Shown here piece by piece: positions 1-64,000 of a stretch of DNA of 64,000 nucleotides; position 1 is the stretch's first letter; each line of letters starts with the position of its first letter. The stretch comes from Methanomicrobiales archaeon HGW-Methanomicrobiales-3 (GTDB lineage Archaea; Halobacteriota; Methanomicrobia; Methanomicrobiales; Methanospirillaceae): the NCBI GenBank assembly GCA_002839605.1, contig PGYK01000004.1, positions 124,001 through 188,000 on the forward strand, in the 5' to 3' direction. Below the pieces are notes generated by a model. It worked only from the letters and a program-made list of their open reading frames with translations, made no database searches and had not been told where the DNA came from. Made by a program: the position numbers and the translations under genes.

Positions 1-1126
1 AACCCCCCTTGGCCGGAAGGATGTTGCCGGGCAGGGAAGCCTTATCGATGAACTGTTCCGGGCGGTACCCACCGGTGTAGGGGCAAAGAGTTCATCCCTC
101 AAAGGCTCGGCAAAATCGCTTGAAGGGATGATGATTAAGGGTGCGCGCTGGGCTGTTGAAAACGGGTTTGGCGTCAGCCGGGATCTTGCCCGGTGCGAAG
201 AGGGTGGCTGCATGAAAGAGGCTGACAGCAGCACGGTCTCAACAAAGGCAAAACAGCGCGGGATCCCGCAGGGCGGCACCCTTGGATCAGGGAACCACTT
301 CCTTGAAATTCAGATCGTGAGCGAGATTTACGACACCTCCGCAGCAAAGGCGTTTGGTCTCAGTGAGGGACAGGTCTGCTGCATGATCCACTGCGGCTCG
401 CGGGGCCTAGGCCACCAGGTCTGTACCGATCACCTCAAAGTACTGGAAGCGGCAATGAGGAAGTATCACATCACCCTGCCGGACCGCCAGCTTGCGTGCG
501 CCCCCCTCACATCTCCTGAAGGAAAAGCATATTTCGGGGCCATGGCAGCATCGGCGAATTATGCATGGGCCAACCGCCAGATGATCACGCATACGGCACG
601 GGAGATCTTTTCCCGCAGGTTCGGGATCGCATACGAGGAGATGCCGCTCGTGTATGATGTTGCCCATAATGTTGCAAAATTCGAGATACACACGGTTGAC
701 GGCAAACAAACAGAGGTCTGTGTCCACCGGAAAGGTGCAACCCGGGCATTCGGACCCGGCGCGCCGGATCTTCCGTCAGATCTGGCGGCTATCGGCCAGC
801 CGGTCATCATTCCCGGGAGCATGGGTACCTCGTCCTACGTCCTGCGCGGGACAGACGTTGCCATGGAGCGGACATTTGGCAGCACCTGCCATGGAGCAGG
901 ACGGGTGATGAGCCGTTCACAGGCAAAGAAGCGGCTGAGCGGAAAAGAGGTTGCAGCAGATCTTGCCCGGCAGGGCATCATTGTCCGGGCACCGCACGAG
1001 AATGCAATCGCCGATGAAGCACCGGATGTGTACAAGCCCAGTGACGAAGTGGTTGGCGTAGTGCACGATGTGGGCATATCCCGGCTCGTTGCCCGCCTCA
1101 CCCCGATCGGGGTGATCAAAGGATGA
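1..1126 (+). CDS. rtcB: RNA-splicing ligase RtcB (5' end outside window)
   Basis: This is the C-terminal three quarters of RtcB, the GTP- and metal-dependent ligase that joins 2',3'-cyclic-phosphate and 5'-OH RNA ends, in archaea chiefly tRNA exons after intron removal. The open frame runs from the window edge (frame 2) for about 374 residues; full-length members have about 480-500. Diagnostic motifs are GSGNHFLE, HCGSRGLGH, GSMGTSSYVL and CHGAGR; by family knowledge the last holds the histidine that becomes guanylylated. A tRNA-Met with an intron lies 8 kb downstream, so a substrate for this enzyme is present. Its stop overlaps the next start in an ATGA, suggesting cotranscription. Confidence 0.96.
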   Translation, partial: TPLGRKDVAGQGSLIDELFRAVPTGVGAKSSSLKGSAKSLEGMMIKGARWAVENGFGVSRDLARCEEGGCMKEADSSTVSTKAKQRGIPQGGTLGSGNHFLEIQIVSEIYDTSAAKAFGLSEGQVCCMIHCGSRGLGHQVCTDHLKVLEAAMRKYHITLPDRQLACAPLTSPEGKAYFGAMAASANYAWANRQMITHTAREIFSRRFGIAYEEMPLVYDVAHNVAKFEIHTVDGKQTEVCVHRKGATRAFGPGAPDLPSDLAAIGQPVIIPGSMGTSSYVLRGTDVAMERTFGSTCHGAGRVMSRSQAKKRLSGKEVAADLARQGIIVRAPHENAIADEAPDVYKPSDEVVGVVHDVGISRLVARLTPIGVIKG

Positions 1127-1698
1127 CCCCCCGCGCCGGTTTTGTCTGGGGGACACCGCAGCATTTCAACCGGTTCATTGAGGAGTCGGGCATCGCCTGC
1201 GAGCTAATCACTCCCCAGATGCTTGCCGCCCCATTCTTCCGGACCACCCTCAACTGCCTGATTATCCCTACTGGTTTTGCCAACCCGGCCTATTCAAACC
1301 TCATTTTTGCCCTCCGGGCATCATCATCACGGATCATCCGGTTTGTGGAGAACGGGGGAAACCTGCTGGTCTTCGGGGCAGCCATGGATAAGCCGGATGC
1401 GTATGACTGGCTCCCGTTTCGGGTCCACTATGCACATGACTGCCATCCCCGCGCGGTCAGGGTTTCTGAGTCCTCATGCTCGCATCAGATTATTGAAGAT
1501 TACGATGCGTCCCGTATCGAGTGCGATGGGACATTCACTTCTTACGATGCCCTCTGCACCGGATTTTGCGGGGAGTCTGCAGTGATCCTTGAAAGAACAG
1601 TCGGGAAGGGGACCATTGTTGTCACCAGTATCCACGAATTTCCGTCACGCTCATTTATTCAGCAGTTTTGCAGGAGCGGCCAGCAGGTCGTATTCTGA
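1123..1698 (+). CDS. Conserved hypothetical protein, possible glutamine-amidotransferase-like fold
   Basis: This 191-residue protein starts at an ATG overlapping the rtcB stop (ATGA). No signal peptide or membrane segment is visible. The alternation of short hydrophobic strands (LNCLIIPTGFANP, NLLVFGAA, GKGTIVVTS) with an early Gly-rich turn resembles class-I glutamine-amidotransferase or ThuA-like folds, including a strand-turn after LIIPTG. No catalytic Cys-His-Glu triad could be placed with confidence, so the resemblance is structural only. Tight coupling to rtcB suggests a shared transcript; the function is unknown. Confidence 0.7.
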   Translation: MTPRAGFVWGTPQHFNRFIEESGIACELITPQMLAAPFFRTTLNCLIIPTGFANPAYSNLIFALRASSSRIIRFVENGGNLLVFGAAMDKPDAYDWLPFRVHYAHDCHPRAVRVSESSCSHQIIEDYDASRIECDGTFTSYDALCTGFCGESAVILERTVGKGTIVVTSIHEFPSRSFIQQFCRSGQQVVF

Positions 1699-2162
1699 AC
1701 CGTTCAGGATTGTTTTTCGTGTTTAGCCCGGATAAAAATCGTTCGGAAGTATGAATTTTTTTTCTCGGGTGAAACTCTTTTCAGAAGCGCTCAGTGGAAT
1801 TTGTGAAGGTGACCCCCTCTCTCCCCCTTTTCAATCATTCATTTTCAGGTACCCATTAACGGTCTGCTCCAAAAAGGCGAGGGTCGATGTGACCCCGAGC
1901 GCCCGTGGCTCTATCGCAATCGAATTCGGAGGAGTGGTAAGGATATCTAATGAGCAATTTTTTTCTCAATAAAACCAAAAGGTTTGCCTGTTCGCAAACC
2001 GCAGGGACAGTAACTACCGGCATTTTTCCTGTCCCCCCACAAATTCCGAGATCACCTGGATTGAAGAGATACCTGGCACTCGATCGGATTTCTCACTCTT
2101 TCACGTCCATTATACGCAATGTTCTTGTAGATTGAGAATGACCAGAGTATGAGGTAATTACG
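1699..2162. other. Intergenic region with a perfect inverted repeat
   Basis: No convincing gene is seen in these 464 bases; short open frames exist but lack recognisable features. The only clear structure is the inverted repeat GGTTTGC-CTGTTC-GCAAACC at 1981-2000. The promoter for the biotin gene cluster must lie here; an AT-rich stretch near 2105-2115 (cattatacgc) could be its TATA box. Confidence 0.5.
1981..2000. promoter_or_regulatory. Perfect 7-bp inverted repeat upstream of the biotin cluster
   Basis: GGTTTGC (1981-1987) and GCAAACC (1994-2000) are perfect inverted copies separated by six bases. It could be a hairpin or a dimeric operator. The half-sites face the opposite way from a BirA site, so it is not simply a second copy of the operator before bioY. 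Confidence 0.3.
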
Positions 2163-2585
2163 ATGCACCGGTATTCCATGTCCTGCAATGCAGGGGCAGA
2201 CGATCTCGAACCAGTTGTCCTGGCAGTCCATGAGCTGATCCATCGTCTCCCGGTCACGGCCAAGTCCCGGGACCGGGATGGCATCCGGGTTGAGGATGGC
2301 AAGGTCATCGACCGCAAGTATAACGGGCCTGTCCTCATCGATGCCATCCGGACAAACGAGCTTATCAAAATCACACCGTCGAGCGGAGCCTACCAGGGCA
2401 TTCCTGTCGCAGTAACCCCGATTCGTGACCGCGACGGGGCAGCAATCGGTGCTATCGGCGTGGTGGATATCACCGGCATCTTCGATCTCGCTACCCTGAT
2501 GGAGCACCAGTCCGCCATTGTACGGCAGGTCTGTGGCAGGGATCCCTGCCCGCTTCCCGGCGAACGCATTGATTCCAGGAGGTGA
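2163..2585 (+). CDS. DUF2111 family protein of methanogens
   Basis: This 140-residue protein is recognised as the methanogen DUF2111 family from its central part, where VRVEDGKVIDRKYNGPVL is followed by IPVAVTPIRDRDGAAIGAIG and an acidic VVDITG segment. The GxxIGAIGVVD pattern resembles a PAS- or roadblock-like small-molecule sensor, but that is inference. The ATG at 2163 is preceded by TGAGGT about 10 bases upstream. The stop overlaps the GTG start of birA, so it probably belongs to the biotin operon; a role in sensing or regulating biotin metabolism is plausible but unproven. Confidence 0.75.
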   Translation: MHRYSMSCNAGADDLEPVVLAVHELIHRLPVTAKSRDRDGIRVEDGKVIDRKYNGPVLIDAIRTNELIKITPSSGAYQGIPVAVTPIRDRDGAAIGAIGVVDITGIFDLATLMEHQSAIVRQVCGRDPCPLPGERIDSRR

Positions 2586-3571
2586 AGAGGATTTCCGATT
2601 CCGCGTTTAAGGTGCTGGATATTCTCGAACGTTTCCCAAACTCCATATCAGGGGAAGTTATCAGCAACAAACTTGGCATCACCCGCTCAGCTGTCTGGAA
2701 GAACATAAAAGAACTCAGGCTCATGGGATACGACATCCAGTCCTCGCAGAAAGAGGGTTACCGGCTCGTTCATTCCAGCAGCAAACTTCTCCCTTACGAA
2801 GTTCATAAGAAGCTCCACACAGAGATTATCGGAAAAAGGATCCGGTATTTCGAGCACACGCCATCCACCAACAGCATGGGAAAACAGATCTTATCCGAGG
2901 GCGATCCGGCAAAGATCCACGGCACGGTTATCATTGCTGAGGAACAGACCGGCGGGGTCGGCAGGCTCGGACGGGCCTGGATCTCTCCCTCGGGGGGCAT
3001 CTGGATAACGATCCTCTTAAAACCAAAAGTTCCCATCGACCATGTTTTCATGATCACCATGGCGGCATCGGTTGCGATTGCACGTGCGATACGAAAAGAG
3101 TTTGGTCTTGGTGCGCTCATCAAATGGCCAAACGACATCTTCATTGGCAAGAAGAAGATTGGTGGGCTCCTTCTCGAATTGTCGGCAGAGGCCGATGTTG
3201 TCCATTACTGTCTACTTGGAATTGGCATTGATGTCAACAACCCCATCAAGGATTTTGCAGCAGATCTCCAGCGGGATATCACATCAATCAGTACGGAAGT
3301 CGGGCATGATGTTGACCGTGCATCGTTCCTTGCCCGGATCCTCAAAGAATTCGAAAACCGTTTCCAACTGGTGGAGAGCGGAGAGTATGATGCAATTACG
3401 CAGGAGTGGAAGAGCCTGTCTGCCACACTCGAAAACCGCGTCCTTATCCATACCATGAAGAACAGTTTTGAAGGTGAAGCAATCGACATCGATGAATTCG
3501 GCGCTCTCATTGTCAAGAAAGATACCGGAAAACTCGAACGGGTCATTGCGGGCGATTGTATTCACCGGTAA
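2582..3571 (+). CDS. birA: Bifunctional biotin--protein ligase / biotin repressor BirA
   Basis: The protein (329 residues, GTG start at 2582) has an N-terminal winged helix-turn-helix (about residues 1-60, with SNKLGITRSAVWKNIKELR as the recognition segment). The biotin-ligase catalytic domain follows, with GRLGRAWISPSGGIW and the KWPNDIF/GKKKIGGLLLE motifs, then a small C-terminal domain. It makes biotinoyl-AMP and transfers biotin to acceptor lysines, here presumably that of PycB. Many archaeal ligases lack the DNA-binding domain; this one has it, and a BirA-type palindrome lies just downstream before bioY, so it probably also represses biotin uptake. The start overlaps the preceding stop. 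Confidence 0.95.
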   Translation: MKRISDSAFKVLDILERFPNSISGEVISNKLGITRSAVWKNIKELRLMGYDIQSSQKEGYRLVHSSSKLLPYEVHKKLHTEIIGKRIRYFEHTPSTNSMGKQILSEGDPAKIHGTVIIAEEQTGGVGRLGRAWISPSGGIWITILLKPKVPIDHVFMITMAASVAIARAIRKEFGLGALIKWPNDIFIGKKKIGGLLLELSAEADVVHYCLLGIGIDVNNPIKDFAADLQRDITSISTEVGHDVDRASFLARILKEFENRFQLVESGEYDAITQEWKSLSATLENRVLIHTMKNSFEGEAIDIDEFGALIVKKDTGKLERVIAGDCIHR

Positions 3572-3586
3572 AAGTCACTTTTTTAC

Positions 3587-3616
3587 CGTCAACCATCTTT
3601 TTACTAATGGTTGACG
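3587..3616. promoter_or_regulatory. Probable BirA operator immediately upstream of bioY
   Basis: A 10-bp perfect palindrome, CGTCAACCAT (3587-3596) and ATGGTTGACG (3607-3616), ends on the base before the bioY ATG. Its core is GTCAACC-N14-GGTTGAC, the same arrangement of outward half-sites and spacing as the known BirA operators (half-sites ending in AACC and starting GGTT, N14-16). The adjacent birA carries the needed HTH. The lower conservation of the outer bases is the main uncertainty. Confidence 0.75.
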
Positions 3617-4126
3617 ATGTTTGGAGATCTTCAGCGTTCCCGGATTATTGCCTATTCTGCTGCGTTTATCGGACTCATTGCGCTTGGGAGCTGGATCTCC
3701 CTGCCCATTGGCAACATCCCGTTTACCCTCCAGACACTCTTTGTCCTCCTTGCAGGAATTGTCATGCACCGCTACGGGGCGATCCCGGTACTCCTGTATG
3801 TTATTCTCGGTATCCTCGGACTCCCCTTGTTCCATAATGGCATGGCCGGAATCGGCGTGCTTCTCGGGCCCACCGGAGGATACCTCATCGGGTTCATCTT
3901 TGCCGGATTGATTGCGGGTCTTGCCTATGAGCACACGTCACGGATTATGAGGATTTCCGGGCTGGTTTTTGCAACCTTTGTCATCTATCTTTTCGGTCTC
4001 GCCTGGCTCATGTATTCCCTTAACCTCGGGTTTGTTGCAGCAGTTATTACCGGTGTGATCCCGTTCATCCCGGGTTGTGCGATTAAAGTTGCCGTGGCAT
4101 ACGTGATAGGTGAGCGCCTGCCATGA
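3617..4126 (+). CDS. bioY: Biotin transporter substrate-binding component BioY
   Basis: BioY is the S-component that binds biotin in the membrane. The 169-residue protein has about six hydrophobic helices and the family pattern IPFTLQTLFVLLAG followed by GPTGGYLIGF. The ATG at 3617 is preferred over a TTG six bases upstream because it follows the operator palindrome directly. In this cluster it is followed by two ATPases and a T-component, so it probably works as a dedicated ECF transporter. The stop overlaps the next ATG (ATGA). Confidence 0.93.
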   Translation: MFGDLQRSRIIAYSAAFIGLIALGSWISLPIGNIPFTLQTLFVLLAGIVMHRYGAIPVLLYVILGILGLPLFHNGMAGIGVLLGPTGGYLIGFIFAGLIAGLAYEHTSRIMRISGLVFATFVIYLFGLAWLMYSLNLGFVAAVITGVIPFIPGCAIKVAVAYVIGERLP

Positions 4127-4794
4127 TACGGATCGAAAAACTCCGCTACCAGTCACTGGCAATTGATACCCTGGCAATCGAACGCGGAATAACTTCGGTG
4201 ATTGGAGCAAACGGAAGCGGGAAGACCACGCTTCTCAAGCTCTGTGCCGGGATACTCCTGCCCGATTCGGGATCCATCCATATAGATGGGATTGAACCCC
4301 GCAAAACCGAGATCGGGTGGGTGAACGAGTTTCCAGACCGCAATTTCCTGTTCGATACCCCGGACGATGAAATTGCATCCGCGCTCCGCTTCCAGCACAT
4401 CCATCCTGATGAGATCGAACATCGTATGGAGATACTGCGCAAAAGGTTTGGTTTTTCCGGATTATCGGACCGATCAGTGCAGGAATTAAGCGGGGGCGAG
4501 AAAGTTCTTGTTGCCCTTGCTGCGGCAATGATCACCAATCCCGGCGTGATCATTCTTGACGAGTGCGATTCACATCTCGATTTCCGCACGACACAGAAGA
4601 TTGACCGGATCCTTTCCGGTTCATCAATCCCATTCATCATAAAAAGCACGCAGGATATGGAAAATGCAGCCAGAAGCGATCGCGTCATCTTTTTAGAGAA
4701 CAATTCTGTAGGGGATTCCGGGAAGCCGGAACAGATCTTTTCCGGACTTCAAAATACCCCCTTTTATCCGCTTTCATGGAGGTGCCGGGCATGA
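4123..4794 (+). CDS. ECF transporter ATP-binding protein (biotin, first ATPase)
   Basis: ABC ATPase of 223 residues: Walker A GANGSGKTT near residue 30, signature LSGGE and Walker B VIILDECDSHLD. Family knowledge and context place it as one of the two cytoplasmic ATPases that energise BioY. The Walker B carries Cys after the catalytic Glu, whereas the second ATPase has the usual DEP. It overlaps bioY and the following ATPase by four bases each, so the four transporter genes form one unit. Confidence 0.92.
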   Translation: MIRIEKLRYQSLAIDTLAIERGITSVIGANGSGKTTLLKLCAGILLPDSGSIHIDGIEPRKTEIGWVNEFPDRNFLFDTPDDEIASALRFQHIHPDEIEHRMEILRKRFGFSGLSDRSVQELSGGEKVLVALAAAMITNPGVIILDECDSHLDFRTTQKIDRILSGSSIPFIIKSTQDMENAARSDRVIFLENNSVGDSGKPEQIFSGLQNTPFYPLSWRCRA

Positions 4795-5483
4795 AACTGG
4801 CGCTGGACAGGGTAAGCATAACCCGGGGTTCATGGCACATTTCGGCGGATTGCACATTCACTGAGGGCATTCACCTTATTAGTGGTGATGTCGGCAGCGG
4901 GAAATCAACCCTTGCACGGGTAATGGCCGGGCTTTTACCAGAAGCCACGGGTTCGGTAGTTGCAGAAGGGATCGGCTCGCAGATGATCTCGTTCCAGTTT
5001 CCTGAATATCATATCACCGCAACAACGGTGCACGAAGAATGTGAATCATGGGGTCTTGATCCAAAGACCATCCTGTCAGCCATTGGTCTTACCGACAAGT
5101 ACGACCGTGACCCGCTCCGTCTCAGCCGGGGCGAACTGAAACGGCTCCATCTTGCCTGCATCCTCGCTCACCGGTATGACCTCCTTATCCTGGATGAACC
5201 CTTCAGTTCTCTCGATGTCTGCGAAAAACAGCGAATCTGCAGGATCCTGTCCGGACGGGAACAGGGTATCACCATCCTGTTCACGCACGAGCAGGCAATC
5301 TTTCCCCGGGTCGGGCAAATCTGGGAGATCCGCGACGGAAAACTCAATTCCTGTGGTTCGCCTCCGGACGGGATACGAAACTGGCAGCATGCTCCGGCAG
5401 TCATCAAACGGTTGATGGCAAAGAAAAAGGTCCTAAAAAATATTTTCTTTGAAGACCTTGAGGAGGCGGCATGCGGGACATAA
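4791..5483 (+). CDS. ECF transporter ATP-binding protein (biotin, second ATPase)
   Basis: ABC ATPase of 230 residues with Walker A GDVGSGKST and Walker B LLILDEPFSSLD. The signature motif reads LSRGE, where the consensus second Gly is Arg, while the partner ATPase has the canonical LSGGE; this fits a heterodimer with one weaker site. The ATG at 4791 is chosen because GGAGGTG lies eight bases upstream and it makes an ATGA overlap; an in-frame ATG at 4776 would put the start before this ribosome binding site. Confidence 0.9.
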   Translation: MKLALDRVSITRGSWHISADCTFTEGIHLISGDVGSGKSTLARVMAGLLPEATGSVVAEGIGSQMISFQFPEYHITATTVHEECESWGLDPKTILSAIGLTDKYDRDPLRLSRGELKRLHLACILAHRYDLLILDEPFSSLDVCEKQRICRILSGREQGITILFTHEQAIFPRVGQIWEIRDGKLNSCGSPPDGIRNWQHAPAVIKRLMAKKKVLKNIFFEDLEEAACGT

Positions 5484-6121
5484 GGTTGCGGACCGGTACG
5501 GCCACCCTCCTCTCCATCATTGCGTTTTACAGTATCCCGGGCGCTGTTGCAGCATTTGTCTGGTGGATGGTCTTTACCCCGAATTTAACGATAGTCCGGA
5601 AAAACCGGCTGGTAATTCCATCAATACTCCTGATTGGCGCATTTAGCCTGGTTCTTGAGTTGACCGGGGGCGGGGGCCTCTCGTATTTCTTCCGGATGAC
5701 GATTGTCATATTCATCGGCGTCTGGCTCCTTTCCGGGCAGACCCGGGGGGAGTTTTTACACATGGGCTGCTGGATTTTCGGAAACCGGACGGGTTTTGAA
5801 CTGGGCATGCTTGCCGAGATGGCGCTCCAGAACCTGCACGCGCTCCTTTCCGATTTCGACCGTATCCGGGATGCGGAGCGGATGAAGGGGGTTCGATCCG
5901 GTCTCCGCAGCATTGTTCCTGTCGGCCGGGTCCTGGTGCATGGAACGCTCCTGCGGGCTGAAGACACTGCAGAACTGCTTGCAGTCCGGGGATACGTGCA
6001 CGGCGGCACGTGCGTCCCGGCCTTTGAGACGGAAAAGGGAGATGTTCCAGCCACATTTTTTGCAGTATGCGCAGCACTCATCTCCCTTATTCCCGTTAGT
6101 GCATTTTTTATACTTTCCTGA
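5471..6121 (+). CDS. ECF transporter transmembrane component (EcfT/BioN-like)
   Basis: Membrane T-component of 216 residues with several hydrophobic helices at the N-terminus and a cytoplasmic coupling region around EMALQNLHALLSDFDRIRDAERMKG, where EcfT proteins have their A-R-G coupling helices. It links the two ATPases to BioY. The start lies inside the preceding gene with GAGGAGGCGG just upstream. The order bioY-A-A'-T completes a full ECF biotin transporter. Confidence 0.88.
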   Translation: MRDIRLRTGTATLLSIIAFYSIPGAVAAFVWWMVFTPNLTIVRKNRLVIPSILLIGAFSLVLELTGGGGLSYFFRMTIVIFIGVWLLSGQTRGEFLHMGCWIFGNRTGFELGMLAEMALQNLHALLSDFDRIRDAERMKGVRSGLRSIVPVGRVLVHGTLLRAEDTAELLAVRGYVHGGTCVPAFETEKGDVPATFFAVCAALISLIPVSAFFILS

Positions 6122-6173
6122 TGAATTTTTGAGAGGCTAAATCTGATCGAACGTGTCCCGCAGAGGTTCTCCT

Positions 6174-7913
6174 ATGTACTCCGCCGCTCCCCATAAAGTA
6201 AAAATCACGGATACCACTCTCCGTGATGCACACCAGTCACTTATAGCCACACGACTCCAGACCGAGGATATGATCCCTCTGGCAGAAAGCCTGGACACGT
6301 GCGGTTTCTTTTCCGTTGAGGCATGGGGCGGGGCAACTTTTGACACGTCGATCCGATTCTTAAACGACGATCCGTGGGAACGCCTTCAACGCATCAAAAA
6401 CGAGCTGAAGCGTACTCCCATCCAGATGCTCCTGCGGGGCCAGAACCTTGTCGGTTACCGGCACTATTCTGACGATGTGGTCGACAAGTTTGTTGCTGCA
6501 GCGCACAAGAACGGCGTTGACGTCTTCCGGGTTTTTGATGCACTGAACGATATCCGGAATATGCAACGGTCAATGGACCAGGTGAAACAGGCAGGCGCGC
6601 ACCTTCAGGGAACAATCTGTTACACCACGAGTCCGGTCCATAACACCACCACGTTCATCGAGATGGCAAAGGAACTTGCTGCAAAAGACTGCGATTCCAT
6701 CTGCATCAAGGATATGGCAGGGCTTATCATGCCCGAAGCGGCGCGGGAACTGATCACCGGCATAAAAAAGGCCGTGGACATAAAGATCTGCCTCCACAGC
6801 CATTCAACGAGCGGGATTGCGCCGATGAGTTACCAGGCGGCAATCGAAGCAGGGGTTGATATCCTTGATACCGCCATGTCCCCATTCGCCATGGGAACCT
6901 CGCAACCCCCCACAGAGAGTATCGTAGCTGCCCTCAAGGGGACTCCTCACGATACCGGTATCGATCTCCTGCGCCTCCGCACTGCACGGAACATCTGCCT
7001 TCAGATCCGGGAAAAATATGGCGGACTTATCAGTCCGATATCAGAGCGGGTGGACTCCGATGTCCTCATCTACCAGTTGCCCGGCGGTATGATCTCGAAC
7101 CTGGTCTCGCAGCTTAAAGAACAGGACGCGCTCAACCGGCTGGATGAAGTATTTGCCGAGATCCCCCGCGTCCGGGAAGACCTCGGCTATCCACCCCTGG
7201 TCACCCCCACGAGCCAGATTGTGGGAACCCAGGCTGTCCTCAATGTCCTGCTTGGCGGGGAGCGTTACAGGAATGTGACCAAGGAGGTCAAGGACTATAT
7301 CCACGGACTGTACGGGAAATCCCCGGCACCGGTCAATGAGGATGTGCGCCGCCAGATTATCGCAAACGACAGCGTGGTTACGGTCAGGCCTGCGGATCTT
7401 CTGGAACCCTCGTATGAGAAGATGAAAGCCGAAGCAGAGAAAGCCGGCCTGGTGAAAAAGGAAGAAGATGTCCTCACGTATATCCTGTATCCCGCGATTG
7501 CACCGGCATTCTTAAAAGGGGAGCGAAAACTCGAACCCCTCCCCCAGAAGCAGCAGGCACTCCAGCCAGCCACGGACATTCCCGGTGAGATGGAAGTCGA
7601 GGTTGACGGCGAAGTATTCACTGTCCGTATCGTATCGGTAGGCGGCAGCAGGGTTGAGGTGGCCGGCGTTGCCCCGCAAAAGACCCCGCGTGGAGATGTC
7701 GAAGGTGGGATCAAGAGCAACATGCAGGGGATGGTCCTCAAGATCAACGTAAGCCGGGGATCTGAGGTCAAGAAAGGAGATACCCTCGTGGTTCTCGAAG
7801 CAATGAAGATGGAGAACCCCATCCACAGCCCGGTTGACGGGAAAGTAACCGAGATCTTTGTCGATACCGGAGATGTCGTCCAGAAAGGCGATGTTCTGCT
7901 GGTGGTGCAATGA
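6174..7913 (+). CDS. pycB: Pyruvate carboxylase subunit B (carboxyltransferase and biotin carrier)
   Basis: This 579-residue subunit transfers the carboxyl group from biotin to pyruvate, giving oxaloacetate for the incomplete TCA pathway of methanogens. The N-terminal carboxyltransferase begins ITDTTLRDAHQSL and includes MLLRGQN and HLHSH-type metal-site motifs (CLHSHSTSG). The C-terminal 70 residues are a biotinyl domain with EAMKMENP near residue 544; its lysine is the biotin site. The ATG at 6174 fits the conserved N-terminus better than an upstream GTG at 6153. The gene follows the transporter by 52 bases and overlaps pycA (ATGA). Confidence 0.95.
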   Translation: MYSAAPHKVKITDTTLRDAHQSLIATRLQTEDMIPLAESLDTCGFFSVEAWGGATFDTSIRFLNDDPWERLQRIKNELKRTPIQMLLRGQNLVGYRHYSDDVVDKFVAAAHKNGVDVFRVFDALNDIRNMQRSMDQVKQAGAHLQGTICYTTSPVHNTTTFIEMAKELAAKDCDSICIKDMAGLIMPEAARELITGIKKAVDIKICLHSHSTSGIAPMSYQAAIEAGVDILDTAMSPFAMGTSQPPTESIVAALKGTPHDTGIDLLRLRTARNICLQIREKYGGLISPISERVDSDVLIYQLPGGMISNLVSQLKEQDALNRLDEVFAEIPRVREDLGYPPLVTPTSQIVGTQAVLNVLLGGERYRNVTKEVKDYIHGLYGKSPAPVNEDVRRQIIANDSVVTVRPADLLEPSYEKMKAEAEKAGLVKKEEDVLTYILYPAIAPAFLKGERKLEPLPQKQQALQPATDIPGEMEVEVDGEVFTVRIVSVGGSRVEVAGVAPQKTPRGDVEGGIKSNMQGMVLKINVSRGSEVKKGDTLVVLEAMKMENPIHSPVDGKVTEIFVDTGDVVQKGDVLLVVQ

Positions 7914-9388
7914 AATATTTTGAAAAACTCCTGGTCGCAAACCGGGGCGAGATCGCCATCCGTATCATGCGGGCCTGCCGTGAGCTCGATATCGAAACGG
8001 TCGCAATCTATTCCACCGCAGACAAATCTGCGCTTCACGTAAAATATGCGGACGAGGCATTTCAGGTTGGAGAAGCCCATCCCTCCAAAAGTTACCTCAA
8101 CATGGAGCGGATCATTGATATCGCCAAAAAGAGCGGGGCTGAAGCAGTGCACCCGGGCTATGGGTTTCTTGCCGAGAACGCTGCGTTTGCAAAACTCTGC
8201 CTTGATGAGAATATCACCTTTGTCGGCCCCCGCTGGAAGACAATCAAGGCAATGGGTTCCAAGATAGGCAGCAAGCAGATGATGAAAGAAAATGGTGTCC
8301 CGGTTGTTCCCGGCACCGATGGAGGCATCAAGGATCTCGAAGAAGCCAAAAAAGTTGCTGCTGATATCGGGTACCCGGTCATTGTCAAGGCAAGCGCCGG
8401 TGGCGGCGGCATCGGGATGCAGATTGTCGCGGATGAAAAAGCGCTTGAAGAAGCCATTGCCGGAAGCATGCGGATTGCACAGTCCGCCTTTGGCGACGCG
8501 ACCGTCTTCATTGAAAAATACCTTGTCCAACCCCGGCATATCGAGTTCCAGGTACTGGCTGATGAGCATGGTAATGCAGTCCACCTCTATGAACGCGAAT
8601 GTTCGATCCAGCGCCGTCACCAGAAACTGGTAGAAGAGGCCCCCAGCCCGATCATGACTCCCGAATTGCGCGAGCGGATGGCAGACTCAGCGCTCCGGGT
8701 GGTCAAGGCATCGGACTATTCCAATGCCGGAACCGTGGAGTTCCTCTACAGCAATGGCAACTACTATTTCATGGAGATGAATACCCGGCTGCAGGTCGAG
8801 CACACGATAACAGAATGTATCACGGGAGTGGACATTGTCAAGCAGCAACTGGCAATTGCGGCTGGCGAATCGCTTGCCTTCGGTCAGGATGACCTCTCGA
8901 TCCGGGGTCATGCCATCGAATGCAGGATCAATGCCGAGGATCCCCTTAACAACTTTGCAGCGGACCCGGGAAAGATCGTCCGGTACCGCTCACCGGGTGG
9001 ACCGGGGATTCGGATAGACAGCGGCATTCACATGGGGTATACCATATCACCAGTCTATGATTCCATGATATCGAAACTCTGTGCATGGGACAGCACCCGT
9101 AAGGAAGCCATCATGCGGATGCGCAGGGCCATATCAGAGTATATTATCCTTGGCGTAAAGACCACCCTCCCGCTTCACTTCGCCATCATGAACAACCAGC
9201 AGTATATCGAGGGGAATACCCATACGCATTTCCTGCAGGAAGAGCACATCTTAAGCACGCTCGAACGCTATAAGCGGGACGAGGAGACACGGATGCAGAC
9301 CCTTGCCGGGACTTTTGACCAGGGAAAGAAGATTGCTGCAATCACCGCTGCGGTCAATACGTACCTGCAGCAGAAAAAGAACGGATGA
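7910..9388 (+). CDS. pycA: Pyruvate carboxylase subunit A (biotin carboxylase)
   Basis: Biotin carboxylase of 492 residues that uses ATP and bicarbonate to carboxylate the biotin on PycB. It begins with the family N-terminus FEKLLVANRGEIAIRI, followed by an ATP-grasp domain with the Gly-rich loop KASAGGGGIGM and the metal-binding segment EMNTRLQVEH. The C-terminal extension beyond the usual carboxylase core is typical of the archaeal subunit. It overlaps pycB by four bases and closes the biotin cluster; a tRNA gene follows 64 bases later. Confidence 0.96.
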   Translation: MKYFEKLLVANRGEIAIRIMRACRELDIETVAIYSTADKSALHVKYADEAFQVGEAHPSKSYLNMERIIDIAKKSGAEAVHPGYGFLAENAAFAKLCLDENITFVGPRWKTIKAMGSKIGSKQMMKENGVPVVPGTDGGIKDLEEAKKVAADIGYPVIVKASAGGGGIGMQIVADEKALEEAIAGSMRIAQSAFGDATVFIEKYLVQPRHIEFQVLADEHGNAVHLYERECSIQRRHQKLVEEAPSPIMTPELRERMADSALRVVKASDYSNAGTVEFLYSNGNYYFMEMNTRLQVEHTITECITGVDIVKQQLAIAAGESLAFGQDDLSIRGHAIECRINAEDPLNNFAADPGKIVRYRSPGGPGIRIDSGIHMGYTISPVYDSMISKLCAWDSTRKEAIMRMRRAISEYIILGVKTTLPLHFAIMNNQQYIEGNTHTHFLQEEHILSTLERYKRDEETRMQTLAGTFDQGKKIAAITAAVNTYLQQKKNG

Positions 9389-9452
9389 ACGAGGATATCG
9401 CTCATCAGAACCTTTAATAGTTTTTACGGCGTTTTCATTATGCACTTTTTGT

Positions 9453-9564
9453 GCTGCGGTGGCCTAGCTGGTTAGGGCGCCAGACTCATAGGGTTGTTGA
9501 ACTCCATTCATTGTTCAGGCTTTGAGAGATCTGGAGATCGGGGGATCGTAACCCTCTCGCAGCA
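9453..9564 (+). tRNA. tRNA-Met (CAT) with a 38-nt intron at 37/38
   Basis: The acceptor stem GCTGCGG (9453-9459) pairs with TCGCAGC (9557-9563), with A9564 as discriminator. The anticodon stem is CCAGA (9480-9484) with TCTGG (9530-9534), and the anticodon CAT is at 9487-9489. Bases 9491-9528 do not fit the cloverleaf and sit exactly at the canonical archaeal intron position 37/38. The variable region is five bases and the T-stem is GGGGG/CCCTC. The T-loop reads ATCGTAA rather than the usual TTCGAAT. The elongator identity is inferred from the lack of initiator features; tRNA-Ile2 with a CAT anticodon cannot be fully excluded. Confidence 0.85.
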
Positions 9565-10161
9565 TTCCTTTTGGCATATCGTTTTAAAAAATCGATCCAT
9601 CAGTTCCGGAACACCCATTTTTCCCGGTTCTGGTTTTTGTCCGAGGGTATATTACCATTTTAACTACCAACTCGTTAGAGAATTTACGAGAGAAAATACG
9701 GTCAGAACATTGTCCTAAAATTTAGATCAAAAAAGTGTTCTTGATGACGGACGTGAAATGCTGACGCTCCAGGGGCTTCGCCCCGCCGCTATGGCGCCCC
9801 GGTTGCGATAACGTTGTATTACCAAGATCATCCATCATGGTAATACAGAAGAATCGCATGCCCCTATATTTCCTGTACGGGATATTCCAACAAAATTTTT
9901 TTCGCAGAACAGAAATTAAGGCCGCCGCGGGGCGCCCTTCGGGGCGGCGGCAAGCATCTTAATGGGGGTATGGGGGCATCAGCCCCCATAATCACTTTTA
10001 AGGTTTTCAACAGATCACCTTTTCAGGCCCTGCTGAATTCCTCAAAAGATCCAGAACGCGGAAAGCATTCAACAACGATGGCGGGTATCGTTATCGCCTT
10101 TTCCGTGATAATTCCTGACGACAGTTATTACAGTCCGTATTTCGTGGGAATAATCCAATCA
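9565..10161. other. Long intergenic region between tRNA-Met and mmp10
   Basis: No credible gene is seen here. The region holds a GC-rich repeat at 9912-9993 and another short GC-rich inverted segment near 9768-9800 (aggggcttcgcccc). The remainder is AT-rich. Confidence 0.5.
9912..9993 (+). repeat. Copy 1 of the dispersed GC-rich palindromic repeat
   Basis: Consists of a GC-rich hairpin with 8-bp arms GCCGCCGC/GCGGCGGC (about 9921-9951) followed by a second hairpin TGGGGGC-ATCA-GCCCCCA (about 9970-9987). Both parts recur at 40.9, 41.3 and 45.2 kb and elsewhere in the window. Confidence 0.85.
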
Positions 10162-11391
10162 TTATTCTTTTCCAAACCGGTTGATGATCCAGATCAGGTT
10201 GGCAAATCCATCCATCTCCAGTTCAAGAACCTGCCCGCGGGTCATCCCCATGCTGGTCTCGGCATCGGCCGTAAGCATCTCCGGCCCCCGGATAATTGTC
10301 CGCTCCCTGCCATCGCGTGAGAGGATTTCCTGCGCCTCCCGCTCATGGATAAAAGCCCGGCCCGGGAGGATAACGGTGTCATCAAGGTTCGCAAGATCAA
10401 CACCATTGAGGTCATCGGCGGTGATGAGGCAGGCAATCTCCTTGCTGACCGGGATTACAGGCACTGTCGACCCGCAGGCTGAAAGGATAGCATCGATGAA
10501 CGGTGTGGCGATGCTCCCGCTGATAACGCTTGCCTTCCGGGTTATCCGGGGGAGTTTTGCAAGCAGATCCGGCTCGGACCGGATCGCAAACGGTGACCCG
10601 ATCTCCGGGTCCCAGAGCGGGGTTCCGGATATCTTCATGGTGAACTTTTTCTGAAGATCAGTGATCATGTCCCGGAACGATTCAACGCTCTGGACGCGCT
10701 GATTTGCCATGACCGGACCATTACCGAGGATGAGACCCTGGTCAGCGGTATTGGCAAACCGCATGAGGATAAGCCCTTTTGCTCCCTTGTCCTGGAGCCA
10801 CTGGCAGGTCTCTTCAAGAACCTTTCCATCATTCACTCCCGGGAGGATGACTGCAGCGGCATAGACGTCAATCGCCCCGCAGAGTTTTTCAAGGATCGCA
10901 AGCGATGCTTCCGGGCTCGGATCATGCATGTACTTTTTCCGGAGTGCCGGGTCGGATGCAAAGACCGTGAAGGAGATCTCCGAAAGGCCGTTATCGATGA
11001 GAAGATCCGCGATGGCGGGATCATCCCAGCCTTTCCCGCTGGTATACCCGATATGGAGGGGCGCGTCCATGCTACCGAGGAGCTCGATGAGTTCAGTGAA
11101 CCGGGGGTAACAGCTGGGATCACCGCCACCACTTATAGTAACCCGTGATATGTCCCCCTGCCGCGTCTGGAGATTTGCAAGAGTCTCGTCTGCGATGGTT
11201 TTGAGATCCTTAAAACCCGGATATTCTTCCTTGACCCCGCGGGTGCAGTAATCGCAGCCTTTCTTGAAGGGGAGGCAATAGCGGCAGCCCAATGGCTGAA
11301 CACCCCGGACCTTTTTGAAATAGCAGTATTCGCAAAAACCCCTGCAATTGGTACCGGGGCTTCCTCCGATATCAACAACGAGCTGCGTCAT
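10162..11391 (-). CDS. mmp10: Methanogenesis marker 10, radical SAM McrA-arginine C-methyltransferase
   Basis: This 409-residue protein matches Mmp10, which methylates the carbon of a conserved arginine in the alpha subunit of methyl-CoM reductase. The radical SAM cluster motif C-x3-C-x2-C is present as CRGFCEYC near residue 17. A second cysteine group, CRYCLPFKKGCDYC, follows closely, as expected for this family, and GGGDPSCYP is the SAM-binding GGE-like turn. The gene stands alone, away from any mcr operon in this window. It is one of the best indicators that the organism is a methanogen. Confidence 0.93.
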   Translation of the reverse strand: MTQLVVDIGGSPGTNCRGFCEYCYFKKVRGVQPLGCRYCLPFKKGCDYCTRGVKEEYPGFKDLKTIADETLANLQTRQGDISRVTISGGGDPSCYPRFTELIELLGSMDAPLHIGYTSGKGWDDPAIADLLIDNGLSEISFTVFASDPALRKKYMHDPSPEASLAILEKLCGAIDVYAAAVILPGVNDGKVLEETCQWLQDKGAKGLILMRFANTADQGLILGNGPVMANQRVQSVESFRDMITDLQKKFTMKISGTPLWDPEIGSPFAIRSEPDLLAKLPRITRKASVISGSIATPFIDAILSACGSTVPVIPVSKEIACLITADDLNGVDLANLDDTVILPGRAFIHEREAQEILSRDGRERTIIRGPEMLTADAETSMGMTRGQVLELEMDGFANLIWIINRFGKE

Positions 11392-11552
11392 CTGTGTACA
11401 CTTAAGTCTGTGCCGGGGAGTATAAGATAGTTGTATTTTTGTTCCGGCTTATCCTGTTCCTGCGGATTATTTCGCGATTTTTAGAATATCGATGTGAAAT
11501 CAGATATGACGGGCACCATCTTTTTTACCATCTAATGATAAAATAGTATGGC

Positions 11553-11625
11553 GCCTCAGTGGCTTAGTTGGCAGAGCGGCTGACTTGTAATCAGCAGGTC
11601 CCGTGTTCAAATCACGGCTGAGGCT
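11553..11625 (+). tRNA. tRNA-Thr (TGT)
   Basis: Acceptor GCCTCAG (11553-11559) pairs with CTGAGGC (11618-11624), with T11625 as discriminator. The anticodon stem GCTGA/TCAGC encloses loop CTTGTAA, giving anticodon TGT. The T-arm is CCGTG-TTCAAAT-CACGG. No intron is present. The 3' end is followed by a partial T-arm copy and an integrase relic, so this tRNA has probably served as an integration site. Confidence 0.95.
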
Positions 11626-11634
11626 TTGAAATAT

Positions 11635-11652
11635 TGTGTTCGAATCCACAGT
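11635..11652 (+). repeat. T-arm-like fragment 3' of tRNA-Thr (possible attachment-site scar)
   Basis: The sequence TGTGTTCGAATCCACAG just after the tRNA contains the typical T-loop TTCGAAT with imperfect flanking pairing, but no other tRNA parts. A leftover tRNA 3' piece at this place is what integration of an element into a tRNA gene can leave behind. Confidence 0.45.
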
Positions 11653-11687
11653 AAACTTCTTTTTAGCCCATCCTCACACGCGGTTTT

Positions 11688-12042
11688 ATGACAACTCCTA
11701 CCCCACTTGCTATTTCCAATGATGTCTTTCATCAGATCAGGGAGATTGTCCCGAACGATCTTTTGCAAGAGCGTTGAAGGAAGGAAAAATTACCGAACGT
11801 GATGTTCGCTTATCCGGCCCTTCATAGATGAGGTGCAATCGTCCTGCAACACCAGCACCAAGCGTGCGTACAAAATCACGTACACACATTTCGGCCGGAG
11901 ACGTTTCATCGGCCCGTTTGAGAAAAACGATATGGCTGCACTCTATGCCGGCATTGCTGCATTGAAATCCGGTATCCCTGATTATTTAGCCCATCTGAAA
12001 ATTTCGGCTCATTTTTCATGGGTTTTCCGTAAGCCCGAATAA
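11688..12042 (+). pseudogene. Decayed N-terminal fragment of a tyrosine-recombinase-type integrase
   Basis: Reading across three frames gives a continuous sequence. MTTPTPLAISNDVFHQIREI starts at 11688 and meets a stop at 11775. The alternative frame from 11771 reads LKEGKITERDVRL, and a third frame from 11812 continues RPFIDEVQ, then KRAYKITYTHFGRRRFIGPF and on to 12042. The pattern of an early charged ITERD segment, then KIT-type and WRRF/RRRFIGPF segments, resembles the N-terminal SAM-like domain of methanogen integrases. At least two frameshifts are required, and the catalytic domain with its R-H-R-Y residues is missing. Position right after a tRNA gene supports the call. Confidence 0.6.
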
Positions 12043-12216
12043 GGTAAATTATGGGAGTAATGGGACAAATTTTACCACTATTGTAGGGTCAGGAAACACA
12101 ATACTACATCCCTATGACATTCCAACCGGTATAACACTCGTCGCGAGGAAATCCTTAACACGTTCCTCGGTAAAATTTACTGCGTGATCCTCAAATCACG
12201 ATTGGTATCCTGTCTT

Positions 12217-13662
12217 ATGAATATCCCGCCGATCCAGAGGCAGAGTCTCATCTCACTTGGATCCACTCTTGCCCTGACAGCCATCGGTTTTCTCTCGACG
12301 ATATATTTTGCGCATGTCCTGGGTCCTGCGCCACTCGGAGTTTTTTTTATTTTCCTTGCGTTTTTCGGGATTTTCAACCTTGTAGGGGATGGGGGATTCG
12401 GTGGAGCCGCCGTAAAGAGAATCTCTGAAGGGGTGGAGCAAAGGGAATTTTTTACTGCGTTTGTTGTTTTGCGGATCCTTCTCCTGACAATCTCGGTATC
12501 TGCACTCATTCTGTTTCAATCGGTTATCGATGGGCTCGATACGCCGGGCATCCTCTTCTGGCTGATTCTTGCGCTGATCGTCTCGGTATTTTCAAGCAGT
12601 ACTGCGATGGGAGTATATGGCACAGGAAAGGTAGGGATTTACCAGACCAGTGCATTCCTGGAGGTCCTTGTCCGGATAATCATTCAGGTTATTGCAGTCT
12701 TTCTCGGGTACCAGGTTGCCGGACTGATCGGGGGTTTTGTCATCGGTATGCTCGCCGGGGGCCTGGTCAATTACCATTATCTGGATCTGAAATTCGCCCG
12801 GTTCAGAAAGAGTCACCTGACAAACATGCTCGGATTCTCCTTCTGGATTTTTTTAACCTCCAGTGGTGCGCTTGTATTCAGCTATGCCGACACCCTGCTG
12901 ATAGGATATTTTCTTGGAACTGCCGATGTAGGCATCTACCGGACAGCGTTCCAGCTCACCTCCGTTGCATCATTTACCACCCTTGCCTTTAATATCGTGT
13001 TGTATCCGAAGATCAGCCAGTGGGAGTCAACGGGGAACCTTTCCTCGATTGAGAATGCACTGTCACGTTCATTCACGTATTCCCTGCTTCTTGCAATCCC
13101 CGCATGTTTTGGCGGCTGGATGCTTGGCGAACGCCTGTTGTTGTTTTTATATGGATCCTCATTTGTCAGTGGGACAACCGCGTTTTATTTTCTTCTCCTG
13201 GTCCAAGTTGCCAATGTGTTCATGTACCTTGGAACCATGAGTCTGAACTCTATCAACCGACCAAAAGATGCGTTTCGTGTTACCGCGATTGCATCGGCAG
13301 TGAACATTATCTTGGACATTATCTTCATCCCGCTTTTCGGGATAACCGGCGCTGCTGTGGCGACGCTGATAGCAATGGCGTTGAATGGATCCCTTGCCCT
13401 TCACTATCTCTCACAGACAATTACTCTGCGGATTGAATATAAGTCGGTCAGACATATTCTCGCAGCATCGGCAATCATGGGCATTGTCCTTCTCTTGATT
13501 ACTGTATTCCTTCCGCTCGATCATGTTGCAGTCGTGATGGGAGTGGTTGCTCTTGGTGCGGCGATTTATTTCATCGTTCTGCTGAAAACAGACAGAAAAA
13601 TACACGATGATATTCATGATCTGGTGAAAAGATTTGGCCTGACGTGGCCGGAGGGGTTGTAA
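12217..13662 (+). CDS. Polysaccharide flippase (Wzx/MATE-like exporter)
   Basis: A 481-residue, highly hydrophobic protein with about 12-14 membrane segments spread over its whole length. The N-terminus carries the TALTAIGFLSTIYFAHVLGP-like start of Wzx family proteins. It is expected to flip lipid-linked glycan units across the membrane for surface polysaccharide or S-layer glycan assembly. The ATG at 12217 is preferred to a GTG at 12184. It is the first intact gene of the polysaccharide island, downstream of the integrase relic. Confidence 0.88.
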   Translation: MNIPPIQRQSLISLGSTLALTAIGFLSTIYFAHVLGPAPLGVFFIFLAFFGIFNLVGDGGFGGAAVKRISEGVEQREFFTAFVVLRILLLTISVSALILFQSVIDGLDTPGILFWLILALIVSVFSSSTAMGVYGTGKVGIYQTSAFLEVLVRIIIQVIAVFLGYQVAGLIGGFVIGMLAGGLVNYHYLDLKFARFRKSHLTNMLGFSFWIFLTSSGALVFSYADTLLIGYFLGTADVGIYRTAFQLTSVASFTTLAFNIVLYPKISQWESTGNLSSIENALSRSFTYSLLLAIPACFGGWMLGERLLLFLYGSSFVSGTTAFYFLLLVQVANVFMYLGTMSLNSINRPKDAFRVTAIASAVNIILDIIFIPLFGITGAAVATLIAMALNGSLALHYLSQTITLRIEYKSVRHILAASAIMGIVLLLITVFLPLDHVAVVMGVVALGAAIYFIVLLKTDRKIHDDIHDLVKRFGLTWPEGL

Positions 13663-13693
13663 AAAAATTTCGAAGCATTTTATATTAGCAAAG

Positions 13694-14372
13694 ATGCCCT
13701 ATTGCCAGATGAAAGGATTTACCCTAGCGTTATCGAAGGTACTCCCGAGGTTACTGGCTGCGGACTATTCGACATTGTTTCGGAGAATTTAAAGAATACC
13801 GTTAGTACTTCCAGATATTGATGACCAAACGGATGATCTTGTTGTAGCTGTAGACAGTACGGGGCACCAGGGGACTAACCGGGGGGAATGGATGAGAGAG
13901 AATTTGTGGGTTCAACAGGGATGGATCAAAGCTCACATTATCGTCGAGGTGAATAGTAAAAAACTCCTTGGTATAGAGATCACCAACGAGCAAGCCAGCG
14001 ATGGTCAGGTTTTTCCGGCACTTCTTGATCAGGCCCAGGGGGCGTCCGGGGATAAAACCATCACCCGGGTCCTTGCTGACGGGGCGTATGATAACAAAGA
14101 TTTTTTCAACCGTCTTGAGAAAGACCACATCAATTCCGGCATCAAGATCCGTGAGAACGCATCTAGTAAATCGGGCGGCTCCCCATACCGCGCCGAATGT
14201 TCCCGTAAGAAACAAAAGGCGGGTTACCGAGCATGGGCTCACGAGAATGGTTATGGGAAACGATGGGCCGTCTAGGGAGTATGCTCTTCAGTGAAACGCA
14301 TATTCGAGGAAAATGTCAGGGCAAGTTCACCTGAAGGCATGACGCGGGAAGTTCAAATGAAATTCTTGTTCT
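13694..14372 (+). pseudogene. IS5-family transposase, broken by stops and by a second IS
   Basis: The frame begins MPYCQMKGFTLALSKVLPRL and contains the DDE-type start VVAVDSTG and later RVLADGAYDNKDFF. It has in-frame stops at 13790-13792 (TAA) and 14273-14275 (TAG). The sequence still reads as transposase beyond the second stop (SSVKRIFEENVRASSPEGMT), until it is cut at 14372 by the insertion of another element. The tail resumes at 15510 (after one copy of the target duplication) and stays in frame for some codons towards rfbF. It is therefore non-functional. Confidence 0.82.
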
Positions 14373-15509
14373 TAGGACTTACGCACTTGGTTACGACCGA
14401 AATATCTAAGAGACAGTAACGCCAATCCAAAGGTAAAACAAACCCGTAATGGAGAACGGGCGAGCGTGAACCCTCCGAAATGTACAAGCAGCAATTTTGT
14501 CAACTTTCTGATATCTACATATCTTGCATGCTCGTGCACGGAAGCATCCCGGTGTTTGCCCGACGAATTAGGATCAATAGCCCATGATTCCGTCAAGCGG
14601 TTGTTAGAGAGACAGCCTCACCACACGGGGGCGTTGTATGACGAAGCGAAACGGTTGATCCAGGCTGACGAAGGCGTACTCGTAATCGATGATAGTACAC
14701 TCGACAAACCCTATTCACACCAGATCGAACTGGTTACCCGACATTGGAGTGGGAAGCACCACCGTGTTGTTCAAGGCATCAACCAGATCTCAACAATCTG
14801 GACAGATGGTTCTGCGATAGTTCCGGTAGATTTCCGGATCAATTGCCCGGACAAAGACAGTATGAACAAAAATGACCATTTCCGGGATATGCTCCGAGTA
14901 GCGGATGAACGAAAGTTTCAGCCAAGTTGTGTCATCTTCGATTCATGGTATTTGAGTATCGACAATCTGAAATTGATTCGTTCACTGAAGTGGCATTGGT
15001 GTACCCGACTCAAATCCAACCGGTTGGTTGATCCGGATCAATCACACAACCGCTCGGTTTCAGATATTGAAATCCTTCCTGAAGGAAGAGTTGTGCACCT
15101 GCGACAATATGGTTTCATCAAGGTGTTCAGGATTGTTCACTCCAACAAGGAACCTGAATACTGGGCTACCGATACTCTGGATGCATCGGAATCCGACAGA
15201 AAAATGTTCAAGGATCTTGGATGGAGTATCGAAGAGTATCACCGGGGCATTAAGCAGTGTTGTGGCATCGAGAGATGCCAGGGCCGCAAAGAGGGTGTTC
15301 AACGTGGACACATTATCCACTCTTTGCTGGCATTTCTTCGCCTTGAATCCCATCGATTGAATACGGGTTCAAGTTGGTATGAATCCAAACGCTTGATCCA
15401 TCGATATGCTTCTTCTCTCTTTATTGCTTCACCGGCGTTCTAATTTGCTTTTTGTATAAACTGTAACGGATGTTTCTCTATTCAGACTTCTTTAACTGCG
15501 TAAGTCCTA
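14373..15509 (+). mobile_element. Insertion sequence (1137 bp) with 13-bp inverted repeats and 5-bp target duplication
   Basis: The ends are perfect inverted repeats, TAGGACTTACGCA (14373-14385) and TGCGTAAGTCCTA (15497-15509). Both sides are flanked by the direct repeat GTTCT (14368-14372 and 15510-15514), the target duplication. The element contains one long transposase gene and sits inside the older IS5-like transposase gene. Intact ends and duplication indicate a fairly recent insertion. Confidence 0.93.
14466..15443 (+). CDS. DDE transposase of the inserted IS (IS4/IS701-like)
   Basis: An uninterrupted 325-residue transposase. The first catalytic Asp lies in VLVIDDSTLDKPYSHQ, the second probably in PSCVIFDSWYLS, and the final Glu in WSIEEYHRGIKQCCGIE, a Y-R-E-like IS4-type signature. 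GTG at 14466 is the apparent start. The assignment to IS4/IS701-like families rests on these motifs and was not checked against a database. The gene lacks visible defects, so the element may be active. Confidence 0.82.
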   Translation: MNPPKCTSSNFVNFLISTYLACSCTEASRCLPDELGSIAHDSVKRLLERQPHHTGALYDEAKRLIQADEGVLVIDDSTLDKPYSHQIELVTRHWSGKHHRVVQGINQISTIWTDGSAIVPVDFRINCPDKDSMNKNDHFRDMLRVADERKFQPSCVIFDSWYLSIDNLKLIRSLKWHWCTRLKSNRLVDPDQSHNRSVSDIEILPEGRVVHLRQYGFIKVFRIVHSNKEPEYWATDTLDASESDRKMFKDLGWSIEEYHRGIKQCCGIERCQGRKEGVQRGHIIHSLLAFLRLESHRLNTGSSWYESKRLIHRYASSLFIASPAF

Positions 15510-15657
15510 GTTCTATCAGGAAATTCTCAATTATTGCTCTGTAGAAACGAGCATGAACCTCCCAAAAAAATGTCCGAGAAAGGTACTGATCCGCTCAAAT
15601 CCAAAACGGAACGGGTTTTTTATTTTAGTATGCCCAACATACCATAAGGCAAAGATT

Positions 15658-16452
15658 ATGGTAAAACCAGTCCAGATAATTATTCTTTGTGGGGGGCTTG
15701 GAACCCGATTACGCGAAGAGACAGAATATCGCCCCAAACCCATGGTCCCGATTGGAGGTAAACCAATTCTCTGGCATATCATGAAAATTTATGCCAAGTA
15801 CGGGCATACAGATTTTATTTTGCCGCTCGGGTACAAGGGGGATATGATCAAGGAATATTTTTATCATTACCACCTGATGAGTCAGGACGTCTGTATCCGG
15901 CTTGGGGATCATCATTCGGTATCATTTCTGCCATGCGATTCACATGAAACCGAAGACTGGTCCATCACGCTTGCCGATACTGGTGAAAATACATTAAAAG
16001 GGGGACGCTTAAAGCGTGTTGAAAAATATCTCACAGGTGACGAAGTCATGGTCACCTATGGAGACGGTGTTGCAGATATTGATATCAATAAACTTCTCGC
16101 ATTCCACCGGTCGCACGGAAAGATGGCAACAGTGACTGGTGTATCCCCGGCATCCCAGTTTGGCGAATTGCATATCAATGGAAATCGTGTGGAACACTTC
16201 AGGGAAAAGCCATCGGATTCCGATCATTATGTAAGCGGAGGATTTTATGTTTTCAACCGCTCATTCTTCAACTGCCTGACTGCTGACGGGTCGTGTGATC
16301 TGGAAGCAGGGCCCCTTGAAAAACTCGCTGCAACCGGCGAACTGATGGTATACAAACATCCCGGAAGGTGGGCGTGCATGGATACCATTCGGGACATGGA
16401 ATACCTGAACCGGTTATGGGACACGAAAGACGCATTCTGGAAAACCTGGTGA
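15658..16452 (+). CDS. rfbF: Glucose-1-phosphate cytidylyltransferase
   Basis: Sugar nucleotidyltransferase of 264 residues that makes CDP-glucose, the first step to CDP-linked deoxysugars. The nucleotide-binding start VQIIILCGGLGTRLREET is followed by RPKPMVPIGGKPILWHI, the cytidylyltransferase signature, and by the metal-binding TYGDGVAD. The frame is open further upstream through the IS5 relic; the ATG at 15658, just before the conserved domain, is taken as start. rfbG follows nine bases after its stop, fitting one pathway. Confidence 0.94.
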   Translation: MVKPVQIIILCGGLGTRLREETEYRPKPMVPIGGKPILWHIMKIYAKYGHTDFILPLGYKGDMIKEYFYHYHLMSQDVCIRLGDHHSVSFLPCDSHETEDWSITLADTGENTLKGGRLKRVEKYLTGDEVMVTYGDGVADIDINKLLAFHRSHGKMATVTGVSPASQFGELHINGNRVEHFREKPSDSDHYVSGGFYVFNRSFFNCLTADGSCDLEAGPLEKLAATGELMVYKHPGRWACMDTIRDMEYLNRLWDTKDAFWKTW

Positions 16453-16461
16453 GTTCGGTTC

Positions 16462-17535
16462 ATGGATCTATCCAACGTCTATGAAGGCAAATCAGTTCTC
16501 CTTACCGGAGATACCGGATTTAAAGGATCCTGGCTTGCACTCTGGCTGCACAAGATTGGAGCCTCGGTTACCGGCATAGGACTCGAACCAAAAACATCCC
16601 GGGATAATTATTGTGCCTGTGGACTTGGATCAGTGATAACTCATTATTCCTGTGATATCCGGCACTATGATCAAATCCAGGATTTTTTTTCTGCAACAAA
16701 TCCTGATATGGTATTTCATCTTGCTGCCCAGCCATTAGTATCCGAATCCTATTCTTCTCCCCGTGAAACATTTGAAATCAATACTCAGGGTACGGCCAAT
16801 ATCCTGGAATGCATTCGACACACACCTTCAATTCAGGTCGGGGTAATGATAACCAGCGATAAGTGTTATGAGAACCGGGAATGGATCTATGGGTACCGGG
16901 AAACCGATCCTCTCGGGGGGCATGATCCTTACAGTGCTTCAAAGGGGGCGGCAGAGATTGTCATATCCTCATATATACGGTCATTTTTTTCCAAAGATGG
17001 GACACCGGTAATTTCTTCAGCACGGGCGGGAAATGTGATCGGTGGGGGGGACTGGTCAAAAGACCGCATTATTCCGGATTTTATGCGATCTCTTGAAGAA
17101 AGAAAACCCATTGACATCAGAAATCCACGAGCCGTTCGACCCTGGCAACATGTTCTTGAACCTCTTTACGGGTACCTTCAGTTAGGCGCAACGATGCTTA
17201 CCAAAGGGCATTCATTCAGCGGGGCCTGGAATTTCGGACCATTGTACCGGAACAACCTGACTGTTGAGGATCTGATGAGGAAATTTATCGAACAGGGCAA
17301 ACGCGGGGAGATGAAAATTCCGGAGCAGCATGAAAGTTTCCATGAAGCCGGGTTCCTGAGCCTTGATATATCCAAAGCCATCCATCAGCTTGGCTGGCAT
17401 CCGGTCCTGGATATCGATACGATGATCCGGTTTACTCTTGAAGAATACGGAGTGGATAACTTATCCACAGAAGCGGTTTTCAACCAGCGGTGTGCCCATA
17501 TTGATGAATATATGAATCTTCAAAAAAAGGTGTGA
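16462..17535 (+). CDS. rfbG: CDP-glucose 4,6-dehydratase
   Basis: Short-chain dehydrogenase of 357 residues that converts CDP-glucose to CDP-4-keto-6-deoxyglucose. The NAD site is TGDTGFKGSW near the N-terminus. ITSDKCYENRE and YGYRETDPLGGHDPYSASK contain the substrate-binding and active-site Tyr-x3-Lys residues typical of RfbG. Directly downstream of rfbF and upstream of a C-methyltransferase, so the 4-keto product is probably methylated rather than passed to an RfbH-type dehydrase, for which no gene is seen. Confidence 0.93.
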   Translation: MDLSNVYEGKSVLLTGDTGFKGSWLALWLHKIGASVTGIGLEPKTSRDNYCACGLGSVITHYSCDIRHYDQIQDFFSATNPDMVFHLAAQPLVSESYSSPRETFEINTQGTANILECIRHTPSIQVGVMITSDKCYENREWIYGYRETDPLGGHDPYSASKGAAEIVISSYIRSFFSKDGTPVISSARAGNVIGGGDWSKDRIIPDFMRSLEERKPIDIRNPRAVRPWQHVLEPLYGYLQLGATMLTKGHSFSGAWNFGPLYRNNLTVEDLMRKFIEQGKRGEMKIPEQHESFHEAGFLSLDISKAIHQLGWHPVLDIDTMIRFTLEEYGVDNLSTEAVFNQRCAHIDEYMNLQKKV

Positions 17536-17538
17536 ACC

Positions 17539-18774
17539 ATGGAATTCTGTCGATCCTGCGGGTCACCGCTGCAAAAGCCGTTTTTGGATCTGGGAAACTC
17601 TCCCCTGTCAAACGGGTATCTCTCAGAAAAGAACATCCACGTGATGGAACCCTATTTTCCCCTTGAGATCTATTTCTGCCCGCATTGTTCGCTCGTTCAG
17701 CTGGATGTATTTGAGGCACCGGAACAGATCTTTTCATCGGACTACGCGTATTTTTCATCCTACTCTTCGAGCTGGTTAGCGCATTGCAAGTCATACGTAG
17801 AAATGATGGTGAAGAGATTCGGATATACCAAGGATTCGTTTGTGATGGAGATTGCAAGCAACGACGGCTATCTCCTTCAGTATTTCAAAGAGTATCACAT
17901 CCCTGTAAAAGGTGTGGAGCCAGCAACAAATACGGCAGAGATTGCCCTAGGAAAAGGAATCCCGACGGATATTACATTTTTTAATACCGATTATGCAAAT
18001 GAGATGGTTTCCCGGAATTGTCTGGCAGATCTTATCATCGGTAACAATGTCCTTGCCCATAATCCAAACCTGAATGATTTTGCTGAAGGGTTACGTATTG
18101 CCCTGAAACCCCATGGGGTTATCACGATGGAATTTCCCCATATTCTCCAACTTATCAAGAATAATCAGTTTGACACGATCTACCATGAGCATTATTCCTA
18201 TCTCTCTCTGCATGCGGTACGGTATCTCTTCAATGCGCATCACCTCGAAATTTTTGATGTTGATGAACTTCCGACGCATGGCGGATCCCTGCGGATTTGT
18301 GCAAAACACACGGGAGATCCGGCAAATGAAATATCTCCACGCGTCGCGGAACTGCTGGACAAAGAGAAACGAGCTGGCTTACTCGATCCGGCCACCTATG
18401 AATACTTCCGATTAAATGTTGAGGCAACGAAGAGATCTTTACTCCAATGCCTTATCTCTGTAAAGAAAGAAGGGAAATCCATTGTGGGCTATGGAGCCCC
18501 TGCAAAGGGAAACACACTTCTGAATTATTGTGGGATCAGAACTGATTTCCTTGATTATACGGTTGATGCAAATCCCCATAAACAGAATTTATTCCTGCCG
18601 GGTACGCATATCCCGATCAGACACCCTGAGCAGATACGAATCGATAAACCGGATTACATTCTCATCCTCCCATGGAATATCAAGGATGAGATTATGGAAC
18701 AACTCTCATTTGTCCATGAATGGGGAGGAAAATTTATTATCCCCATTCCGGAAGTACGGGTGATCGATGCATGA
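17539..18774 (+). CDS. Sugar C-methyltransferase (NDP-hexose 3-C-methyltransferase-like)
   Basis: A 411-residue protein with the three-part plan of sugar C-methyltransferases. It has an N-terminal zinc-binding region (CRSCG near residue 4 and CPHCSLVQL near residue 50), a SAM-binding fold (VMEIASNDGYLL), and a C-terminal domain (VGYGAPAKGNTLLNY). Family members methylate the carbon next to the 4-keto group of NDP-6-deoxysugars. Its position between rfbG and an epimerase suggests a CDP-linked branched sugar. The stop overlaps the next gene (ATGA). Confidence 0.9.
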   Translation: MEFCRSCGSPLQKPFLDLGNSPLSNGYLSEKNIHVMEPYFPLEIYFCPHCSLVQLDVFEAPEQIFSSDYAYFSSYSSSWLAHCKSYVEMMVKRFGYTKDSFVMEIASNDGYLLQYFKEYHIPVKGVEPATNTAEIALGKGIPTDITFFNTDYANEMVSRNCLADLIIGNNVLAHNPNLNDFAEGLRIALKPHGVITMEFPHILQLIKNNQFDTIYHEHYSYLSLHAVRYLFNAHHLEIFDVDELPTHGGSLRICAKHTGDPANEISPRVAELLDKEKRAGLLDPATYEYFRLNVEATKRSLLQCLISVKKEGKSIVGYGAPAKGNTLLNYCGIRTDFLDYTVDANPHKQNLFLPGTHIPIRHPEQIRIDKPDYILILPWNIKDEIMEQLSFVHEWGGKFIIPIPEVRVIDA

Positions 18775-19304
18775 TCTTTACCGAGACAAAGATCAAGGGG
18801 GTTTTTGTCATCGAGCCGGAATTACTCCCCGATGAGCGTGGATTTTTTGCACGGTCGTTTTGTAAGGATGAATTCCGCAATCACGGACTTGAAACGGATA
18901 TTGTCCAATGTAATATTTCTTACAACAAAAAAAAAGGAACACTCCGGGGGATGCATTACCAAGCTCCACCGTTTGAAGAGGCAAAGATTGTTTCTTGTAT
19001 TAAAGGATCAATCTATGATGTGGTTCTTGATCTGCGGAGAGATTCAGCAACCTGTTGCCAATGGGTTGCAACAGAATTGAGCGAGACGAATTTCAAAATG
19101 GTGTATATTCCAAAGGGTTGTGCTCATGGGTTCCAGACGATTGAGGATGATACAATGGTGTATTATCAGATGACCGAGTTTTACCACCCGGAATGTACGA
19201 GTGGCGTGAGGTGGGATGATCCTGCATTTATGATAACTTGGCCAATGCCGGATGATGCAACCATCTCCAACAAAGATACACAGTATGAGACTTTCAGGAA
19301 GTAA
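18771..19304 (+). CDS. rfbC: dTDP-4-dehydrorhamnose 3,5-epimerase-like protein
   Basis: Cupin-fold epimerase of 177 residues with LLPDERGFFARSFCKDEF at the start, NISYNKKKGTLRGMHYQ in the middle (the conserved RGMH contains the catalytic His region) and YIPKGCAHGFQT. The neighbours make a CDP-sugar, so it may act on CDP-4-keto-6-deoxy-3-C-methylhexose rather than the dTDP substrate; the nucleotide preference cannot be read from the sequence. ATG at 18771 overlaps the previous stop. An rmlD-like gene lies 6 kb downstream, but no rmlA or rmlB partner is present. Confidence 0.88.
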   Translation: MIFTETKIKGVFVIEPELLPDERGFFARSFCKDEFRNHGLETDIVQCNISYNKKKGTLRGMHYQAPPFEEAKIVSCIKGSIYDVVLDLRRDSATCCQWVATELSETNFKMVYIPKGCAHGFQTIEDDTMVYYQMTEFYHPECTSGVRWDDPAFMITWPMPDDATISNKDTQYETFRK

Positions 19305-19307
19305 ATC

Positions 19308-20336
19308 ATGAAAAAAAAGCCGAAGGTAATGATTGCCGGTATTGCCGGGGCGTCATTGGGGACGGAACTGTTTAAATGTCTGGCATTAGCCAAACGTTAT
19401 GAGATTTTTGGATGCGATATTTCACCATATGCTTACGGTCATTACCAGAAAGGATTCAAAAAAACATTCGTTGTCAGCGAAAAAAACTATATTGACTCGG
19501 TTTTATCGGTTTGTAAGAAAAATGCCATTGATTTTCTGATTCCCGGGGGAGAACAACCCATGGTCCTGCTGGGGAAACACGAACATATATTGAAGGAAAA
19601 CGGCATTCAATTCGTGGGAAATTCAGCTGATATCGTCAGCCAATACTCAAATAAAAAGATCACATTCCTCCAGTTAAATAACAGTGGAATTGAAATCCCG
19701 GAAACACTTTTTATTAATAAACTCACCAAATCTGTAAAAATTCCCTTCCCCTGTATTATTAAGCCATCAACGAATTCCGGCGGGAGCAATTTTGTTTTTC
19801 TTGCTTCTAATCTTGATGAGGCAAAATTATACCTGCGGTATTTGAAAATAAATAACAGGGAAGCCGTGATTCAGGAATATATTCCACTTGATGAAGGAGA
19901 ATTCACGGTCGGTGTTTTATCTTTGCCTGATCAGACAATCGCATACTCAATCGCATTAAAACGAGTCTTCAATTCAAAGTTATCCATAGCGCAACAAAAT
20001 AACATCGGATTGATTTCAAGCGGATACACGCAAGGATATATTGACAAATTTCCAAAGATTTGTTCTACAGCAGAAAAAATTGCAAAAAAAATCGGAAGCT
20101 GTGGTCCTTTGAATATCCAGGGGAGGGTCAGAAACGGAATTTTTTTGCCGTTTGAGATAAACCCGAGGTTTTCTGCCTCCACGTACTTACGAGCCCTTGC
20201 CGGGGTAAATGAGATAGACCTATTTTTACAATATTTACTTACAGAAAAACTAGAGAGAATAGGGCCGATAAAACCTGGTTATTATTTAAGAAGTTTTGAT
20301 GAAGTGGTCATTGGAAAAAATGAGGTGAAACGATGA
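19308..20336 (+). CDS. ATP-grasp enzyme of the CarB/PylC-like group, substrate unknown
   Basis: The 342-residue protein has an N-terminal Rossmann-like part (MIAGIAGASLGTELFKCL) and a typical ATP-grasp domain, with PCIIKPSTNSGGSNFVF as the ATP-binding loop and GPLNIQGRVRNGIFLPFEINPRFS as the metal-binding core. Such enzymes ligate a carboxylate to an amine or similar nucleophile using ATP. The following gene starts four bases before its stop, so the two are tightly coupled. Base composition is AT-richer than the flanking chromosome. Possible roles are amide decoration of surface sugars or modification of a secreted metabolite. Confidence 0.85.
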   Translation: MKKKPKVMIAGIAGASLGTELFKCLALAKRYEIFGCDISPYAYGHYQKGFKKTFVVSEKNYIDSVLSVCKKNAIDFLIPGGEQPMVLLGKHEHILKENGIQFVGNSADIVSQYSNKKITFLQLNNSGIEIPETLFINKLTKSVKIPFPCIIKPSTNSGGSNFVFLASNLDEAKLYLRYLKINNREAVIQEYIPLDEGEFTVGVLSLPDQTIAYSIALKRVFNSKLSIAQQNNIGLISSGYTQGYIDKFPKICSTAEKIAKKIGSCGPLNIQGRVRNGIFLPFEINPRFSASTYLRALAGVNEIDLFLQYLLTEKLERIGPIKPGYYLRSFDEVVIGKNEVKR

Positions 20337-21577
20337 TCCGATGGATAACTGATTCGTTAGGCACGGCTGCATATAATGATGCAGTCCACGACGAGAAAAC
20401 TTTCCAAATCGTTGATGTACGGGATCTTGTCGATAAACAAGGTAATAGTACTGACGCAATCCGGAAAAAAATAGATGAGACACTGGATATTTTAAAACAA
20501 GGAAAAAAAGCAGTAATTTGTTGTGATTATGGAATTTCACGTAGTAATGCTATAGCTGCGGGCGTCTTATCACAACTTGAAGGGATCCCTTTTTCAGATG
20601 CTGTCCAGCGAATCATTTCCACAACCGGTGAAAAAAAGATAAAGGTTCAGATGTTATCGGCAGTTAGGAAAGTGATCGAAACTGAGGATATTCTGCATCC
20701 AACCAATCGGTCACAAGATACAATTATGATTGTTGGAAATGGAATATTTGGAAATTTTTTAAAAAAACTATTGCCTAGGCATCTTAAAGATACTTCAATA
20801 ATATCGCGATCCGAGAATAAGATGGGCCTATTACAGGGAACAGGGACTCTTGACACCCAAGTAAAAGAAAATGATGTTGGCTATATCATTCATCTCGCCG
20901 AACCGAAAATGTCCAGCGATAATGAGGCGATAGGAACCAGCATCACACTGCTAAAAAATTGTATCGATGTATGTTGCGATAATGAAATAACCTTGATTTA
21001 TCCCTCTAGCAGTGAAATTTATTCAGGTTACCAGTCTGCCAATCTACGCGCTTCGGAATGCTTGCAACCGAATCCAAAAAGTATCTATGGACAGACAAAA
21101 CATTTGTGCGAAAACCTCATTGCGTATTCTGAGCGTACTGACAGACTGCGATCTATAATCTTGCGGTATAGTACCATCTATGGAAACCGCCGCCCCCAAT
21201 TTCTATATAATTTTATTGACCTAGCCAATAAGGATAAGGATATTACTACACATATGTATCGGAATGGCTTGCCAATAGTGGATTTACTCCATATCAACGA
21301 TGCCGTTTTTGCATGTGCTGCAGCATTGAAAGCAAATCGCACCGGGATTTTTAACATTGGATCCGGAATCGGTCTTACAACATTCGAAATTGCTCAAAAG
21401 ATCATTGAACGATCTGGTTCTAACAGTAAAATTGGTCATATCGATATTGATGAGTATGTATCAAATGTTGTTCTTGATAGTTCGTATGCAAAAAAAATAC
21501 TGCATTGGGTACCAACTGTGGATTTTGATGACGAACTGAAATTGATAATAACCAGATCTATTGAGGAGAATTCATGA
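20333..21577 (+). CDS. Fusion of a dual-specificity-phosphatase-like domain and an NAD-dependent epimerase/dehydratase
   Basis: A 414-residue protein with two domains. Residues about 1-120 look like a Cys-based phosphatase, with the CX5R loop as CDYGISRS after KAVICC. From about 130 onwards there is a short-chain epimerase/dehydratase domain, with NAD loop VGNGIFGNFL, SSSEIYSG and the Tyr-x3-Lys YGQTKHL. The phosphatase loop retains Cys and Arg, so activity is possible. It overlaps the ATP-grasp gene by four bases and the next methyltransferase by four. The arrangement suggests dephosphorylation and sugar conversion in one chain. Confidence 0.83.
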   Translation: MIRWITDSLGTAAYNDAVHDEKTFQIVDVRDLVDKQGNSTDAIRKKIDETLDILKQGKKAVICCDYGISRSNAIAAGVLSQLEGIPFSDAVQRIISTTGEKKIKVQMLSAVRKVIETEDILHPTNRSQDTIMIVGNGIFGNFLKKLLPRHLKDTSIISRSENKMGLLQGTGTLDTQVKENDVGYIIHLAEPKMSSDNEAIGTSITLLKNCIDVCCDNEITLIYPSSSEIYSGYQSANLRASECLQPNPKSIYGQTKHLCENLIAYSERTDRLRSIILRYSTIYGNRRPQFLYNFIDLANKDKDITTHMYRNGLPIVDLLHINDAVFACAAALKANRTGIFNIGSGIGLTTFEIAQKIIERSGSNSKIGHIDIDEYVSNVVLDSSYAKKILHWVPTVDFDDELKLIITRSIEENS

Positions 21578-22365
21578 CATCAAACAGTGAGATTGATCGG
21601 CAGGAAAGTATTCCTTGGCATCGTACAGGATTTTACTCAGAATATAATACGATATTAGGCAAGTACAAAATTGAGTCTTGTCTGAAATATATGCACAAAT
21701 CAAGTGTTCTGGATCTTGCGTGTGGAGATGGTTTTTTAACATCCCTGTATTGCCAAAAATTTAAACGGGTCGTCGGTGTTGATGCATCCAAAAAACATCT
21801 GGATGAAGCCCGGAAACGATTGCCGCATGTCCAGTTTATTCATAGCCTGATAGAGGATATCACTTTTGAGGAACAGTTTGATAATGTCTTGCTCCTAGAT
21901 ATTCTTGAACATGTTAAAGATCCCCACCAAGTCCTCCAGGTGGCATCCCGATATCTTAAACCAGAAGGTACGTTGATTATTCATGTTCCGAATTCAAATG
22001 CGATTAACCGACGGATCGCTGTTTTAATGGGAACTTTGGAAACATGTGATGAACTCAGCCCATTTGACCTCAATGTTGCCGGTCATCGCAGATCTTATGT
22101 ACGATCGTCTCTGATTTCTGACATCGAGAAAGCCGGTCTTACAGTAATCGATTCCGGTGGGATCTTCTTCAAGATGCTTTCAACCCCCCAGATGGATTGG
22201 TTTTTAAAAAATGGATTGTGGGAAGAAGGGGGATTCGGGTGGGGCCGGGTTGGTGCAGAAAAAAAGGATTGGAAAGCAGAGTTTTGTCGTGCATGCTATG
22301 AAATCGGGAAAGAATATCCTGATGATTGTAACATTGTTTATGCAATAGTCAAAAAAAATGAATGA
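21574..22365 (+). CDS. SAM-dependent methyltransferase (class I)
   Basis: The 263-residue protein has motif I VLDLACGDGFLTS, then VVGVDASKKHLDEAR, and LLLDILEHVKDPHQ, the usual class-I SAM-binding features. The N-terminal segment contains RTGFYSEYNTI, seen in sugar or small-molecule methyltransferases of such clusters. The start overlaps the fusion gene (ATGA). The acceptor is unknown; O-methylation of a sugar or polyol is the simplest guess from context. Confidence 0.87.
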   Translation: MTSNSEIDRQESIPWHRTGFYSEYNTILGKYKIESCLKYMHKSSVLDLACGDGFLTSLYCQKFKRVVGVDASKKHLDEARKRLPHVQFIHSLIEDITFEEQFDNVLLLDILEHVKDPHQVLQVASRYLKPEGTLIIHVPNSNAINRRIAVLMGTLETCDELSPFDLNVAGHRRSYVRSSLISDIEKAGLTVIDSGGIFFKMLSTPQMDWFLKNGLWEEGGFGWGRVGAEKKDWKAEFCRACYEIGKEYPDDCNIVYAIVKKNE

Positions 22366-22410
22366 ATTTCTAAGTAAGCCTTCCAAATCATTTTGATCAA
22401 TGGAGAATCT

Positions 22411-23136
22411 ATGTTGCCGAAGATTGCGAACGATCGAGCATTGATTAATGCTATGCAGAATGATGAAGAGATCAAAAATTTACGAAAAAAATTGCTACAG
22501 GCGATTGTAAAATACAAATACACCTACAATTTCACATGGCATGGACGCCCGATTATTCAACTTCCCGAAGACATTGTTGCAACCCAGGAAATAATTCTGA
22601 ATGCCAAGCCGGATATAATTATCGAGACCGGTATTGCACATGGAGGAGGCCTTGTTTTCTATGCGTCACTTCTTGAAATTCTGGGCAAAGGTTCGGTTAT
22701 TGGCGTAGACATCGAAATAAGGAAACATAACCGTGAAGCGCTGGAGAACCATCCCCTGTTCAAACGGATCAGCCTTATTGAAGGATCGTCAACGGATGCA
22801 AAAATATTTAGTCAGGTCTCAGATTTATGCAAACCGGCAAAAAATGTGATGGTGATCTTAGATTCGGATCATACCCATGCACATGTCCTGCGGGAACTTG
22901 AGTTATATTCAACACTTGTCCGGAAAAATGGTTATCTCATTGTATTTGATACCGGTATCGAAGATGTCGATGGTCCGGCATATCCGAACCGTCGCTGGGG
23001 CAAAGGGAACAACCCCAAAACCGCGGTCTGGGAGTTCTTAAAAAAGAATGACCGGTTTGTCATCGATAAAGATATCGAGAGTAAACTCCTGATTACTGTA
23101 GCACCTGATGGCTACTTAAAATGTGTCAAGGATTGA
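22411..23136 (+). CDS. Cephalosporin hydroxylase (CmcI)-family SAM enzyme
   Basis: A 241-residue protein of the CmcI group, which in surface-glycan clusters usually acts as a sugar O-methyltransferase rather than a hydroxylase. Recognisable parts are IQLPEDIVATQEIILNAKPD, IIETGIAHGGGLVFYAS (SAM loop) and VMVILDSDHTHAHVLREL, where the acidic and histidine residues bind a metal. ATG at 22411 with GGAGAA seven bases upstream is preferred over a TTG at 22393. It follows another methyltransferase by 45 bases. Confidence 0.85.
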   Translation: MLPKIANDRALINAMQNDEEIKNLRKKLLQAIVKYKYTYNFTWHGRPIIQLPEDIVATQEIILNAKPDIIIETGIAHGGGLVFYASLLEILGKGSVIGVDIEIRKHNREALENHPLFKRISLIEGSSTDAKIFSQVSDLCKPAKNVMVILDSDHTHAHVLRELELYSTLVRKNGYLIVFDTGIEDVDGPAYPNRRWGKGNNPKTAVWEFLKKNDRFVIDKDIESKLLITVAPDGYLKCVKD

Positions 23137-23141
23137 CGAAA

Positions 23142-24269
23142 ATGGAACACATCCCTGTCGCGGGCCCATGGATCACCCAGAAAGAGATTGATTACGTTGC
23201 AGATGCTGCAGCGCACGCATGGTACGAAAACGCCAATATGTATCATGAACGGTTCGAAAAGGCGTTTTCGAAGTATATTGGTACAAAATACGCGATGGCC
23301 CTGCCGTCCTGCACGTCTGCGATCCACCTGTCCCTTCTTTCATTGGGAATTGGAAAAGGGGATGTGGTGATTGTTCCGGATCTTACCTGGATTGCGACTG
23401 CGGCACCAATTTCTTATGTCGGCGCTGATCCGGTCTTCGCAGACTGCGATGAAAAGACTTGGTGTATTTCTCCTGATGCATTTCAGGACTGCATAACCTC
23501 CCGGACAAAAGCGGTCATCCCCGTTGATTTGTATGGGAATATGCCGGAGATGGATGCGATCCGGGATATTGCACACGATCATGGGATTGCAATCATAGAA
23601 GATGCCGCGGAAGCAATCGGATCAGAATACCATGGGAAACGTTCTGGTAGTTTCGGGGATACTGGCGTCTTCAGTTTCCACGGGTCAAAAACGATGACAA
23701 CTGGTGAAGGCGGGATGCTTGTCACTGACAGGAAAGATCTGTATGAGCGTTGTCTTGCCCTCCGCGATCATGGGAGAGCACCAGGCGAAAAAATGTTCTG
23801 GAATGCGGAAGTCGGATATAAATACAAGATGAGCAGTATGCAGGCTGCCCTGGGCCTCGCCCAGCTGGAACGCATTGAGGAACTTGTCAATAAGAAACGG
23901 CAGATTTTCTCCTGGTACCGGGAGAATCTGCAATCAATTGAGGGGATAACATTAAATTGTGAACCTTCCGGAACAACGAACTCCTACTGGATGGCGACAG
24001 CGATCTTTGATCCAAAATTCGGACGCTTAAAGGAGGATATTATAAGAACGATGAAAGGAAATGGAATTGATCTGCGTCCGTTCTTTTATCCGCTCAGTTC
24101 ACAACCCGCGTATGCTACGAATCCCTATGCTCGCGAAGCGCCACAGCGAAATATTACCTCGTATCGGATTTCACCATATGGGGTGAATCTGCCATGTGGG
24201 TTGAATATGACTGAAAAATTAGTCTGGAGCGTTTGCAATAAGCTAATGCAGGTGTTGGGTTTTGAATAA
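23142..24269 (+). CDS. DegT/DnrJ/EryC1/StrS-family sugar aminotransferase
   Basis: PLP-dependent aminotransferase of 375 residues that probably converts an NDP-ketosugar to an aminosugar. The N-terminus (IPVAGPWITQKEIDYV) is family-typical; the PLP lysine is in FSFHGSKTMTTGEGG and the cofactor-binding Asp in IIEDAAEAIGSEYHG. The ATG at 23142 is chosen over an earlier one inside the preceding gene. The substrate could be the product of the upstream epimerase domain. Downstream it overlaps a glycosyltransferase by eight bases. Confidence 0.93.
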   Translation: MEHIPVAGPWITQKEIDYVADAAAHAWYENANMYHERFEKAFSKYIGTKYAMALPSCTSAIHLSLLSLGIGKGDVVIVPDLTWIATAAPISYVGADPVFADCDEKTWCISPDAFQDCITSRTKAVIPVDLYGNMPEMDAIRDIAHDHGIAIIEDAAEAIGSEYHGKRSGSFGDTGVFSFHGSKTMTTGEGGMLVTDRKDLYERCLALRDHGRAPGEKMFWNAEVGYKYKMSSMQAALGLAQLERIEELVNKKRQIFSWYRENLQSIEGITLNCEPSGTTNSYWMATAIFDPKFGRLKEDIIRTMKGNGIDLRPFFYPLSSQPAYATNPYAREAPQRNITSYRISPYGVNLPCGLNMTEKLVWSVCNKLMQVLGFE

Positions 24270-25188
24270 CATAAACGTGGAATCTGTTACTAACGTTAAC
24301 GTACGTAAAGGACCATTAGTCAGCGTGGGAATCCCAACATATAATCGTCCTGAAGGATTACGCAGGACAATTGAGGGGATTCGTCACCAGACCCACACAA
24401 ATCTTGAAATTATCGTCTCAGATAATTGTACACCTGGAGACGAAATTCAAAAAATTATGACAGAATATCTTAAAAAGGACTCGAGGATCCAGTTTTACCG
24501 CCAAGTGGAAAACCGAGGGCCGTTGTTCAATTTTGAGTTTGTTCTTGCAAAAGCAACCGGTGAATTCTTTGTATGGGCTGCAGATGATGATGAATGGAAA
24601 GAACAATATATTGAGAAATGTCTTGATGAATTTTTTACCCATCCGAATCTCGTTTTGTGCTACAGTGAAGCATTAAAAAAAGGCCATTCTGAACATGAGG
24701 ATCAGATATTATGGTCAGATCTATCAACTGTCGGGCTAAAAAGGATTTGTGGGATAAAAAAAATACTTATAAACCAATACAGAAATATTGAATTTTATGG
24801 TCTTTTAAAAACTAGAATAGTGCGACTCTATCAATTTGAAAATTCCTTTGGAGAAGACCAGATTTTTATTTTGTTTCTTGCCTTGCAAGGGGAAATTGGA
24901 AAAACAATTCCTGGATTATTCATTAATGGTCCTGGATTTGCGGGAACCTCTTCAGAAAAAACCGTTAATTCACTCGGAATTCATAAAATAAACATCTATT
25001 TTGGTTATATTTTTTTGATAATAAATACAATTCGGATGCTCCTGAAGTACAATTTTAGCTTGAACTCATGGGAGAAATGTTTAATTATTGGATTTATTTT
25101 CCGAAAGTCTCTAACTAAGAGATACATCTTAGCTGTAACTCAAGGAATGGTCTTACTCATTCGCGATACGATTAATAGAATTTGCTGA
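24262..25188 (+). CDS. Family 2 glycosyltransferase
   Basis: A 308-residue glycosyltransferase with GT-A features: VSVGIPTYNRPEGLRRTIEG, LEIIVSDNCTPGDE and the metal-binding WAADDDEW. The C-terminal 90 residues contain hydrophobic stretches that may anchor it to the membrane. The start is uncertain; a TTG at 24262 is the only fitting codon upstream of the conserved domain, with the next start-like codon too far inside. The C-terminal half is very AT-rich. Confidence 0.85.
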   Translation: MNNINVESVTNVNVRKGPLVSVGIPTYNRPEGLRRTIEGIRHQTHTNLEIIVSDNCTPGDEIQKIMTEYLKKDSRIQFYRQVENRGPLFNFEFVLAKATGEFFVWAADDDEWKEQYIEKCLDEFFTHPNLVLCYSEALKKGHSEHEDQILWSDLSTVGLKRICGIKKILINQYRNIEFYGLLKTRIVRLYQFENSFGEDQIFILFLALQGEIGKTIPGLFINGPGFAGTSSEKTVNSLGIHKINIYFGYIFLIINTIRMLLKYNFSLNSWEKCLIIGFIFRKSLTKRYILAVTQGMVLLIRDTINRIC

Positions 25189-25360
25189 CAATGTTCAAGA
25201 TATTTTATTTAAATAGGTAAGAAATAGAAGTAATCAAGACAAATCAGCAATGGGCCGGTTTTACTAGCATTATAATTATCATAAATTTTGTTTAGGAAAA
25301 GCATTGGTATGAATTCCGCACATTATCAGGATTAATCCTCTTACAGGGAGAGAAGTATTG

Positions 25361-26254
25361 ATGAAAATCCTCATTCTCGGCGCCACAGGGATGCTCGGCC
25401 ATAAACTGATGCAGGTACTCTCACGGCAACATACGGTTACCGGAACCGTACGCAGAAATAAATCAGAAATTTCTGGCCATCCAATATTTTCAACCATGAA
25501 TATCGTGGGAAATGTCAATGTCGAAAAACCTGAATCCATCTACGCATTGATAAAAACCATGCATCCTGATGTCATCATCAATTGCATCGGCATCGTAAAA
25601 CAGCTTCCAGCCGCCCGTGATCCCCTTCAGAGTATTACTATCAACTCCCTGTTCCCTCATCAGCTGGCAGTAATATGCCAGAAAAACGGTACACGGCTTA
25701 TCCACATGAGCACGGACTGCGTCTTTTCCGGAAAGAAAGGCAATTACCAGGAGACAGATCAATCCGATGCCGAAGATCTCTATGGAAAAACAAAATACCT
25801 TGGTGAAGTCGATTATCCGGGTTGCCTGACGATTCGGACATCGATAATCGGACGAGAACTGGATACAACCCATGGCTTGATCGAATGGTTTTTCAGCCAG
25901 GAAGGAAAAACCGTGCCCGGTTATACCCATGCAATTTTCTCCGGTCTGACCACACTTGCCTTATCAGAAATGATCGGACACATCATTGATCACCATCCGG
26001 CACTACGAGGCGTTTACCAGATTGCATCAGCCCCGATAAGCAAATACGATCTCCTCTGTCTTGTGAAAAAGACGTATGGAATGAATATCTCGGTTATCCC
26101 GGATAATGCCGTAGTGAATGACCGGAGCCTGAGCCCGGAGAAGTTCCGGACTGAAACAAACATTAAGATTCCTTCATGGGAATATATGATAAACCAAATG
26201 CACAGCGATCTCACGCCATATACTGAGGTCAGGGGAAACCATGTTCACGAATAA
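25361..26254 (+). CDS. RmlD-like NDP-4-keto-sugar reductase
   Basis: Short-chain reductase of 297 residues, with GATGMLGHKLMQVLS at the N-terminus, HMSTDCVFSGKKGNY and the YGKTKYLGE Tyr-x3-Lys motif. It resembles RmlD and the related reductases WbvR/CapF. At 297 residues it lacks the C-terminal cupin domain present in CapF. With the next two genes it forms a predicted pathway to a UDP-2-acetamido-2,6-dideoxy-L-hexose. ATG at 25361 follows GGGAGAG; the 14-base overlap with the next gene supports one operon. Confidence 0.85.
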   Translation: MKILILGATGMLGHKLMQVLSRQHTVTGTVRRNKSEISGHPIFSTMNIVGNVNVEKPESIYALIKTMHPDVIINCIGIVKQLPAARDPLQSITINSLFPHQLAVICQKNGTRLIHMSTDCVFSGKKGNYQETDQSDAEDLYGKTKYLGEVDYPGCLTIRTSIIGRELDTTHGLIEWFFSQEGKTVPGYTHAIFSGLTTLALSEMIGHIIDHHPALRGVYQIASAPISKYDLLCLVKKTYGMNISVIPDNAVVNDRSLSPEKFRTETNIKIPSWEYMINQMHSDLTPYTEVRGNHVHE

Positions 26255-27314
26255 AACTATTCTTGTTACCGGGGGAACTGGATCCCTTGGGAAAGTATTG
26301 ATCCGCCGCCTACTCTCGGGAGAGATCGGTACACCGAAGAAGATCATTGTCTTCTCCCGGGATGAAGCAAAACAGCATGAGATGCGGATCTCGTACCTCA
26401 ACAGCAATGCCCCCACCGATGAAGTTATCTATAACAATTTCCGCAGGTTGCTTGAATTCCGCATCGGGGATGTCCGTGATTTCCATAGTATCAGTGCTGC
26501 CCTTCATGGTGTGGATGTTGTTTTCAATACTGCGGCCCTCAAGCAGGTTCCCTCCTGTGAATATTTCCCGTTCGAAGCGGTCCGGACAAATATCGAAGGC
26601 CCGGAAAATATCATCAGGGCCATCCGGGAGCTTGGTCTCCCTGTTGAAACAGTTGTTGGAATATCCACTGACAAAGCCTGCAAGCCGGTGAATGTCATGG
26701 GGATGACCAAAGCGATTCAGGAGCGAATCTTCATCACCGCAAATCTTGATTGTCCCCACACCCGGTTCATCTGTGTCCGTTATGGCAATGTCCTTGCATC
26801 CCGGGGTTCTGTCATTCCCTTGTTCCACGAACAGATACGTTCGGGCGGGCCGGTCACAATTACGACAAGAGATATGACTCGCTTCCTGCTCAGTCTCGAT
26901 CAGGCTGTTGACACAATTTTTGCAGCAGTAAAGGGTGCAAAACGCGGGGAAACGTATATTCCGAGAGTGCCGTCCGCAAAAGTTACAGATATTGCCGAAT
27001 TACTGATCGGAAAACGATCTATTAAGACAATAATTACCGGAATACGGCCCGGAGAAAAAGTACACGAAATCCTGATTTCCGAAGAAGAGGCTCACCGCAC
27101 TATCGGCCGCGGAGAGTATTATGTTATCCAGTCAATATTGCCGGAAATTTCAGATGTATCCACGGATAAAAAGGAAAAAGCGAAGCCGGTACTGGAGAGA
27201 GAGTTCTCATCATCCGACAATGTGATGTCAAAACCCATGCTCTTAAACACCTTAAAAAAATTTGATCTGACTTTATCGGGACATGGAGATCTGGAAGGAG
27301 AACTCCTGCGATGA
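26241..27314 (+). CDS. UDP-N-acetylglucosamine 4,6-dehydratase (CapE/WbjB-like)
   Basis: Nucleotide-sugar dehydratase of 357 residues. The NAD loop is VTGGTGSLGKVLIRRLL, the substrate-binding segment is FSRDEAKQHEMR, and the active-site segment is GISTDKACKPVNVMGMTKAI. In this group Met replaces the usual Tyr in MxxxK (MGMTK), a feature of inverting UDP-GlcNAc 4,6-dehydratases. It should start the pathway finished by the RmlD-like reductase upstream and the WecB-like epimerase downstream. Confidence 0.88.
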   Translation: MFTNKTILVTGGTGSLGKVLIRRLLSGEIGTPKKIIVFSRDEAKQHEMRISYLNSNAPTDEVIYNNFRRLLEFRIGDVRDFHSISAALHGVDVVFNTAALKQVPSCEYFPFEAVRTNIEGPENIIRAIRELGLPVETVVGISTDKACKPVNVMGMTKAIQERIFITANLDCPHTRFICVRYGNVLASRGSVIPLFHEQIRSGGPVTITTRDMTRFLLSLDQAVDTIFAAVKGAKRGETYIPRVPSAKVTDIAELLIGKRSIKTIITGIRPGEKVHEILISEEEAHRTIGRGEYYVIQSILPEISDVSTDKKEKAKPVLEREFSSSDNVMSKPMLLNTLKKFDLTLSGHGDLEGELLR

Positions 27315-28411
27315 AAGTGATGACTATTCTCGGAACACGTCCAGAGATTATCCGGCTCAGTCGCATCATAGAAAAACTCGACAACCATTGTACCCATATT
27401 CTTGTGCATACCGGCCAGAATTTTGATAAAAACCTCAATGATATCTTCTTTTCAGATCTTAAGATACGGAGCCCGGATTATTTTCTCAATGTCAAAGGGA
27501 ATTCCGCAGGTGAACAGATTGGCCGAATCCTTGCTGCTACTGAAGACGTGATGCAAAAGGAGAAGCCGGACCGCATTCTGATCCTTGGCGATACTAACAG
27601 CAGCCTGTCAGCAATTATCGCAAAACGGATGGGAATTCCCGTCTATCACATGGAAGCAGGAAACCGGTGTTATGATGATCGTGTTCCCGAAGAAGTGAAC
27701 CGGAGGATCATCGATCATTCCAGCGACATCCTGTTACCCTATACGGAGAACAGCAGGGCTAACCTGATCCACGAAGGTATTTCTGGGAATCGGATCCTTG
27801 TTACCGGAAATCCGATACGGGAAGTAATCGAGCACTACGATAAACAGATCAGGAACTCGGATATTTTAAACCGGTTGAAAATCCACAAAGGGAAATATTT
27901 CCTTGTCACCCTGCACAGGGCAGAGAATGTTGACATAGAAATTCGTTTAAAAACCTTTTTTAGGGCGTTTTCATCACTCAGCTCCCAATACGGAGTACCG
28001 GTAATCTGTAGTATCCATCCAAGAACCCGCGACAAACTGGACTCCTTTGAAGTCACACCGGATCCAGAAAAGGTCATGGTCTATGAACCGTTTGGTTTTT
28101 TTGACTTTATCCGGCTGGAACGGGATGCATTGTGTGTATTGAGCGATAGTGGAACGGTTCAGGAAGAGTGCTGTATATTCCATGTTCCGAATGTGACAAT
28201 CCGTGATGTCACCGAACGACCGGAGACACTTGAATGCGGCAGCAATATTCTGTCGGGCGCCGATAACAACTCCATTCTTAATTGTGTCCATATTGCCTTA
28301 TCAAAAGCCCCTTCATGGAACCCTCCGGACGAATATCTTCGTAATGATGTCAGTGAGACGGTTATCCGCATTGTGATCGGCTATTCTATGAAATCATCAT
28401 ATCCGGTATAA
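27311..28411 (+). CDS. UDP-N-acetylglucosamine 2-epimerase family protein (WecB/WbjD-like)
   Basis: A 366-residue epimerase with the N-terminal TILGTRPEIIRLSRII, GDTNSSLSAIIAKRMGIPVYHMEAG and RRIIDHSSD motifs, and the C-terminal LSDSGTVQEE of the UDP-binding site. In FucNAc/QuiNAc pathways such enzymes invert C2 at the last step. The start overlaps the dehydratase by four bases. Some substitutions, for example CCIFHVPNVTIRD near the substrate site, are within family variation. Confidence 0.9.
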   Translation: MKVMTILGTRPEIIRLSRIIEKLDNHCTHILVHTGQNFDKNLNDIFFSDLKIRSPDYFLNVKGNSAGEQIGRILAATEDVMQKEKPDRILILGDTNSSLSAIIAKRMGIPVYHMEAGNRCYDDRVPEEVNRRIIDHSSDILLPYTENSRANLIHEGISGNRILVTGNPIREVIEHYDKQIRNSDILNRLKIHKGKYFLVTLHRAENVDIEIRLKTFFRAFSSLSSQYGVPVICSIHPRTRDKLDSFEVTPDPEKVMVYEPFGFFDFIRLERDALCVLSDSGTVQEECCIFHVPNVTIRDVTERPETLECGSNILSGADNNSILNCVHIALSKAPSWNPPDEYLRNDVSETVIRIVIGYSMKSSYPV

Positions 28412-28434
28412 TATCACCAAAACCCCTGATTCTT

Positions 28435-29616
28435 ATGCAAAAATTTGCTCTGGTCTCACTCGGACTTCCTCCTTCACAATCAGGACAGTCGATGGTTCTC
28501 TACCACATTCTTAAGGAGATACCCCGGGAAAATTACTGCCTTATCACAATGAGAAATTTTCATCAGTATGGCAATCTGGGCAACTGTTCAAAAACTCCCG
28601 GAGGAAAAATGTATTTCCTTTTTCCCGATTATCAGGTTATCCGTTTTCTGGTTAGAATCGCAATGAAAATCCATTCTTCCCGCCTTCTTGATTTGCTGTT
28701 AAAAATACGGACATACCAGATAAAAAAAATTATCCAGCGAGAGAAATGTTCTGTACTGATCGGCTGCACCGGAGAGTTATTCGATCCTCCTGCAACATGC
28801 CGGGCCGCAAAAGAACTGGGGATTTCCTTTTACCTGTATGCCTTTGACCTGTACTCATCGCAATTTTCCGATCCGCATCTTGCGGCCTTTTCCAAAAAGC
28901 GAGAGCAGGAGATGATGCAGTATGCTGACAGGATCATTGTTCCCAATGAATGCATGCAGAAGATTTACTATCAGAAATATGGCGTCAATGCTACAGTTAT
29001 TCACAATCCCTGCGATATTGAAGAGTATGAGCGTTTTGCCTCTTCAGTTTCTATCCCTGCATCACAAGGTAAAAAGATCGTTTATACCGGTGGGATATAT
29101 GATGCACACTTTTCAGCGTTCCATAACCTTCTTGCTGCGATCGACATGACCGGGATCGCCGATATGAAACTGCATATTTACAGTCCCCAGTCACCCCGTT
29201 ACCTGAAAAAGAACGGGATATGCGGCCCTGTTATAATTCATGAGCATCTCCCGAACAACCAGGTTCCTGCAATCCAGCGGGATGCGGATATTCTCTTCCT
29301 CCCTTTAGCATTCAACTCGCCTTATCCCGAGGTTATTAAGACTTCCGCTCCAGGAAAAACAGCAGAGTATCTCCTTGCAAAAAAACCGATACTCGTCCAT
29401 GCACCGGCGGATTCGTTCATTTCCTGGTACTTCCGGAAATACACCTGCGGTTATGTCGTTGATGAGGATGACAAGGAAAAACTTTCGTCGTGCATCATTA
29501 ACATATTCAAAGATGATCCGGAAATGACTCGGATAGCAGAGAACGCATATTCACGCGGCATCGTGGATTTTAATCTTACTTCTATGAGTAAGCGATTCCA
29601 TGATCTTATAAAGTGA
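28435..29616 (+). CDS. Glycosyltransferase, GT-B fold (group 1/4-like)
   Basis: A 393-residue enzyme with an N-terminal acceptor half beginning ALVSLGLPPSQSGQSM and a C-terminal donor half with KIVYTGGIYDAHF and ADILFLPLAFNSPYPEVIKTSAPGKTAE interrupted by family-typical variation (EVIKTSAPGKTAEYLLA resembles the E-x7-E donor motif). It probably transfers a sugar to the lipid-linked glycan. It is the last gene in the forward part of the island and converges on a minus-strand glycosyltransferase. Confidence 0.83.
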   Translation: MQKFALVSLGLPPSQSGQSMVLYHILKEIPRENYCLITMRNFHQYGNLGNCSKTPGGKMYFLFPDYQVIRFLVRIAMKIHSSRLLDLLLKIRTYQIKKIIQREKCSVLIGCTGELFDPPATCRAAKELGISFYLYAFDLYSSQFSDPHLAAFSKKREQEMMQYADRIIVPNECMQKIYYQKYGVNATVIHNPCDIEEYERFASSVSIPASQGKKIVYTGGIYDAHFSAFHNLLAAIDMTGIADMKLHIYSPQSPRYLKKNGICGPVIIHEHLPNNQVPAIQRDADILFLPLAFNSPYPEVIKTSAPGKTAEYLLAKKPILVHAPADSFISWYFRKYTCGYVVDEDDKEKLSSCIINIFKDDPEMTRIAENAYSRGIVDFNLTSMSKRFHDLIK

Positions 29617-29651
29617 CTGATAATCGCTTATGGGGGGAACACGTGGTTCCA

Positions 29652-30695
29652 TTACCGGTAATTCTGGATCAGGTGAATATGAATACCTTTCATTTTTTTT
29701 ACAAGAATCTCATGATCGTACCGTTCATACACCACAATCCTCCCCAGCGCGCCCATCCGGACCCGTTCCTCCGGGTTTCGGTCCATCCACTCCACCGCAT
29801 TCCTGAGCGCGTTCACATCACGAACAGGAACCAGGAGCCCGGTCTTGCCATCCTCCACAATCTCCGGGCACCCGCCTGCATCTGTAGTTATGGCAGGGAT
29901 GCCACAGGCAAACGCTTCCATCACGGATGCGGGGACTGCCTCGGTATACGTGGGAAGGAGAAGGCAATCTGCGGCACGCAGCCATGTCCGGATCTCCTCC
30001 TTGGCCATTTGTCCGGTGAACCGACAGTTGGACGAGTGATCCGGGACTATACCGGGACCCACAAAGACAAAGGAATGTGCGGGACATTGCCGGGCAACCT
30101 CCACGATCTCATGGATGCCTTTCCACGGATGCAGGCGTCCCAGGAAGAGGAAGATCGTTCGGTCCGAAGGAAGACCCAGGGCCATGCGGGCCTTATCCCG
30201 TGATCCACAGGTAAAGAACCCGGTATCGACACCCGTATGGATTACGGCACAACGTTCCGGATCGAGACCAAGGCTGATGAGAGGTTTTTGCATCTCTTCG
30301 CTTGCCGTTATAACAAAATCCGCCCGACGGATCATGGCAGAAGTGATCTTTCGGTACAACCGGTTTTTTAGCGGAAAAACCCTCGCATCGTCGCCATGGA
30401 ATTTCAGGACAAGCGGAATATCTCGGCGCCCTAACAGAGCCGGGACCAAGCTGCTGTGCGGGATGTATTCGGCCTGCATCAGATCAAGATCGGGACTTCG
30501 GCAGAGCCGGAGCGATTCAGCATAGAACGGAATATACCCGAGGGGCGAAGGGGTGGTTTTCACGGCTTTGTGCACGATCACGTCGCGGGCTTCAAGATCC
30601 TGTACCATCTGACGAATGAAGATCCCCCGGTAATCCCCTTCATACGCCGGATACATATTAGCAAACAGGCCAAGGGTGTAGTCAGGCATGCTCAT
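29652..30695 (-). CDS. Group 1 (GT4) glycosyltransferase
   Basis: GT-B glycosyltransferase of 347 residues. The N-terminal half starts LGLFANMYPAYEGDYRGIF; the C-terminal half has FLFLGRLHPWKGIHEIVE, LPTYTEAVPASVMEAFACG and GGCPEIVEDGKTGLLVP, the E-x7-E donor-binding motif. Two near starts exist (30695 and 30689). It lies on the opposite strand from the main island and ahead of the minus-strand methyltransferase and top6 genes; GC content is again that of the flanking chromosome. Confidence 0.93.
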   Translation of the reverse strand: MSMPDYTLGLFANMYPAYEGDYRGIFIRQMVQDLEARDVIVHKAVKTTPSPLGYIPFYAESLRLCRSPDLDLMQAEYIPHSSLVPALLGRRDIPLVLKFHGDDARVFPLKNRLYRKITSAMIRRADFVITASEEMQKPLISLGLDPERCAVIHTGVDTGFFTCGSRDKARMALGLPSDRTIFLFLGRLHPWKGIHEIVEVARQCPAHSFVFVGPGIVPDHSSNCRFTGQMAKEEIRTWLRAADCLLLPTYTEAVPASVMEAFACGIPAITTDAGGCPEIVEDGKTGLLVPVRDVNALRNAVEWMDRNPEERVRMGALGRIVVYERYDHEILVKKMKGIHIHLIQNYR

Positions 30696-30735
30696 CCCCC
30701 ACCAAAACAGCCCGTTTCCGGAAGCAAAACAACCC

Positions 30736-31458
30736 TCACGATCTCACCAGCACGAGAAGCGAGTACCCCCCAAAAACCCGTACCGTTAACCCGGATGCGA
30801 TGGGGAAGAGGAGCGCGCGGGGGATCTTCAGCAGTTGGTCTTTGAGTCCGAAATCCCGGTCCAGAGAATACCCCGGGGTATATTGGAAATCAATAATCTC
30901 ATAACCAAGGTCCCGCAGCACCTGAAGGGCAAGATCGCGTGAGAAGAAATGAAGGTGCCCGACTTTTCTTCGCTGGCCAAGGAGAAACTGCTGGTGGAGA
31001 ACGGCAAGAACAAACATCTCAAGGGGGATGTGCAGGATAATATACGGGCTTTTGTCCTTAATATCCCGCAGGAACCGGTAATAATCTTCAAGGTGTTCGA
31101 TGACGTCGATGAGCAGGATCAGATCACAATCAGTGTCGGTCGCATCGCAATAATTTTCAAGATGGAACGAAAGCCGCTCATTCGCCCGTTCCTTGCACAG
31201 ATCAATTGCCTGAGGAGAGATCTCGTACCCGCTCATATGCGTTGATTGGGGGAGTTTTTTCTGGAGCTGGAGCAGAATCTCCCCGCAACCGCACCCGATC
31301 TCGCAGATCGTTTGGGGCTTGAGTTGGTGTTTTTCCATCATCCGGAAGATGAGATCCGCCTTCCACGGAGCATCCTCGACATCCCACGTTGGATTGTTTC
31401 TCAGGTAATCGCCATCCAGATATCGATCTTCAGCGCTCATTCCCGCAAAACCCCTCAT
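30736..31458 (-). CDS. SAM-dependent methyltransferase (class I)
   Basis: A 240-residue methyltransferase with motif [16 protein letters not shown], then [15 protein letters not shown] and [20 protein letters not shown]-terminal hydrophobic tail ([23 protein letters not shown]) suggests membrane association. The ATG at 31458 overlaps the stop of top6A by four bases. It probably modifies a glycan or lipid, given the glycosyltransferase neighbour. Confidence 0.87.
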
Positions 31459-32543
31459 ATTATCCCCATATCCGCGAGCCTTGCCGGCAGATACGTCTTC
31501 GTCACAAAATCCAGCCCGCGCGCTGCAAATGCCTGTTGTTCTGACTTGAGGCCCATCTCGATCTGGAGATTTATCTGCTTCTTCCAGTAATCCGTGGCAA
31601 ACCGGGGATCGGTGAGTTCGGATTTCAACGCCTCCAGATCTTTCTCGGTCAGCTTATCGGAGGGCAGATTATAATCCCGGATATCGCTTGGCTGCAGCCC
31701 GAGGAACCGGGCCTTGGGAGTTGCCAGCAGTTCCGACATGTGGGCGCTCTTGATTGCGCCATACGCAACCGATCCAAAAATCCGGTACGACCACGGGTCG
31801 CCGTCCGTGAAGACCAGCACGGGAAGATCCCAGGTGCTGCTGATCTTGTTGAGCATCCGCCGGGTCGACCGGGCCGGCTGGCCCTTGAGGTGGACAAGGA
31901 TCGCGTTGTGCTCCTCGTCAAACCCGTTCTCGATGAGACGGTCGTACATACCACCGGTCTCTATCGCGATGACGAACTTCGCGTCATGATCCACGAACTC
32001 GATGTTCTCCACATTATTTGGGATCGTGTAGCCCGCCTGCCCCACATCGTCCTGGCAGTGGAGCGTCTTCATCCCCCGCCGGGTCTCCTCGCGGATCCGC
32101 ATCGGCCCGTAGATGGATGCCCCGTTCTCTTCAGGATGCAGGTGGAACCCCTCGCGCGGAACATCGGAGAGGATCTCAAGATCCTCGATTAAGAAATTAC
32201 TCTCGTCCTGCGCGCCGAACTTCGCCCGCTTCCAGCCCTCGGAGATGTAATACATCTCCCTGAGTGTTGAGGAGCGGTTCTCGGCAAGCTGCTGCTTGAT
32301 GAACCCGATCACGTATGCCATCTTCAAAAGATGAGTGGCGCTCTTGGCCGAAGCCGCGGTGCGTGTGCTCTCCTTGTCGCCGTACTTCCAGACCTCGCTT
32401 GCATCATCGAACTCGATGTTGTATTTTGTCCGGGTGGGAAGCGAGATGGACGGGATCTCGCCGCCTTTCATCTGGTCGTACCACGCGCTCGCGATCCGGA
32501 GGAGCGCTGCCATCGACTTCTTTTCCAGTTCTTCTTTAGACAT
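31455..32543 (-). CDS. top6A: DNA topoisomerase VI subunit A
   Basis: Catalytic subunit (362 residues) of the archaeal type IIB topoisomerase, which cuts both strands and passes DNA through. The CAP domain carries the catalytic tyrosine in [12 protein letters not shown] (Tyr98 or Tyr99). The TOPRIM domain has the acidic residues in [12 protein letters not shown] and [11 protein letters not shown]. The frame is open further upstream, but the ATG at 32543 gives the family N-terminus and overlaps the end of top6B by eight bases. Confidence 0.97.
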
Positions 32544-34338
32544 CGAGATCCACCACCATCTTCTTGGCATCATCGATGCCGCGTATCTCAAGGATACCTT
32601 TGCCTTTCCCGGAGTAGGAGATGCGCGAGACCTCTTTTGGAGGAACAACCAGCTTCCAGACTTTGGTGAACTGCCCGTCCATCTCGCTTGCGAAGTCTGC
32701 TTTTGGTTGTGCATCGGCGGCATCGTCTGCCGAGATATCGTAGACCGAGATCTCGCCGTCATACCCGCTGTAATTGGCGAGTTCTATCGTTATCTTCCCG
32801 TCCCGGGTCCACTTCTTGACAATCAGCTTCCGCATCAGCTTTCCTTCGATGGGGGACGTATCGACCACGGGTTTCTCCACGATCTCGCTCACCTTCTCCG
32901 CAATCTCGGGAATGATCGCGCAGACTGCGCGGGCCCGGTCCTCGGCAAGCTTGCCCTTGTCGCGCCGGGAGACGAAGAGCTTGAGGTCGCGCCCCAGATC
33001 CTGGAGCGCGAGAATGATCTCCTTCTCGATCTCGGGAATGCTCGCTATCGCATCCTTGCTCTCGCTGGTGAACGGGACGTTCGTTGATGCCACATGAACG
33101 AGGATCAGGATCGGCCCGGTGGGAAGTCCCTGCTGCGAGATGTTGTAGGACTTCCAGTTCACCCGCGAGATGCAGTCGGTGATCGCGCAGGCGCCCTGCT
33201 GGTACATCAGCGGGACCCGGTTGGCAAACCGGAGGATGATGGCGTTGCCTTCCGCGGGAAGTTTCCCGCCATACCCGATTGCGGCTTCGACCATGAACGA
33301 GTGGCCGGAGAAGACCTGGCTTGCACGGGTGCGGGCTGCAACAAAGTCCATCTGGAACTCCTTGTCAAGCCCGCGCCGGATCAACTCCTCGCCAATCGGG
33401 GAGAGGCACTGGGAAGTCGGGGGTGCGGGGACAGTGATATCCTGCATTGCGGCAAGCAGGGACTTGAGCTGGTCGGCAGCAAGCCCTTTCGCCTTCAGTG
33501 TTCCTTTCAGGCCGGCCCGGTCGCACATCTCCTGTGCAGATTTTTTCCCGACCCGGCTGAACCCATTGACGAGGAAGTCAAGGAGCTTGTCCTCACTTGC
33601 CGCGGCCATCCGCTTGAGCTGGCCGAACTCGATGCCGTGAGGATGGGGCTGGATGGCAACCGGGCAGGCGATCACTTCCTGGCTCACCCGCTCGAACGTG
33701 AACGCTTCATCGTCCAGTTCGACCCGGAACCGTGCATGGGGGTTGACGATGGAGGTGTACCGGAGGTACTCGAGCAGCTTCTTCTTTGCCGCCATCGTGC
33801 TCCTGAACTCGATCTGCACGCGGGTTCCGTGGATCCGGTCCCATTCAAACGGCCCTTCCGAGATGATATCCGGTTCATTGGTCTCGATCTTTATCTGGAT
33901 CTCGAACCGGTGCGCGGATTCCTTGTGGCCGGTGCGGGAGATGACAACGGTCGGAAGCCCGCTGGTCAGCTGGGCATAGAGGACGGCTGCGGAGATACCG
34001 ATACCCTGCTGGCCGCGGGTCTGCCGGATCTGGTGGAACCGCGAGCCGTAGAGGAGCTTGCCGAAGACATACGGCACCTGCTTTGGCATGATGCCGGGCC
34101 CGTTGTCCTCGACAATGATCCGGAAGATGTCGCTTCCGGTCTTTTTAATGCTGATAAAAATGTCCGGGAGAACCTGTGCTTCCTCGCAGGCATCCAGCGC
34201 GTTATCCACCGCTTCCTTGATGGTGGTGATGACCCCGCGCGTAGGCGAGTCGAAGCCGAGCAGGTGCTTGTTCTTCTCGAAGAACTCCGCGACACTGATG
34301 CTGCGCTGCTGTTTTGCCAGGTCCTCAGCGAGAACCAT
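32536..34338 (-). CDS. top6B: DNA topoisomerase VI subunit B
   Basis: ATPase subunit (600 residues) of topoisomerase VI. The GHKL fold has the N-box [11 protein letters not shown], the G1 motif VEDNGPGI and the G2 motif [12 protein letters not shown]. Helix-two-turn-helix and transducer domains follow, with the transducer lysine region near the middle. The ATG at 34338 is chosen so the protein begins [19 protein letters not shown], 14 bases inside hisS; a longer start at 34368 is possible. It works with the adjacent top6A. Confidence 0.96.
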
Positions 34339-35557
34339 TCGCGCCCACCCCGGCCACGGCTTCATCAAGGCTGACCGTCTTCTGTTCGCCGGTCTTGAGG
34401 TTCTTGAGAGTGACCTCGCCGGATTCAGCTTCCCGCTTCCCGATCACCACGGCAAAATCGGCCGACTTTGCAGCGTGTGCGAGCTGGGCACCAAACCCGC
34501 GCTCCATGAGATCCATCTCGGTGCGGATGCCGGCATCGCGGAACGCGCGTCCCACTTCCAGCGCCCGCTTCCGGCCCTCGGGAGTGCAGACCAGGCCAAC
34601 CACAGTATCCTTCCGGGCAGGAGCATCGCCGAGGGAGACCATCACGCGGTCGAAGCCGATTGCAAAACCGCAGGATGCCACATCGTCCCCGCCGAAGAGC
34701 TGCGCAAGGCGGTACGCCCCGCCGCCAAGAATCTGGTTCTCGGCCCCGAGGTTCTGGGCAAATCCCTCAAAGACCATGCCGGTGTAATAATCAAGGCCCC
34801 GGGCAATGCCGAAGTTCAACGAGTATTTCACACCGGATGCATCGAGCGACTCCACCATCTGCTCAACGCGTTCCTTCTCGGGGATCGTTCCTGCGATCTC
34901 GAATGCTTCTGCAAGATTGCGGGTCTCTACCAGTGCCGTGAGGGATGTCAGAAGATCGGCCTTGTTCACGGATTCAAGGGTTACTTTCAGGCCATCGAAG
35001 TCTTTCTTGTCCAGGTGCGCCCGCACCCGGCGCTGCATGGCGGGTTCAAGGTCTTTGACCAGGTTCTTCATGAACGAGAGGTGGCCGACCTTCAGATCAT
35101 AGGTCACGCCGGTTGCGTTCAGCATGTCGGACGCGAGCATGATCGTTTCCGCATCGGCAGCCGCCGTATCCGCGCCGATCAGCTCAACCCCGAACTGCCA
35201 GAACTGGCGGTACCGTCCCTTCTGCGGCCGCTCGTACCGGAAGCAGTCGGCAAAGTAGCACCAGCGCAGGGGTTTTGGCGCCACTTTTGCCTCGTTGATG
35301 TACATCCGTATGACTGCGGCAGTGATCTCCGGCCGCAGGGCAAGCTTCCGTCCGCCCTTGTCCTCAAAGACATACATCTCCTCGATGATGCCTTCGCCTG
35401 ATCGCATCGTGAAGAGTTCAAGATCCTCGAACTCCGGTGTGCAGACTTCCCGGTATCCCCACCGGCGCGCAACTTCGCGGAGCCGCCACTCGACGGCGCG
35501 GCGCGCTTCCATCTCATCGGGCAAAAAGTCCCGGGTCCCCCGTGGTTTCTGGAGCAT
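34325..35557 (-). CDS. hisS: Histidyl-tRNA synthetase
   Basis: Class II synthetase of 410 residues. Motif 1 lies around LPDEMEARRAVEWRLRE, motif 2 around WCYFADCFRYERPQKGRYR, and the His-specific region is ARGLDYYTGMVFEGF with GGGAYRLAQLFGG. A C-terminal anticodon-binding domain ends with VTLKNLKTGEQ. It overlaps top6B by 14 bases, so the three minus-strand genes are probably cotranscribed. Confidence 0.96.
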   Translation of the reverse strand: MLQKPRGTRDFLPDEMEARRAVEWRLREVARRWGYREVCTPEFEDLELFTMRSGEGIIEEMYVFEDKGGRKLALRPEITAAVIRMYINEAKVAPKPLRWCYFADCFRYERPQKGRYRQFWQFGVELIGADTAAADAETIMLASDMLNATGVTYDLKVGHLSFMKNLVKDLEPAMQRRVRAHLDKKDFDGLKVTLESVNKADLLTSLTALVETRNLAEAFEIAGTIPEKERVEQMVESLDASGVKYSLNFGIARGLDYYTGMVFEGFAQNLGAENQILGGGAYRLAQLFGGDDVASCGFAIGFDRVMVSLGDAPARKDTVVGLVCTPEGRKRALEVGRAFRDAGIRTEMDLMERGFGAQLAHAAKSADFAVVIGKREAESGEVTLKNLKTGEQKTVSLDEAVAGVGANGSR

Positions 35558-35594
35558 AATGAAAAATCCCTGTACTTGTACTGGTCTGATACCA

Positions 35595-35915
35595 TTATTT
35601 CTTATTCATCCGGTGTATAGGCACGCTGCCGATGAAGCGCTGGAACGTGTCCTCATTCTTCCAGACTTTTTCCCGCTCGATCTGCCCCTGCAGGTACAGG
35701 GCGCCAAGGATGAGGCCCAGCCCGAGCAGTTCGAACGTTCCCGTCGTAAGCGTGATCAGGGTACCCAGCGTTGCAACCGCGCCATACAGCACGCCCCAGT
35801 ATGCTGCTTTCCGGTATCCCGGAAGACCGGTCCTGAAAAAGATCCGGGCATCCCGGAGCCAGAGAAAGATGGTGGCTGCGGTGCCAAACATTGCAACATA
35901 GATGAGGTAGGTCAT
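35595..35915 (-). CDS. Small conserved membrane protein
   Basis: The 106-residue protein has three likely membrane helices: YLIYVAMFGTAATIFLWL, YWGVLYGAVATLGTLITL and ELLGLGLILGALYL. Its C-terminus is charged and cytoplasmic or external. No family was recognised. It lies upstream of hisS on the same strand with a 37-base gap and divergently from larB. Confidence 0.75.
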   Translation of the reverse strand: MTYLIYVAMFGTAATIFLWLRDARIFFRTGLPGYRKAAYWGVLYGAVATLGTLITLTTGTFELLGLGLILGALYLQGQIEREKVWKNEDTFQRFIGSVPIHRMNKK

Positions 35916-35966
35916 GTTGGTGTACTACCTTATTATACGGCGTTCCATATCTGTATTATTACAATC

Positions 35967-36743
35967 ATGCCGGCCCGCGGAACATTACCTGAAATTCTGG
36001 CGCAGTACAAGAACGGTGAGATCCCGCTCGATGAGGCAGCCGAGGCTATCGAAGGCCTGCGGCTTGAGCGGATCGGGGACATTGCCTGCCTCGATCTGGG
36101 CAGAAATGTCCGGTGCGGGATGCCCGAAGTCGTCCTTGCCGAGGGAAAGGATCCGGAACATCTTGCAGAGATCGCCATCCGGCTCGCAGAATCTGCCGGC
36201 AGGTGCGTGGTCACGAGGATCAGTGCGGAGCAGACCGAACGGGTGAGCAACCTGGCCGGGCAGCGATCGATTGCCACGGATTACAAAAAAGCCGGTCGCA
36301 TCCTGATTCTCGGGAATGGTCCCGCCCCGGAACGCACGGGCGGGATCGTTGCCATCATTACCGCGGGCACCTCCGACATCCGCGTTGCCGAGGAAGCAAA
36401 AGTGATTGCCGAAGAGATGGGGTGCGAAGTGAGAACGGCATACGATGTCGGAGCAGCCGGCATCCACCGGCTCTTTCCGGCATTGAAACCGCTCCTTTCT
36501 GCGCATGCGTTCATTGTCTGTGCCGGCAGGGAAGGAACGCTTCCGTCCGTGGTTGCCGGCCTTGTGGACAAACCGGTCATCGGGGTTCCGGTCAGCGTGG
36601 GCTACGGGTACATGGGAGAAGGACGGGCAGCACTTGCGAGCATGCTCCAGTCCTGTTCGGTCATCTCGGTGGTCAACATCGATGCCGGCTTCACGGCCGG
36701 CGCATTTGCCGCGCGGATCGCAAATCTTGGAGCGCAACCATGA
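35967..36743 (+). CDS. larB: Nickel-pincer cofactor biosynthesis protein LarB
   Basis: LarB (258 residues) carboxylates nicotinic acid adenine dinucleotide and splits its pyrophosphate, the first step to the nickel-pincer nucleotide. Its C-terminal part is PurE-like, with [23 protein letters not shown] and [23 protein letters not shown] interrupted by family-typical residues ([17 protein letters not shown]). ATG at 35967 is selected from a much longer open frame because it gives the usual N-terminus. It overlaps nadM by four bases. No larC or larE is in the window. Confidence 0.92.
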
Positions 36744-37252
36744 ACATGAAACGCGGGTTCTATATCGGCCGGTTCCAGCCGTACCATAACGGGCACCAGT
36801 CCGTGCTCGAGCATATCGCACAGAACGTAGACGAGATCATCATCGGGATCGGGAGCGCGCAGCTCTCGCACCATCCTGACAACCCGTTCACGGCAGGCGA
36901 GCGCGTCCTCATGATCACCCGTTCCCTTGCTTCGCTCGGCTGCCCGTTCTATGTCATCCCGATCGAGGACATCCAGCGGAACGCGCTCTGGGCGGCCCAT
37001 GTACGATCCATGGCCCCGCCGTTCGATACCTGTTATTCCTCTAACCCCCTGGTTGTCCGGCTGTTTTCCGAAGCCGGAGTCGATGTCCAGTCTCCAGCCA
37101 TGTACGAGCGCGAGCGGCTGAGCGGCACCGAGATCCGGCGGCGGATGCTTGCGGGCGAACCATGGGAGGATCTTGTCCCCCGTGAGGTTGCCCGGGTGCT
37201 GACCGAGATCGATGCCACGGAACGGCTCAGGAAAATTTCACAGAACGATTGA
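36740..37252 (+). CDS. nadM: Nicotinamide-nucleotide adenylyltransferase, archaeal type
   Basis: This 170-residue nucleotidyltransferase joins NMN (or the nicotinic acid form) to AMP from ATP. It has the [11 protein letters not shown] nucleotide-binding motif, equivalent to HxGH, and the C-terminal [11 protein letters not shown] equivalent to the ISSTxIR motif. Its product, or the nicotinic acid analogue, is the LarB substrate class, and the start overlaps the larB stop in ATGA. The pairing may therefore be functional. Confidence 0.95.
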
Positions 37253-37262
37253 TAAGGGAGAG

Positions 37263-38555
37263 ATGATGCGGGCATTTTTCAACAGGATCTTCGGTGCAAA
37301 GGAGCCGGAGCCCTTACCGATCGCGTTTGGTTCCATTCCGGGCATGCTTGACGAACGCGAGGCTGCTGCACGCGCAATGCTCAAAGAGCAGACGCGGGAC
37401 CCGGAACAGAACATCCGCAACGGGATTGCCCAGCTCCAGCTCATCGTCAATGCCATTGCCGGTTCAGAACACGATCCTGAGATTCACCCCAAGCTGAAGA
37501 GTATTGCAAAGAACACGCTTCCGCAATACATCCGGGCAATGAACACGGCCATGGCAAAAGAACTCCCAAACGACAGCGAGGAGTTCTACCCTGCGGCAGT
37601 GGAATGCGTAAAGAACTGCCTCAACAGTATCCGGGGGCCCGGCCGGTACCTCCAGATCGTCTTTCCTGATGAGATGAAGGCGTCGCGCAAGGGAATCGAT
37701 ACCATCGGCCGTGAGATCAATGCCATCACGGTGGCTCTGGGTGCATACCGGAAGGAGATGGCCGCACTATCCGATGCACGGTCGCGGTATGCTGCCATTA
37801 TCAGCTGCTCAGAAGATCTCGCAAAAGCGGCTGAGAAGAACCAGCGTTCCCGGCTAAGAATTGACGAGATGACCGGACGGCTTAAGGAGATCGGGCAGGA
37901 AATGGCTGCGATGCCTTCCGATCCCGGGATGGCGCAATTCACTGAGATGAAATCATCCCTGCATCAACTCACCGTGCAGCTTGAGGAGAAGACACGGACC
38001 TATGCAGCGCTCTCCATGACCGCATCCCATGTCCTGCGAAAGGCAGAGAAGATTGCCACAAAACAGAAGCATAATGACGAGATTGCATTTCTGAAACACG
38101 CAATGGCCCTGCTGTCTGACCATGAACTGCCCTCCTGCACTGAACTCAACACCGCTCTTGCGGCAGCATGTCCGGTTGTTGAACGGATGATCGGCGCTGA
38201 CGAGATTGTATTGAAAAACAAAGAGGAGCGTGCCGTGTTCGCTGAGACCGGGCGTTTCTGTATTGACATGGTGCAAATCTGTTCAGACCTGCACGCGCAG
38301 GAGGATACGTGCAGGATTGCACATGAGGCGCTCGATGCCCACCCGATCCATCAAAAAACCGGTTCTCTTGAGCGGGAAAAAGTGCAACTGGAAGCAATGC
38401 TCAAAAAGGAGCGGCAGTCACAAACAGAACTGACCGAATGGCAGCAGAAAACGCAGGAGCGCATCCCGGTTCTCCGCGATGAACTGAAAAATAAAATGGA
38501 GGGGATTATCGGGAGGACCGTGCAATATTCAGATGTGTTCCCAGAATCAGCATGA
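37263..38555 (+). CDS. Hypothetical coiled-coil protein
   Basis: A 430-residue protein without signal or membrane segments and with long heptad-like helices, particularly about residues 165-260 and 370-430, rich in Glu, Lys and Ala. No enzyme motif was found. The ATG at 37263 has GGGAGAG just upstream; an adjacent ATG at 37266 is nearly equivalent. It follows nadM by 10 bases and may be cotranscribed; the function is unknown. Confidence 0.75.
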   Translation: MMRAFFNRIFGAKEPEPLPIAFGSIPGMLDEREAAARAMLKEQTRDPEQNIRNGIAQLQLIVNAIAGSEHDPEIHPKLKSIAKNTLPQYIRAMNTAMAKELPNDSEEFYPAAVECVKNCLNSIRGPGRYLQIVFPDEMKASRKGIDTIGREINAITVALGAYRKEMAALSDARSRYAAIISCSEDLAKAAEKNQRSRLRIDEMTGRLKEIGQEMAAMPSDPGMAQFTEMKSSLHQLTVQLEEKTRTYAALSMTASHVLRKAEKIATKQKHNDEIAFLKHAMALLSDHELPSCTELNTALAAACPVVERMIGADEIVLKNKEERAVFAETGRFCIDMVQICSDLHAQEDTCRIAHEALDAHPIHQKTGSLEREKVQLEAMLKKERQSQTELTEWQQKTQERIPVLRDELKNKMEGIIGRTVQYSDVFPESA

Positions 38556-38591
38556 GGGTAGTGCTGATCATTTCAGAAGACACCGTTTTTT

Positions 38592-38711
38592 TCAGGTTTC
38601 ATTCGCGTTTTCTTCCATATCCAGAAACATCTCATCAATATGTTCGATCAGCCAGTTCAGCCGATCGTGCGTGAGGTCTTCGGATAGCAGATGTTGCATT
38701 GCAGATTTCAC
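38592..38711 (-). CDS. Possible small acidic protein (39 residues)
   Basis: A short open frame beginning at a GTG (or at an ATG 12 bases later) encodes an amphipathic, acidic peptide with LLSEDLTHDRLNWLIEHIDE and ending MEENANET. It lies 35 bases downstream of the antitoxin-like gene on the same strand. It is far too short for a PIN-domain toxin. The coding potential is uncertain. Confidence 0.35.
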   Translation of the reverse strand: MKSAMQHLLSEDLTHDRLNWLIEHIDEMFLDMEENANET

Positions 38712-38746
38712 CGCAGTTTTTTTACCGGTTCATTCTTTTCCCGGCA

Positions 38747-38950
38747 TCATTTCGACCGTATGTCAATGAACTCCTCCAGTCCCTTCTGGCCGGCTGCAAA
38801 TTCATCAGACCAGCCATAGCAGTCGTGCAGCATACGGGCAATGACATCCGAGAAGGTCATGTTCCCGTGCTTGAGGGCAAGAAGCGCCTCATACACCTCA
38901 GGATCGATACGGACCGAACGTCCTTCACCTGCCCGAGGCATAATAACCAC
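38747..38950 (-). CDS. VapB/DUF217-like antitoxin
   Basis: A 67-residue protein with RSVRIDPEVYEALLALK, followed by NMTFSDVIARML, the pattern of archaeal VapB antitoxins that bind DNA as dimers. The rest (WSDEFAAGQKGLEEFI) would be the toxin-binding tail. No PIN-domain toxin gene is seen next to it, so it may be an orphan or may have lost its partner. Its start is followed by an AT-rich promoter-like stretch on the minus strand around 38950-38985. Confidence 0.75.
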   Translation of the reverse strand: MVIMPRAGEGRSVRIDPEVYEALLALKHGNMTFSDVIARMLHDCYGWSDEFAAGQKGLEEFIDIRSK

Positions 38951-39090
38951 TTTGTGGTAACGGAATATAAATATATCGCATAAATGACTGAGAATACGCG
39001 TCAGACTTTAAATAAAACAGACCAGGGACCCGCAATATGGCGAGATCGGAGGATCTTTACCGGCGGGAGCAAGGCCCATTCGGAAAAAAT

Positions 39091-39864
39091 TCAGGGCTGG
39101 TTTTCATTCCGGGGAGCAAAACGGATGAATGAAAATGTTGAGAAATCCGTGTACGCGAATTCCGGGACCGGGCCAAAGCACCCGCCTATACGGAAGAGCG
39201 TGGGAATGTCAAGGGAAACCCGTGCAACATCGAGGCTGATACAACCCCCGTCCTTTTGCAGTTCCAGGGGAGCGAAACTGAGTTCCTGCTGAACAATGCC
39301 ATCCGGTGTTTTCCGGCAGCAGATGTGCTCGTGCTGGTGACCGCAGCACATGTGCATGAGCCCGCGCTGCTCAAGCGCTTCAAAGGCCATGGATGCCGTA
39401 TAGTGGTAGCCGGTAAAGAAGTCCCCGGCTTCGTGGGAGAGGCGCTGCCAGCATTTGAGGCGCAGGATCTGCGTTCCCAGTTCAAGAGGGCCCCCGTGGA
39501 CAAAGAGCATCTTTTGATCCTGCCACTCCATGGGCATGGAATCAAAGATCGAGAGCAGTGGCGAGGTGCGGAGCTGTTCGTGGCGATAGGTGCTCGCGGC
39601 GTCGCTGCCGCTGACAAGGATTCCGTTGAGATACGCGTGGTCGTGGTTGCCAAGGACCGAGATCACCCGGTACTCGCGTGACAGAGCGTGGACTTTCTCA
39701 AGGGTCTCCTCCGGCCGGCTTCCCCGGTGGAGGAGATCCCCGAGATTCACGAGCACATCCACCGGCCCGAATGCTTCCGCAAATGCCGGAGTCCGTATAC
39801 AGGAACTTAAGCATTCGAGCGCAGCAGCGTCCGCGTGCACATCAGAAAAAATTACTGCACCCAT
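39091..39864 (-). CDS. Calcineurin-like metallophosphoesterase
   Basis: A 257-residue phosphoesterase with the full set of metal-ligand motifs: FSDVHAD, NLGDLLHRG, VLGNHDHAY, FVHGGP and CCGHQHEH. It resembles the YfcE/ApaH-related cytoplasmic group. Substrate is unknown; phosphodiesters or nucleotide polyphosphates are typical. It stands alone on the minus strand. Confidence 0.93.
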   Translation of the reverse strand: MGAVIFSDVHADAAALECLSSCIRTPAFAEAFGPVDVLVNLGDLLHRGSRPEETLEKVHALSREYRVISVLGNHDHAYLNGILVSGSDAASTYRHEQLRTSPLLSIFDSMPMEWQDQKMLFVHGGPLELGTQILRLKCWQRLSHEAGDFFTGYHYTASMAFEALEQRGLMHMCCGHQHEHICCRKTPDGIVQQELSFAPLELQKDGGCISLDVARVSLDIPTLFRIGGCFGPVPEFAYTDFSTFSFIRFAPRNENQP

Positions 39865-40059
39865 ACCGTTGACGAAAATATTGGTGCTTCCTTTTGATAT
39901 ATACCATGGATACCCGGGGTTCTGCCAATACCCGGCATGAAAAAGATATGTTGAATATACGCCGGTTCCAAAGAATAACCGGAACAGGATCCCTGCCGCA
40001 GGGGAGCAGACAAAAACCGTTACCGGATCCGGACACTACAAAGGAGCGTGTGATACCAG

Positions 40060-40533
40060 ATGGAGAAGTTTCTTGATACTTATATTGGAAAAATGAGAGG
40101 CCAGTACCCCGGTTTTCCCCCGGAAACAGCGCATGAGATCGCATCAGCGTTTATCCAGTTCACGTTCGGGCTGTATGAGAACGCCGTCAGGGAATGCTCC
40201 CATGCAATAGCCCTCATACCGGACAGCCAGTCAAATGCTGCACTCAAAAAAGCGCTTTCGATTGTCAGGGTCCATGCCGAGCTCCGGCACAACTCCCAGG
40301 TGGCGTCTGACCTGTCCGTTGGTTTTACGGAACCCGAACGTGCGTATGTTGCCATTGATCTCCCAAACGATCAGATCGCGGACCGGACCACGTTCGAACT
40401 CGATAACGCTATCATCTTCATCTATGTCGTGGCACTCATCACTTCTTTGGAAGACGAAGAGGCGCTCTTGGAACACCGCAGATCCATTGTCCGGATGCTT
40501 ACCGATTACAAGAAAGCACTGGGCCTTCAATAA
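40060..40533 (+). CDS. Hypothetical helical protein
   Basis: A 157-residue mostly helical soluble protein. The region GLYENAVRECSHAIALIPDS looks like a TPR-type helix pair, and the C-terminal half holds a hydrophobic helix (NAIIFIYVVALITSLED). No family was recognised. The ATG at 40060 has AAGGAG 14 bases upstream. It is the only gene in a region otherwise rich in repeats. Confidence 0.65.
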   Translation: MEKFLDTYIGKMRGQYPGFPPETAHEIASAFIQFTFGLYENAVRECSHAIALIPDSQSNAALKKALSIVRVHAELRHNSQVASDLSVGFTEPERAYVAIDLPNDQIADRTTFELDNAIIFIYVVALITSLEDEEALLEHRRSIVRMLTDYKKALGLQ

Positions 40534-40797
40534 CTCATCCCTCATTTTCACCAAAGGGCGGATTCCCGTACATGAACGGATTTTTAGAAGCGGGATAATG
40601 GAATGATTTTTTTGCGCTCACGGTAAACTCCGGTAACGGAAAACAAGGAAACCGGGGGACAATTTTACCGGTACCGGTCCATCCGGAAAAAACCGGGATC
40701 TGTGGGGCTGCCTTTTCGGATGGCGCTGCAACACAGAGATTTTTTCCTGAACGTTGGGTAAAAAAAAGAGCTCTTTAGAAACGTACATTGACCAGCA

Positions 40798-40988
40798 GGG
40801 TTCACACCCGAACGATGAAAAACACTACCTTTTTCCTAGGGGGGGTTCCGGTTTAGAGACTCAATACGCACAGTGGGGGAAATTCCCGGATATGGTATGA
40901 ACCCGAATTGAGGCCGCCGCGGGAGCGCCCCCGCGGGGGCGGCGGCAGGAATCGCAACCGGGGGTATGGGGGCATCAGCCCCCATCAA
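40798..40988 (+). repeat. Copy 2 of the dispersed repeat, long form
   Basis: Begins with the block gggttcacacccgaacgatg...aaaaacacta (40798-40827), then a degenerate middle, the GC-rich hairpin from about 40911 and the hairpin GGGGGCATCAGCCCCC near 40968-40984. The same block order occurs in copy 4. Confidence 0.82.
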
Positions 40989-41251
40989 TATTCTTTTCGC
41001 GTTTTTCATGGGAAACCTGCCAGAAATCATAGATTGATCTGCGATGGAACCACGGGCGCTCGGGATCTCATCGACCCTCGCCCCGTGGAGCAGGCCGGAA
41101 ATGGGCCCCTGATACTAAATGATAGGATCGGGGGTCAAGGGGGCTTGCCCCTTTGGGGTGCCTCCCTCCACTTTAGGTAGAGAGGGGGTCACCTTCGCAA
41201 TTCCACATAATGACATCGTGGGAATGGTTTCATCAGAGCAGAAAAAATAAA

Positions 41252-41337
41252 TCCGAATTGAGGCCGCCACGGGGGCGCCCCGCGGGGGTGGCGGCAGTAA
41301 TCTCCAAGGGGGTATGGGGGTCTCAACCCCCATAATC
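41252..41337 (+). repeat. Copy 3 of the dispersed repeat
   Basis: GC-rich hairpin (gaggccgccacggg to gcggcagtaa) followed by the GGGGGTATGGGGGTCTCAACCCCCAT-type hairpin, shown here in parts: TGGGGGT then ACCCCCA. Loop and stem bases change together relative to the other copies. Confidence 0.82.
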
Positions 41338-41418
41338 TATTCTTCTGGAAATTGTGATTTTCATGAAAAACCCGAGCGGTTCATGCTCGATTCACCAGAG
41401 TAAAAAAAAAGATTTTTG

Positions 41419-41739
41419 TTACAGACTGTCCATGCTGATGCCGGTAAAGTCCTGCGCAACCTCGCGGATATCCTTTACGCCAAACGCGGTCTGGACCTGC
41501 GAAAGTTCGATCTGGTTTGCAGCATCGCACATATAGTCAAGGATGTCTACGGACAGTTCCTTCTGGATCTTGCTCTTGCGCAACTGGTCGACAAGGGCCG
41601 CCATCTTCTCCGGCGGCTCCATGCGGAGTTTGGCAAGGCTCATCACGCACATGTAAATCCTTGTCAGGTTCCGGTCGGTCCCGGTGATACAGTCAAAGAA
41701 ATTCCGTATCACCTGCGCCTGGTATATCTCTCCACCCAT
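41419..41739 (-). CDS. Hypothetical protein
   Basis: A 106-residue soluble, mostly helical protein with several Met and Lys residues and no membrane segment (for example MSLAKLRMEPPEKMAALVDQ). No family was recognised. Its length, codon use and the clean ribosome binding site GGAGGTGA just upstream of the start at 41739 (as read on the minus strand) support it as real. Confidence 0.75.
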   Translation of the reverse strand: MGGEIYQAQVIRNFFDCITGTDRNLTRIYMCVMSLAKLRMEPPEKMAALVDQLRKSKIQKELSVDILDYMCDAANQIELSQVQTAFGVKDIREVAQDFTGISMDSL

Positions 41740-42081
41740 GACTTCACCTCCTGCCGATTTTTTCCTCTTCGGTAAATCCAGTGTTCACAACATCAGGTTA
41801 TAAACTTTCCGGGAAAACAGGGGTCTTTCGCAGAATATTCGTCCCAAATATGGGGAATTTTTCGTAAGTGCGGCGGGAGTGTCAGACAATTGGATGACAG
41901 TTGGCATACCCCGACAGATCCCCGCCGCACTCCGGTTTCTTTCCGGCACTCATGGGGGTCGGGAAATTTTTTCCCGGGTTATTTTCCCGGATTATTATCG
42001 CGCACCAGGCCATTCGTTTCCCTGTTGGCGTGCTCCGGCTCAGCAAACGCAGGATTCCTGCGCAGGATGCGATCCGGTAAC
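41740..42081. other. Intergenic region, nothing recognised
   Basis: Short open frames occur here but show no motif, ribosome binding site or plausible composition. No repeat copy is seen. Confidence 0.4.
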
Positions 42082-42297
42082 CTAGGAACAGATTACTTTG
42101 CAGCTCTGGCCGCCATTGGATGATGAGTGACAGACTTCCCTGCAGTTCAATCCCAGGTTTTCCGGGGGAACATCTGCCGGTACGTGTGACGACTCCATAA
42201 GATACCCGCCAGTGCCGAGGATCATCCCCGCAATTGCCAGGATGACGATACAGATGGCAAGATCTCTGAGGGCATGCGATTCACAGGGTTGTGTCAT
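42082..42297 (-). CDS. Small membrane-anchored Cys-containing protein
   Basis: A 71-residue protein with one hydrophobic helix (about residues 12-33, LAICIVILAIAGMILGTGGY) followed by a short Cys-rich external tail (CREVCHSSSNGGQSCKVIC). The even spacing of cysteines suggests disulphides or metal binding. No family was recognised. It lies upstream of the YchF-like gene on the same strand. Confidence 0.6.
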   Translation of the reverse strand: MTQPCESHALRDLAICIVILAIAGMILGTGGYLMESSHVPADVPPENLGLNCREVCHSSSNGGQSCKVICS

Positions 42298-42389
42298 ACT
42301 ACACTCTGTTTTTTAAATCCCTGATAACGGTTTCCATTGTCGTGCAACCCGGACGGTAAGCGATGTCAAAAAAGAGAAGGAAAAACCGC

Positions 42390-43559
42390 TCACTTTGCGG
42401 CGGAGACGATCTTGATGATATCGCCGTCTTTGAGCTCGTGATTTTCCTTGATCCGCATCTTTGTCCGGGCATCGACTGCGTACAGGAATCCCTTGCCGAT
42501 ATCCGTGTGCACCTGGTAGGCGAGATCGTGGGGCGTTGAGCCCCGCCGCATCAGGAACGCATCGGGCAGCACGTCGCCCTGCTTGTTGCAATAGTGGTTC
42601 TCATCCTCCACCGGGTAGACCACGATCATGTCGAGGAGCTCAAAGACTGCCCGGTTGATGGCCTGCTGCACACCGGTGCCTTTGCACTGCTTCATCACTT
42701 CGGCGATCTTTGCAAGACCCGCTTTCTGGGCAGGGGAGAGCGTTGCCTCATTGGCAATCCTGAACTGCTCGTCGCCCGGCAGGTACTGGATCACGTTTGC
42801 CGCAACCGCATTCCGGAGTGCCAGCTCGGATGCAGCGCTGGCAAACGCCACGTTCTGTGCGGCAAGTTTCGTGCGCAGCGCTTCGGGTGTCTCATCGAAC
42901 TTGTTTCCCACAACCAGCATCGGTTTTGAGATCTTCACGATCTCCGCGCAGAGCGGGATGAGATCCGCAATCTCCGCATGCACGAGATCGAGTTTGAGTG
43001 CAAGGGAGACATCCCGGACATCCTCCATCGTGATACCCAGACCAACAAAGACATCGGCAATGCCCTGCTCAATGGCATTTCCTTTTCCCTGCGACTGCCG
43101 GCTGATCCGGGACCAGTGCTTGTCGAGGATGCCGTGGACCCACATCGTCATCTCCGTGTGGAGGAAGGTGACATCCACTTCCGGGTCATGATTGCCGGCC
43201 CCGACCGGGTTGCCCTCGCTGTCCGTCCCCCCGCTTGCGTCAATCACGTGCAGGATCGCATTCGCCTGCCGGAGATTGTCAAGGAACTGGTTGCCGAGTC
43301 CCTTGCCCTTGTGGGCATCGGGAACGAGCCCGGCCACATCGATGAGGTTGACCGCAACAAAACGGTTGCCATCGGTGCAGTGCGTGCATGTGACATTCAG
43401 GCCAGCACAGGCGCATTTCGTGCGGACATAGGCAACGCCGAAGTTCGGGTTGATGGTGGTGAACGGGTAATTGGCAATCTCGGCATGAGCCATGGTGGCA
43501 GCCTTGAAAAAGGTCGATTTTCCGCAGTTGGGTTTTCCTGCAAGGGCAAGGGTTAACAT
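42390..43559 (-). CDS. YchF-type GTPase (Obg family, TGS domain)
   Basis: A 389-residue GTPase with G1 GKPNCGKST, G3 DVAGLVPDAHKGKGLGNQF, G4 NKFD, and a C-terminal TGS domain (DAFLMRRGSTPHDLAYQVHTD). YchF/Obg-related archaeal proteins are ribosome-associated. A cysteine cluster in the insertion KCACAGLNVTCTHCTDG may bind zinc. It ends with VDARTKMRIKENHELKDGD. It reads away from the small gene at 42082. Confidence 0.93.
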   Translation of the reverse strand: MLTLALAGKPNCGKSTFFKAATMAHAEIANYPFTTINPNFGVAYVRTKCACAGLNVTCTHCTDGNRFVAVNLIDVAGLVPDAHKGKGLGNQFLDNLRQANAILHVIDASGGTDSEGNPVGAGNHDPEVDVTFLHTEMTMWVHGILDKHWSRISRQSQGKGNAIEQGIADVFVGLGITMEDVRDVSLALKLDLVHAEIADLIPLCAEIVKISKPMLVVGNKFDETPEALRTKLAAQNVAFASAASELALRNAVAANVIQYLPGDEQFRIANEATLSPAQKAGLAKIAEVMKQCKGTGVQQAINRAVFELLDMIVVYPVEDENHYCNKQGDVLPDAFLMRRGSTPHDLAYQVHTDIGKGFLYAVDARTKMRIKENHELKDGDIIKIVSAAK

Positions 43560-43653
43560 GAGAATACCTCAGGGATTTTTAAGAGCGTGTCCAGAGAAAA
43601 GATCCGGACAGAATCTGACAAAGCTTTTCATCCCGGCTTATTAAAAGGTACTT

Positions 43654-44244
43654 ATGACGTTTCGCGAGAAAAAAACCTGGTATTTCGATAAGCCCGGACC
43701 GGAGAACACCGCGGATGCCGCACGGTTTGCCATCGAACGGGCAAAGGAGTCCGGCATAAAAACCATCCTTGTTGCCAGCACTTCAGGCAAATCCGCTGAG
43801 GTGTTTTTCCAGGCAATGAAAGGATCCGGCCTTGATCTTATCGTCATCTCGCATGTGGTCGGCTTCACAAAACCCGGCGTCTGGGAGTTTGACAAAGAGA
43901 TCGCAGCCCGGCTCAGGTCGGAGGGCACGACCATCGTCACCGGCACCCACACCCTCTCCGGTCTCGAACGCGCGATCACCCGTTCTCCGAAACTGGGCGG
44001 CAGCTCCCGGACCGAAGTTGTTGCCGAGACCCTCCGGCGCACGGTCGCCATCGGCCTCAAGGTTGCCGTGGAATGTGTCCTTATCGCAGCAGACCAGGGA
44101 GCAATTGGGGTTGATGAGGAGGTCATTGCTGTCGGCGGCACCATGAGCGGGTCAGACACGGTCTGCGTCATCAGGCCGGCGCATACCGCCAGTTACTTTG
44201 ATCTTCAGGTTCGCGAGATCGTTGCAATGCCCAGGAACCGGTGA
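43654..44244 (+). CDS. Conserved protein resembling a pyruvate-kinase C-terminal domain
   Basis: A 196-residue protein whose fold resembles the alpha/beta C-terminal domain of pyruvate kinase. ADAARFAIERAKESGIKTILVASTSGKSAEVFF gives the first strands, with split markers VVGFTKPGVWEFD and VDEEVIAVGGTMSGSDT later. No active site for the glycolytic reaction is expected in this domain alone. The function is unknown. It is followed three bases later by a membrane protein gene, probably in one operon. Confidence 0.78.
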   Translation: MTFREKKTWYFDKPGPENTADAARFAIERAKESGIKTILVASTSGKSAEVFFQAMKGSGLDLIVISHVVGFTKPGVWEFDKEIAARLRSEGTTIVTGTHTLSGLERAITRSPKLGGSSRTEVVAETLRRTVAIGLKVAVECVLIAADQGAIGVDEEVIAVGGTMSGSDTVCVIRPAHTASYFDLQVREIVAMPRNR

Positions 44245-44246
44245 CA

Positions 44247-45086
44247 ATGGCAGTCGAATCGTTCCGGGAAGCGATCCGCCTCCTCACGCAGATGCCGCTC
44301 CTCTGGGTACCGGGACTCCTTGGCGGGATGATTGCAGCAGCGGTCTGGCTTCTCTACCATTTCACCGGCGCATTCTTTACCGGCCGGCTTATCCTCCTCT
44401 TCGGGCTTGTCCTCCTGGTGGCAGTCGTTGGGGCGCTCGTGCTCCTGCGCGACAAGGGAGGTGACTTCCGGGCATTGATCCACGGCGGCTTCCGGTATTA
44501 CTTCCGGGTCCTGCTCCCCTTCCTTGTCATCATCTTCATGCTCGTCATCCTCTTCATCCTGCTCACGATCACCCTCGGCTTTACCGGGATTACCCCCGAT
44601 CCCGCCACGCTCAGCATTGTCGTAATCTGTGTTCTCATCCCCACACTGATGCTCACCTTCTTCTTTGACACGGCAGCAGTCTTCGAGGATAAGAAGGTCT
44701 TTGCATCCATCCAGCGCAGCATCGACCTGGTCTCCGGAAACGTGGGGGCAGTGCTGGCCTTTTACCTCATAAGCGCCCTTGCCAGCGTTGCCGTCATCTT
44801 CGGGCTCATGATGGTGTGGGAAATTGCTCTCTTCGAGAAACTCGAACCGCTTACCGGGTTTAATGAAACCCAGATGGCGGCCTTCACACCGGAAGAGCTC
44901 ATGACCATGATCGGCCCGGACGGGATCTGGGTTACGGCAGCAGTTCTCTTCCTTTCAGGGCTCATCCTCATCCCCCTCCTCACAACGTACAAAGCCTGCT
45001 TTTTTACAACCCTTTCCCGCGGACAGATATCCATCCGGCAGGAGAGTGGCGAATACGATAGCAAAGGCCGCTGGTACAAATACTAA
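44247..45086 (+). CDS. Multi-pass membrane protein, unknown
   Basis: A 279-residue integral membrane protein with about six helices, including LLWVPGLLGGMIAAAVWLLY, LILLFGLVLLVAVVGALVLL and LPFLVIIFMLVILFILLTIT. The middle contains DTAAVFEDKKVFASIQRSIDL, a segment shared by archaeal DUF7847-like proteins, but the family name is tentative. The ATG at 44247 follows the previous stop by two bases. Confidence 0.8.
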   Translation: MAVESFREAIRLLTQMPLLWVPGLLGGMIAAAVWLLYHFTGAFFTGRLILLFGLVLLVAVVGALVLLRDKGGDFRALIHGGFRYYFRVLLPFLVIIFMLVILFILLTITLGFTGITPDPATLSIVVICVLIPTLMLTFFFDTAAVFEDKKVFASIQRSIDLVSGNVGAVLAFYLISALASVAVIFGLMMVWEIALFEKLEPLTGFNETQMAAFTPEELMTMIGPDGIWVTAAVLFLSGLILIPLLTTYKACFFTTLSRGQISIRQESGEYDSKGRWYKY

Positions 45087-45119
45087 TTCCTTTTTTGTTC
45101 TGTAGAAACCCACATGAAC

Positions 45120-45312
45120 GGGAGTTAACACCCGAAGCATGAAAAACACTAAACGGGCATTTCTTTGAGCAAAACCGATTCCGGCCCCCTCGCGGAGTAC
45201 AGCGGGGCAATTTCCGGTTCAGGATGCCGGTATTTGAAGCCGCCGCGGGGCGCCCTTCGGGGCGGCGGCAGTAATCCCCACGGGGGTATGGGGGCATCAG
45301 CCCCCATCATCT
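45120..45312 (+). repeat. Copy 4 of the dispersed repeat, long form
   Basis: Starts with gggagttaacacccgaagca, continues with tacagcggggcaatttccgg as a degenerate middle, then the GC-rich hairpin from about 45238 and the GGGGGCATCAGCCCCC hairpin near 45291-45306. It is clearly homologous to copy 2 over about 190 bases. Confidence 0.85.
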
Positions 45313-45351
45313 AATCTTATGGAAATCTGATTTTCCTGGGAAACGGGCATG

Positions 45352-45486
45352 AACGGGAGTTCACTCCCGAACCATGAAAATGCCCGGCAAGTCAAACAGA
45401 CGTCCTCGCCCGTTTCCTTGCGCTCCTTATAGGGGCGGCGGCAGGAATCGCAACCGGGGGCATGAGGGCAGATTGCCCCTATCATC
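45352..45486 (+). repeat. Copy 5 of the dispersed repeat, rearranged
   Basis: Has the leading block (gggagttcactcccgaacca) and a truncated GC-rich part (ggggcggcggcagga) with the second hairpin (gggcagattgcccct). Its middle is an inverted block (gtcctcgcccgtttccttgc) that is also found near 62984-63013. Confidence 0.75.
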
Positions 45487-45530
45487 GCTTCAAATGATTT
45501 CTCCCGAGCAAAAAAATCGTTCCGCGATCA

Positions 45531-46727
45531 TCAGATTGCAACGAAAAGGAGCATGGCAAACAACCCGCCGCTCAGGGTTGCAAGAAGATTGGTTCCGGCG
45601 TTTCCGAGAAAGCCACGGTTTTCCAGCGTTGCACCCACAAGGCTGTCGATGTTGGTGCCAACGAACCCGGCGATCGTGCAGACAACGACCATCGGCAGCG
45701 TGATGACGCCAAGGACAAATGCTACCATCGACACGGCAAATCCGCCAAGAAGGGCCACCGTCTCGCCCGTCATCGTCACCCCCCCGTTCGTGCCGATGGG
45801 TACCTCTTTGAGCGTTGTTATCAGGCGCGGGACACCCCCCGTCACTCCAATCTCGCTTGCAAGGGTATCCGCTGCGGCAGTGGCAACGCAGCCAACGTAC
45901 ATGACAATAAAGACCGGCTGCTGGAAGACCCCGAAGAGTACCGCTGCCGCTGCCGCAACAATCCCGTTGGCAAATACATTGCGGTATCCCCGCGCCCCGC
46001 TCTGGCCCTGCTCCACGCCAATCCGTTTCTTGTACCCGAACTTGTACTTGGTAGCAGCGGAGCCGAGAATAAAGAAGGCAAGCATGATGATGAACCACCG
46101 GACATCCGCAAACACCACAAGAATGATCCCGACCAGTGCCGCGGAAAAAAGCCCGGTGAGATCGGCAGTCTTTGCCCGGAATGCAAAGTACCCGAACGTG
46201 AACCCCACGATCACTGCGGCAACCACCATCTGGAGATCTGCCTTGTAATTGAGCTCCTGGATGAGCCACATGGTCATGGCGATCCCGAGACCTTCGATCA
46301 TCAGCGAATCTTCGAATTTTAAGAGGATCACCTTGAGCAGCACGGCTGCAAGGATGCCAAAGATGATGGTGAGGAACTCCATCTCGCGTAGGTATGCCAT
46401 GACGAGCACACCGGCCCATGCCGTGGAGATGATGTAATACAGGTAGGTGTTCAGGTCGTCGGTCCGGCTCTTGAAGACCAGCTCGCCCAGCACCAGCATC
46501 GCCATGCTGGTTGCAACGACAAAGAAGGGCAACAGCCCGATCCCGTAGAGCGCGGCAAGGACGCAGATCGTGTACGTGAGATACCGGGTATTAAAAAAGC
46601 GCCAGAGAATGAGGGCAAACAGGATGACAACAAGGGCCATGAGCCATTCCGGCTGCACATACGGGCCGGCAAGCGTTGCGCCACCCACGAGTGCCGCCGC
46701 GTACCCGAGACCCCTCTGTCGCTGCAT
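45531..46727 (-). CDS. DUF92-family integral membrane protein
   Basis: A 398-residue protein with about ten hydrophobic helices. The C-terminal half holds the DUF92 signature (TLASEIGVTG, then TNGGVTMTGETVALLGG, and GTNIDSLVGATLENRG). Plant and cyanobacterial members include the phytyl-phosphate kinase VTE6, so a polyprenyl-phosphate kinase role, for example in recycling geranylgeranyl groups, is possible. The N-terminal half contains extra helices. The function here is inference. Confidence 0.85.
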   Translation of the reverse strand: MQRQRGLGYAAALVGGATLAGPYVQPEWLMALVVILFALILWRFFNTRYLTYTICVLAALYGIGLLPFFVVATSMAMLVLGELVFKSRTDDLNTYLYYIISTAWAGVLVMAYLREMEFLTIIFGILAAVLLKVILLKFEDSLMIEGLGIAMTMWLIQELNYKADLQMVVAAVIVGFTFGYFAFRAKTADLTGLFSAALVGIILVVFADVRWFIIMLAFFILGSAATKYKFGYKKRIGVEQGQSGARGYRNVFANGIVAAAAAVLFGVFQQPVFIVMYVGCVATAAADTLASEIGVTGGVPRLITTLKEVPIGTNGGVTMTGETVALLGGFAVSMVAFVLGVITLPMVVVCTIAGFVGTNIDSLVGATLENRGFLGNAGTNLLATLSGGLFAMLLFVAI

Positions 46728-46770
46728 TGGTCAGTACTTGGCGTTATGGTAAAAAGAGTTTTATCGTGAA

Positions 46771-46801
46771 CCGGGCGTTGGATCAGCGCCCGGGTTTTTT
46801 T
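46771..46801 (+). terminator. Hairpin followed by a T-run upstream of valS
   Basis: A perfect 7-bp stem CCGGGCG (46771-46777) / CGCCCGG (46787-46793) with a 9-base loop is followed by G and seven T. It looks like a factor-independent terminator on the plus strand, yet no plus-strand gene ends just before it. Confidence 0.45.
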
Positions 46802-46835
46802 GAGGTAAACAGGCCCGGGCTGAAGAGATGAATGC

Positions 46836-46848
46836 GATCACTATATTT
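46836..46848 (+). promoter_or_regulatory. Probable TATA box of valS
   Basis: The AT-rich stretch ctatattttattc (about 46840) lies some 30 bases upstream of the valS ATG, at the distance expected for a leaderless or nearly leaderless archaeal transcript. No stronger TATA-like sequence is seen between it and the gene. Confidence 0.5.
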
Positions 46849-46874
46849 TATTCCGCATCCAACCTTGTCCTCAA

Positions 46875-49466
46875 ATGGTGCCATCTGATCAACTGCCAAA
46901 GAACTACGATTTCGCAGAAGTCGAAGAGCGCTGGAGGAAGACCTGGCGCGATGAGGACAACTATTTTGATAAAAAATCCACAAAGCCCCAGTTCGTCATC
47001 GATACCCCGCCGCCCTACCCGACCGGGAACTTCCATATCGGGAACGCGCTGAACTGGTGTTATATCGACTTCTTTGCCCGGTACAAGCGGATGAAAGGCT
47101 TCAACGTGATGTTCCCGCAGGGCTGGGACTGTCACGGCCTTCCCACCGAAGTCAAGGTGGAAGAGATCAACAAGATCACCAAAAACGATGTATCCCGACA
47201 GGAGTTCCGGCAGATGTGCCGGGACCTGACGATCAAGAACATCGAGGCGATGCGCATCACGCTCAGAAAGATGGCGTTCTCGACCGACTGGTCCAACGAG
47301 TACATCACGATGATGCCGGAGTATTACGGCAAAACCCAGCTCTCGTTCCTCCGCATGCAGAAGTCCGGCTACATCTACCAGAGCGAGCACCCGGTCAACT
47401 ACTGCACCCGCTGCGAGACGGCGATCGCGTTTGCGGAAGTGGCATACGAGGACCGCGAGACCACGCTCAACTACTTTAATTTCGATGGCGTGGAGATCGC
47501 AACCACAAGGCCCGAGCTCCTTGCTGCCTGCGTTGCCGTTGCCGTGCACCCGGCCGACGAGCGCTACCACGGGCTCAAAGGCAAGACCATGAAGGTCCCG
47601 CTCTTCGGTCACGATGTTCCGGTCGTGCAGGACGAAGCGGTTGATCCTGCGTTCGGTTCCGGCGCGGTCATGATCTGTACCTTTGGCGACAAGCAGGACG
47701 TCCACTGGTGGAAACAGCACAACCTCGCGCTCAGGAAGGCCATCGACCGCCAGGGAAAGATGACCGATCTTGCCGGCAAATACAAGGGACTCAATGCAAC
47801 CGAGTGCCGGGCTGCAATCCTTGCCGACATGCAGGAGCAGAAAATTCTCAACAAGCAGGAGAAACTTGCCCAGCGCGTGGGCTGCTGCTGGCGCTGCAAA
47901 ACCCCCATCGAGATCCTCTCCGAGCGGCAATGGTTTGTGAAGATCAAACCGGACGAGATCCAGAAAGCCGCGCACGAGATCACGTGGTTCCCCGAGCACA
48001 TGCTCCTGCGGATGGAGAACTGGGTCCAGCAGATGGAATGGGACTGGTGCATCTCCCGGCAGCGGATCTTCGCAACGCCTATCCCGGTCTGGTTCTGCTC
48101 AACGTGCGGGGAGATGGTTCTTCCGGACGAGAAAGACCTCCCGCTCGACCCGACCCTTGTGCAGCCGAAGAATCCCTGTAAAAAATGCGGCAGCACCTCG
48201 TTTGCCGGTGAAGTGGACGTGCTCGACACGTGGATGGACTCCTCCATCTCGGTCCTGAACGTGACCGGCTGGGACGGCAACGGCAACCCGCCGTTCTTCC
48301 CGGCCCAGATCCGGCCACAGGGCCATGACATCATCCGGACATGGGCATTCTACACCATCCTCCGGTCGGTTGCCCTGACGGGACAGAAACCGTGGGACGA
48401 GATTCTCGTCAACGGTATGGTGCTGGGCGAGGACGGCTTCAAGATGAGCAAGAGCCGGGGCAACATCATCGTGCCCGAGGAGATTCTCGTCAAGTACGGC
48501 GCCGATGCGCTCCGGCAGTGGGGGGCGATGGGGGCTGCCACCGGTTCCGATATCATGTTCAACTGGAACGACGTAGTTGCGGCCTCCCGGTTCCAGACCA
48601 AGATGTGGAACATCGCAAAGTTCGCGCTCATCCAGCTCGAGAAGGGCGGGGTTGACGAGAAGGCACCGGTCACCGCGCTTGCCGACCGCTGGCTCCTGGT
48701 CCGGCTCTCGGACACGGTCGAAGCCGTCAGCGCCGCGATGGAAGCGTACCAGTTCGATGGTGCGCTCAAGGCCATCCGCGAGTTTGCGTGGGACGTGCTC
48801 GCCGATAACTACATCGAGCTCGTCAAGGGCCGGCTCTACCAGGATGACGCGAGCCGGAAGAGTGCCTGCCTCGTGCTCCACACCGCGTTCGATGCCCTTC
48901 TCCGGATGCTTGCGCCGTTCACTCCCTACTTTGCCGAGGAGTGCTACTCGTACTTCAACCCCGGACAGAGCGTCCACAAACAGCCATGGGTCAGTTTCAC
49001 CTATGATGACGAAGCTGCCCGGCGCGAAGGCAACATGATCGTGCAGGTGGTTGCCGAAGTCCGCAAGTACAAGCATGACAACGGGATGGCCCTCAATGCC
49101 CCGCTTGGCAAAGTCACCATCTATGCCCCGCACACGGTGGATGACGAAGGCGATACCGGCCGCACGCTGAATGCCGATGTGCACTGGCGCACGGACGTGG
49201 CAAAGCTCGACCGCGCCATCACCGATATCGAGTTCAACCGCTCGGTTGTGGGCAAGACGTTCCGGAAGGACGGGCAGGCGTTCATGGACGCGGTGAAAGC
49301 CTTGTCCCCTGCCGAACTTGCAAACCCGCCGAAGACGATCACGGTCAACGGCGTTGAGGTTGCCCTGCCGGAGAATGTCTTCACGCCAAAATATTCCTAC
49401 ATGGAAGAGGGGGCGCAGGTGGATGTGCTGACGGTCGGGGATGTGATTGTGACCGTGGCGAAGTGA
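46875..49466 (+). CDS. valS: Valyl-tRNA synthetase
   Basis: Class I synthetase of 863 residues that charges tRNA-Val. It has HIGH as [14 protein letters not shown], the KMSKS loop as FKMSKSRGN, and [13 protein letters not shown] after the first motif. The editing domain is in the middle (ARPE-type [20 protein letters not shown], split here as [12 protein letters not shown] then VHPADERY). A zinc-binding [11 protein letters not shown] segment is also visible. ATG at 46875 comes about 7 bases after the expected transcription start. Confidence 0.97.
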
Positions 49467-49622
49467 GAGTAATCAATTCTCCATTTTTCGAGTGATTAAC
49501 AAAGACCGGAGTCAATTTCCAAGATTTATGAGAAATCTTTTTGCCAGATGGAAATGAATTTTTTTCCAGTTCTTTGAATTTTTCCATGGCGTTGTTAACT
49601 GTTAAATTAAAAAAAATCAAAT

Positions 49623-50162
49623 TTAGATAGTACTACTTCCTTTGTTCATCAAATATCTTAATTCTTGAACAGAAAGTGAAGAGTCAGGTTTTTCGATATT
49701 AATTTGCTCGATTGTGTAATAATACGAATTTTCGACATAAGTGACATTTTGACAAGATTTTATTGTGTTTTGTTGTAAATCAGATGGGGGGGCAAATAAT
49801 CCAAAAATTCCGCTCATTACAATTAGTATGAGAATGATGATAAAACCATAAAAAATATGATTACTGCGATTTGATTGTTTCGGATATTCCTTTATCCGGT
49901 TAAGGTCTGGATATAGGTCGTTTATCAATATTAAAATACAAAATACCCCAGAAACAATACCTAAAATCACAATAGTGCGTTTCGCATTAAGCTCTATTGT
50001 AGAAATATCCATTCCAACAAAGATCGCACTTACGAAAAAATTCCCTAAAATTCCTAATAATAAGCCAAGGAGTAAAGAAACCTTAGGTTGAATCTTTTCA
50101 ATAATTTGATTATCCGATTTTTCAATTGCGGACCGACTTGACTTATCTGACGAATCGCTCAT
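49623..50162 (-). CDS. AT-rich orphan membrane protein
   Basis: A 179-residue protein with three predicted helices: VSLLLGLLLGILGNFFVSAI, TIVILGIVSGVFCILILIND and HIFYGFIIILILIVMSGIF. A polar C-terminal domain with two cysteine-adjacent motifs ends in QELRYLMNKGSS. Its composition is markedly AT-richer than its neighbours, which points to horizontal acquisition. No family was recognised. Confidence 0.7.
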   Translation of the reverse strand: MSDSSDKSSRSAIEKSDNQIIEKIQPKVSLLLGLLLGILGNFFVSAIFVGMDISTIELNAKRTIVILGIVSGVFCILILINDLYPDLNRIKEYPKQSNRSNHIFYGFIIILILIVMSGIFGLFAPPSDLQQNTIKSCQNVTYVENSYYYTIEQINIEKPDSSLSVQELRYLMNKGSSTI

Positions 50163-50951
50163 AATTGATAAGTGATTATTTCAAATGATTAATTTTTTCT
50201 GGATTTTCGTGTTTTTGAAGTCCGTTTTTCATGCTCTGCAGATCTTCTGGACAAATGTTGTAAAAAATGATACTAGCACTGCGATGCCTGCCGCCGCCCC
50301 GAAGGGCGCCCCGCGGCGGCCTCAATTGGTATCATTTCTGGATAAGCCGATCTTGCCCAGCGAGGCCCCGACGAGGCGGCCGAGCGACCCCCATTAGGGG
50401 GTGGGTGGGCTCGTAATTCCAATGAGTATTCATTTCAATCTTTCATCTGCCCCGCGAAAGGCCCTGAAATGAGGAGCCTTCGCAAAAAATTTCCAGAAAC
50501 AAAACGAGCTCTCATTTTTTTGTGACAAAAAATTTACAAAAAAATTTCCAGGCCGGACAATTTTTTCAAAAAATCCGGTGGCAGAATAATTCAGTCACTG
50601 ACATCAGACAACTCGTTACATCACAGACATGCAGCATCCCTGAAACACCCCCTTCGTCTTATAACACCCCCTCCCACATCCCTGTAAAAATCCGGGCCCG
50701 ATACAGCCCCGGTTACACGAGTTTTGCCTCTGCCCCCTTTTTGGCAGAGACAATGTAACGGTAAAACACGGTAATTCTTCCGGAACAGAACGCCATTCTC
50801 CGGCGGGAATTGATGAGGCAATATGTAGCAACGTTACTGGCACCGATTCCGAATCTGATCCTGCATGGGGAAACGGATCTGACCTGCGGGGGGCAATCGG
50901 GCCGGTATCAGGGTCCGATTTGCACACGATCCAAAAACAGGGTTCCGATAA
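50163..50951. other. Gene-poor region with a repeat copy
   Basis: No convincing gene is seen in these 789 bases, although short open frames exist on both strands. It carries repeat copy 6 on the minus strand, and a further GC-rich patch near 50365-50410 (cgaggcggccgagcgacccc). Confidence 0.5.
50286..50328 (-). repeat. Copy 6 of the dispersed repeat (inverted)
   Basis: The GC-rich hairpin appears in the opposite orientation: tgccgccgccccgaagggcg followed by ccccgcggcggcctcaattg. The second hairpin is missing here. Confidence 0.78.
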
Positions 50952-51182
50952 TCACCGCCGGCTCAGCAGCCAGACGATGGCCCCGGCACCGAAGATGACG
51001 CCGCCCGTCACAAACAGGATGGGAAGGAAGAGCCCGAAGATGAAGATGATGGCGCCGATCTTCATCAGCAGGTCGGCCTTCCCCCGTCGCGTTTCAAGCC
51101 CATGATCTTTTTGCACACCACAATACCTGCATCGATCCGCTGAATCATCTGATTCTTTTCCACATCCGGGACAGACTGCCAT
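50952..51182 (-). CDS. Small zinc-ribbon membrane protein
   Basis: A 76-residue protein with an N-terminal zinc ribbon (CPGCG ... CRYCG) and two C-terminal membrane helices (IGAIIFIFGLFLPILFVTGG and IFGAGAIVWLLS). It starts MAVCPGC at 51182. Such proteins are common in methanogens; the function is unknown. Confidence 0.82.
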   Translation of the reverse strand: MAVCPGCGKESDDSADRCRYCGVQKDHGLETRRGKADLLMKIGAIIFIFGLFLPILFVTGGVIFGAGAIVWLLSRR

Positions 51183-51592
51183 GCGATTCTCTCTTCCAGA
51201 GTGTAGAGCGCGGTCGTGTTAATTATGTTTGGAAATTGATCTGCTGCACTCTTGAGAGTCTGGTCACAAACGAAAAAGCCGGATCGTTTTCCTGCGAATC
51301 TGTGTAATACCGCATGCCCAAAAATGATCAACGGGGCCACGACATCAAATTTTTTTCCTGAGGTTTCCCAAAAAAATTCAATCGCGATCCGGTTTTCCGG
51401 AAAAATTTTCTATTCGACCCCTCACCCCCTGCCCGGAATTTTTCAATCGCGATCCGATCAATCGTCCGGCCAACTCACGCCAGAACCGCAGAAAAAATTG
51501 TAGGTAATCCAATAGTTTTGTAGGTGACTTATCCTACAATCGCTTGCCCAATTAACAACAAATTTTCGCGATTGAAAAAAATGGATGGGGGA
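51183..51592. other. Intergenic region with a short repeated motif
   Basis: No gene is recognised. The motif TTCAATCGCGATCCG occurs at about 51377-51391 and 51442-51456, and its core reappears inverted at 51566-51579 (tcgcgattgaaaaa). The segment ttgtaggtaatccaatagtt and the following gtaggtgacttatcctacaa near 51498-51540 are also partly repetitive. Confidence 0.5.
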
Positions 51593-52030
51593 TTATTCCT
51601 TATTCAGGCCGGAGAAATACCCACGGACGTGTGGCTGGTAAAAATAATAAAGAACTGCCGCTGTCAGGATTATCATAAAAACCGGCCAGAAATAAACGTC
51701 AGGGGAAAATAGCGAGAATTCACCGGGATCGTTTAACAAATCTGCCCGGATCCAGGATATCAGAATCACTGACTGGATCAGGATGCAGAAGACAAGGATA
51801 AGGATTCCAAGGATCCACGCCCAAGGCCGTGCGAGGAGGGATCCAATCCCGAACGATAATTCAATTGCCGCAGCAGCCAGCAGAGCTATGCCAATTAGCG
51901 GACCAAGCCCGCCAGCCCATGAAGGCATCAGCACAAGCCGAAAGCCACCATAAAGGGACGATAGTCCGAAAAGGACAAAGAAGATACCGATCAGCACAAC
52001 GCCAACCGGCGTAGATTGTTCCGTCATCAA
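51593..52030 (-). CDS. Four-helix membrane protein, unknown
   Basis: A 145-residue protein with four hydrophobic helices: VGVVLIGIFFVLFGLSSLYG, GPLIGIALLAAAAIELSFGI, WAWILGILILVFCILIQSVI and VYFWPVFMIILTAAVLYYFY. The start at 52030 reads MMTEQSTP. No family was recognised; it is unrelated in sequence to the other small membrane proteins here. Confidence 0.75.
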   Translation of the reverse strand: MMTEQSTPVGVVLIGIFFVLFGLSSLYGGFRLVLMPSWAGGLGPLIGIALLAAAAIELSFGIGSLLARPWAWILGILILVFCILIQSVILISWIRADLLNDPGEFSLFSPDVYFWPVFMIILTAAVLYYFYQPHVRGYFSGLNKE

Positions 52031-52203
52031 TTACCTGAACATAACAAAGACCGGAGGTATGAAAACCTTTTTGAAACGTCTTCCAATCCTTCGATGAAGA
52101 CACACTTCCCGGTATATTGACATGTTTCCTTTAATCAGGATTCCAGAACCGGATGATCTGGTCAGGATCATCTGCTTGAAAATGGATGAAAAAACAGCCG
52201 GCT

Positions 52204-52830
52204 TCACACTCTCCGGCCCTTCCGCTTCTTCATTCCCGCCCCCAACTCAACCCGGATCGCATCCGCGACAAACTTCGCCACCGTATCCTGTGGGAGCATC
52301 GCATCCACGATCACGAACCGGGCCGGCTCGGCCTTCGCGTAGGAGAGGTAATTGTCCTGCACCTTCACCAGCGTCTCGTGCTTCTCGAAGTGCTCCCGTT
52401 CGCTGTCCGGTTTCAGCCTAGTCAGGGCCTCGTCCACGGGCAGCACGCAGAGGAAGGTCTTGTCAGGAACAATCGTCCAGCCGTTGTGCATGGCCCGCAT
52501 CCAGCCTTCAGGGTCCGGGACAATACCCTGCAGGGTCACGGACTGGTACGCATAGCGGCTGTCGCTGTACCGGTCGGAGATCACAAGCCTGCCTTCCGCA
52601 AGCGCCGGGCGAACCACTTTTGCGAGATGGGCCGCATGGTCAGCGACAAACAGGGTGGCTTCCGTGACGGGATCGATCTGCTCTTTTATCGCACGGCGCA
52701 CCTGGTCGCCCACCCATGTCGCGCCCGGCTCCCGCGTGAAAACCGGGTCGAGATCCGCGAGCAGTTCGCTGAGTGCTTCGTGGAGCGAGCTCTTCCCGCT
52801 CCCGTCAATACCTTCGAGCGTGATTAACAT
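52204..52830 (-). CDS. tmk: Thymidylate kinase
   Basis: A 208-residue kinase that phosphorylates dTMP to dTDP. The P-loop is LEGIDGSGKSS near the N-terminus, followed by FTREPG and the DRYSDSRYAYQ segment with the conserved DRY. The LID region is SEREHFEKHE. It overlaps the upstream HisA-like gene by seven bases, suggesting translational coupling. Confidence 0.95.
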   Translation of the reverse strand: MLITLEGIDGSGKSSLHEALSELLADLDPVFTREPGATWVGDQVRRAIKEQIDPVTEATLFVADHAAHLAKVVRPALAEGRLVISDRYSDSRYAYQSVTLQGIVPDPEGWMRAMHNGWTIVPDKTFLCVLPVDEALTRLKPDSEREHFEKHETLVKVQDNYLSYAKAEPARFVIVDAMLPQDTVAKFVADAIRVELGAGMKKRKGRRV

Positions 52831-53495
52831 ATCTTCCCCCGGCGGATCCAGACAAGCGGGATCTTCTTCTTATGCAGTGCGGTTGCAATGATCGCGCCAT
52901 CGAACCCGGCATCGCGGAGTCTGATCAGGTCATCGGTTGTCGCAACGCCCCCGCCCCAGAACAATTTCCGGTGATAGGCAGCCCGCATCATTGCAAGGGA
53001 TTCCGGATCAAGGCCGGACTCTGTTCCCACCGCACCGATGTTGAGGATGATACAGCCGTCAAACTTCCAGCCGTTCGCCTCCTTTAAGAACCTGACGGGA
53101 TCGCGTGCGGAGGGGATGACCCGGCCTTCTTTCAGGTCAAGGCTCAAAAAACCCTCAGCGTATTGCGAGAGATCTTTTCCGCCGGTCTCGGTCCCGATAA
53201 TGGGGGTGATGTGATAGCCGGTGAGCAGATCATCCGGCGACCGCGAACCCCGGTCAACGTAACAGCCCCCAACAGTGCGTGCGCACTCCCGCACGATCCG
53301 GTCATGGGAACCGGTGCCTTCAATGCGATCGAGGTCCGCGATGTAGATATATTTCGGTGCAATGGCTTTTAAAAAACCCACCGGGTCGGCCGTCGGGGAG
53401 CACCCCCAGTCCAGCGGTTTGTAGGTCTCACGGTGCCCGGATTTCCCGTGAACGACCAGATTCTCTTTCAAATCCATCGCAAGAATAAGATCCAT
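52824..53495 (-). CDS. HisA-like TIM-barrel protein (ProFAR-isomerase-related)
   Basis: A 223-residue (beta/alpha)8 protein of the HisA/HisF-related archaeal group (COG1411-like). Recognisable pieces are MDLILAMDLKENLVVHG at the start, YIADLDRIEGTGSH and IILNIGAVGTESGLD. It lacks a clear pair of HisA catalytic aspartates, so histidine synthesis is not assured. It is divergent from mfnB by only 43 bases, which suggests a role in C1-cofactor or related metabolism. The link is inference. Confidence 0.82.
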   Translation of the reverse strand: MDLILAMDLKENLVVHGKSGHRETYKPLDWGCSPTADPVGFLKAIAPKYIYIADLDRIEGTGSHDRIVRECARTVGGCYVDRGSRSPDDLLTGYHITPIIGTETGGKDLSQYAEGFLSLDLKEGRVIPSARDPVRFLKEANGWKFDGCIILNIGAVGTESGLDPESLAMMRAAYHRKLFWGGGVATTDDLIRLRDAGFDGAIIATALHKKKIPLVWIRRGKIC

Positions 53496-53538
53496 AGACG
53501 AAGCAAACCACTATTAGGATAAAAGATCATTAAACTTT
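53496..53538. promoter_or_regulatory. Shared divergent promoter region of the HisA-like gene and mfnB
   Basis: Only 43 bases separate the two start codons. The sequence contains AT-rich candidates (aaaccactattaggataaaa) that could serve both directions, implying leaderless or very short-leader transcripts. Confidence 0.5.
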
Positions 53539-54225
53539 ATGCAATTGTTGGTCAGCCCCAGCTCCATTTCCGAGGCCAGGCATTCCACCGCCGCTGACAT
53601 TGTCGACGTCAAGAAACCTTCCGAAGGATCCCTTGGGGCAAACTTCCCCTGGGTTATCCGCGAGATAAAATCGTTCTCTCCAAAACCGGTGAGTGCCGCA
53701 ATCGGTGACTTTGATTACAAGCCGGGCGGAGCATCGCTGGCGGCGTACGGGGCTGCCTGTGCCGGGGCTGACTACATCAAGATCGGACTGGCATTTGATG
53801 GTGCGGAACAGGCAAACGACGTCATCGACGCGGTGGTCAAGGCTGTCAAAGACGAATTCCCCAAAAAGGTTGTGGTGATCGCAGCCTACTCGGATTACAA
53901 GAGGATGGGGACCATCTCTCCATTCGACATGGCTCCCATTGCCGCAGAATGCGGAGCAGATATTGCCATGATCGATACCGGCATCAAGGACCGGCAGAGC
54001 ACGTTTGCGTTCATGAACGAAGCCGAACTCAAGTCCTTTACCGATAAGAACAAAAAACTCGGGCTCGGGACTGCCCTTGCCGGTGCACTGAAATTTGAGG
54101 ACATTGATGCGCTCAAGCGTATCAACCCGGACATTATCGGCGTGCGGGGAATGGTCTGCGGCGGGGACCGGAATGCAACCGTCCGCGAGGACCTGATCCA
54201 GACTGCGCTTGCCATGGTACGGTGA
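53539..54225 (+). CDS. mfnB: (5-formylfuran-3-yl)methyl phosphate synthase MfnB
   Basis: MfnB makes the furan precursor of the methanogenic cofactor methanofuran from glyceraldehyde 3-phosphate. The 228-residue TIM-barrel protein starts QLLVSPSSISEARHST and has the family segments ADIVDVKKPSEGSLGANFPW, GADYIKIGLAFDG and IAAYSDYKR. The conserved lysines in DVKKP and YIKIG are typical. It is followed three bases later by guaB. Confidence 0.93.
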   Translation: MQLLVSPSSISEARHSTAADIVDVKKPSEGSLGANFPWVIREIKSFSPKPVSAAIGDFDYKPGGASLAAYGAACAGADYIKIGLAFDGAEQANDVIDAVVKAVKDEFPKKVVVIAAYSDYKRMGTISPFDMAPIAAECGADIAMIDTGIKDRQSTFAFMNEAELKSFTDKNKKLGLGTALAGALKFEDIDALKRINPDIIGVRGMVCGGDRNATVREDLIQTALAMVR

Positions 54226-54228
54226 CCT

Positions 54229-55698
54229 ATGTTTATCGAGAAACTGGATGTGCCACTCTCCTTAACTTTTGACGATGTTCTGCTTGAACCGCTGGAATCG
54301 TGGCTTGAACCCTCCGAAGCGGACATCCGCTCGCGGTTCTCGAAGAAGATCAACGTGAACATCCCGCTCGTATCGGCTGCGATGGATACGGTAACAGAAG
54401 CGGCGATGGCCATCACCCTTGCCCGCGAAGGTGGCATCGGGGTCATCCACCGGAACATGACTGCCGAACGCTCTCTGCAGGAGGTGACGTTCGTCAAGCA
54501 GGCCGAGGAACTCATCGAACGCGATGTCCTGTATGTCGAGAGTACCGCAACAGTTTCCGATGCCGAGCGGATCATGAACCAGTACAGCATCGGGGGCGTT
54601 CCTGTTATCGAGAACGGGGTGATCATCGGGATCGTGAGCCGGCGGGATGTGCGGGCCATTGTCCAGAAGCGCGGTGATGAGAAGATCACCGCGATCATGA
54701 CAAAGAAGCCAATCGTTGCCGATGAGACTATCACATCAGAAAAAGCGCTCGAGATCATGTACACGAACAAGGTCGAACGCCTGCCGGTTGTGGACAAAAA
54801 AGGCAAACTTATCGGTATCATCACGATGCAGGACATCCTGGAAAAGCGCCAGTACCCGAACGCGAGCCGGGATGCAAACGGCAGGCTCCGGGTTGCCGCA
54901 GCAGTAGGTCCGTTCGATTTTGCCCGTGCCGAACTGCTTGACCAGAACGGGGTGGATGCGCTCGTTGTGGACTGTGCCCACGGCCATAACATGAAAGTGG
55001 TTGCCGCGGTAAAAGACATCAAGGCGAGCGTGAAGACGCAGGTCATTGCCGGAAACATTGCCACAAAAGAGGCAGCCCTTGCACTCCTCGATGCCGGTGT
55101 TGACGGGATCAAGGTCGGGATCGGGCCGGGCTCCATCTGTACGACACGGATCGTTGCCGGAACCGGTGTCCCGCAGATCTCCGCAGTGGCAAATGTAGCC
55201 GAGGTTGCCCGTTCTGCCGATGTCCCAATCATCTCGGACGGCGGAATCAGGTTCAGCGGCGACCTGGCAAAAGCCATTGCTGCCGGCGCTGATACGGTGA
55301 TGATGGGCAGCATGTTTGCCGGAACCGATGAGTCGCCGGGAAAAGTCATCAGCATGAAAGGCCGGCGCTACAAGCAGTACCGCGGCATGGGATCGCTCGG
55401 GGTCATGAGCACAGGCGAGTCGAGCGACCGGTACTTCCAGAAGAAAGGGATCGGTGCCACGAAGTTTGTTCCCGAAGGAGTCGAGGGTGTCACCCCTTAC
55501 GTGGGCCACGTGGGCGAGGTCATCTACCAGCTCATCGGCGGGCTCAAGTCCGCGATGGGATACACGGGCTCCAAGACAATTGCTGATATGCACACCAAGG
55601 CCCGGTTTGTCCGCATCACGAATGCCGGGATGACCGAGAGCCACCCGCACAATATCTTGATCACCGATGAAGCGCCGAACTACCGGCTCTTCGAGTGA
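54229..55698 (+). CDS. guaB: Inosine-5'-monophosphate dehydrogenase
   Basis: IMPDH (489 residues) oxidises IMP to XMP for guanine nucleotides. It has the phosphate-binding LSLTFDDVLLEP, two CBS domains between about residues 95 and 215 (VSDAERIMNQYSIGGVPV and KALEIMYTNKVERLPVV), and the catalytic loop GPGSICTTRIVAG with the active cysteine. The flap Arg-Tyr is at GSSDRYFQ-like ESSDRYFQKKG. It probably shares the mfnB promoter. Confidence 0.97.
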   Translation: MFIEKLDVPLSLTFDDVLLEPLESWLEPSEADIRSRFSKKINVNIPLVSAAMDTVTEAAMAITLAREGGIGVIHRNMTAERSLQEVTFVKQAEELIERDVLYVESTATVSDAERIMNQYSIGGVPVIENGVIIGIVSRRDVRAIVQKRGDEKITAIMTKKPIVADETITSEKALEIMYTNKVERLPVVDKKGKLIGIITMQDILEKRQYPNASRDANGRLRVAAAVGPFDFARAELLDQNGVDALVVDCAHGHNMKVVAAVKDIKASVKTQVIAGNIATKEAALALLDAGVDGIKVGIGPGSICTTRIVAGTGVPQISAVANVAEVARSADVPIISDGGIRFSGDLAKAIAAGADTVMMGSMFAGTDESPGKVISMKGRRYKQYRGMGSLGVMSTGESSDRYFQKKGIGATKFVPEGVEGVTPYVGHVGEVIYQLIGGLKSAMGYTGSKTIADMHTKARFVRITNAGMTESHPHNILITDEAPNYRLFE

Positions 55699-55762
55699 TC
55701 TTCCCTTCTCTTTTTTAGTTCTTCGCTGATCAGTGCGAGTAAACCCGGTTCTAAAAAAATGT

Positions 55763-55836
55763 TCATGGGATCTGACATCCCAAACCCCCTTTAGACGGAC
55801 TCCACCGCCCCAAAGGGGCGCTCCTGCGGCGGCTCA
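55763..55836 (-). repeat. Copy 7 of the dispersed repeat (inverted)
   Basis: On the minus strand the order is tgagccgccgcaggagcgcc, then ctttggggcggtggagtc, then a second hairpin GGGATGTCAGATCCC. Stem bases differ from other copies but remain complementary. Confidence 0.75.
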
Positions 55837-55908
55837 GGCAACACAGGGGAAGATTACTTCGTCGTTTATCTTACCCACTCAAACAAATGAAAAGCCAAAA
55901 AAAATGAA

Positions 55909-57873
55909 TCAGGATGAACAAGCATAGAATGAATACCCCTTCGAGCAGTCACTGATACATTGATCCTGCGCTGTCGGATTATCCTTGTAACAGCTGCAAA
56001 GACAGGTGCAGTCCCGGTTGTTGACACCCTGGTTCATACATTGCGTTGGTTTTGGTGTTGGAATGGTCGTTGCAGGAATCCGGGTTGTGATCCGGGGGGT
56101 GATTGTGGGAGTTTCCTTACTACAGATAGCGTAATACGCGTCGCGATAACTTGTCCCGCCGCCCGGAAGCACGAACTCGTCAAATGTAAGATCGCAGCAT
56201 CCGCATGAGAGGAAGGTCTGGCGCTGGGAATCTATTGAGGATTGCAAACTCCCGCTTGCAATAAATCCTGTATAATACTGCAGCGTCCTCCTGCAGGAAT
56301 AATCCTTACCGTAATCTTGTGCAATTGCCTGCCAGGATGCCGGGCATGTGCCCGATGCAGCAGTCGGCTGCGCGGCAGTAACCCGCGTTGTCACGGGGGT
56401 TGTCGGAGTCGGCGTCGGATATTCCTCCGGGACTTCGATATCCGCAGAACGTACAACGTACCCGCCAAGGTCGTATTCAAGATAGATCTTATCACCAGCC
56501 CGTGCACCGACTTCTGCCGGGATGAACAGGTACCGGAATTGGTTGAGGTTATCTCCGGTTGTCCCATCTACCGGGATGATGATCCGTTCACCGGTCGCGG
56601 AGTTGACGATACCTGCACCGTTCCGGATGGTGAGTTTCTCCGGCCATTCATCCTTGTTTCCAAAGAAGAGGATCTCCCCGTCAAGGAAATACTGGGTTAC
56701 CGGTCTCTTGTCCTGAACAACCTGGGAGGTTTTGATATCCCCGTAGACTTTGAATCGGGGAAGGAACCGGTCAAGAACCGCTGCGCTCCCGCGTATTGCC
56801 GTGGGGATCAGGATCCTCTTCTGGTCGGCAAGAACCTTCTCATCAAGGGACGGGTTGGATGCCAGCATGTTGGGCATGGCCCGGATATCGAGGAACTTCT
56901 GCCATGACGACAGTGATCGTGCAACCCGGTAATCATTCCCGTCAACAATTCCGTGAATATACCCGTCTTCGGATGGCGGGCGGGTAAGATCCGGCAGGGA
57001 GTAGTCATCATTGGTATCCTGCGAGATGAAATGCTCGTTGGTGAACAGGGCGATACTCTTCATCATCGATTGCAGGTCCTGGTTATAATTCAGCCGGGCC
57101 GGAGGATAACCGGCATTTGCCCGGATCGTGCCTCCGTGAGTTGTCGCTTCGTAGGGGTCGATATCCCATTCATAATACTCGTACTCGATACCGTGACCAT
57201 CGTTCCTGACATGCGCCGGGACGGTCATATCGGATACCAGGTGCATCGTCTCTCCAACCCCCCGCCAGGCTTTGCCGTAATATTCATTGTTCCGGTCATC
57301 GGACAGGAGGGCTTTTTTAAAATACATCTTGGCATACGGGTAGGAGTACAGGTTCGCGTTCGATTTGTCAAACGCCCATTCCACTGCCGTGATCTTCGGG
57401 AAGTCGGTCTCTCCATAGACCCCTAAATTGAAGTGTGCCATGAAAAGCCCGACCGACTCAGAAAAAAACTGGTGATCGGTAAGGTAGGGTGCAGCAGAAT
57501 TTTTTGGATCGTAGAAATGCCGCATCCCCTGGTAGAGCTCCGGCTCATCCGCGGTAAACCCGCCGTCAATTATCCATGATGAGAGGGTCTTCTCCCGGGG
57601 AACCGAAACCGTGCCTTCGCCCGGCAGCCAGCTGACCCCCTGGTCCTGGGGCCAGTCAATACCGGCACTGGCTGCACCATCGAGTGATGCCGGTGCCAGG
57701 TATGCATCTTCGGGCATCAGGGTATTTTTGAAATAGATGAGCGCCTGTTCATTGATGCCCGGGTGGGCATAGATATTCCCGTATGCGGATACGGGCAGGG
57801 TGACTACGAATATGACCAGCAGGAAAGCGCTGACAAGTGATAGTAACCGGGTTAAAGACCGCTGATGAACCAT
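55909..57873 (-). CDS. Secreted protein with a phospholipase C/P1-nuclease-like domain
   Basis: A 654-residue protein with an N-terminal signal peptide (LLSLVSAFLLVIFVVTLPVS). The catalytic-like domain follows, with HPGINEQALIYF near residue 38 and GVGETMHLVSDMTVPAHVRN, the His/Asp-rich pattern of zinc-dependent phospholipase C and S1/P1 nucleases. A Thr/Pro linker (TPTPTTPVTTRVTA) leads to a Cys-rich C-terminal region (CDLTFDEFVLPGG, CTCLCSCYKDN). It is probably extracellular; the substrate is unknown. The start overlaps the zinc-ribbon gene by 22 bases. Confidence 0.78.
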   Translation of the reverse strand: MVHQRSLTRLLSLVSAFLLVIFVVTLPVSAYGNIYAHPGINEQALIYFKNTLMPEDAYLAPASLDGAASAGIDWPQDQGVSWLPGEGTVSVPREKTLSSWIIDGGFTADEPELYQGMRHFYDPKNSAAPYLTDHQFFSESVGLFMAHFNLGVYGETDFPKITAVEWAFDKSNANLYSYPYAKMYFKKALLSDDRNNEYYGKAWRGVGETMHLVSDMTVPAHVRNDGHGIEYEYYEWDIDPYEATTHGGTIRANAGYPPARLNYNQDLQSMMKSIALFTNEHFISQDTNDDYSLPDLTRPPSEDGYIHGIVDGNDYRVARSLSSWQKFLDIRAMPNMLASNPSLDEKVLADQKRILIPTAIRGSAAVLDRFLPRFKVYGDIKTSQVVQDKRPVTQYFLDGEILFFGNKDEWPEKLTIRNGAGIVNSATGERIIIPVDGTTGDNLNQFRYLFIPAEVGARAGDKIYLEYDLGGYVVRSADIEVPEEYPTPTPTTPVTTRVTAAQPTAASGTCPASWQAIAQDYGKDYSCRRTLQYYTGFIASGSLQSSIDSQRQTFLSCGCCDLTFDEFVLPGGGTSYRDAYYAICSKETPTITPRITTRIPATTIPTPKPTQCMNQGVNNRDCTCLCSCYKDNPTAQDQCISDCSKGYSFYACSS

Positions 57874-58766
57874 AATTCTCCCTCTTTGATTGTGGTAAAT
57901 TGGATGGGGGACCCGTCACTATCAGACGTGTAATAAATAATCCCCTTATACGACTCAGCAACCTGTGCATTCCGGAGCACTGCAGCAAGACTTTCCTCAC
58001 CGCCGCTCTGGAAGACCAGCGGGCTCCCCAGCCGCGCGAGATCTTTGGGATAAACGGATTGGGAAAATGTTGCAATGTCGCGATTTTCGAGCGCGGTTGC
58101 TGCCGCATCCAGCATCTGCCTGCTCTCCCTCTCGCTCTGCTGAACACGTAATGGTTCTTCACCGGTCGGAACCGTCCCGCCAGCAGTCGTCCCGCCGCCC
58201 GGAGGTGGCGGAGGGGAGTCCGGCAGTATCATGATGATCCCGACAATAATTACCAGAACGACAACAATGCCTGCCAGGATCTTCCCTAACGAAATCCCAC
58301 GGGATCCAGCAGGTTTCGGCTGTATCATGGGTTGTGAAGGCGGGGGGACCGTTGGAGGGACAACCGGTCGGGCAGGTGACTGCTGTGCCGGTGCCGCAGA
58401 AGTAAACGGCAGACCGCAGACCCCGCAGAACTTCTCTTCCGGGCCAATCGGATCGCCGCAGCGCGGGCAGAGCGGCATATTGGCAATCACCGCACCGCAC
58501 TGGTTGCAGAACTTTGCTTCACGGTCAATCAGGGCACGGCACTGGTGGCAGAACTTCATCTTTCCGCCAGCAGGGGCCTCAGGCGCGGCATCGACCGGTG
58601 CCCCGCAGGCATTGCAGAACCGCTGCGATGCAGATACCGTGGCGCTGCAGCGGGGGCAGGTGCGTTCTTTGGGGAACTCTTTTCCGCAGCCGGTACAGAA
58701 CCGGCAGTCAGGCCGGTTTTCACTGCCACAGGACGGGCAGATCTTTTCCGTCTGTGGGGCGGTCAT
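57852..58766 (-). CDS. Multi-zinc-ribbon membrane protein
   Basis: A 304-residue protein with at least four N-terminal zinc ribbons, visible as CPSCG...CTGCG, CPRC...CNACG, CHQC...CNQCG and CPRCG...CGVCG. A Pro-rich linker and one membrane helix (ILAGIVVVLVIIVGIIMIL) follow, then an external C-terminal domain (TALENRDIATFSQSVYP). The ATG at 58766 is chosen over a TTG at 58781. It is translationally coupled to the secreted protein gene downstream. Confidence 0.85.
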   Translation of the reverse strand: MTAPQTEKICPSCGSENRPDCRFCTGCGKEFPKERTCPRCSATVSASQRFCNACGAPVDAAPEAPAGGKMKFCHQCRALIDREAKFCNQCGAVIANMPLCPRCGDPIGPEEKFCGVCGLPFTSAAPAQQSPARPVVPPTVPPPSQPMIQPKPAGSRGISLGKILAGIVVVLVIIVGIIMILPDSPPPPPGGGTTAGGTVPTGEEPLRVQQSERESRQMLDAAATALENRDIATFSQSVYPKDLARLGSPLVFQSGGEESLAAVLRNAQVAESYKGIIYYTSDSDGSPIQFTTIKEGELWFISGL

Positions 58767-58808
58767 GGCGGTTCGCCCCAAAATACGGCATATCTGATCA
58801 TCATCTTC

Positions 58809-59156
58809 TCACCTTTTCCCTCTGTTCCAGCTCAACACGACTACCATTCCGAGAGCAGCGAGTACGACAAACACGGAGTGCGGGGCGGGAACAACGGTCG
58901 GGTCGCACCGTGGGAAATCGTCGCAGCCGAGCGTCATGTTTTCACTTTCGTTAAGCGCTGCCATCTCGCGAGCGTACTGGTCGGGATCCATGGGTTCCAG
59001 TAAACCCTGCTCAATCATCTCACCGGTCCGGTTCGGATCGTACTGCTGGAAGGTTGCAGTGCCTGTATCGGCTCCCGCACACAAGGGGCAGGTTAGCGCA
59101 ATGAGAAACAGCAGGAACAGGATGGCCGGCCACGTGGGCATCTGTCTTTGCATCAT
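58809..59156 (-). CDS. Small secreted or surface-anchored protein
   Basis: A 115-residue protein with a signal peptide (ILFLLFLIALTCPLCAGA), a polar middle, and a C-terminal helix flanked by basic residues (HSVFVVLAALGMVVVLSW then NRGKR). The layout resembles archaeosortase-type sorting signals, but the motif before the helix, VPAPHS, matches none of the known PGF/PEF/VPxSG types. It is upstream of the zinc-ribbon gene on the same strand. Confidence 0.7.
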   Translation of the reverse strand: MMQRQMPTWPAILFLLFLIALTCPLCAGADTGTATFQQYDPNRTGEMIEQGLLEPMDPDQYAREMAALNESENMTLGCDDFPRCDPTVVPAPHSVFVVLAALGMVVVLSWNRGKR

Positions 59157-59437
59157 ACAAACACTGTTCGTTATCTGATAAAAAATCTGTCAAAGAACAG
59201 GTAGGAAGACCGGCTCCAAAAATCTCTACGATTATTCCATTCTTAAGGTGAATCAGATTCCCTGAACCGGATGAATCTTCTGGAAATGATTTGAACCCGG
59301 TTTTTGTGGTTCGCCACTATCACAAATTATTGCGTTTTTCTGATTTTGTAATCCGTTATGCCCGGGATCCGGTTTTTTGAGGGAAATCAATTTGAATGCT
59401 ACCAAATGCTTATCGCTCCGAACAAAATACTTCCTGT

Positions 59438-59977
59438 ATGGACCTTTACATCCTGCGGCACGGGAAAGCCGAAGATGCCGGCAACGGCATCACCGATGCA
59501 GAGCGGAAGCTGACAAAGAAGGGGCGCGAGGAGATGACTGCCGTTGTGGAATGGATGGCGGCACAGGATCTCGTCTTCGATCTCATCGCAACCAGCCCGC
59601 TTGCCCGGGCATCAGAGACCGCAGAGATTGTGGCGGAGGGGCTTGGTATGCCAAAAAAGCCAAAGGTCTGGAAGGTTCTTGTGCCGGGCGGGAATCCGGA
59701 TGACGTCTGCCGCGAGATCGATGGTCATGATGGTGCAGGAGCACTCCTGCTCGTTGGTCACGAACCGCTCCTCTCGTCGCTCATCAGCCGCATCATTGCC
59801 GGGGACGAGCATGCCGGGATCGCGATGACCAAAGGCGCTCTTGCAAAGATCCGGAACTATTCTTTCTCCGGGCGACCGTCCGGCGAACTGCACTGGCTCA
59901 TCACGGCAAAACAGATGGGCGGGGCGGGGCATCACCCCAAAAAGCCCGGTCTTGCTACCCACGCGTTCATCCATTGA
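59438..59977 (+). CDS. SixA-like phosphohistidine phosphatase
   Basis: A 179-residue histidine phosphatase with the catalytic RHG motif (LYILRHGKAED) at residues 4-9, SPLARASETAEIV, and the second catalytic His in LLVGHEPLLSSLI. SixA-type enzymes remove phosphate from phosphohistidine. The ATG at 59438 fits the family N-terminus better than one at 59396. It is monocistronic as far as visible. Confidence 0.9.
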   Translation: MDLYILRHGKAEDAGNGITDAERKLTKKGREEMTAVVEWMAAQDLVFDLIATSPLARASETAEIVAEGLGMPKKPKVWKVLVPGGNPDDVCREIDGHDGAGALLLVGHEPLLSSLISRIIAGDEHAGIAMTKGALAKIRNYSFSGRPSGELHWLITAKQMGGAGHHPKKPGLATHAFIH

Positions 59978-60100
59978 GATACGCACAAAGTATTTCGTGG
60001 GACTACAAGAACGGGGTTGTGTGATTCAGACCACTGCCCATTTTTCCCGTCCCGTAATGGTCAGGCAACAAACCGGGCGAACACAAAAAAAGGATTTGGA

Positions 60101-60661
60101 TCAGAACCCGGCAACGGCGATCAGGTACAGCAACGCTATGATGACAAATGCGACAAGGGCAACAACAATTCCCGGCCGGATCCCAAGAAGCTCCGGGAGG
60201 GTGTCGGCCGGGAAGCCGCCCCGGTTCAGAACGGATTTTTCGATACGCGGGTACAGGCGGGCAAAGATCCCGGCGCCAACGACCATTCCGGCCATGCCAA
60301 TGAGGGCATCGAGTGCCCCCGCCCCCACGGCACCCGCGGCAGTTCCCGGGCAGTAGCCAAGCAGGGCAAACCCGGCCCCGAAGACAAGGCCGCCAGAAAC
60401 GGTTGCGCCAACAGTGCCGGCCCGGCAGTGGAGCCGGACAGCCCCGGCTGCCTTCAGTGCAAAAACCCCGATCATCCCGACAAGGACCGCGGAGAGCATG
60501 ACCTTCACGACCGTGAAGTCGGAGAGGAGGAGCTGCCCGAGGATCACATCATATTCAGTAACACCGCCCTTCTGGAGCAGGAAGCCAAAGACGATGCCGG
60601 TGGCGAGCCCGAGAACCACCTGGAGCCGTGGTCCGGACCGTATTGCTGCAAGCGATATCAT
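60101..60661 (-). CDS. YeeE/YedE-family sulfur transporter half (second)
   Basis: A 186-residue membrane protein of the DUF395/YeeE-YedE family, which carries thiosulfate or other sulfur compounds. It has about five helices and the family signature VFGAGFALLGYCPGTAAGAVG with its conserved cysteine. The ATG at 60661 overlaps the upstream half by four bases. Members in many bacteria are fused as one long chain; here they are two genes. Confidence 0.88.
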   Translation of the reverse strand: MISLAAIRSGPRLQVVLGLATGIVFGFLLQKGGVTEYDVILGQLLLSDFTVVKVMLSAVLVGMIGVFALKAAGAVRLHCRAGTVGATVSGGLVFGAGFALLGYCPGTAAGAVGAGALDALIGMAGMVVGAGIFARLYPRIEKSVLNRGGFPADTLPELLGIRPGIVVALVAFVIIALLYLIAVAGF

Positions 60662-61173
60662 CCGCCGCCCCCACCAAAACCAAACAAAAGTCCTGCAACC
60701 AAAATTCCCCCGGCAAAGAAGCAGAAAGCAGCTACCCAGCTGACAAGCGAGAGCTGGAGCGTGCCCGAGATCCCGTGGCCCGAGGTGCAGCCACCGGCAA
60801 AGCGGGCGCCAAAGCCAAGGAGCACGCCTCCCGCAAGTGCGACCGCGGCACGGAGGAACGGGTCCATCCCGAACTGCGCGGCAAAGAGCGGGGGGATGAG
60901 GAGGAGTGAGAATGTCCCCGCAAGGTACGCGGAGAGGAGCGCACCGAGAACGATGCCGACAAGAAGCGTCCACTGCCAGTCAATGGTCGGGGTGATCTTC
61001 TGGTAGTAGGGCATTGTCTTTGCCGAATCACGGGAGACGGCAGCCTCCACCATGCCTGCCGTTTTGGCATACGCGGTCGAGCACCCGAGCGGACGGTCGG
61101 AGAGGAGAAAGGCAGTCCAGATGAGGATACCGATGCAAGCCCCCACGAGATACGGGGACCACCGTGCCATCGC
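60658..61173 (-). CDS. YeeE/YedE-family sulfur transporter half (first)
   Basis: A 171-residue membrane protein paired with the next gene. It begins MARWSPYLVGACIGILIWTA and has DRPLGCSTAYAKTAGM, the substrate-site cysteine segment, and ARFAGGCTSGHGISG, the family core with another cysteine. A longer frame starts at 61269 inside the rhodanese gene, but 61173 matches family N-termini. Its GC content is high, like the neighbours. Confidence 0.86.
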   Translation of the reverse strand, partial: AMARWSPYLVGACIGILIWTAFLLSDRPLGCSTAYAKTAGMVEAAVSRDSAKTMPYYQKITPTIDWQWTLLVGIVLGALLSAYLAGTFSLLLIPPLFAAQFGMDPFLRAAVALAGGVLLGFGARFAGGCTSGHGISGTLQLSLVSWVAAFCFFAGGILVAGLLFGFGGGGG

Positions 61174-61222
61174 GAGCCACTCGATCACTGCCAGCCACCC
61201 CGCAGGAGAGGAACCGTTCGCG

Positions 61223-62590
61223 TCATGGGGCAAACCCTGCCCGCCGGTATGCGCTGTAACCGCCGGCAATGTTCAGGACGCGGGAAAACCCGTGCATCAT
61301 GAGGATACCTGCCGCGATACTGGCACGCTGGCCCCCTTTGCACATCACCGCGTACTGGTAGGCGGGATCGAGTTCCACATGCCTCGTCCGCAGGTCATGC
61401 CACGGGATATGGACTGATTGTTCTGCATGGCCTGCCTGCCACTCTTCGGCAGACCGGACATCGAGAAGAACGGCTTCGCCCGAGCTGACCAGTGCATGTG
61501 CTTCCCGTGCCGGAATCACCGGCACCCGGGCAACAGGCTGCCCCAGCATCCCCCACATGAGCATACCTCCGTCCAAAAACCCGGTAATGCGATCGAACCC
61601 GACGCGGTGGAGCTGGAGGGCAGCTGCCTCTGCCTGCCATTCATAGTCGACAACCAGAAAGATCTCTTTTCCCGGCGGGAGGATCCAGCCGGTCTGCGTG
61701 GCAAAGTTCCCGGCAAGGTCGATGTTCCAGGATCCCGGGATGTGAATGCCGGAAAAACCCGGGTAGCCCCGGACATCGAGCAGCACGGCATCGTCACCCT
61801 TAACCCGATCAGAGAACTTTTGCGGGGGGAGAGGAACCGGCCGGGGTAAACTCTCCATCAGCGCCGGGCCTTTCTGGTTGATTGCGGAGCAGCGGGCAAA
61901 GTGATCGGGAGCAGCAGGCATGTTGTGCGTGAGCGTATGGATGAACGCGGCACGGTCGCGGATTTGGAGCGCAGGATTGTACTTCCTCTCGTACCCGATG
62001 GTGCTCGACCGCTTTGCCGCCATCGCCCTGCCGCAGAGCGAACCCATGCCGTGAGCCGGGTACAGCTCGCACTCATCCGGGAGGGTCATGAGTTTTGTGT
62101 GCAGGTTGTCGAAGAGTTTCCCGGCCAGTTCCTCTGCCCGGCCCGGGAAGAGATCCGGCCGTCCGACATCCCCGACAAAGAGGGTGTCACCCGAGAAGAG
62201 GGCAACGGGACTATTCCCCCGGGAGGTATCGGTTGCGACATAACAGCAGTGCTCCGGAGTATGCCCGGCAGTCTCGATGACCCTGATGCGGATATCCTCA
62301 AGCACGATCTCGTCCCCCTCCGCAACCGGGGTGTGGGGATACGCGCAGTTCGCGGCCCGGGGGGCAATGATCTCTGCACCGGCAGCCCTGGCAAGATCAA
62401 GGTGACCGGAGATGAAGTCGGCGTGCAGGTGCGTCTCGAAAATGTGGGTGATCGAAACGCCCATCCCGCGTGCTTCCTGGAGATACCGTTCAACATCGCG
62501 GGACGGGTCGATGATTGCACAGCTGCGGTCTCCCGCAACAAGGTAGGAGCTGTGCGCAATGCCCGGAATAAAGAACTGGCGGATGATCAT
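61223..62590 (-). CDS. CstB-like metallo-beta-lactamase / rhodanese fusion
   Basis: A 455-residue protein with three domains. The N-terminal persulfide-dioxygenase-like MBL domain has ETHLHADFISGH, ETAGHTPEH and FSGDTLFVGDVGRPDL. A rhodanese-like domain around residues 260-345 lacks the catalytic Cys (VVDYEWQAE in its place). A C-terminal rhodanese has the active-site Cys in AVMCKGGQRAS. The layout matches CstB of Staphylococcus. It lies upstream of the YeeE/YedE pair on the same strand. Persulfide oxidation needs oxygen in known members, so its use in this organism is unclear. Confidence 0.9.
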   Translation of the reverse strand: MIIRQFFIPGIAHSSYLVAGDRSCAIIDPSRDVERYLQEARGMGVSITHIFETHLHADFISGHLDLARAAGAEIIAPRAANCAYPHTPVAEGDEIVLEDIRIRVIETAGHTPEHCCYVATDTSRGNSPVALFSGDTLFVGDVGRPDLFPGRAEELAGKLFDNLHTKLMTLPDECELYPAHGMGSLCGRAMAAKRSSTIGYERKYNPALQIRDRAAFIHTLTHNMPAAPDHFARCSAINQKGPALMESLPRPVPLPPQKFSDRVKGDDAVLLDVRGYPGFSGIHIPGSWNIDLAGNFATQTGWILPPGKEIFLVVDYEWQAEAAALQLHRVGFDRITGFLDGGMLMWGMLGQPVARVPVIPAREAHALVSSGEAVLLDVRSAEEWQAGHAEQSVHIPWHDLRTRHVELDPAYQYAVMCKGGQRASIAAGILMMHGFSRVLNIAGGYSAYRRAGFAP

Positions 62591-63249
62591 GGGTAATCAT
62601 CCTGATATCCGGCACGGGAGATGATGAGGATTGCGGCTTCTTAGAGAATAGTCCGGTGGTGGGTTGGTTGTTTTGGGAAAATTGGGTTCTCGAAATTTTC
62701 CCCTTCCGTAAAGAGTGGAGGGTGATGACCTCATCATTACTTCAAAGGGTTTTCTATGAAAAAAGTGTAATGAGAAGATGACGGAAGGCCACTGATCTAC
62801 TCCCCCTAAATGTGATGAACGGCCGCCGCTCCCGTTTGGGCGCCCCGCGGCGGCTTCAATTTCTGTTATTCATGGAAATTTTCCGGGAAATCGGTTGTTT
62901 GAGGGTTCTGCATTAAGACCATACGGAGCACTATCGCACCCGCAGCCCGACCATTGCGCGATGATGGGGGCCTTGCCGCCCCCATAAGGAGCGCAAGGAT
63001 GCGGGCGAGGACGGATATCTTCATTTTTGAAAATTTTCGTTTCTCAAAATACGAATCCCCGTTGATGCACATTTCTCCAGAGCTTAAAAAAAACGCTTGA
63101 TGTCAAAGACATCCTCCAGCACTCAGAAAATTTCACAATAAACAAACACTCCGGGAAATTCTGTCAGAACGTCAGCAGTTCCCTGAATTTTCCTGACCCG
63201 GGATAACCACACGAACGGATCACGAACCCGGGGCAGCATGCACCGGAAT
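62591..63249. other. Intergenic region with repeat copy 8
   Basis: No gene is recognised in about 660 bases. It carries a dispersed-repeat copy at 62818-63013; AT-rich sequence on either side is probably non-coding. Confidence 0.5.
62818..63013 (-). repeat. Copy 8 of the dispersed repeat (inverted, long)
   Basis: The GC-rich hairpin occurs in the minus orientation (ggccgccgctcccgtttggg then cgccccgcggcggcttca). A second hairpin, TGGGGGCCTTGCCGCCCCCA-like, lies at 62963-62985. It is followed by ataaggagcgcaaggatgcg and gggcgaggacg, shared inverted with copy 5. Confidence 0.75.
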
Positions 63250-64000
63250 TCAGGTCCGATCCAAATCCTGTCCCGCAGGTCCGTTCCCGGCAGTGCGGTA
63301 TTTTCCCTCCGGGACCCGGATCTCGAACCGGGCACCACAGCCAGACGAACCGGTCTCGTGTATGGTAAGGCCGGTGATCGCAAGGATCTCGCGAACAAGG
63401 AAGAGACCAAGACCGGTATTCTCCCCGAACCCGCGGGTAAAGAGCTTCTGCCGGTCATTGTCCTTGATCCCCACCCCGTCGTCCTCGACAACAAGTATCA
63501 GGGAGTCCCCATCATATCGGGAGAAGACACGAATTGAGGTCATCTTTTCACCGCCGTACCGGAGTGCGTTGTCAAGAAGGTTGTAGAATGCCTTCTCCAG
63601 CAGCGGATCTGCAAAGATTCCGATTCCATGAACACGAATGTCGAGCTGAATCGTGTTGAACGGCAGAGCCAGTGCCGATTGGTGGAGAATCGTCTCAAGA
63701 TCCTGCCAGGCGGGCGGTTTGATACCCATGCCATCAAAGAACGTGGTAAAGTCGATCTGCTCTCCGATGATTGAGGCGATCTTCTGCTTTCGGGAAATGA
63801 GTTCCAGCATCCGGGCGGGATCGTCGACCGAAGCACGGGAGAGTTCGAGCCAGCCGTTGAGTGCAAGGAGCTGGTTTCGGATATCGTGACGGGTGATGCT
63901 GGTCATGAGCGTGATCTGCCGGTTTGCCTGTCGCAGGGCATTCTCAACATCCCGCATCCGGGTTACATCGTGGAGGATCCCTTCAACACCGGCCATGTTC
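63250..64000 (-). CDS. Sensor histidine kinase (N-terminus outside window)
   Basis: The visible part covers the transmitter: the end of a PAS domain (GVEGILHDVTRMRDVENAL), the phosphoacceptor His in SITRHDIRNQLLALNG, and the ATPase with N-box FYNLLDNALRYGG, G1 VEDDGVGIKDND and G2 GENTGLGLFL. The gene runs off the window edge, so sensor domains are not seen. PAS-linked kinases of this HDIRNQ type are common in Methanomicrobiales. No response regulator is visible. Confidence 0.92.
   Translation of the reverse strand, partial: NMAGVEGILHDVTRMRDVENALRQANRQITLMTSITRHDIRNQLLALNGWLELSRASVDDPARMLELISRKQKIASIIGEQIDFTTFFDGMGIKPPAWQDLETILHQSALALPFNTIQLDIRVHGIGIFADPLLEKAFYNLLDNALRYGGEKMTSIRVFSRYDGDSLILVVEDDGVGIKDNDRQKLFTRGFGENTGLGLFLVREILAITGLTIHETGSSGCGARFEIRVPEGKYRTAGNGPAGQDLDRT

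Follow-up and report, generated by a model that had tools for sequence, protein, structure and literature searches.

A possible amide-ligation module in an archaeal CDP-sugar cassette: an ATP-grasp gene coupled to a phosphatase-SDR fusion gene

What might an ATP-grasp ligase, a Cys-based phosphatase and a sugar-modifying enzyme of the SDR type accomplish together in one archaeal sugar cassette? The question arises from the 64,000-nucleotide stretch of DNA of Methanomicrobiales archaeon HGW-Methanomicrobiales-3 analysed here (the window), in which an ATP-grasp gene overlaps a gene predicted to encode both other domains (Table 1). The initial annotation had read the second product as a Cys-phosphatase-like domain (CDYGISRS loop) joined to an epimerase/dehydratase domain. 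P-loop, PF01370 match and predicted fold all agree with such a fusion. The four-base overlap with the upstream gene, also noted there, is an ATGA stop/start sequence, and the ATP-grasp identity of the upstream product is borne out by a full-length NF009402 match of 285.8 bits (curated cut-off 218). At its 3' end, the fusion gene also shares 4 bp with the methyltransferase gene starting at 21574.

Table 1. Features of the window, and phosphatases encoded near ATP-grasp relatives in other loci
Feature	Position in window, or locus	Strand	Basis
RfbF, glucose-1-phosphate cytidylyltransferase	15553-16452	+	TIGR02623, 318.9 bits (cut-off 300.25)
RfbG, CDP-glucose 4,6-dehydratase	16462-17535	+	TIGR02622, 437 bits (cut-off 278)
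NDP-hexose C-methyltransferase (Methyltransf_13/14)	17539-18774	+	PF08484, 2e-66; L012 homologue 51% identical
RmlC-like NDP-4-keto-hexose 3,5-epimerase	18720-19304	+	PF00908, 4e-66; TIGR01221 over cut-off
ATP-grasp ligase, carbamoyl-phosphate-synthase-like, PRK12767 family, 342 aa	19308-20336	+	NF009402, Pfam
ATGA stop/start overlap of ATP-grasp and fusion genes, 4 bp (translational coupling)	20333-20336	+	sequence
Phosphatase-SDR fusion gene, 414 aa	20333-21577	+	ORF, Pfam, predicted fold
DSP/PTP-like Cys-phosphatase domain, about residues 1-116 of the fusion protein	20333-20680	+	AlphaFold2, Foldseek, PDB profile matches
Asp34, candidate general acid, LVDKxGN	20432-20434	+	alignment; putative role from its place about 30 residues N-terminal to C64
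P-loop C64-D-Y-G-I-S-R70-S71	20522-20545	+	sequence; alignment with ShufPTP
Extended SDR (epimerase/dehydratase/reductase) domain	20717-21574	+	PF01370, phmmer, Foldseek
Putative nucleotide-binding glycine motif G135-NG-IF-G140	20735-20752	+	alignment
SDR catalytic Y252-GQT-K256	21086-21100	+	alignment
SAM methyltransferase	21574-22365	+	PF08241, 8e-20; L012 has a homologue next to the pair (58% identity)
Rhamnosyl O-methyltransferase/CmcI-like protein	22393-23136	+	PF04989, 7e-83
DegT-type sugar aminotransferase	23121-24269	+	PF01041, 9e-114; homologues in L011, L012
GT2 glycosyltransferase	24262-25188	+	PF00535, 1.5e-25
PHP phosphatase within two genes of ATP-grasp	L022, L037, L047		
Calcineurin-like phosphoesterase within two genes of ATP-grasp	L017, L033, L035, L040, L051		
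HAD phosphatase within two genes of ATP-grasp	L034, L039, L048, L049		

The ATP-grasp protein also scores above cut-off with Pfam PF15632, PF21360 and PF02655, and the TupA family is absent among its Pfam matches. K116, K152, Q189, E283 and N285 are invariant in 23 ATP-grasp relatives; the ATP/Mg residues E198 and R287 are kept as well. In score and key residues, the window ligase resembles the carbamoyl-phosphate-synthase-like proteins of PRK12767 (NF009402), from which it is distinguished by its additional coupling to the fusion of an SDR with a dual-specificity-type phosphatase (DSP). No PRK12767 member with an established reaction was found in this analysis. Some ATP-grasp enzymes are kinases, and the window protein could be one whose product is reversed by the DSP, as in the kinase-phosphatase pairs of inositol pyrophosphate metabolism. 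Plant and fungal DSPs hydrolysing inositol pyrophosphates are named in PMC11611267. However, ATP-grasps of the NF009402/PylC-like kind fall together with carboxylate-amine ligases and with carbamoyl-phosphate synthases, and a futile cycle makes little sense in a linear sugar biosynthetic cassette, so that a kinase is most improbable here.

The N-terminal domain of the fusion gives a weak Pfam DSPc match (E 0.0045, 17.2 bits, below the cut-off of 33.5), and its identity is therefore left open by sequence alone. In the PDB, a profile built from three such domains picks out PTP/DUSP chains, the best at E 9e-4. AlphaFold2 modelled the full-length fusion poorly (pLDDT 58), and from that model the SDR matches alone were used; refolded separately, the N-terminal domain reached pLDDT 81 and pTM 0.80. 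The top Foldseek matches of this model in the PDB are ShufPTP, Tk-PTP and DUSP10 (probability 1.00, TMq about 0.7), and PTP/DUSP-family structures make up nearly all of the best 50. Structure prediction had been proposed with the initial annotation as a check on the phosphatase reading, and the domain is indeed predicted to have the dual-specificity/PTP phosphatase fold.

This domain shares the fold and the CX5RS P-loop with small archaeal or ancestral PTP/DUSP proteins (Tk-PTP, ShufPTP, DUSP10), while differing from them in having CC for HC and D-Y after the Cys, in an identity of only 12-18%, in its score below the Pfam DSPc cut-off and in its fusion to an SDR. The P-loop context in the window protein is CCDYGISRSN, with the CX5R(S/T) motif present, and C64 aligns with ShufPTP position 93, the cysteine of a cyclic sulfenamide according to the description of PDB 9e9m. 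The P-loop diverges in having Cys where His is usual and Asp next to the catalytic Cys; this, together with the score under the Pfam cut-off, would suit a catalytically dead, phosphatase-like domain serving to bind a phosphorylated sugar or a nucleotide sugar on behalf of the SDR. Against this stand the invariance of C64, R70, S71 and the candidate acid D34 in three distant fusions, where the P-loop varies at position 68 alone (I/M), and the stronger conservation of the domain compared with the whole protein (54% versus 39% identity between the two archaeal proteins, of the window and Methanocorpusculum petauri). Other phosphatase types also replace this domain elsewhere. A dead binding domain is accordingly improbable, and the N-terminal domain, as modelled, is likely to be an active phosphatase.

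The second half of the fusion matches PF01370 over residues 137-343 (3e-20, 73.1 bits, cut-off 20.9). By phmmer it matches the UDP-GlcNAc 4-epimerase 3m2p (3e-17), which Foldseek ranks first. Y252 and K256 of the YxxxK motif are invariant in the three fusions. At the place of the nucleotide motif GxxGxxG, the two other fusions have GASGFIG and the window protein has GNGIFG.

A search of other genomes for the same gene pair, suggested at the outset, located it in M. petauri (L012) and in an acidobacterial MAG (L011). Both loci have the MIRWIT start of the fusion and the 4-bp overlap (10001-10004 in each) as in the window, with identities to the window proteins of 53-54% for the ATP-grasp and 40-41% for the fusion. 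The pair is more than a chance arrangement, since the fusion, its start and the overlap are kept in two other genomes. The agreement of the fusion across three genomes also ruled out an assembly or frameshift artefact. Both loci were found in a scan of genome contigs with the N-domain alignment as query; the full-protein query found none.

The pair is rare, occurring in 2 of 232 genomes of the order (that of the window and one other) and 1 of 396 sampled genomes of the acidobacterial MAG's phylum, and was absent from the same-genus genomes searched. This rarity and absence, along with the G+C content of the pair (38% versus 52% for the window), fit horizontal transfer. N-domain matches in other phylum members (L004-L008; E 1e-5 to 1e-3) were too weak to be counted as relatives. 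No relative of the DSP domain was found in the viral contigs and plasmids searched, where phage and plasmid matches of the full fusion protein cover essentially only its SDR half. G+C falls to 35-41% at positions 19308-22365 and 24262-25188 of the window, which also speaks for foreign DNA. Immediately upstream of the rfbF-rfbG cassette (13802-15443) are ORFs, or remnants of ORFs, that resemble those of transposases; as read from the sequence, these would fit a mobile cassette. Homologues of the window C-methyltransferase, RmlC-like, DegT, CmcI-like and ATP-grasp proteins (the last 51% identical) are encoded at 128-10978 of a viral-classed contig (L052, IMGVR_UViG_3300009788_000098), with apparent phage structural genes nearby and no phosphatase in view.

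All three pairs are located in CDP-hexose cassettes (rfbF, rfbG/SDR, rmlC-like, DegT). In the window, the genes for RfbF, RfbG, C-methyltransferase, RmlC-like epimerase, ATP-grasp, fusion, methyltransferase, CmcI-like protein, DegT and GT2 form one run. M. petauri has eight of the window cassette genes, 40-58% identical and in a different order, and its fusion gene lies tail-to-tail with the methyltransferase gene; the acidobacterial locus combines RfbF, SDR, RmlC-like and DegT with the pair. What the three loci have in common is thus a pathway to a CDP-6-deoxyhexose that includes an aminotransferase, suggesting that the acceptor is an amino sugar. RfbF, RfbG, RmlC-like, C-methyltransferase and DegT are shared with rfbF/rfbG CDP-hexose O-antigen cassettes for dideoxy and branched sugars, to which the window adds the ATP-grasp and the DSP-SDR. 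Further downstream, at 25358-28411, three overlapping genes appear from their translations to encode an RmlD-like reductase, a Polysacc_synt_2-like dehydratase and a WecB-like epimerase, and might form a pathway of the UDP-L-FucNAc type.

The pair may plausibly, if still tentatively, be regarded as an amide-forming decoration module within the CDP-sugar pathway. RfbF and RfbG would produce CDP-4-keto-6-deoxyhexose, from which the RmlC-like epimerase, C-methyltransferase and DegT could form a branched amino-deoxyhexose, judging by their family functions. The ATP-grasp enzyme would convert a carboxylate into an acyl phosphate for amide formation with an amine, and either the acid or the amine would presumably bear a protective or recognition phosphate. 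The DSP-like domain would strip this phosphate from the ligation product, and the fused SDR domain might reduce or epimerise the sugar. Since phosphatase and SDR are fused, two late steps would reside in one polypeptide, translated together with the ligase. The initial annotation had envisaged an undescribed sugar-modification or glycan-peptide linkage pathway. The link to sugar modification is retained, as the neighbours point to CDP-hexose modification; glycan-peptide linkage was rejected, no gene at the locus supporting it.

It had also been held that a ligase with a phosphatase is no known surface-polysaccharide step, which was too strong. In the capsule pathway of Campylobacter jejuni, Cj1438C, an ATP-grasp domain, forms an amide between glucuronic acid and either (S)-serinol-P or ethanolamine-P, after which Cj1435 takes the phosphate off the product (PMC11800379). 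ATP-grasp amide joining of a phosphorylated block followed by a phosphatase in a surface-polysaccharide locus would be common to both systems, the window side by analogy. In C. jejuni, a TupA-like ATP-grasp is fused to a glycosyltransferase, the phosphatase is a HAD enzyme and the acceptor is glucuronic acid in the growing polymer, whereas the window has a PRK12767-type ATP-grasp and a DSP phosphatase fused to an SDR in a CDP-6-deoxyhexose cassette. The window system would be analogous at best: with another ATP-grasp family and another phosphatase fold, it falls outside the Cj1438C/Cj1435 type. In place of a Cj1435-like HAD partner the window pair has a phosphatase of the DSP fold, and HAD enzymes are found beside the relatives in L034, L039, L048 and L049. 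An ATP-grasp amino acyl ligase, a sugar epimerase and a HAD phosphatase also share one surface-sugar locus in Clostridium acetobutylicum (CA_C2186-2199, PMC4000134); unlike the window, it is of the nonulosonic-acid type and has neither a DSP nor such a fusion listed. No description of a DSP-SDR fusion of this kind was found in the literature searched.

The comparison was extended to the gene surroundings of 20 further relatives of the ATP-grasp, drawn from archaea, bacteria, plasmids and viral contigs. In 12 of these, a phosphatase of a fold unrelated to DSP is encoded within two genes of the ATP-grasp; a Pfam check of the phosphatase neighbours covered eight of the twelve. This association of the ATP-grasp relatives with phosphatases of unrelated folds is the new observation. 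Phosphatase and ATP-grasp genes overlap by 4 bp in L033, L037, L047, L048 and L049, and SDR and phosphatase genes do so in L051. Shuffling of gene positions in the 19 scorable loci gave 4.1 expected loci with a phosphatase within two genes versus 11 observed (p about 5e-5, an optimistic value, as the detection HMMs were built from the adjacent phosphatases themselves). The same HMMs detected no phosphatase away from the ATP-grasp vicinity among the 271 genes of these loci. As an independent yardstick, such genes are rare in the 2.6-Mb host genome, which holds only nine matches to these three families (5 Metallophos, 2 PHP and 2 HAD_2). Mapped onto a tree of 23 ATP-grasp proteins, whose deep branches are weakly supported, phosphatase type requires 10 changes (minimum 4), a scatter expected if phosphatases were swapped repeatedly.

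Besides the phosphatase, an SDR gene lies next to the ligase gene in L022, L039, L040, L047 and L051, and three of these loci have an unfused trio: ATP-grasp-SDR-Metallophos (L051), PHP-SDR-ATP-grasp (L022) and PHP-ATP-grasp-SDR (L047). SDRs are common in polysaccharide loci, and adjacency to the ligase is by itself weak evidence. No phosphatase is found nearby in the remaining eight (L036, L041, L042, L044, L045, L046, L050, L052), so that the phosphatase is either dispensable for the ligase family or encoded elsewhere. The ATP-grasp of L052 falls inside the DSP clade of the tree, yet without a nearby phosphatase.

The same neighbourhoods bear on two other roles for the phosphatase. It could be a regulatory protein-tyrosine or dual-specificity phosphatase, like the Wzb type of capsule loci, controlling the pathway or a kinase. 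Tyrosine phosphatases are frequent in polysaccharide loci, and fold and P-loop of the N-terminal domain match protein phosphatases. Such a role is nevertheless of low probability: the domain is part of one polypeptide with a sugar-modifying enzyme, the window neighbours examined included no tyrosine kinase, and unrelated folds, including HAD and PHP (mostly small-molecule enzymes), occupy the same place in the relatives.

Alternatively, the DSP may take its phosphate from a phosphorylated sugar or from a sugar-phosphate precursor early in the pathway, with the SDR oxidising or epimerising the product, while the ATP-grasp takes a separate, unphosphorylated amino acid; phosphatase and ligase would then serve the same pathway with no common intermediate. 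The phosphatase is after all fused to the SDR and not to the ligase, some ATP-grasp relatives have no phosphatase nearby, and there are Cys-phosphatases whose substrates are glucans or inositol phosphates. This arrangement appears rather unlikely, however, given that in seven non-fused loci (L017, L033, L034, L037, L047, L048, L049) the phosphatase gene is the immediate same-strand neighbour of the ATP-grasp gene, in most cases with an overlap, and that the CDP-hexose pathway encoded by the window neighbours requires no additional sugar phosphatase after RfbF.

If the phosphatase fold is interchangeable, the simplest reading is that the ligase uses a phosphorylated small molecule whose phosphate is later removed. 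PRK12767-type ATP-grasp proteins probably handle a phosphorylated intermediate. It is possible, though doubtful enough to be put forward with caution, that archaeal and bacterial surface-sugar loci share an undescribed amide-ligation module in which one ATP-grasp family is combined with a phosphatase whose fold can be exchanged (DSP, PHP, calcineurin-like or HAD) and, in many cases, with an SDR. The phosphate would mark the building block during ligation and then be removed, and the window would hold the most compact form, with phosphatase and SDR in one protein. If true, the DSP fold would be used for small-molecule sugar biosynthesis in archaea. Annotation of PRK12767-type proteins stops at carbamoyl-phosphate-synthase-like, and the company of four unrelated phosphatase folds offers a testable functional clue. 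The fusion is a good starting protein, its two steps being physically linked and a well-defined CDP-sugar pathway lying alongside.

Several of the loci show further features. NeuB-like proteins, read from sequence, occur in L033 and L035, and the phosphatase of these loci might instead act on the 9-phosphate of a nonulosonic acid. Next to the ATP-grasp relatives in L037 (7450-8112) and L044 (8055-8690) are genes for PIG-L deacetylase-like proteins, again read from sequence, a hint that a free sugar amine might be the ligation acceptor in some loci. On the Sinorhizobium meliloti plasmid pSymB (L047, 4375-6990), the overlapping PHP and ATP-grasp genes are followed by that of an NAD(P)-dependent oxidoreductase, and an operon for sulfate activation (cysD, nodQ, cysQ) lies upstream of the trio.
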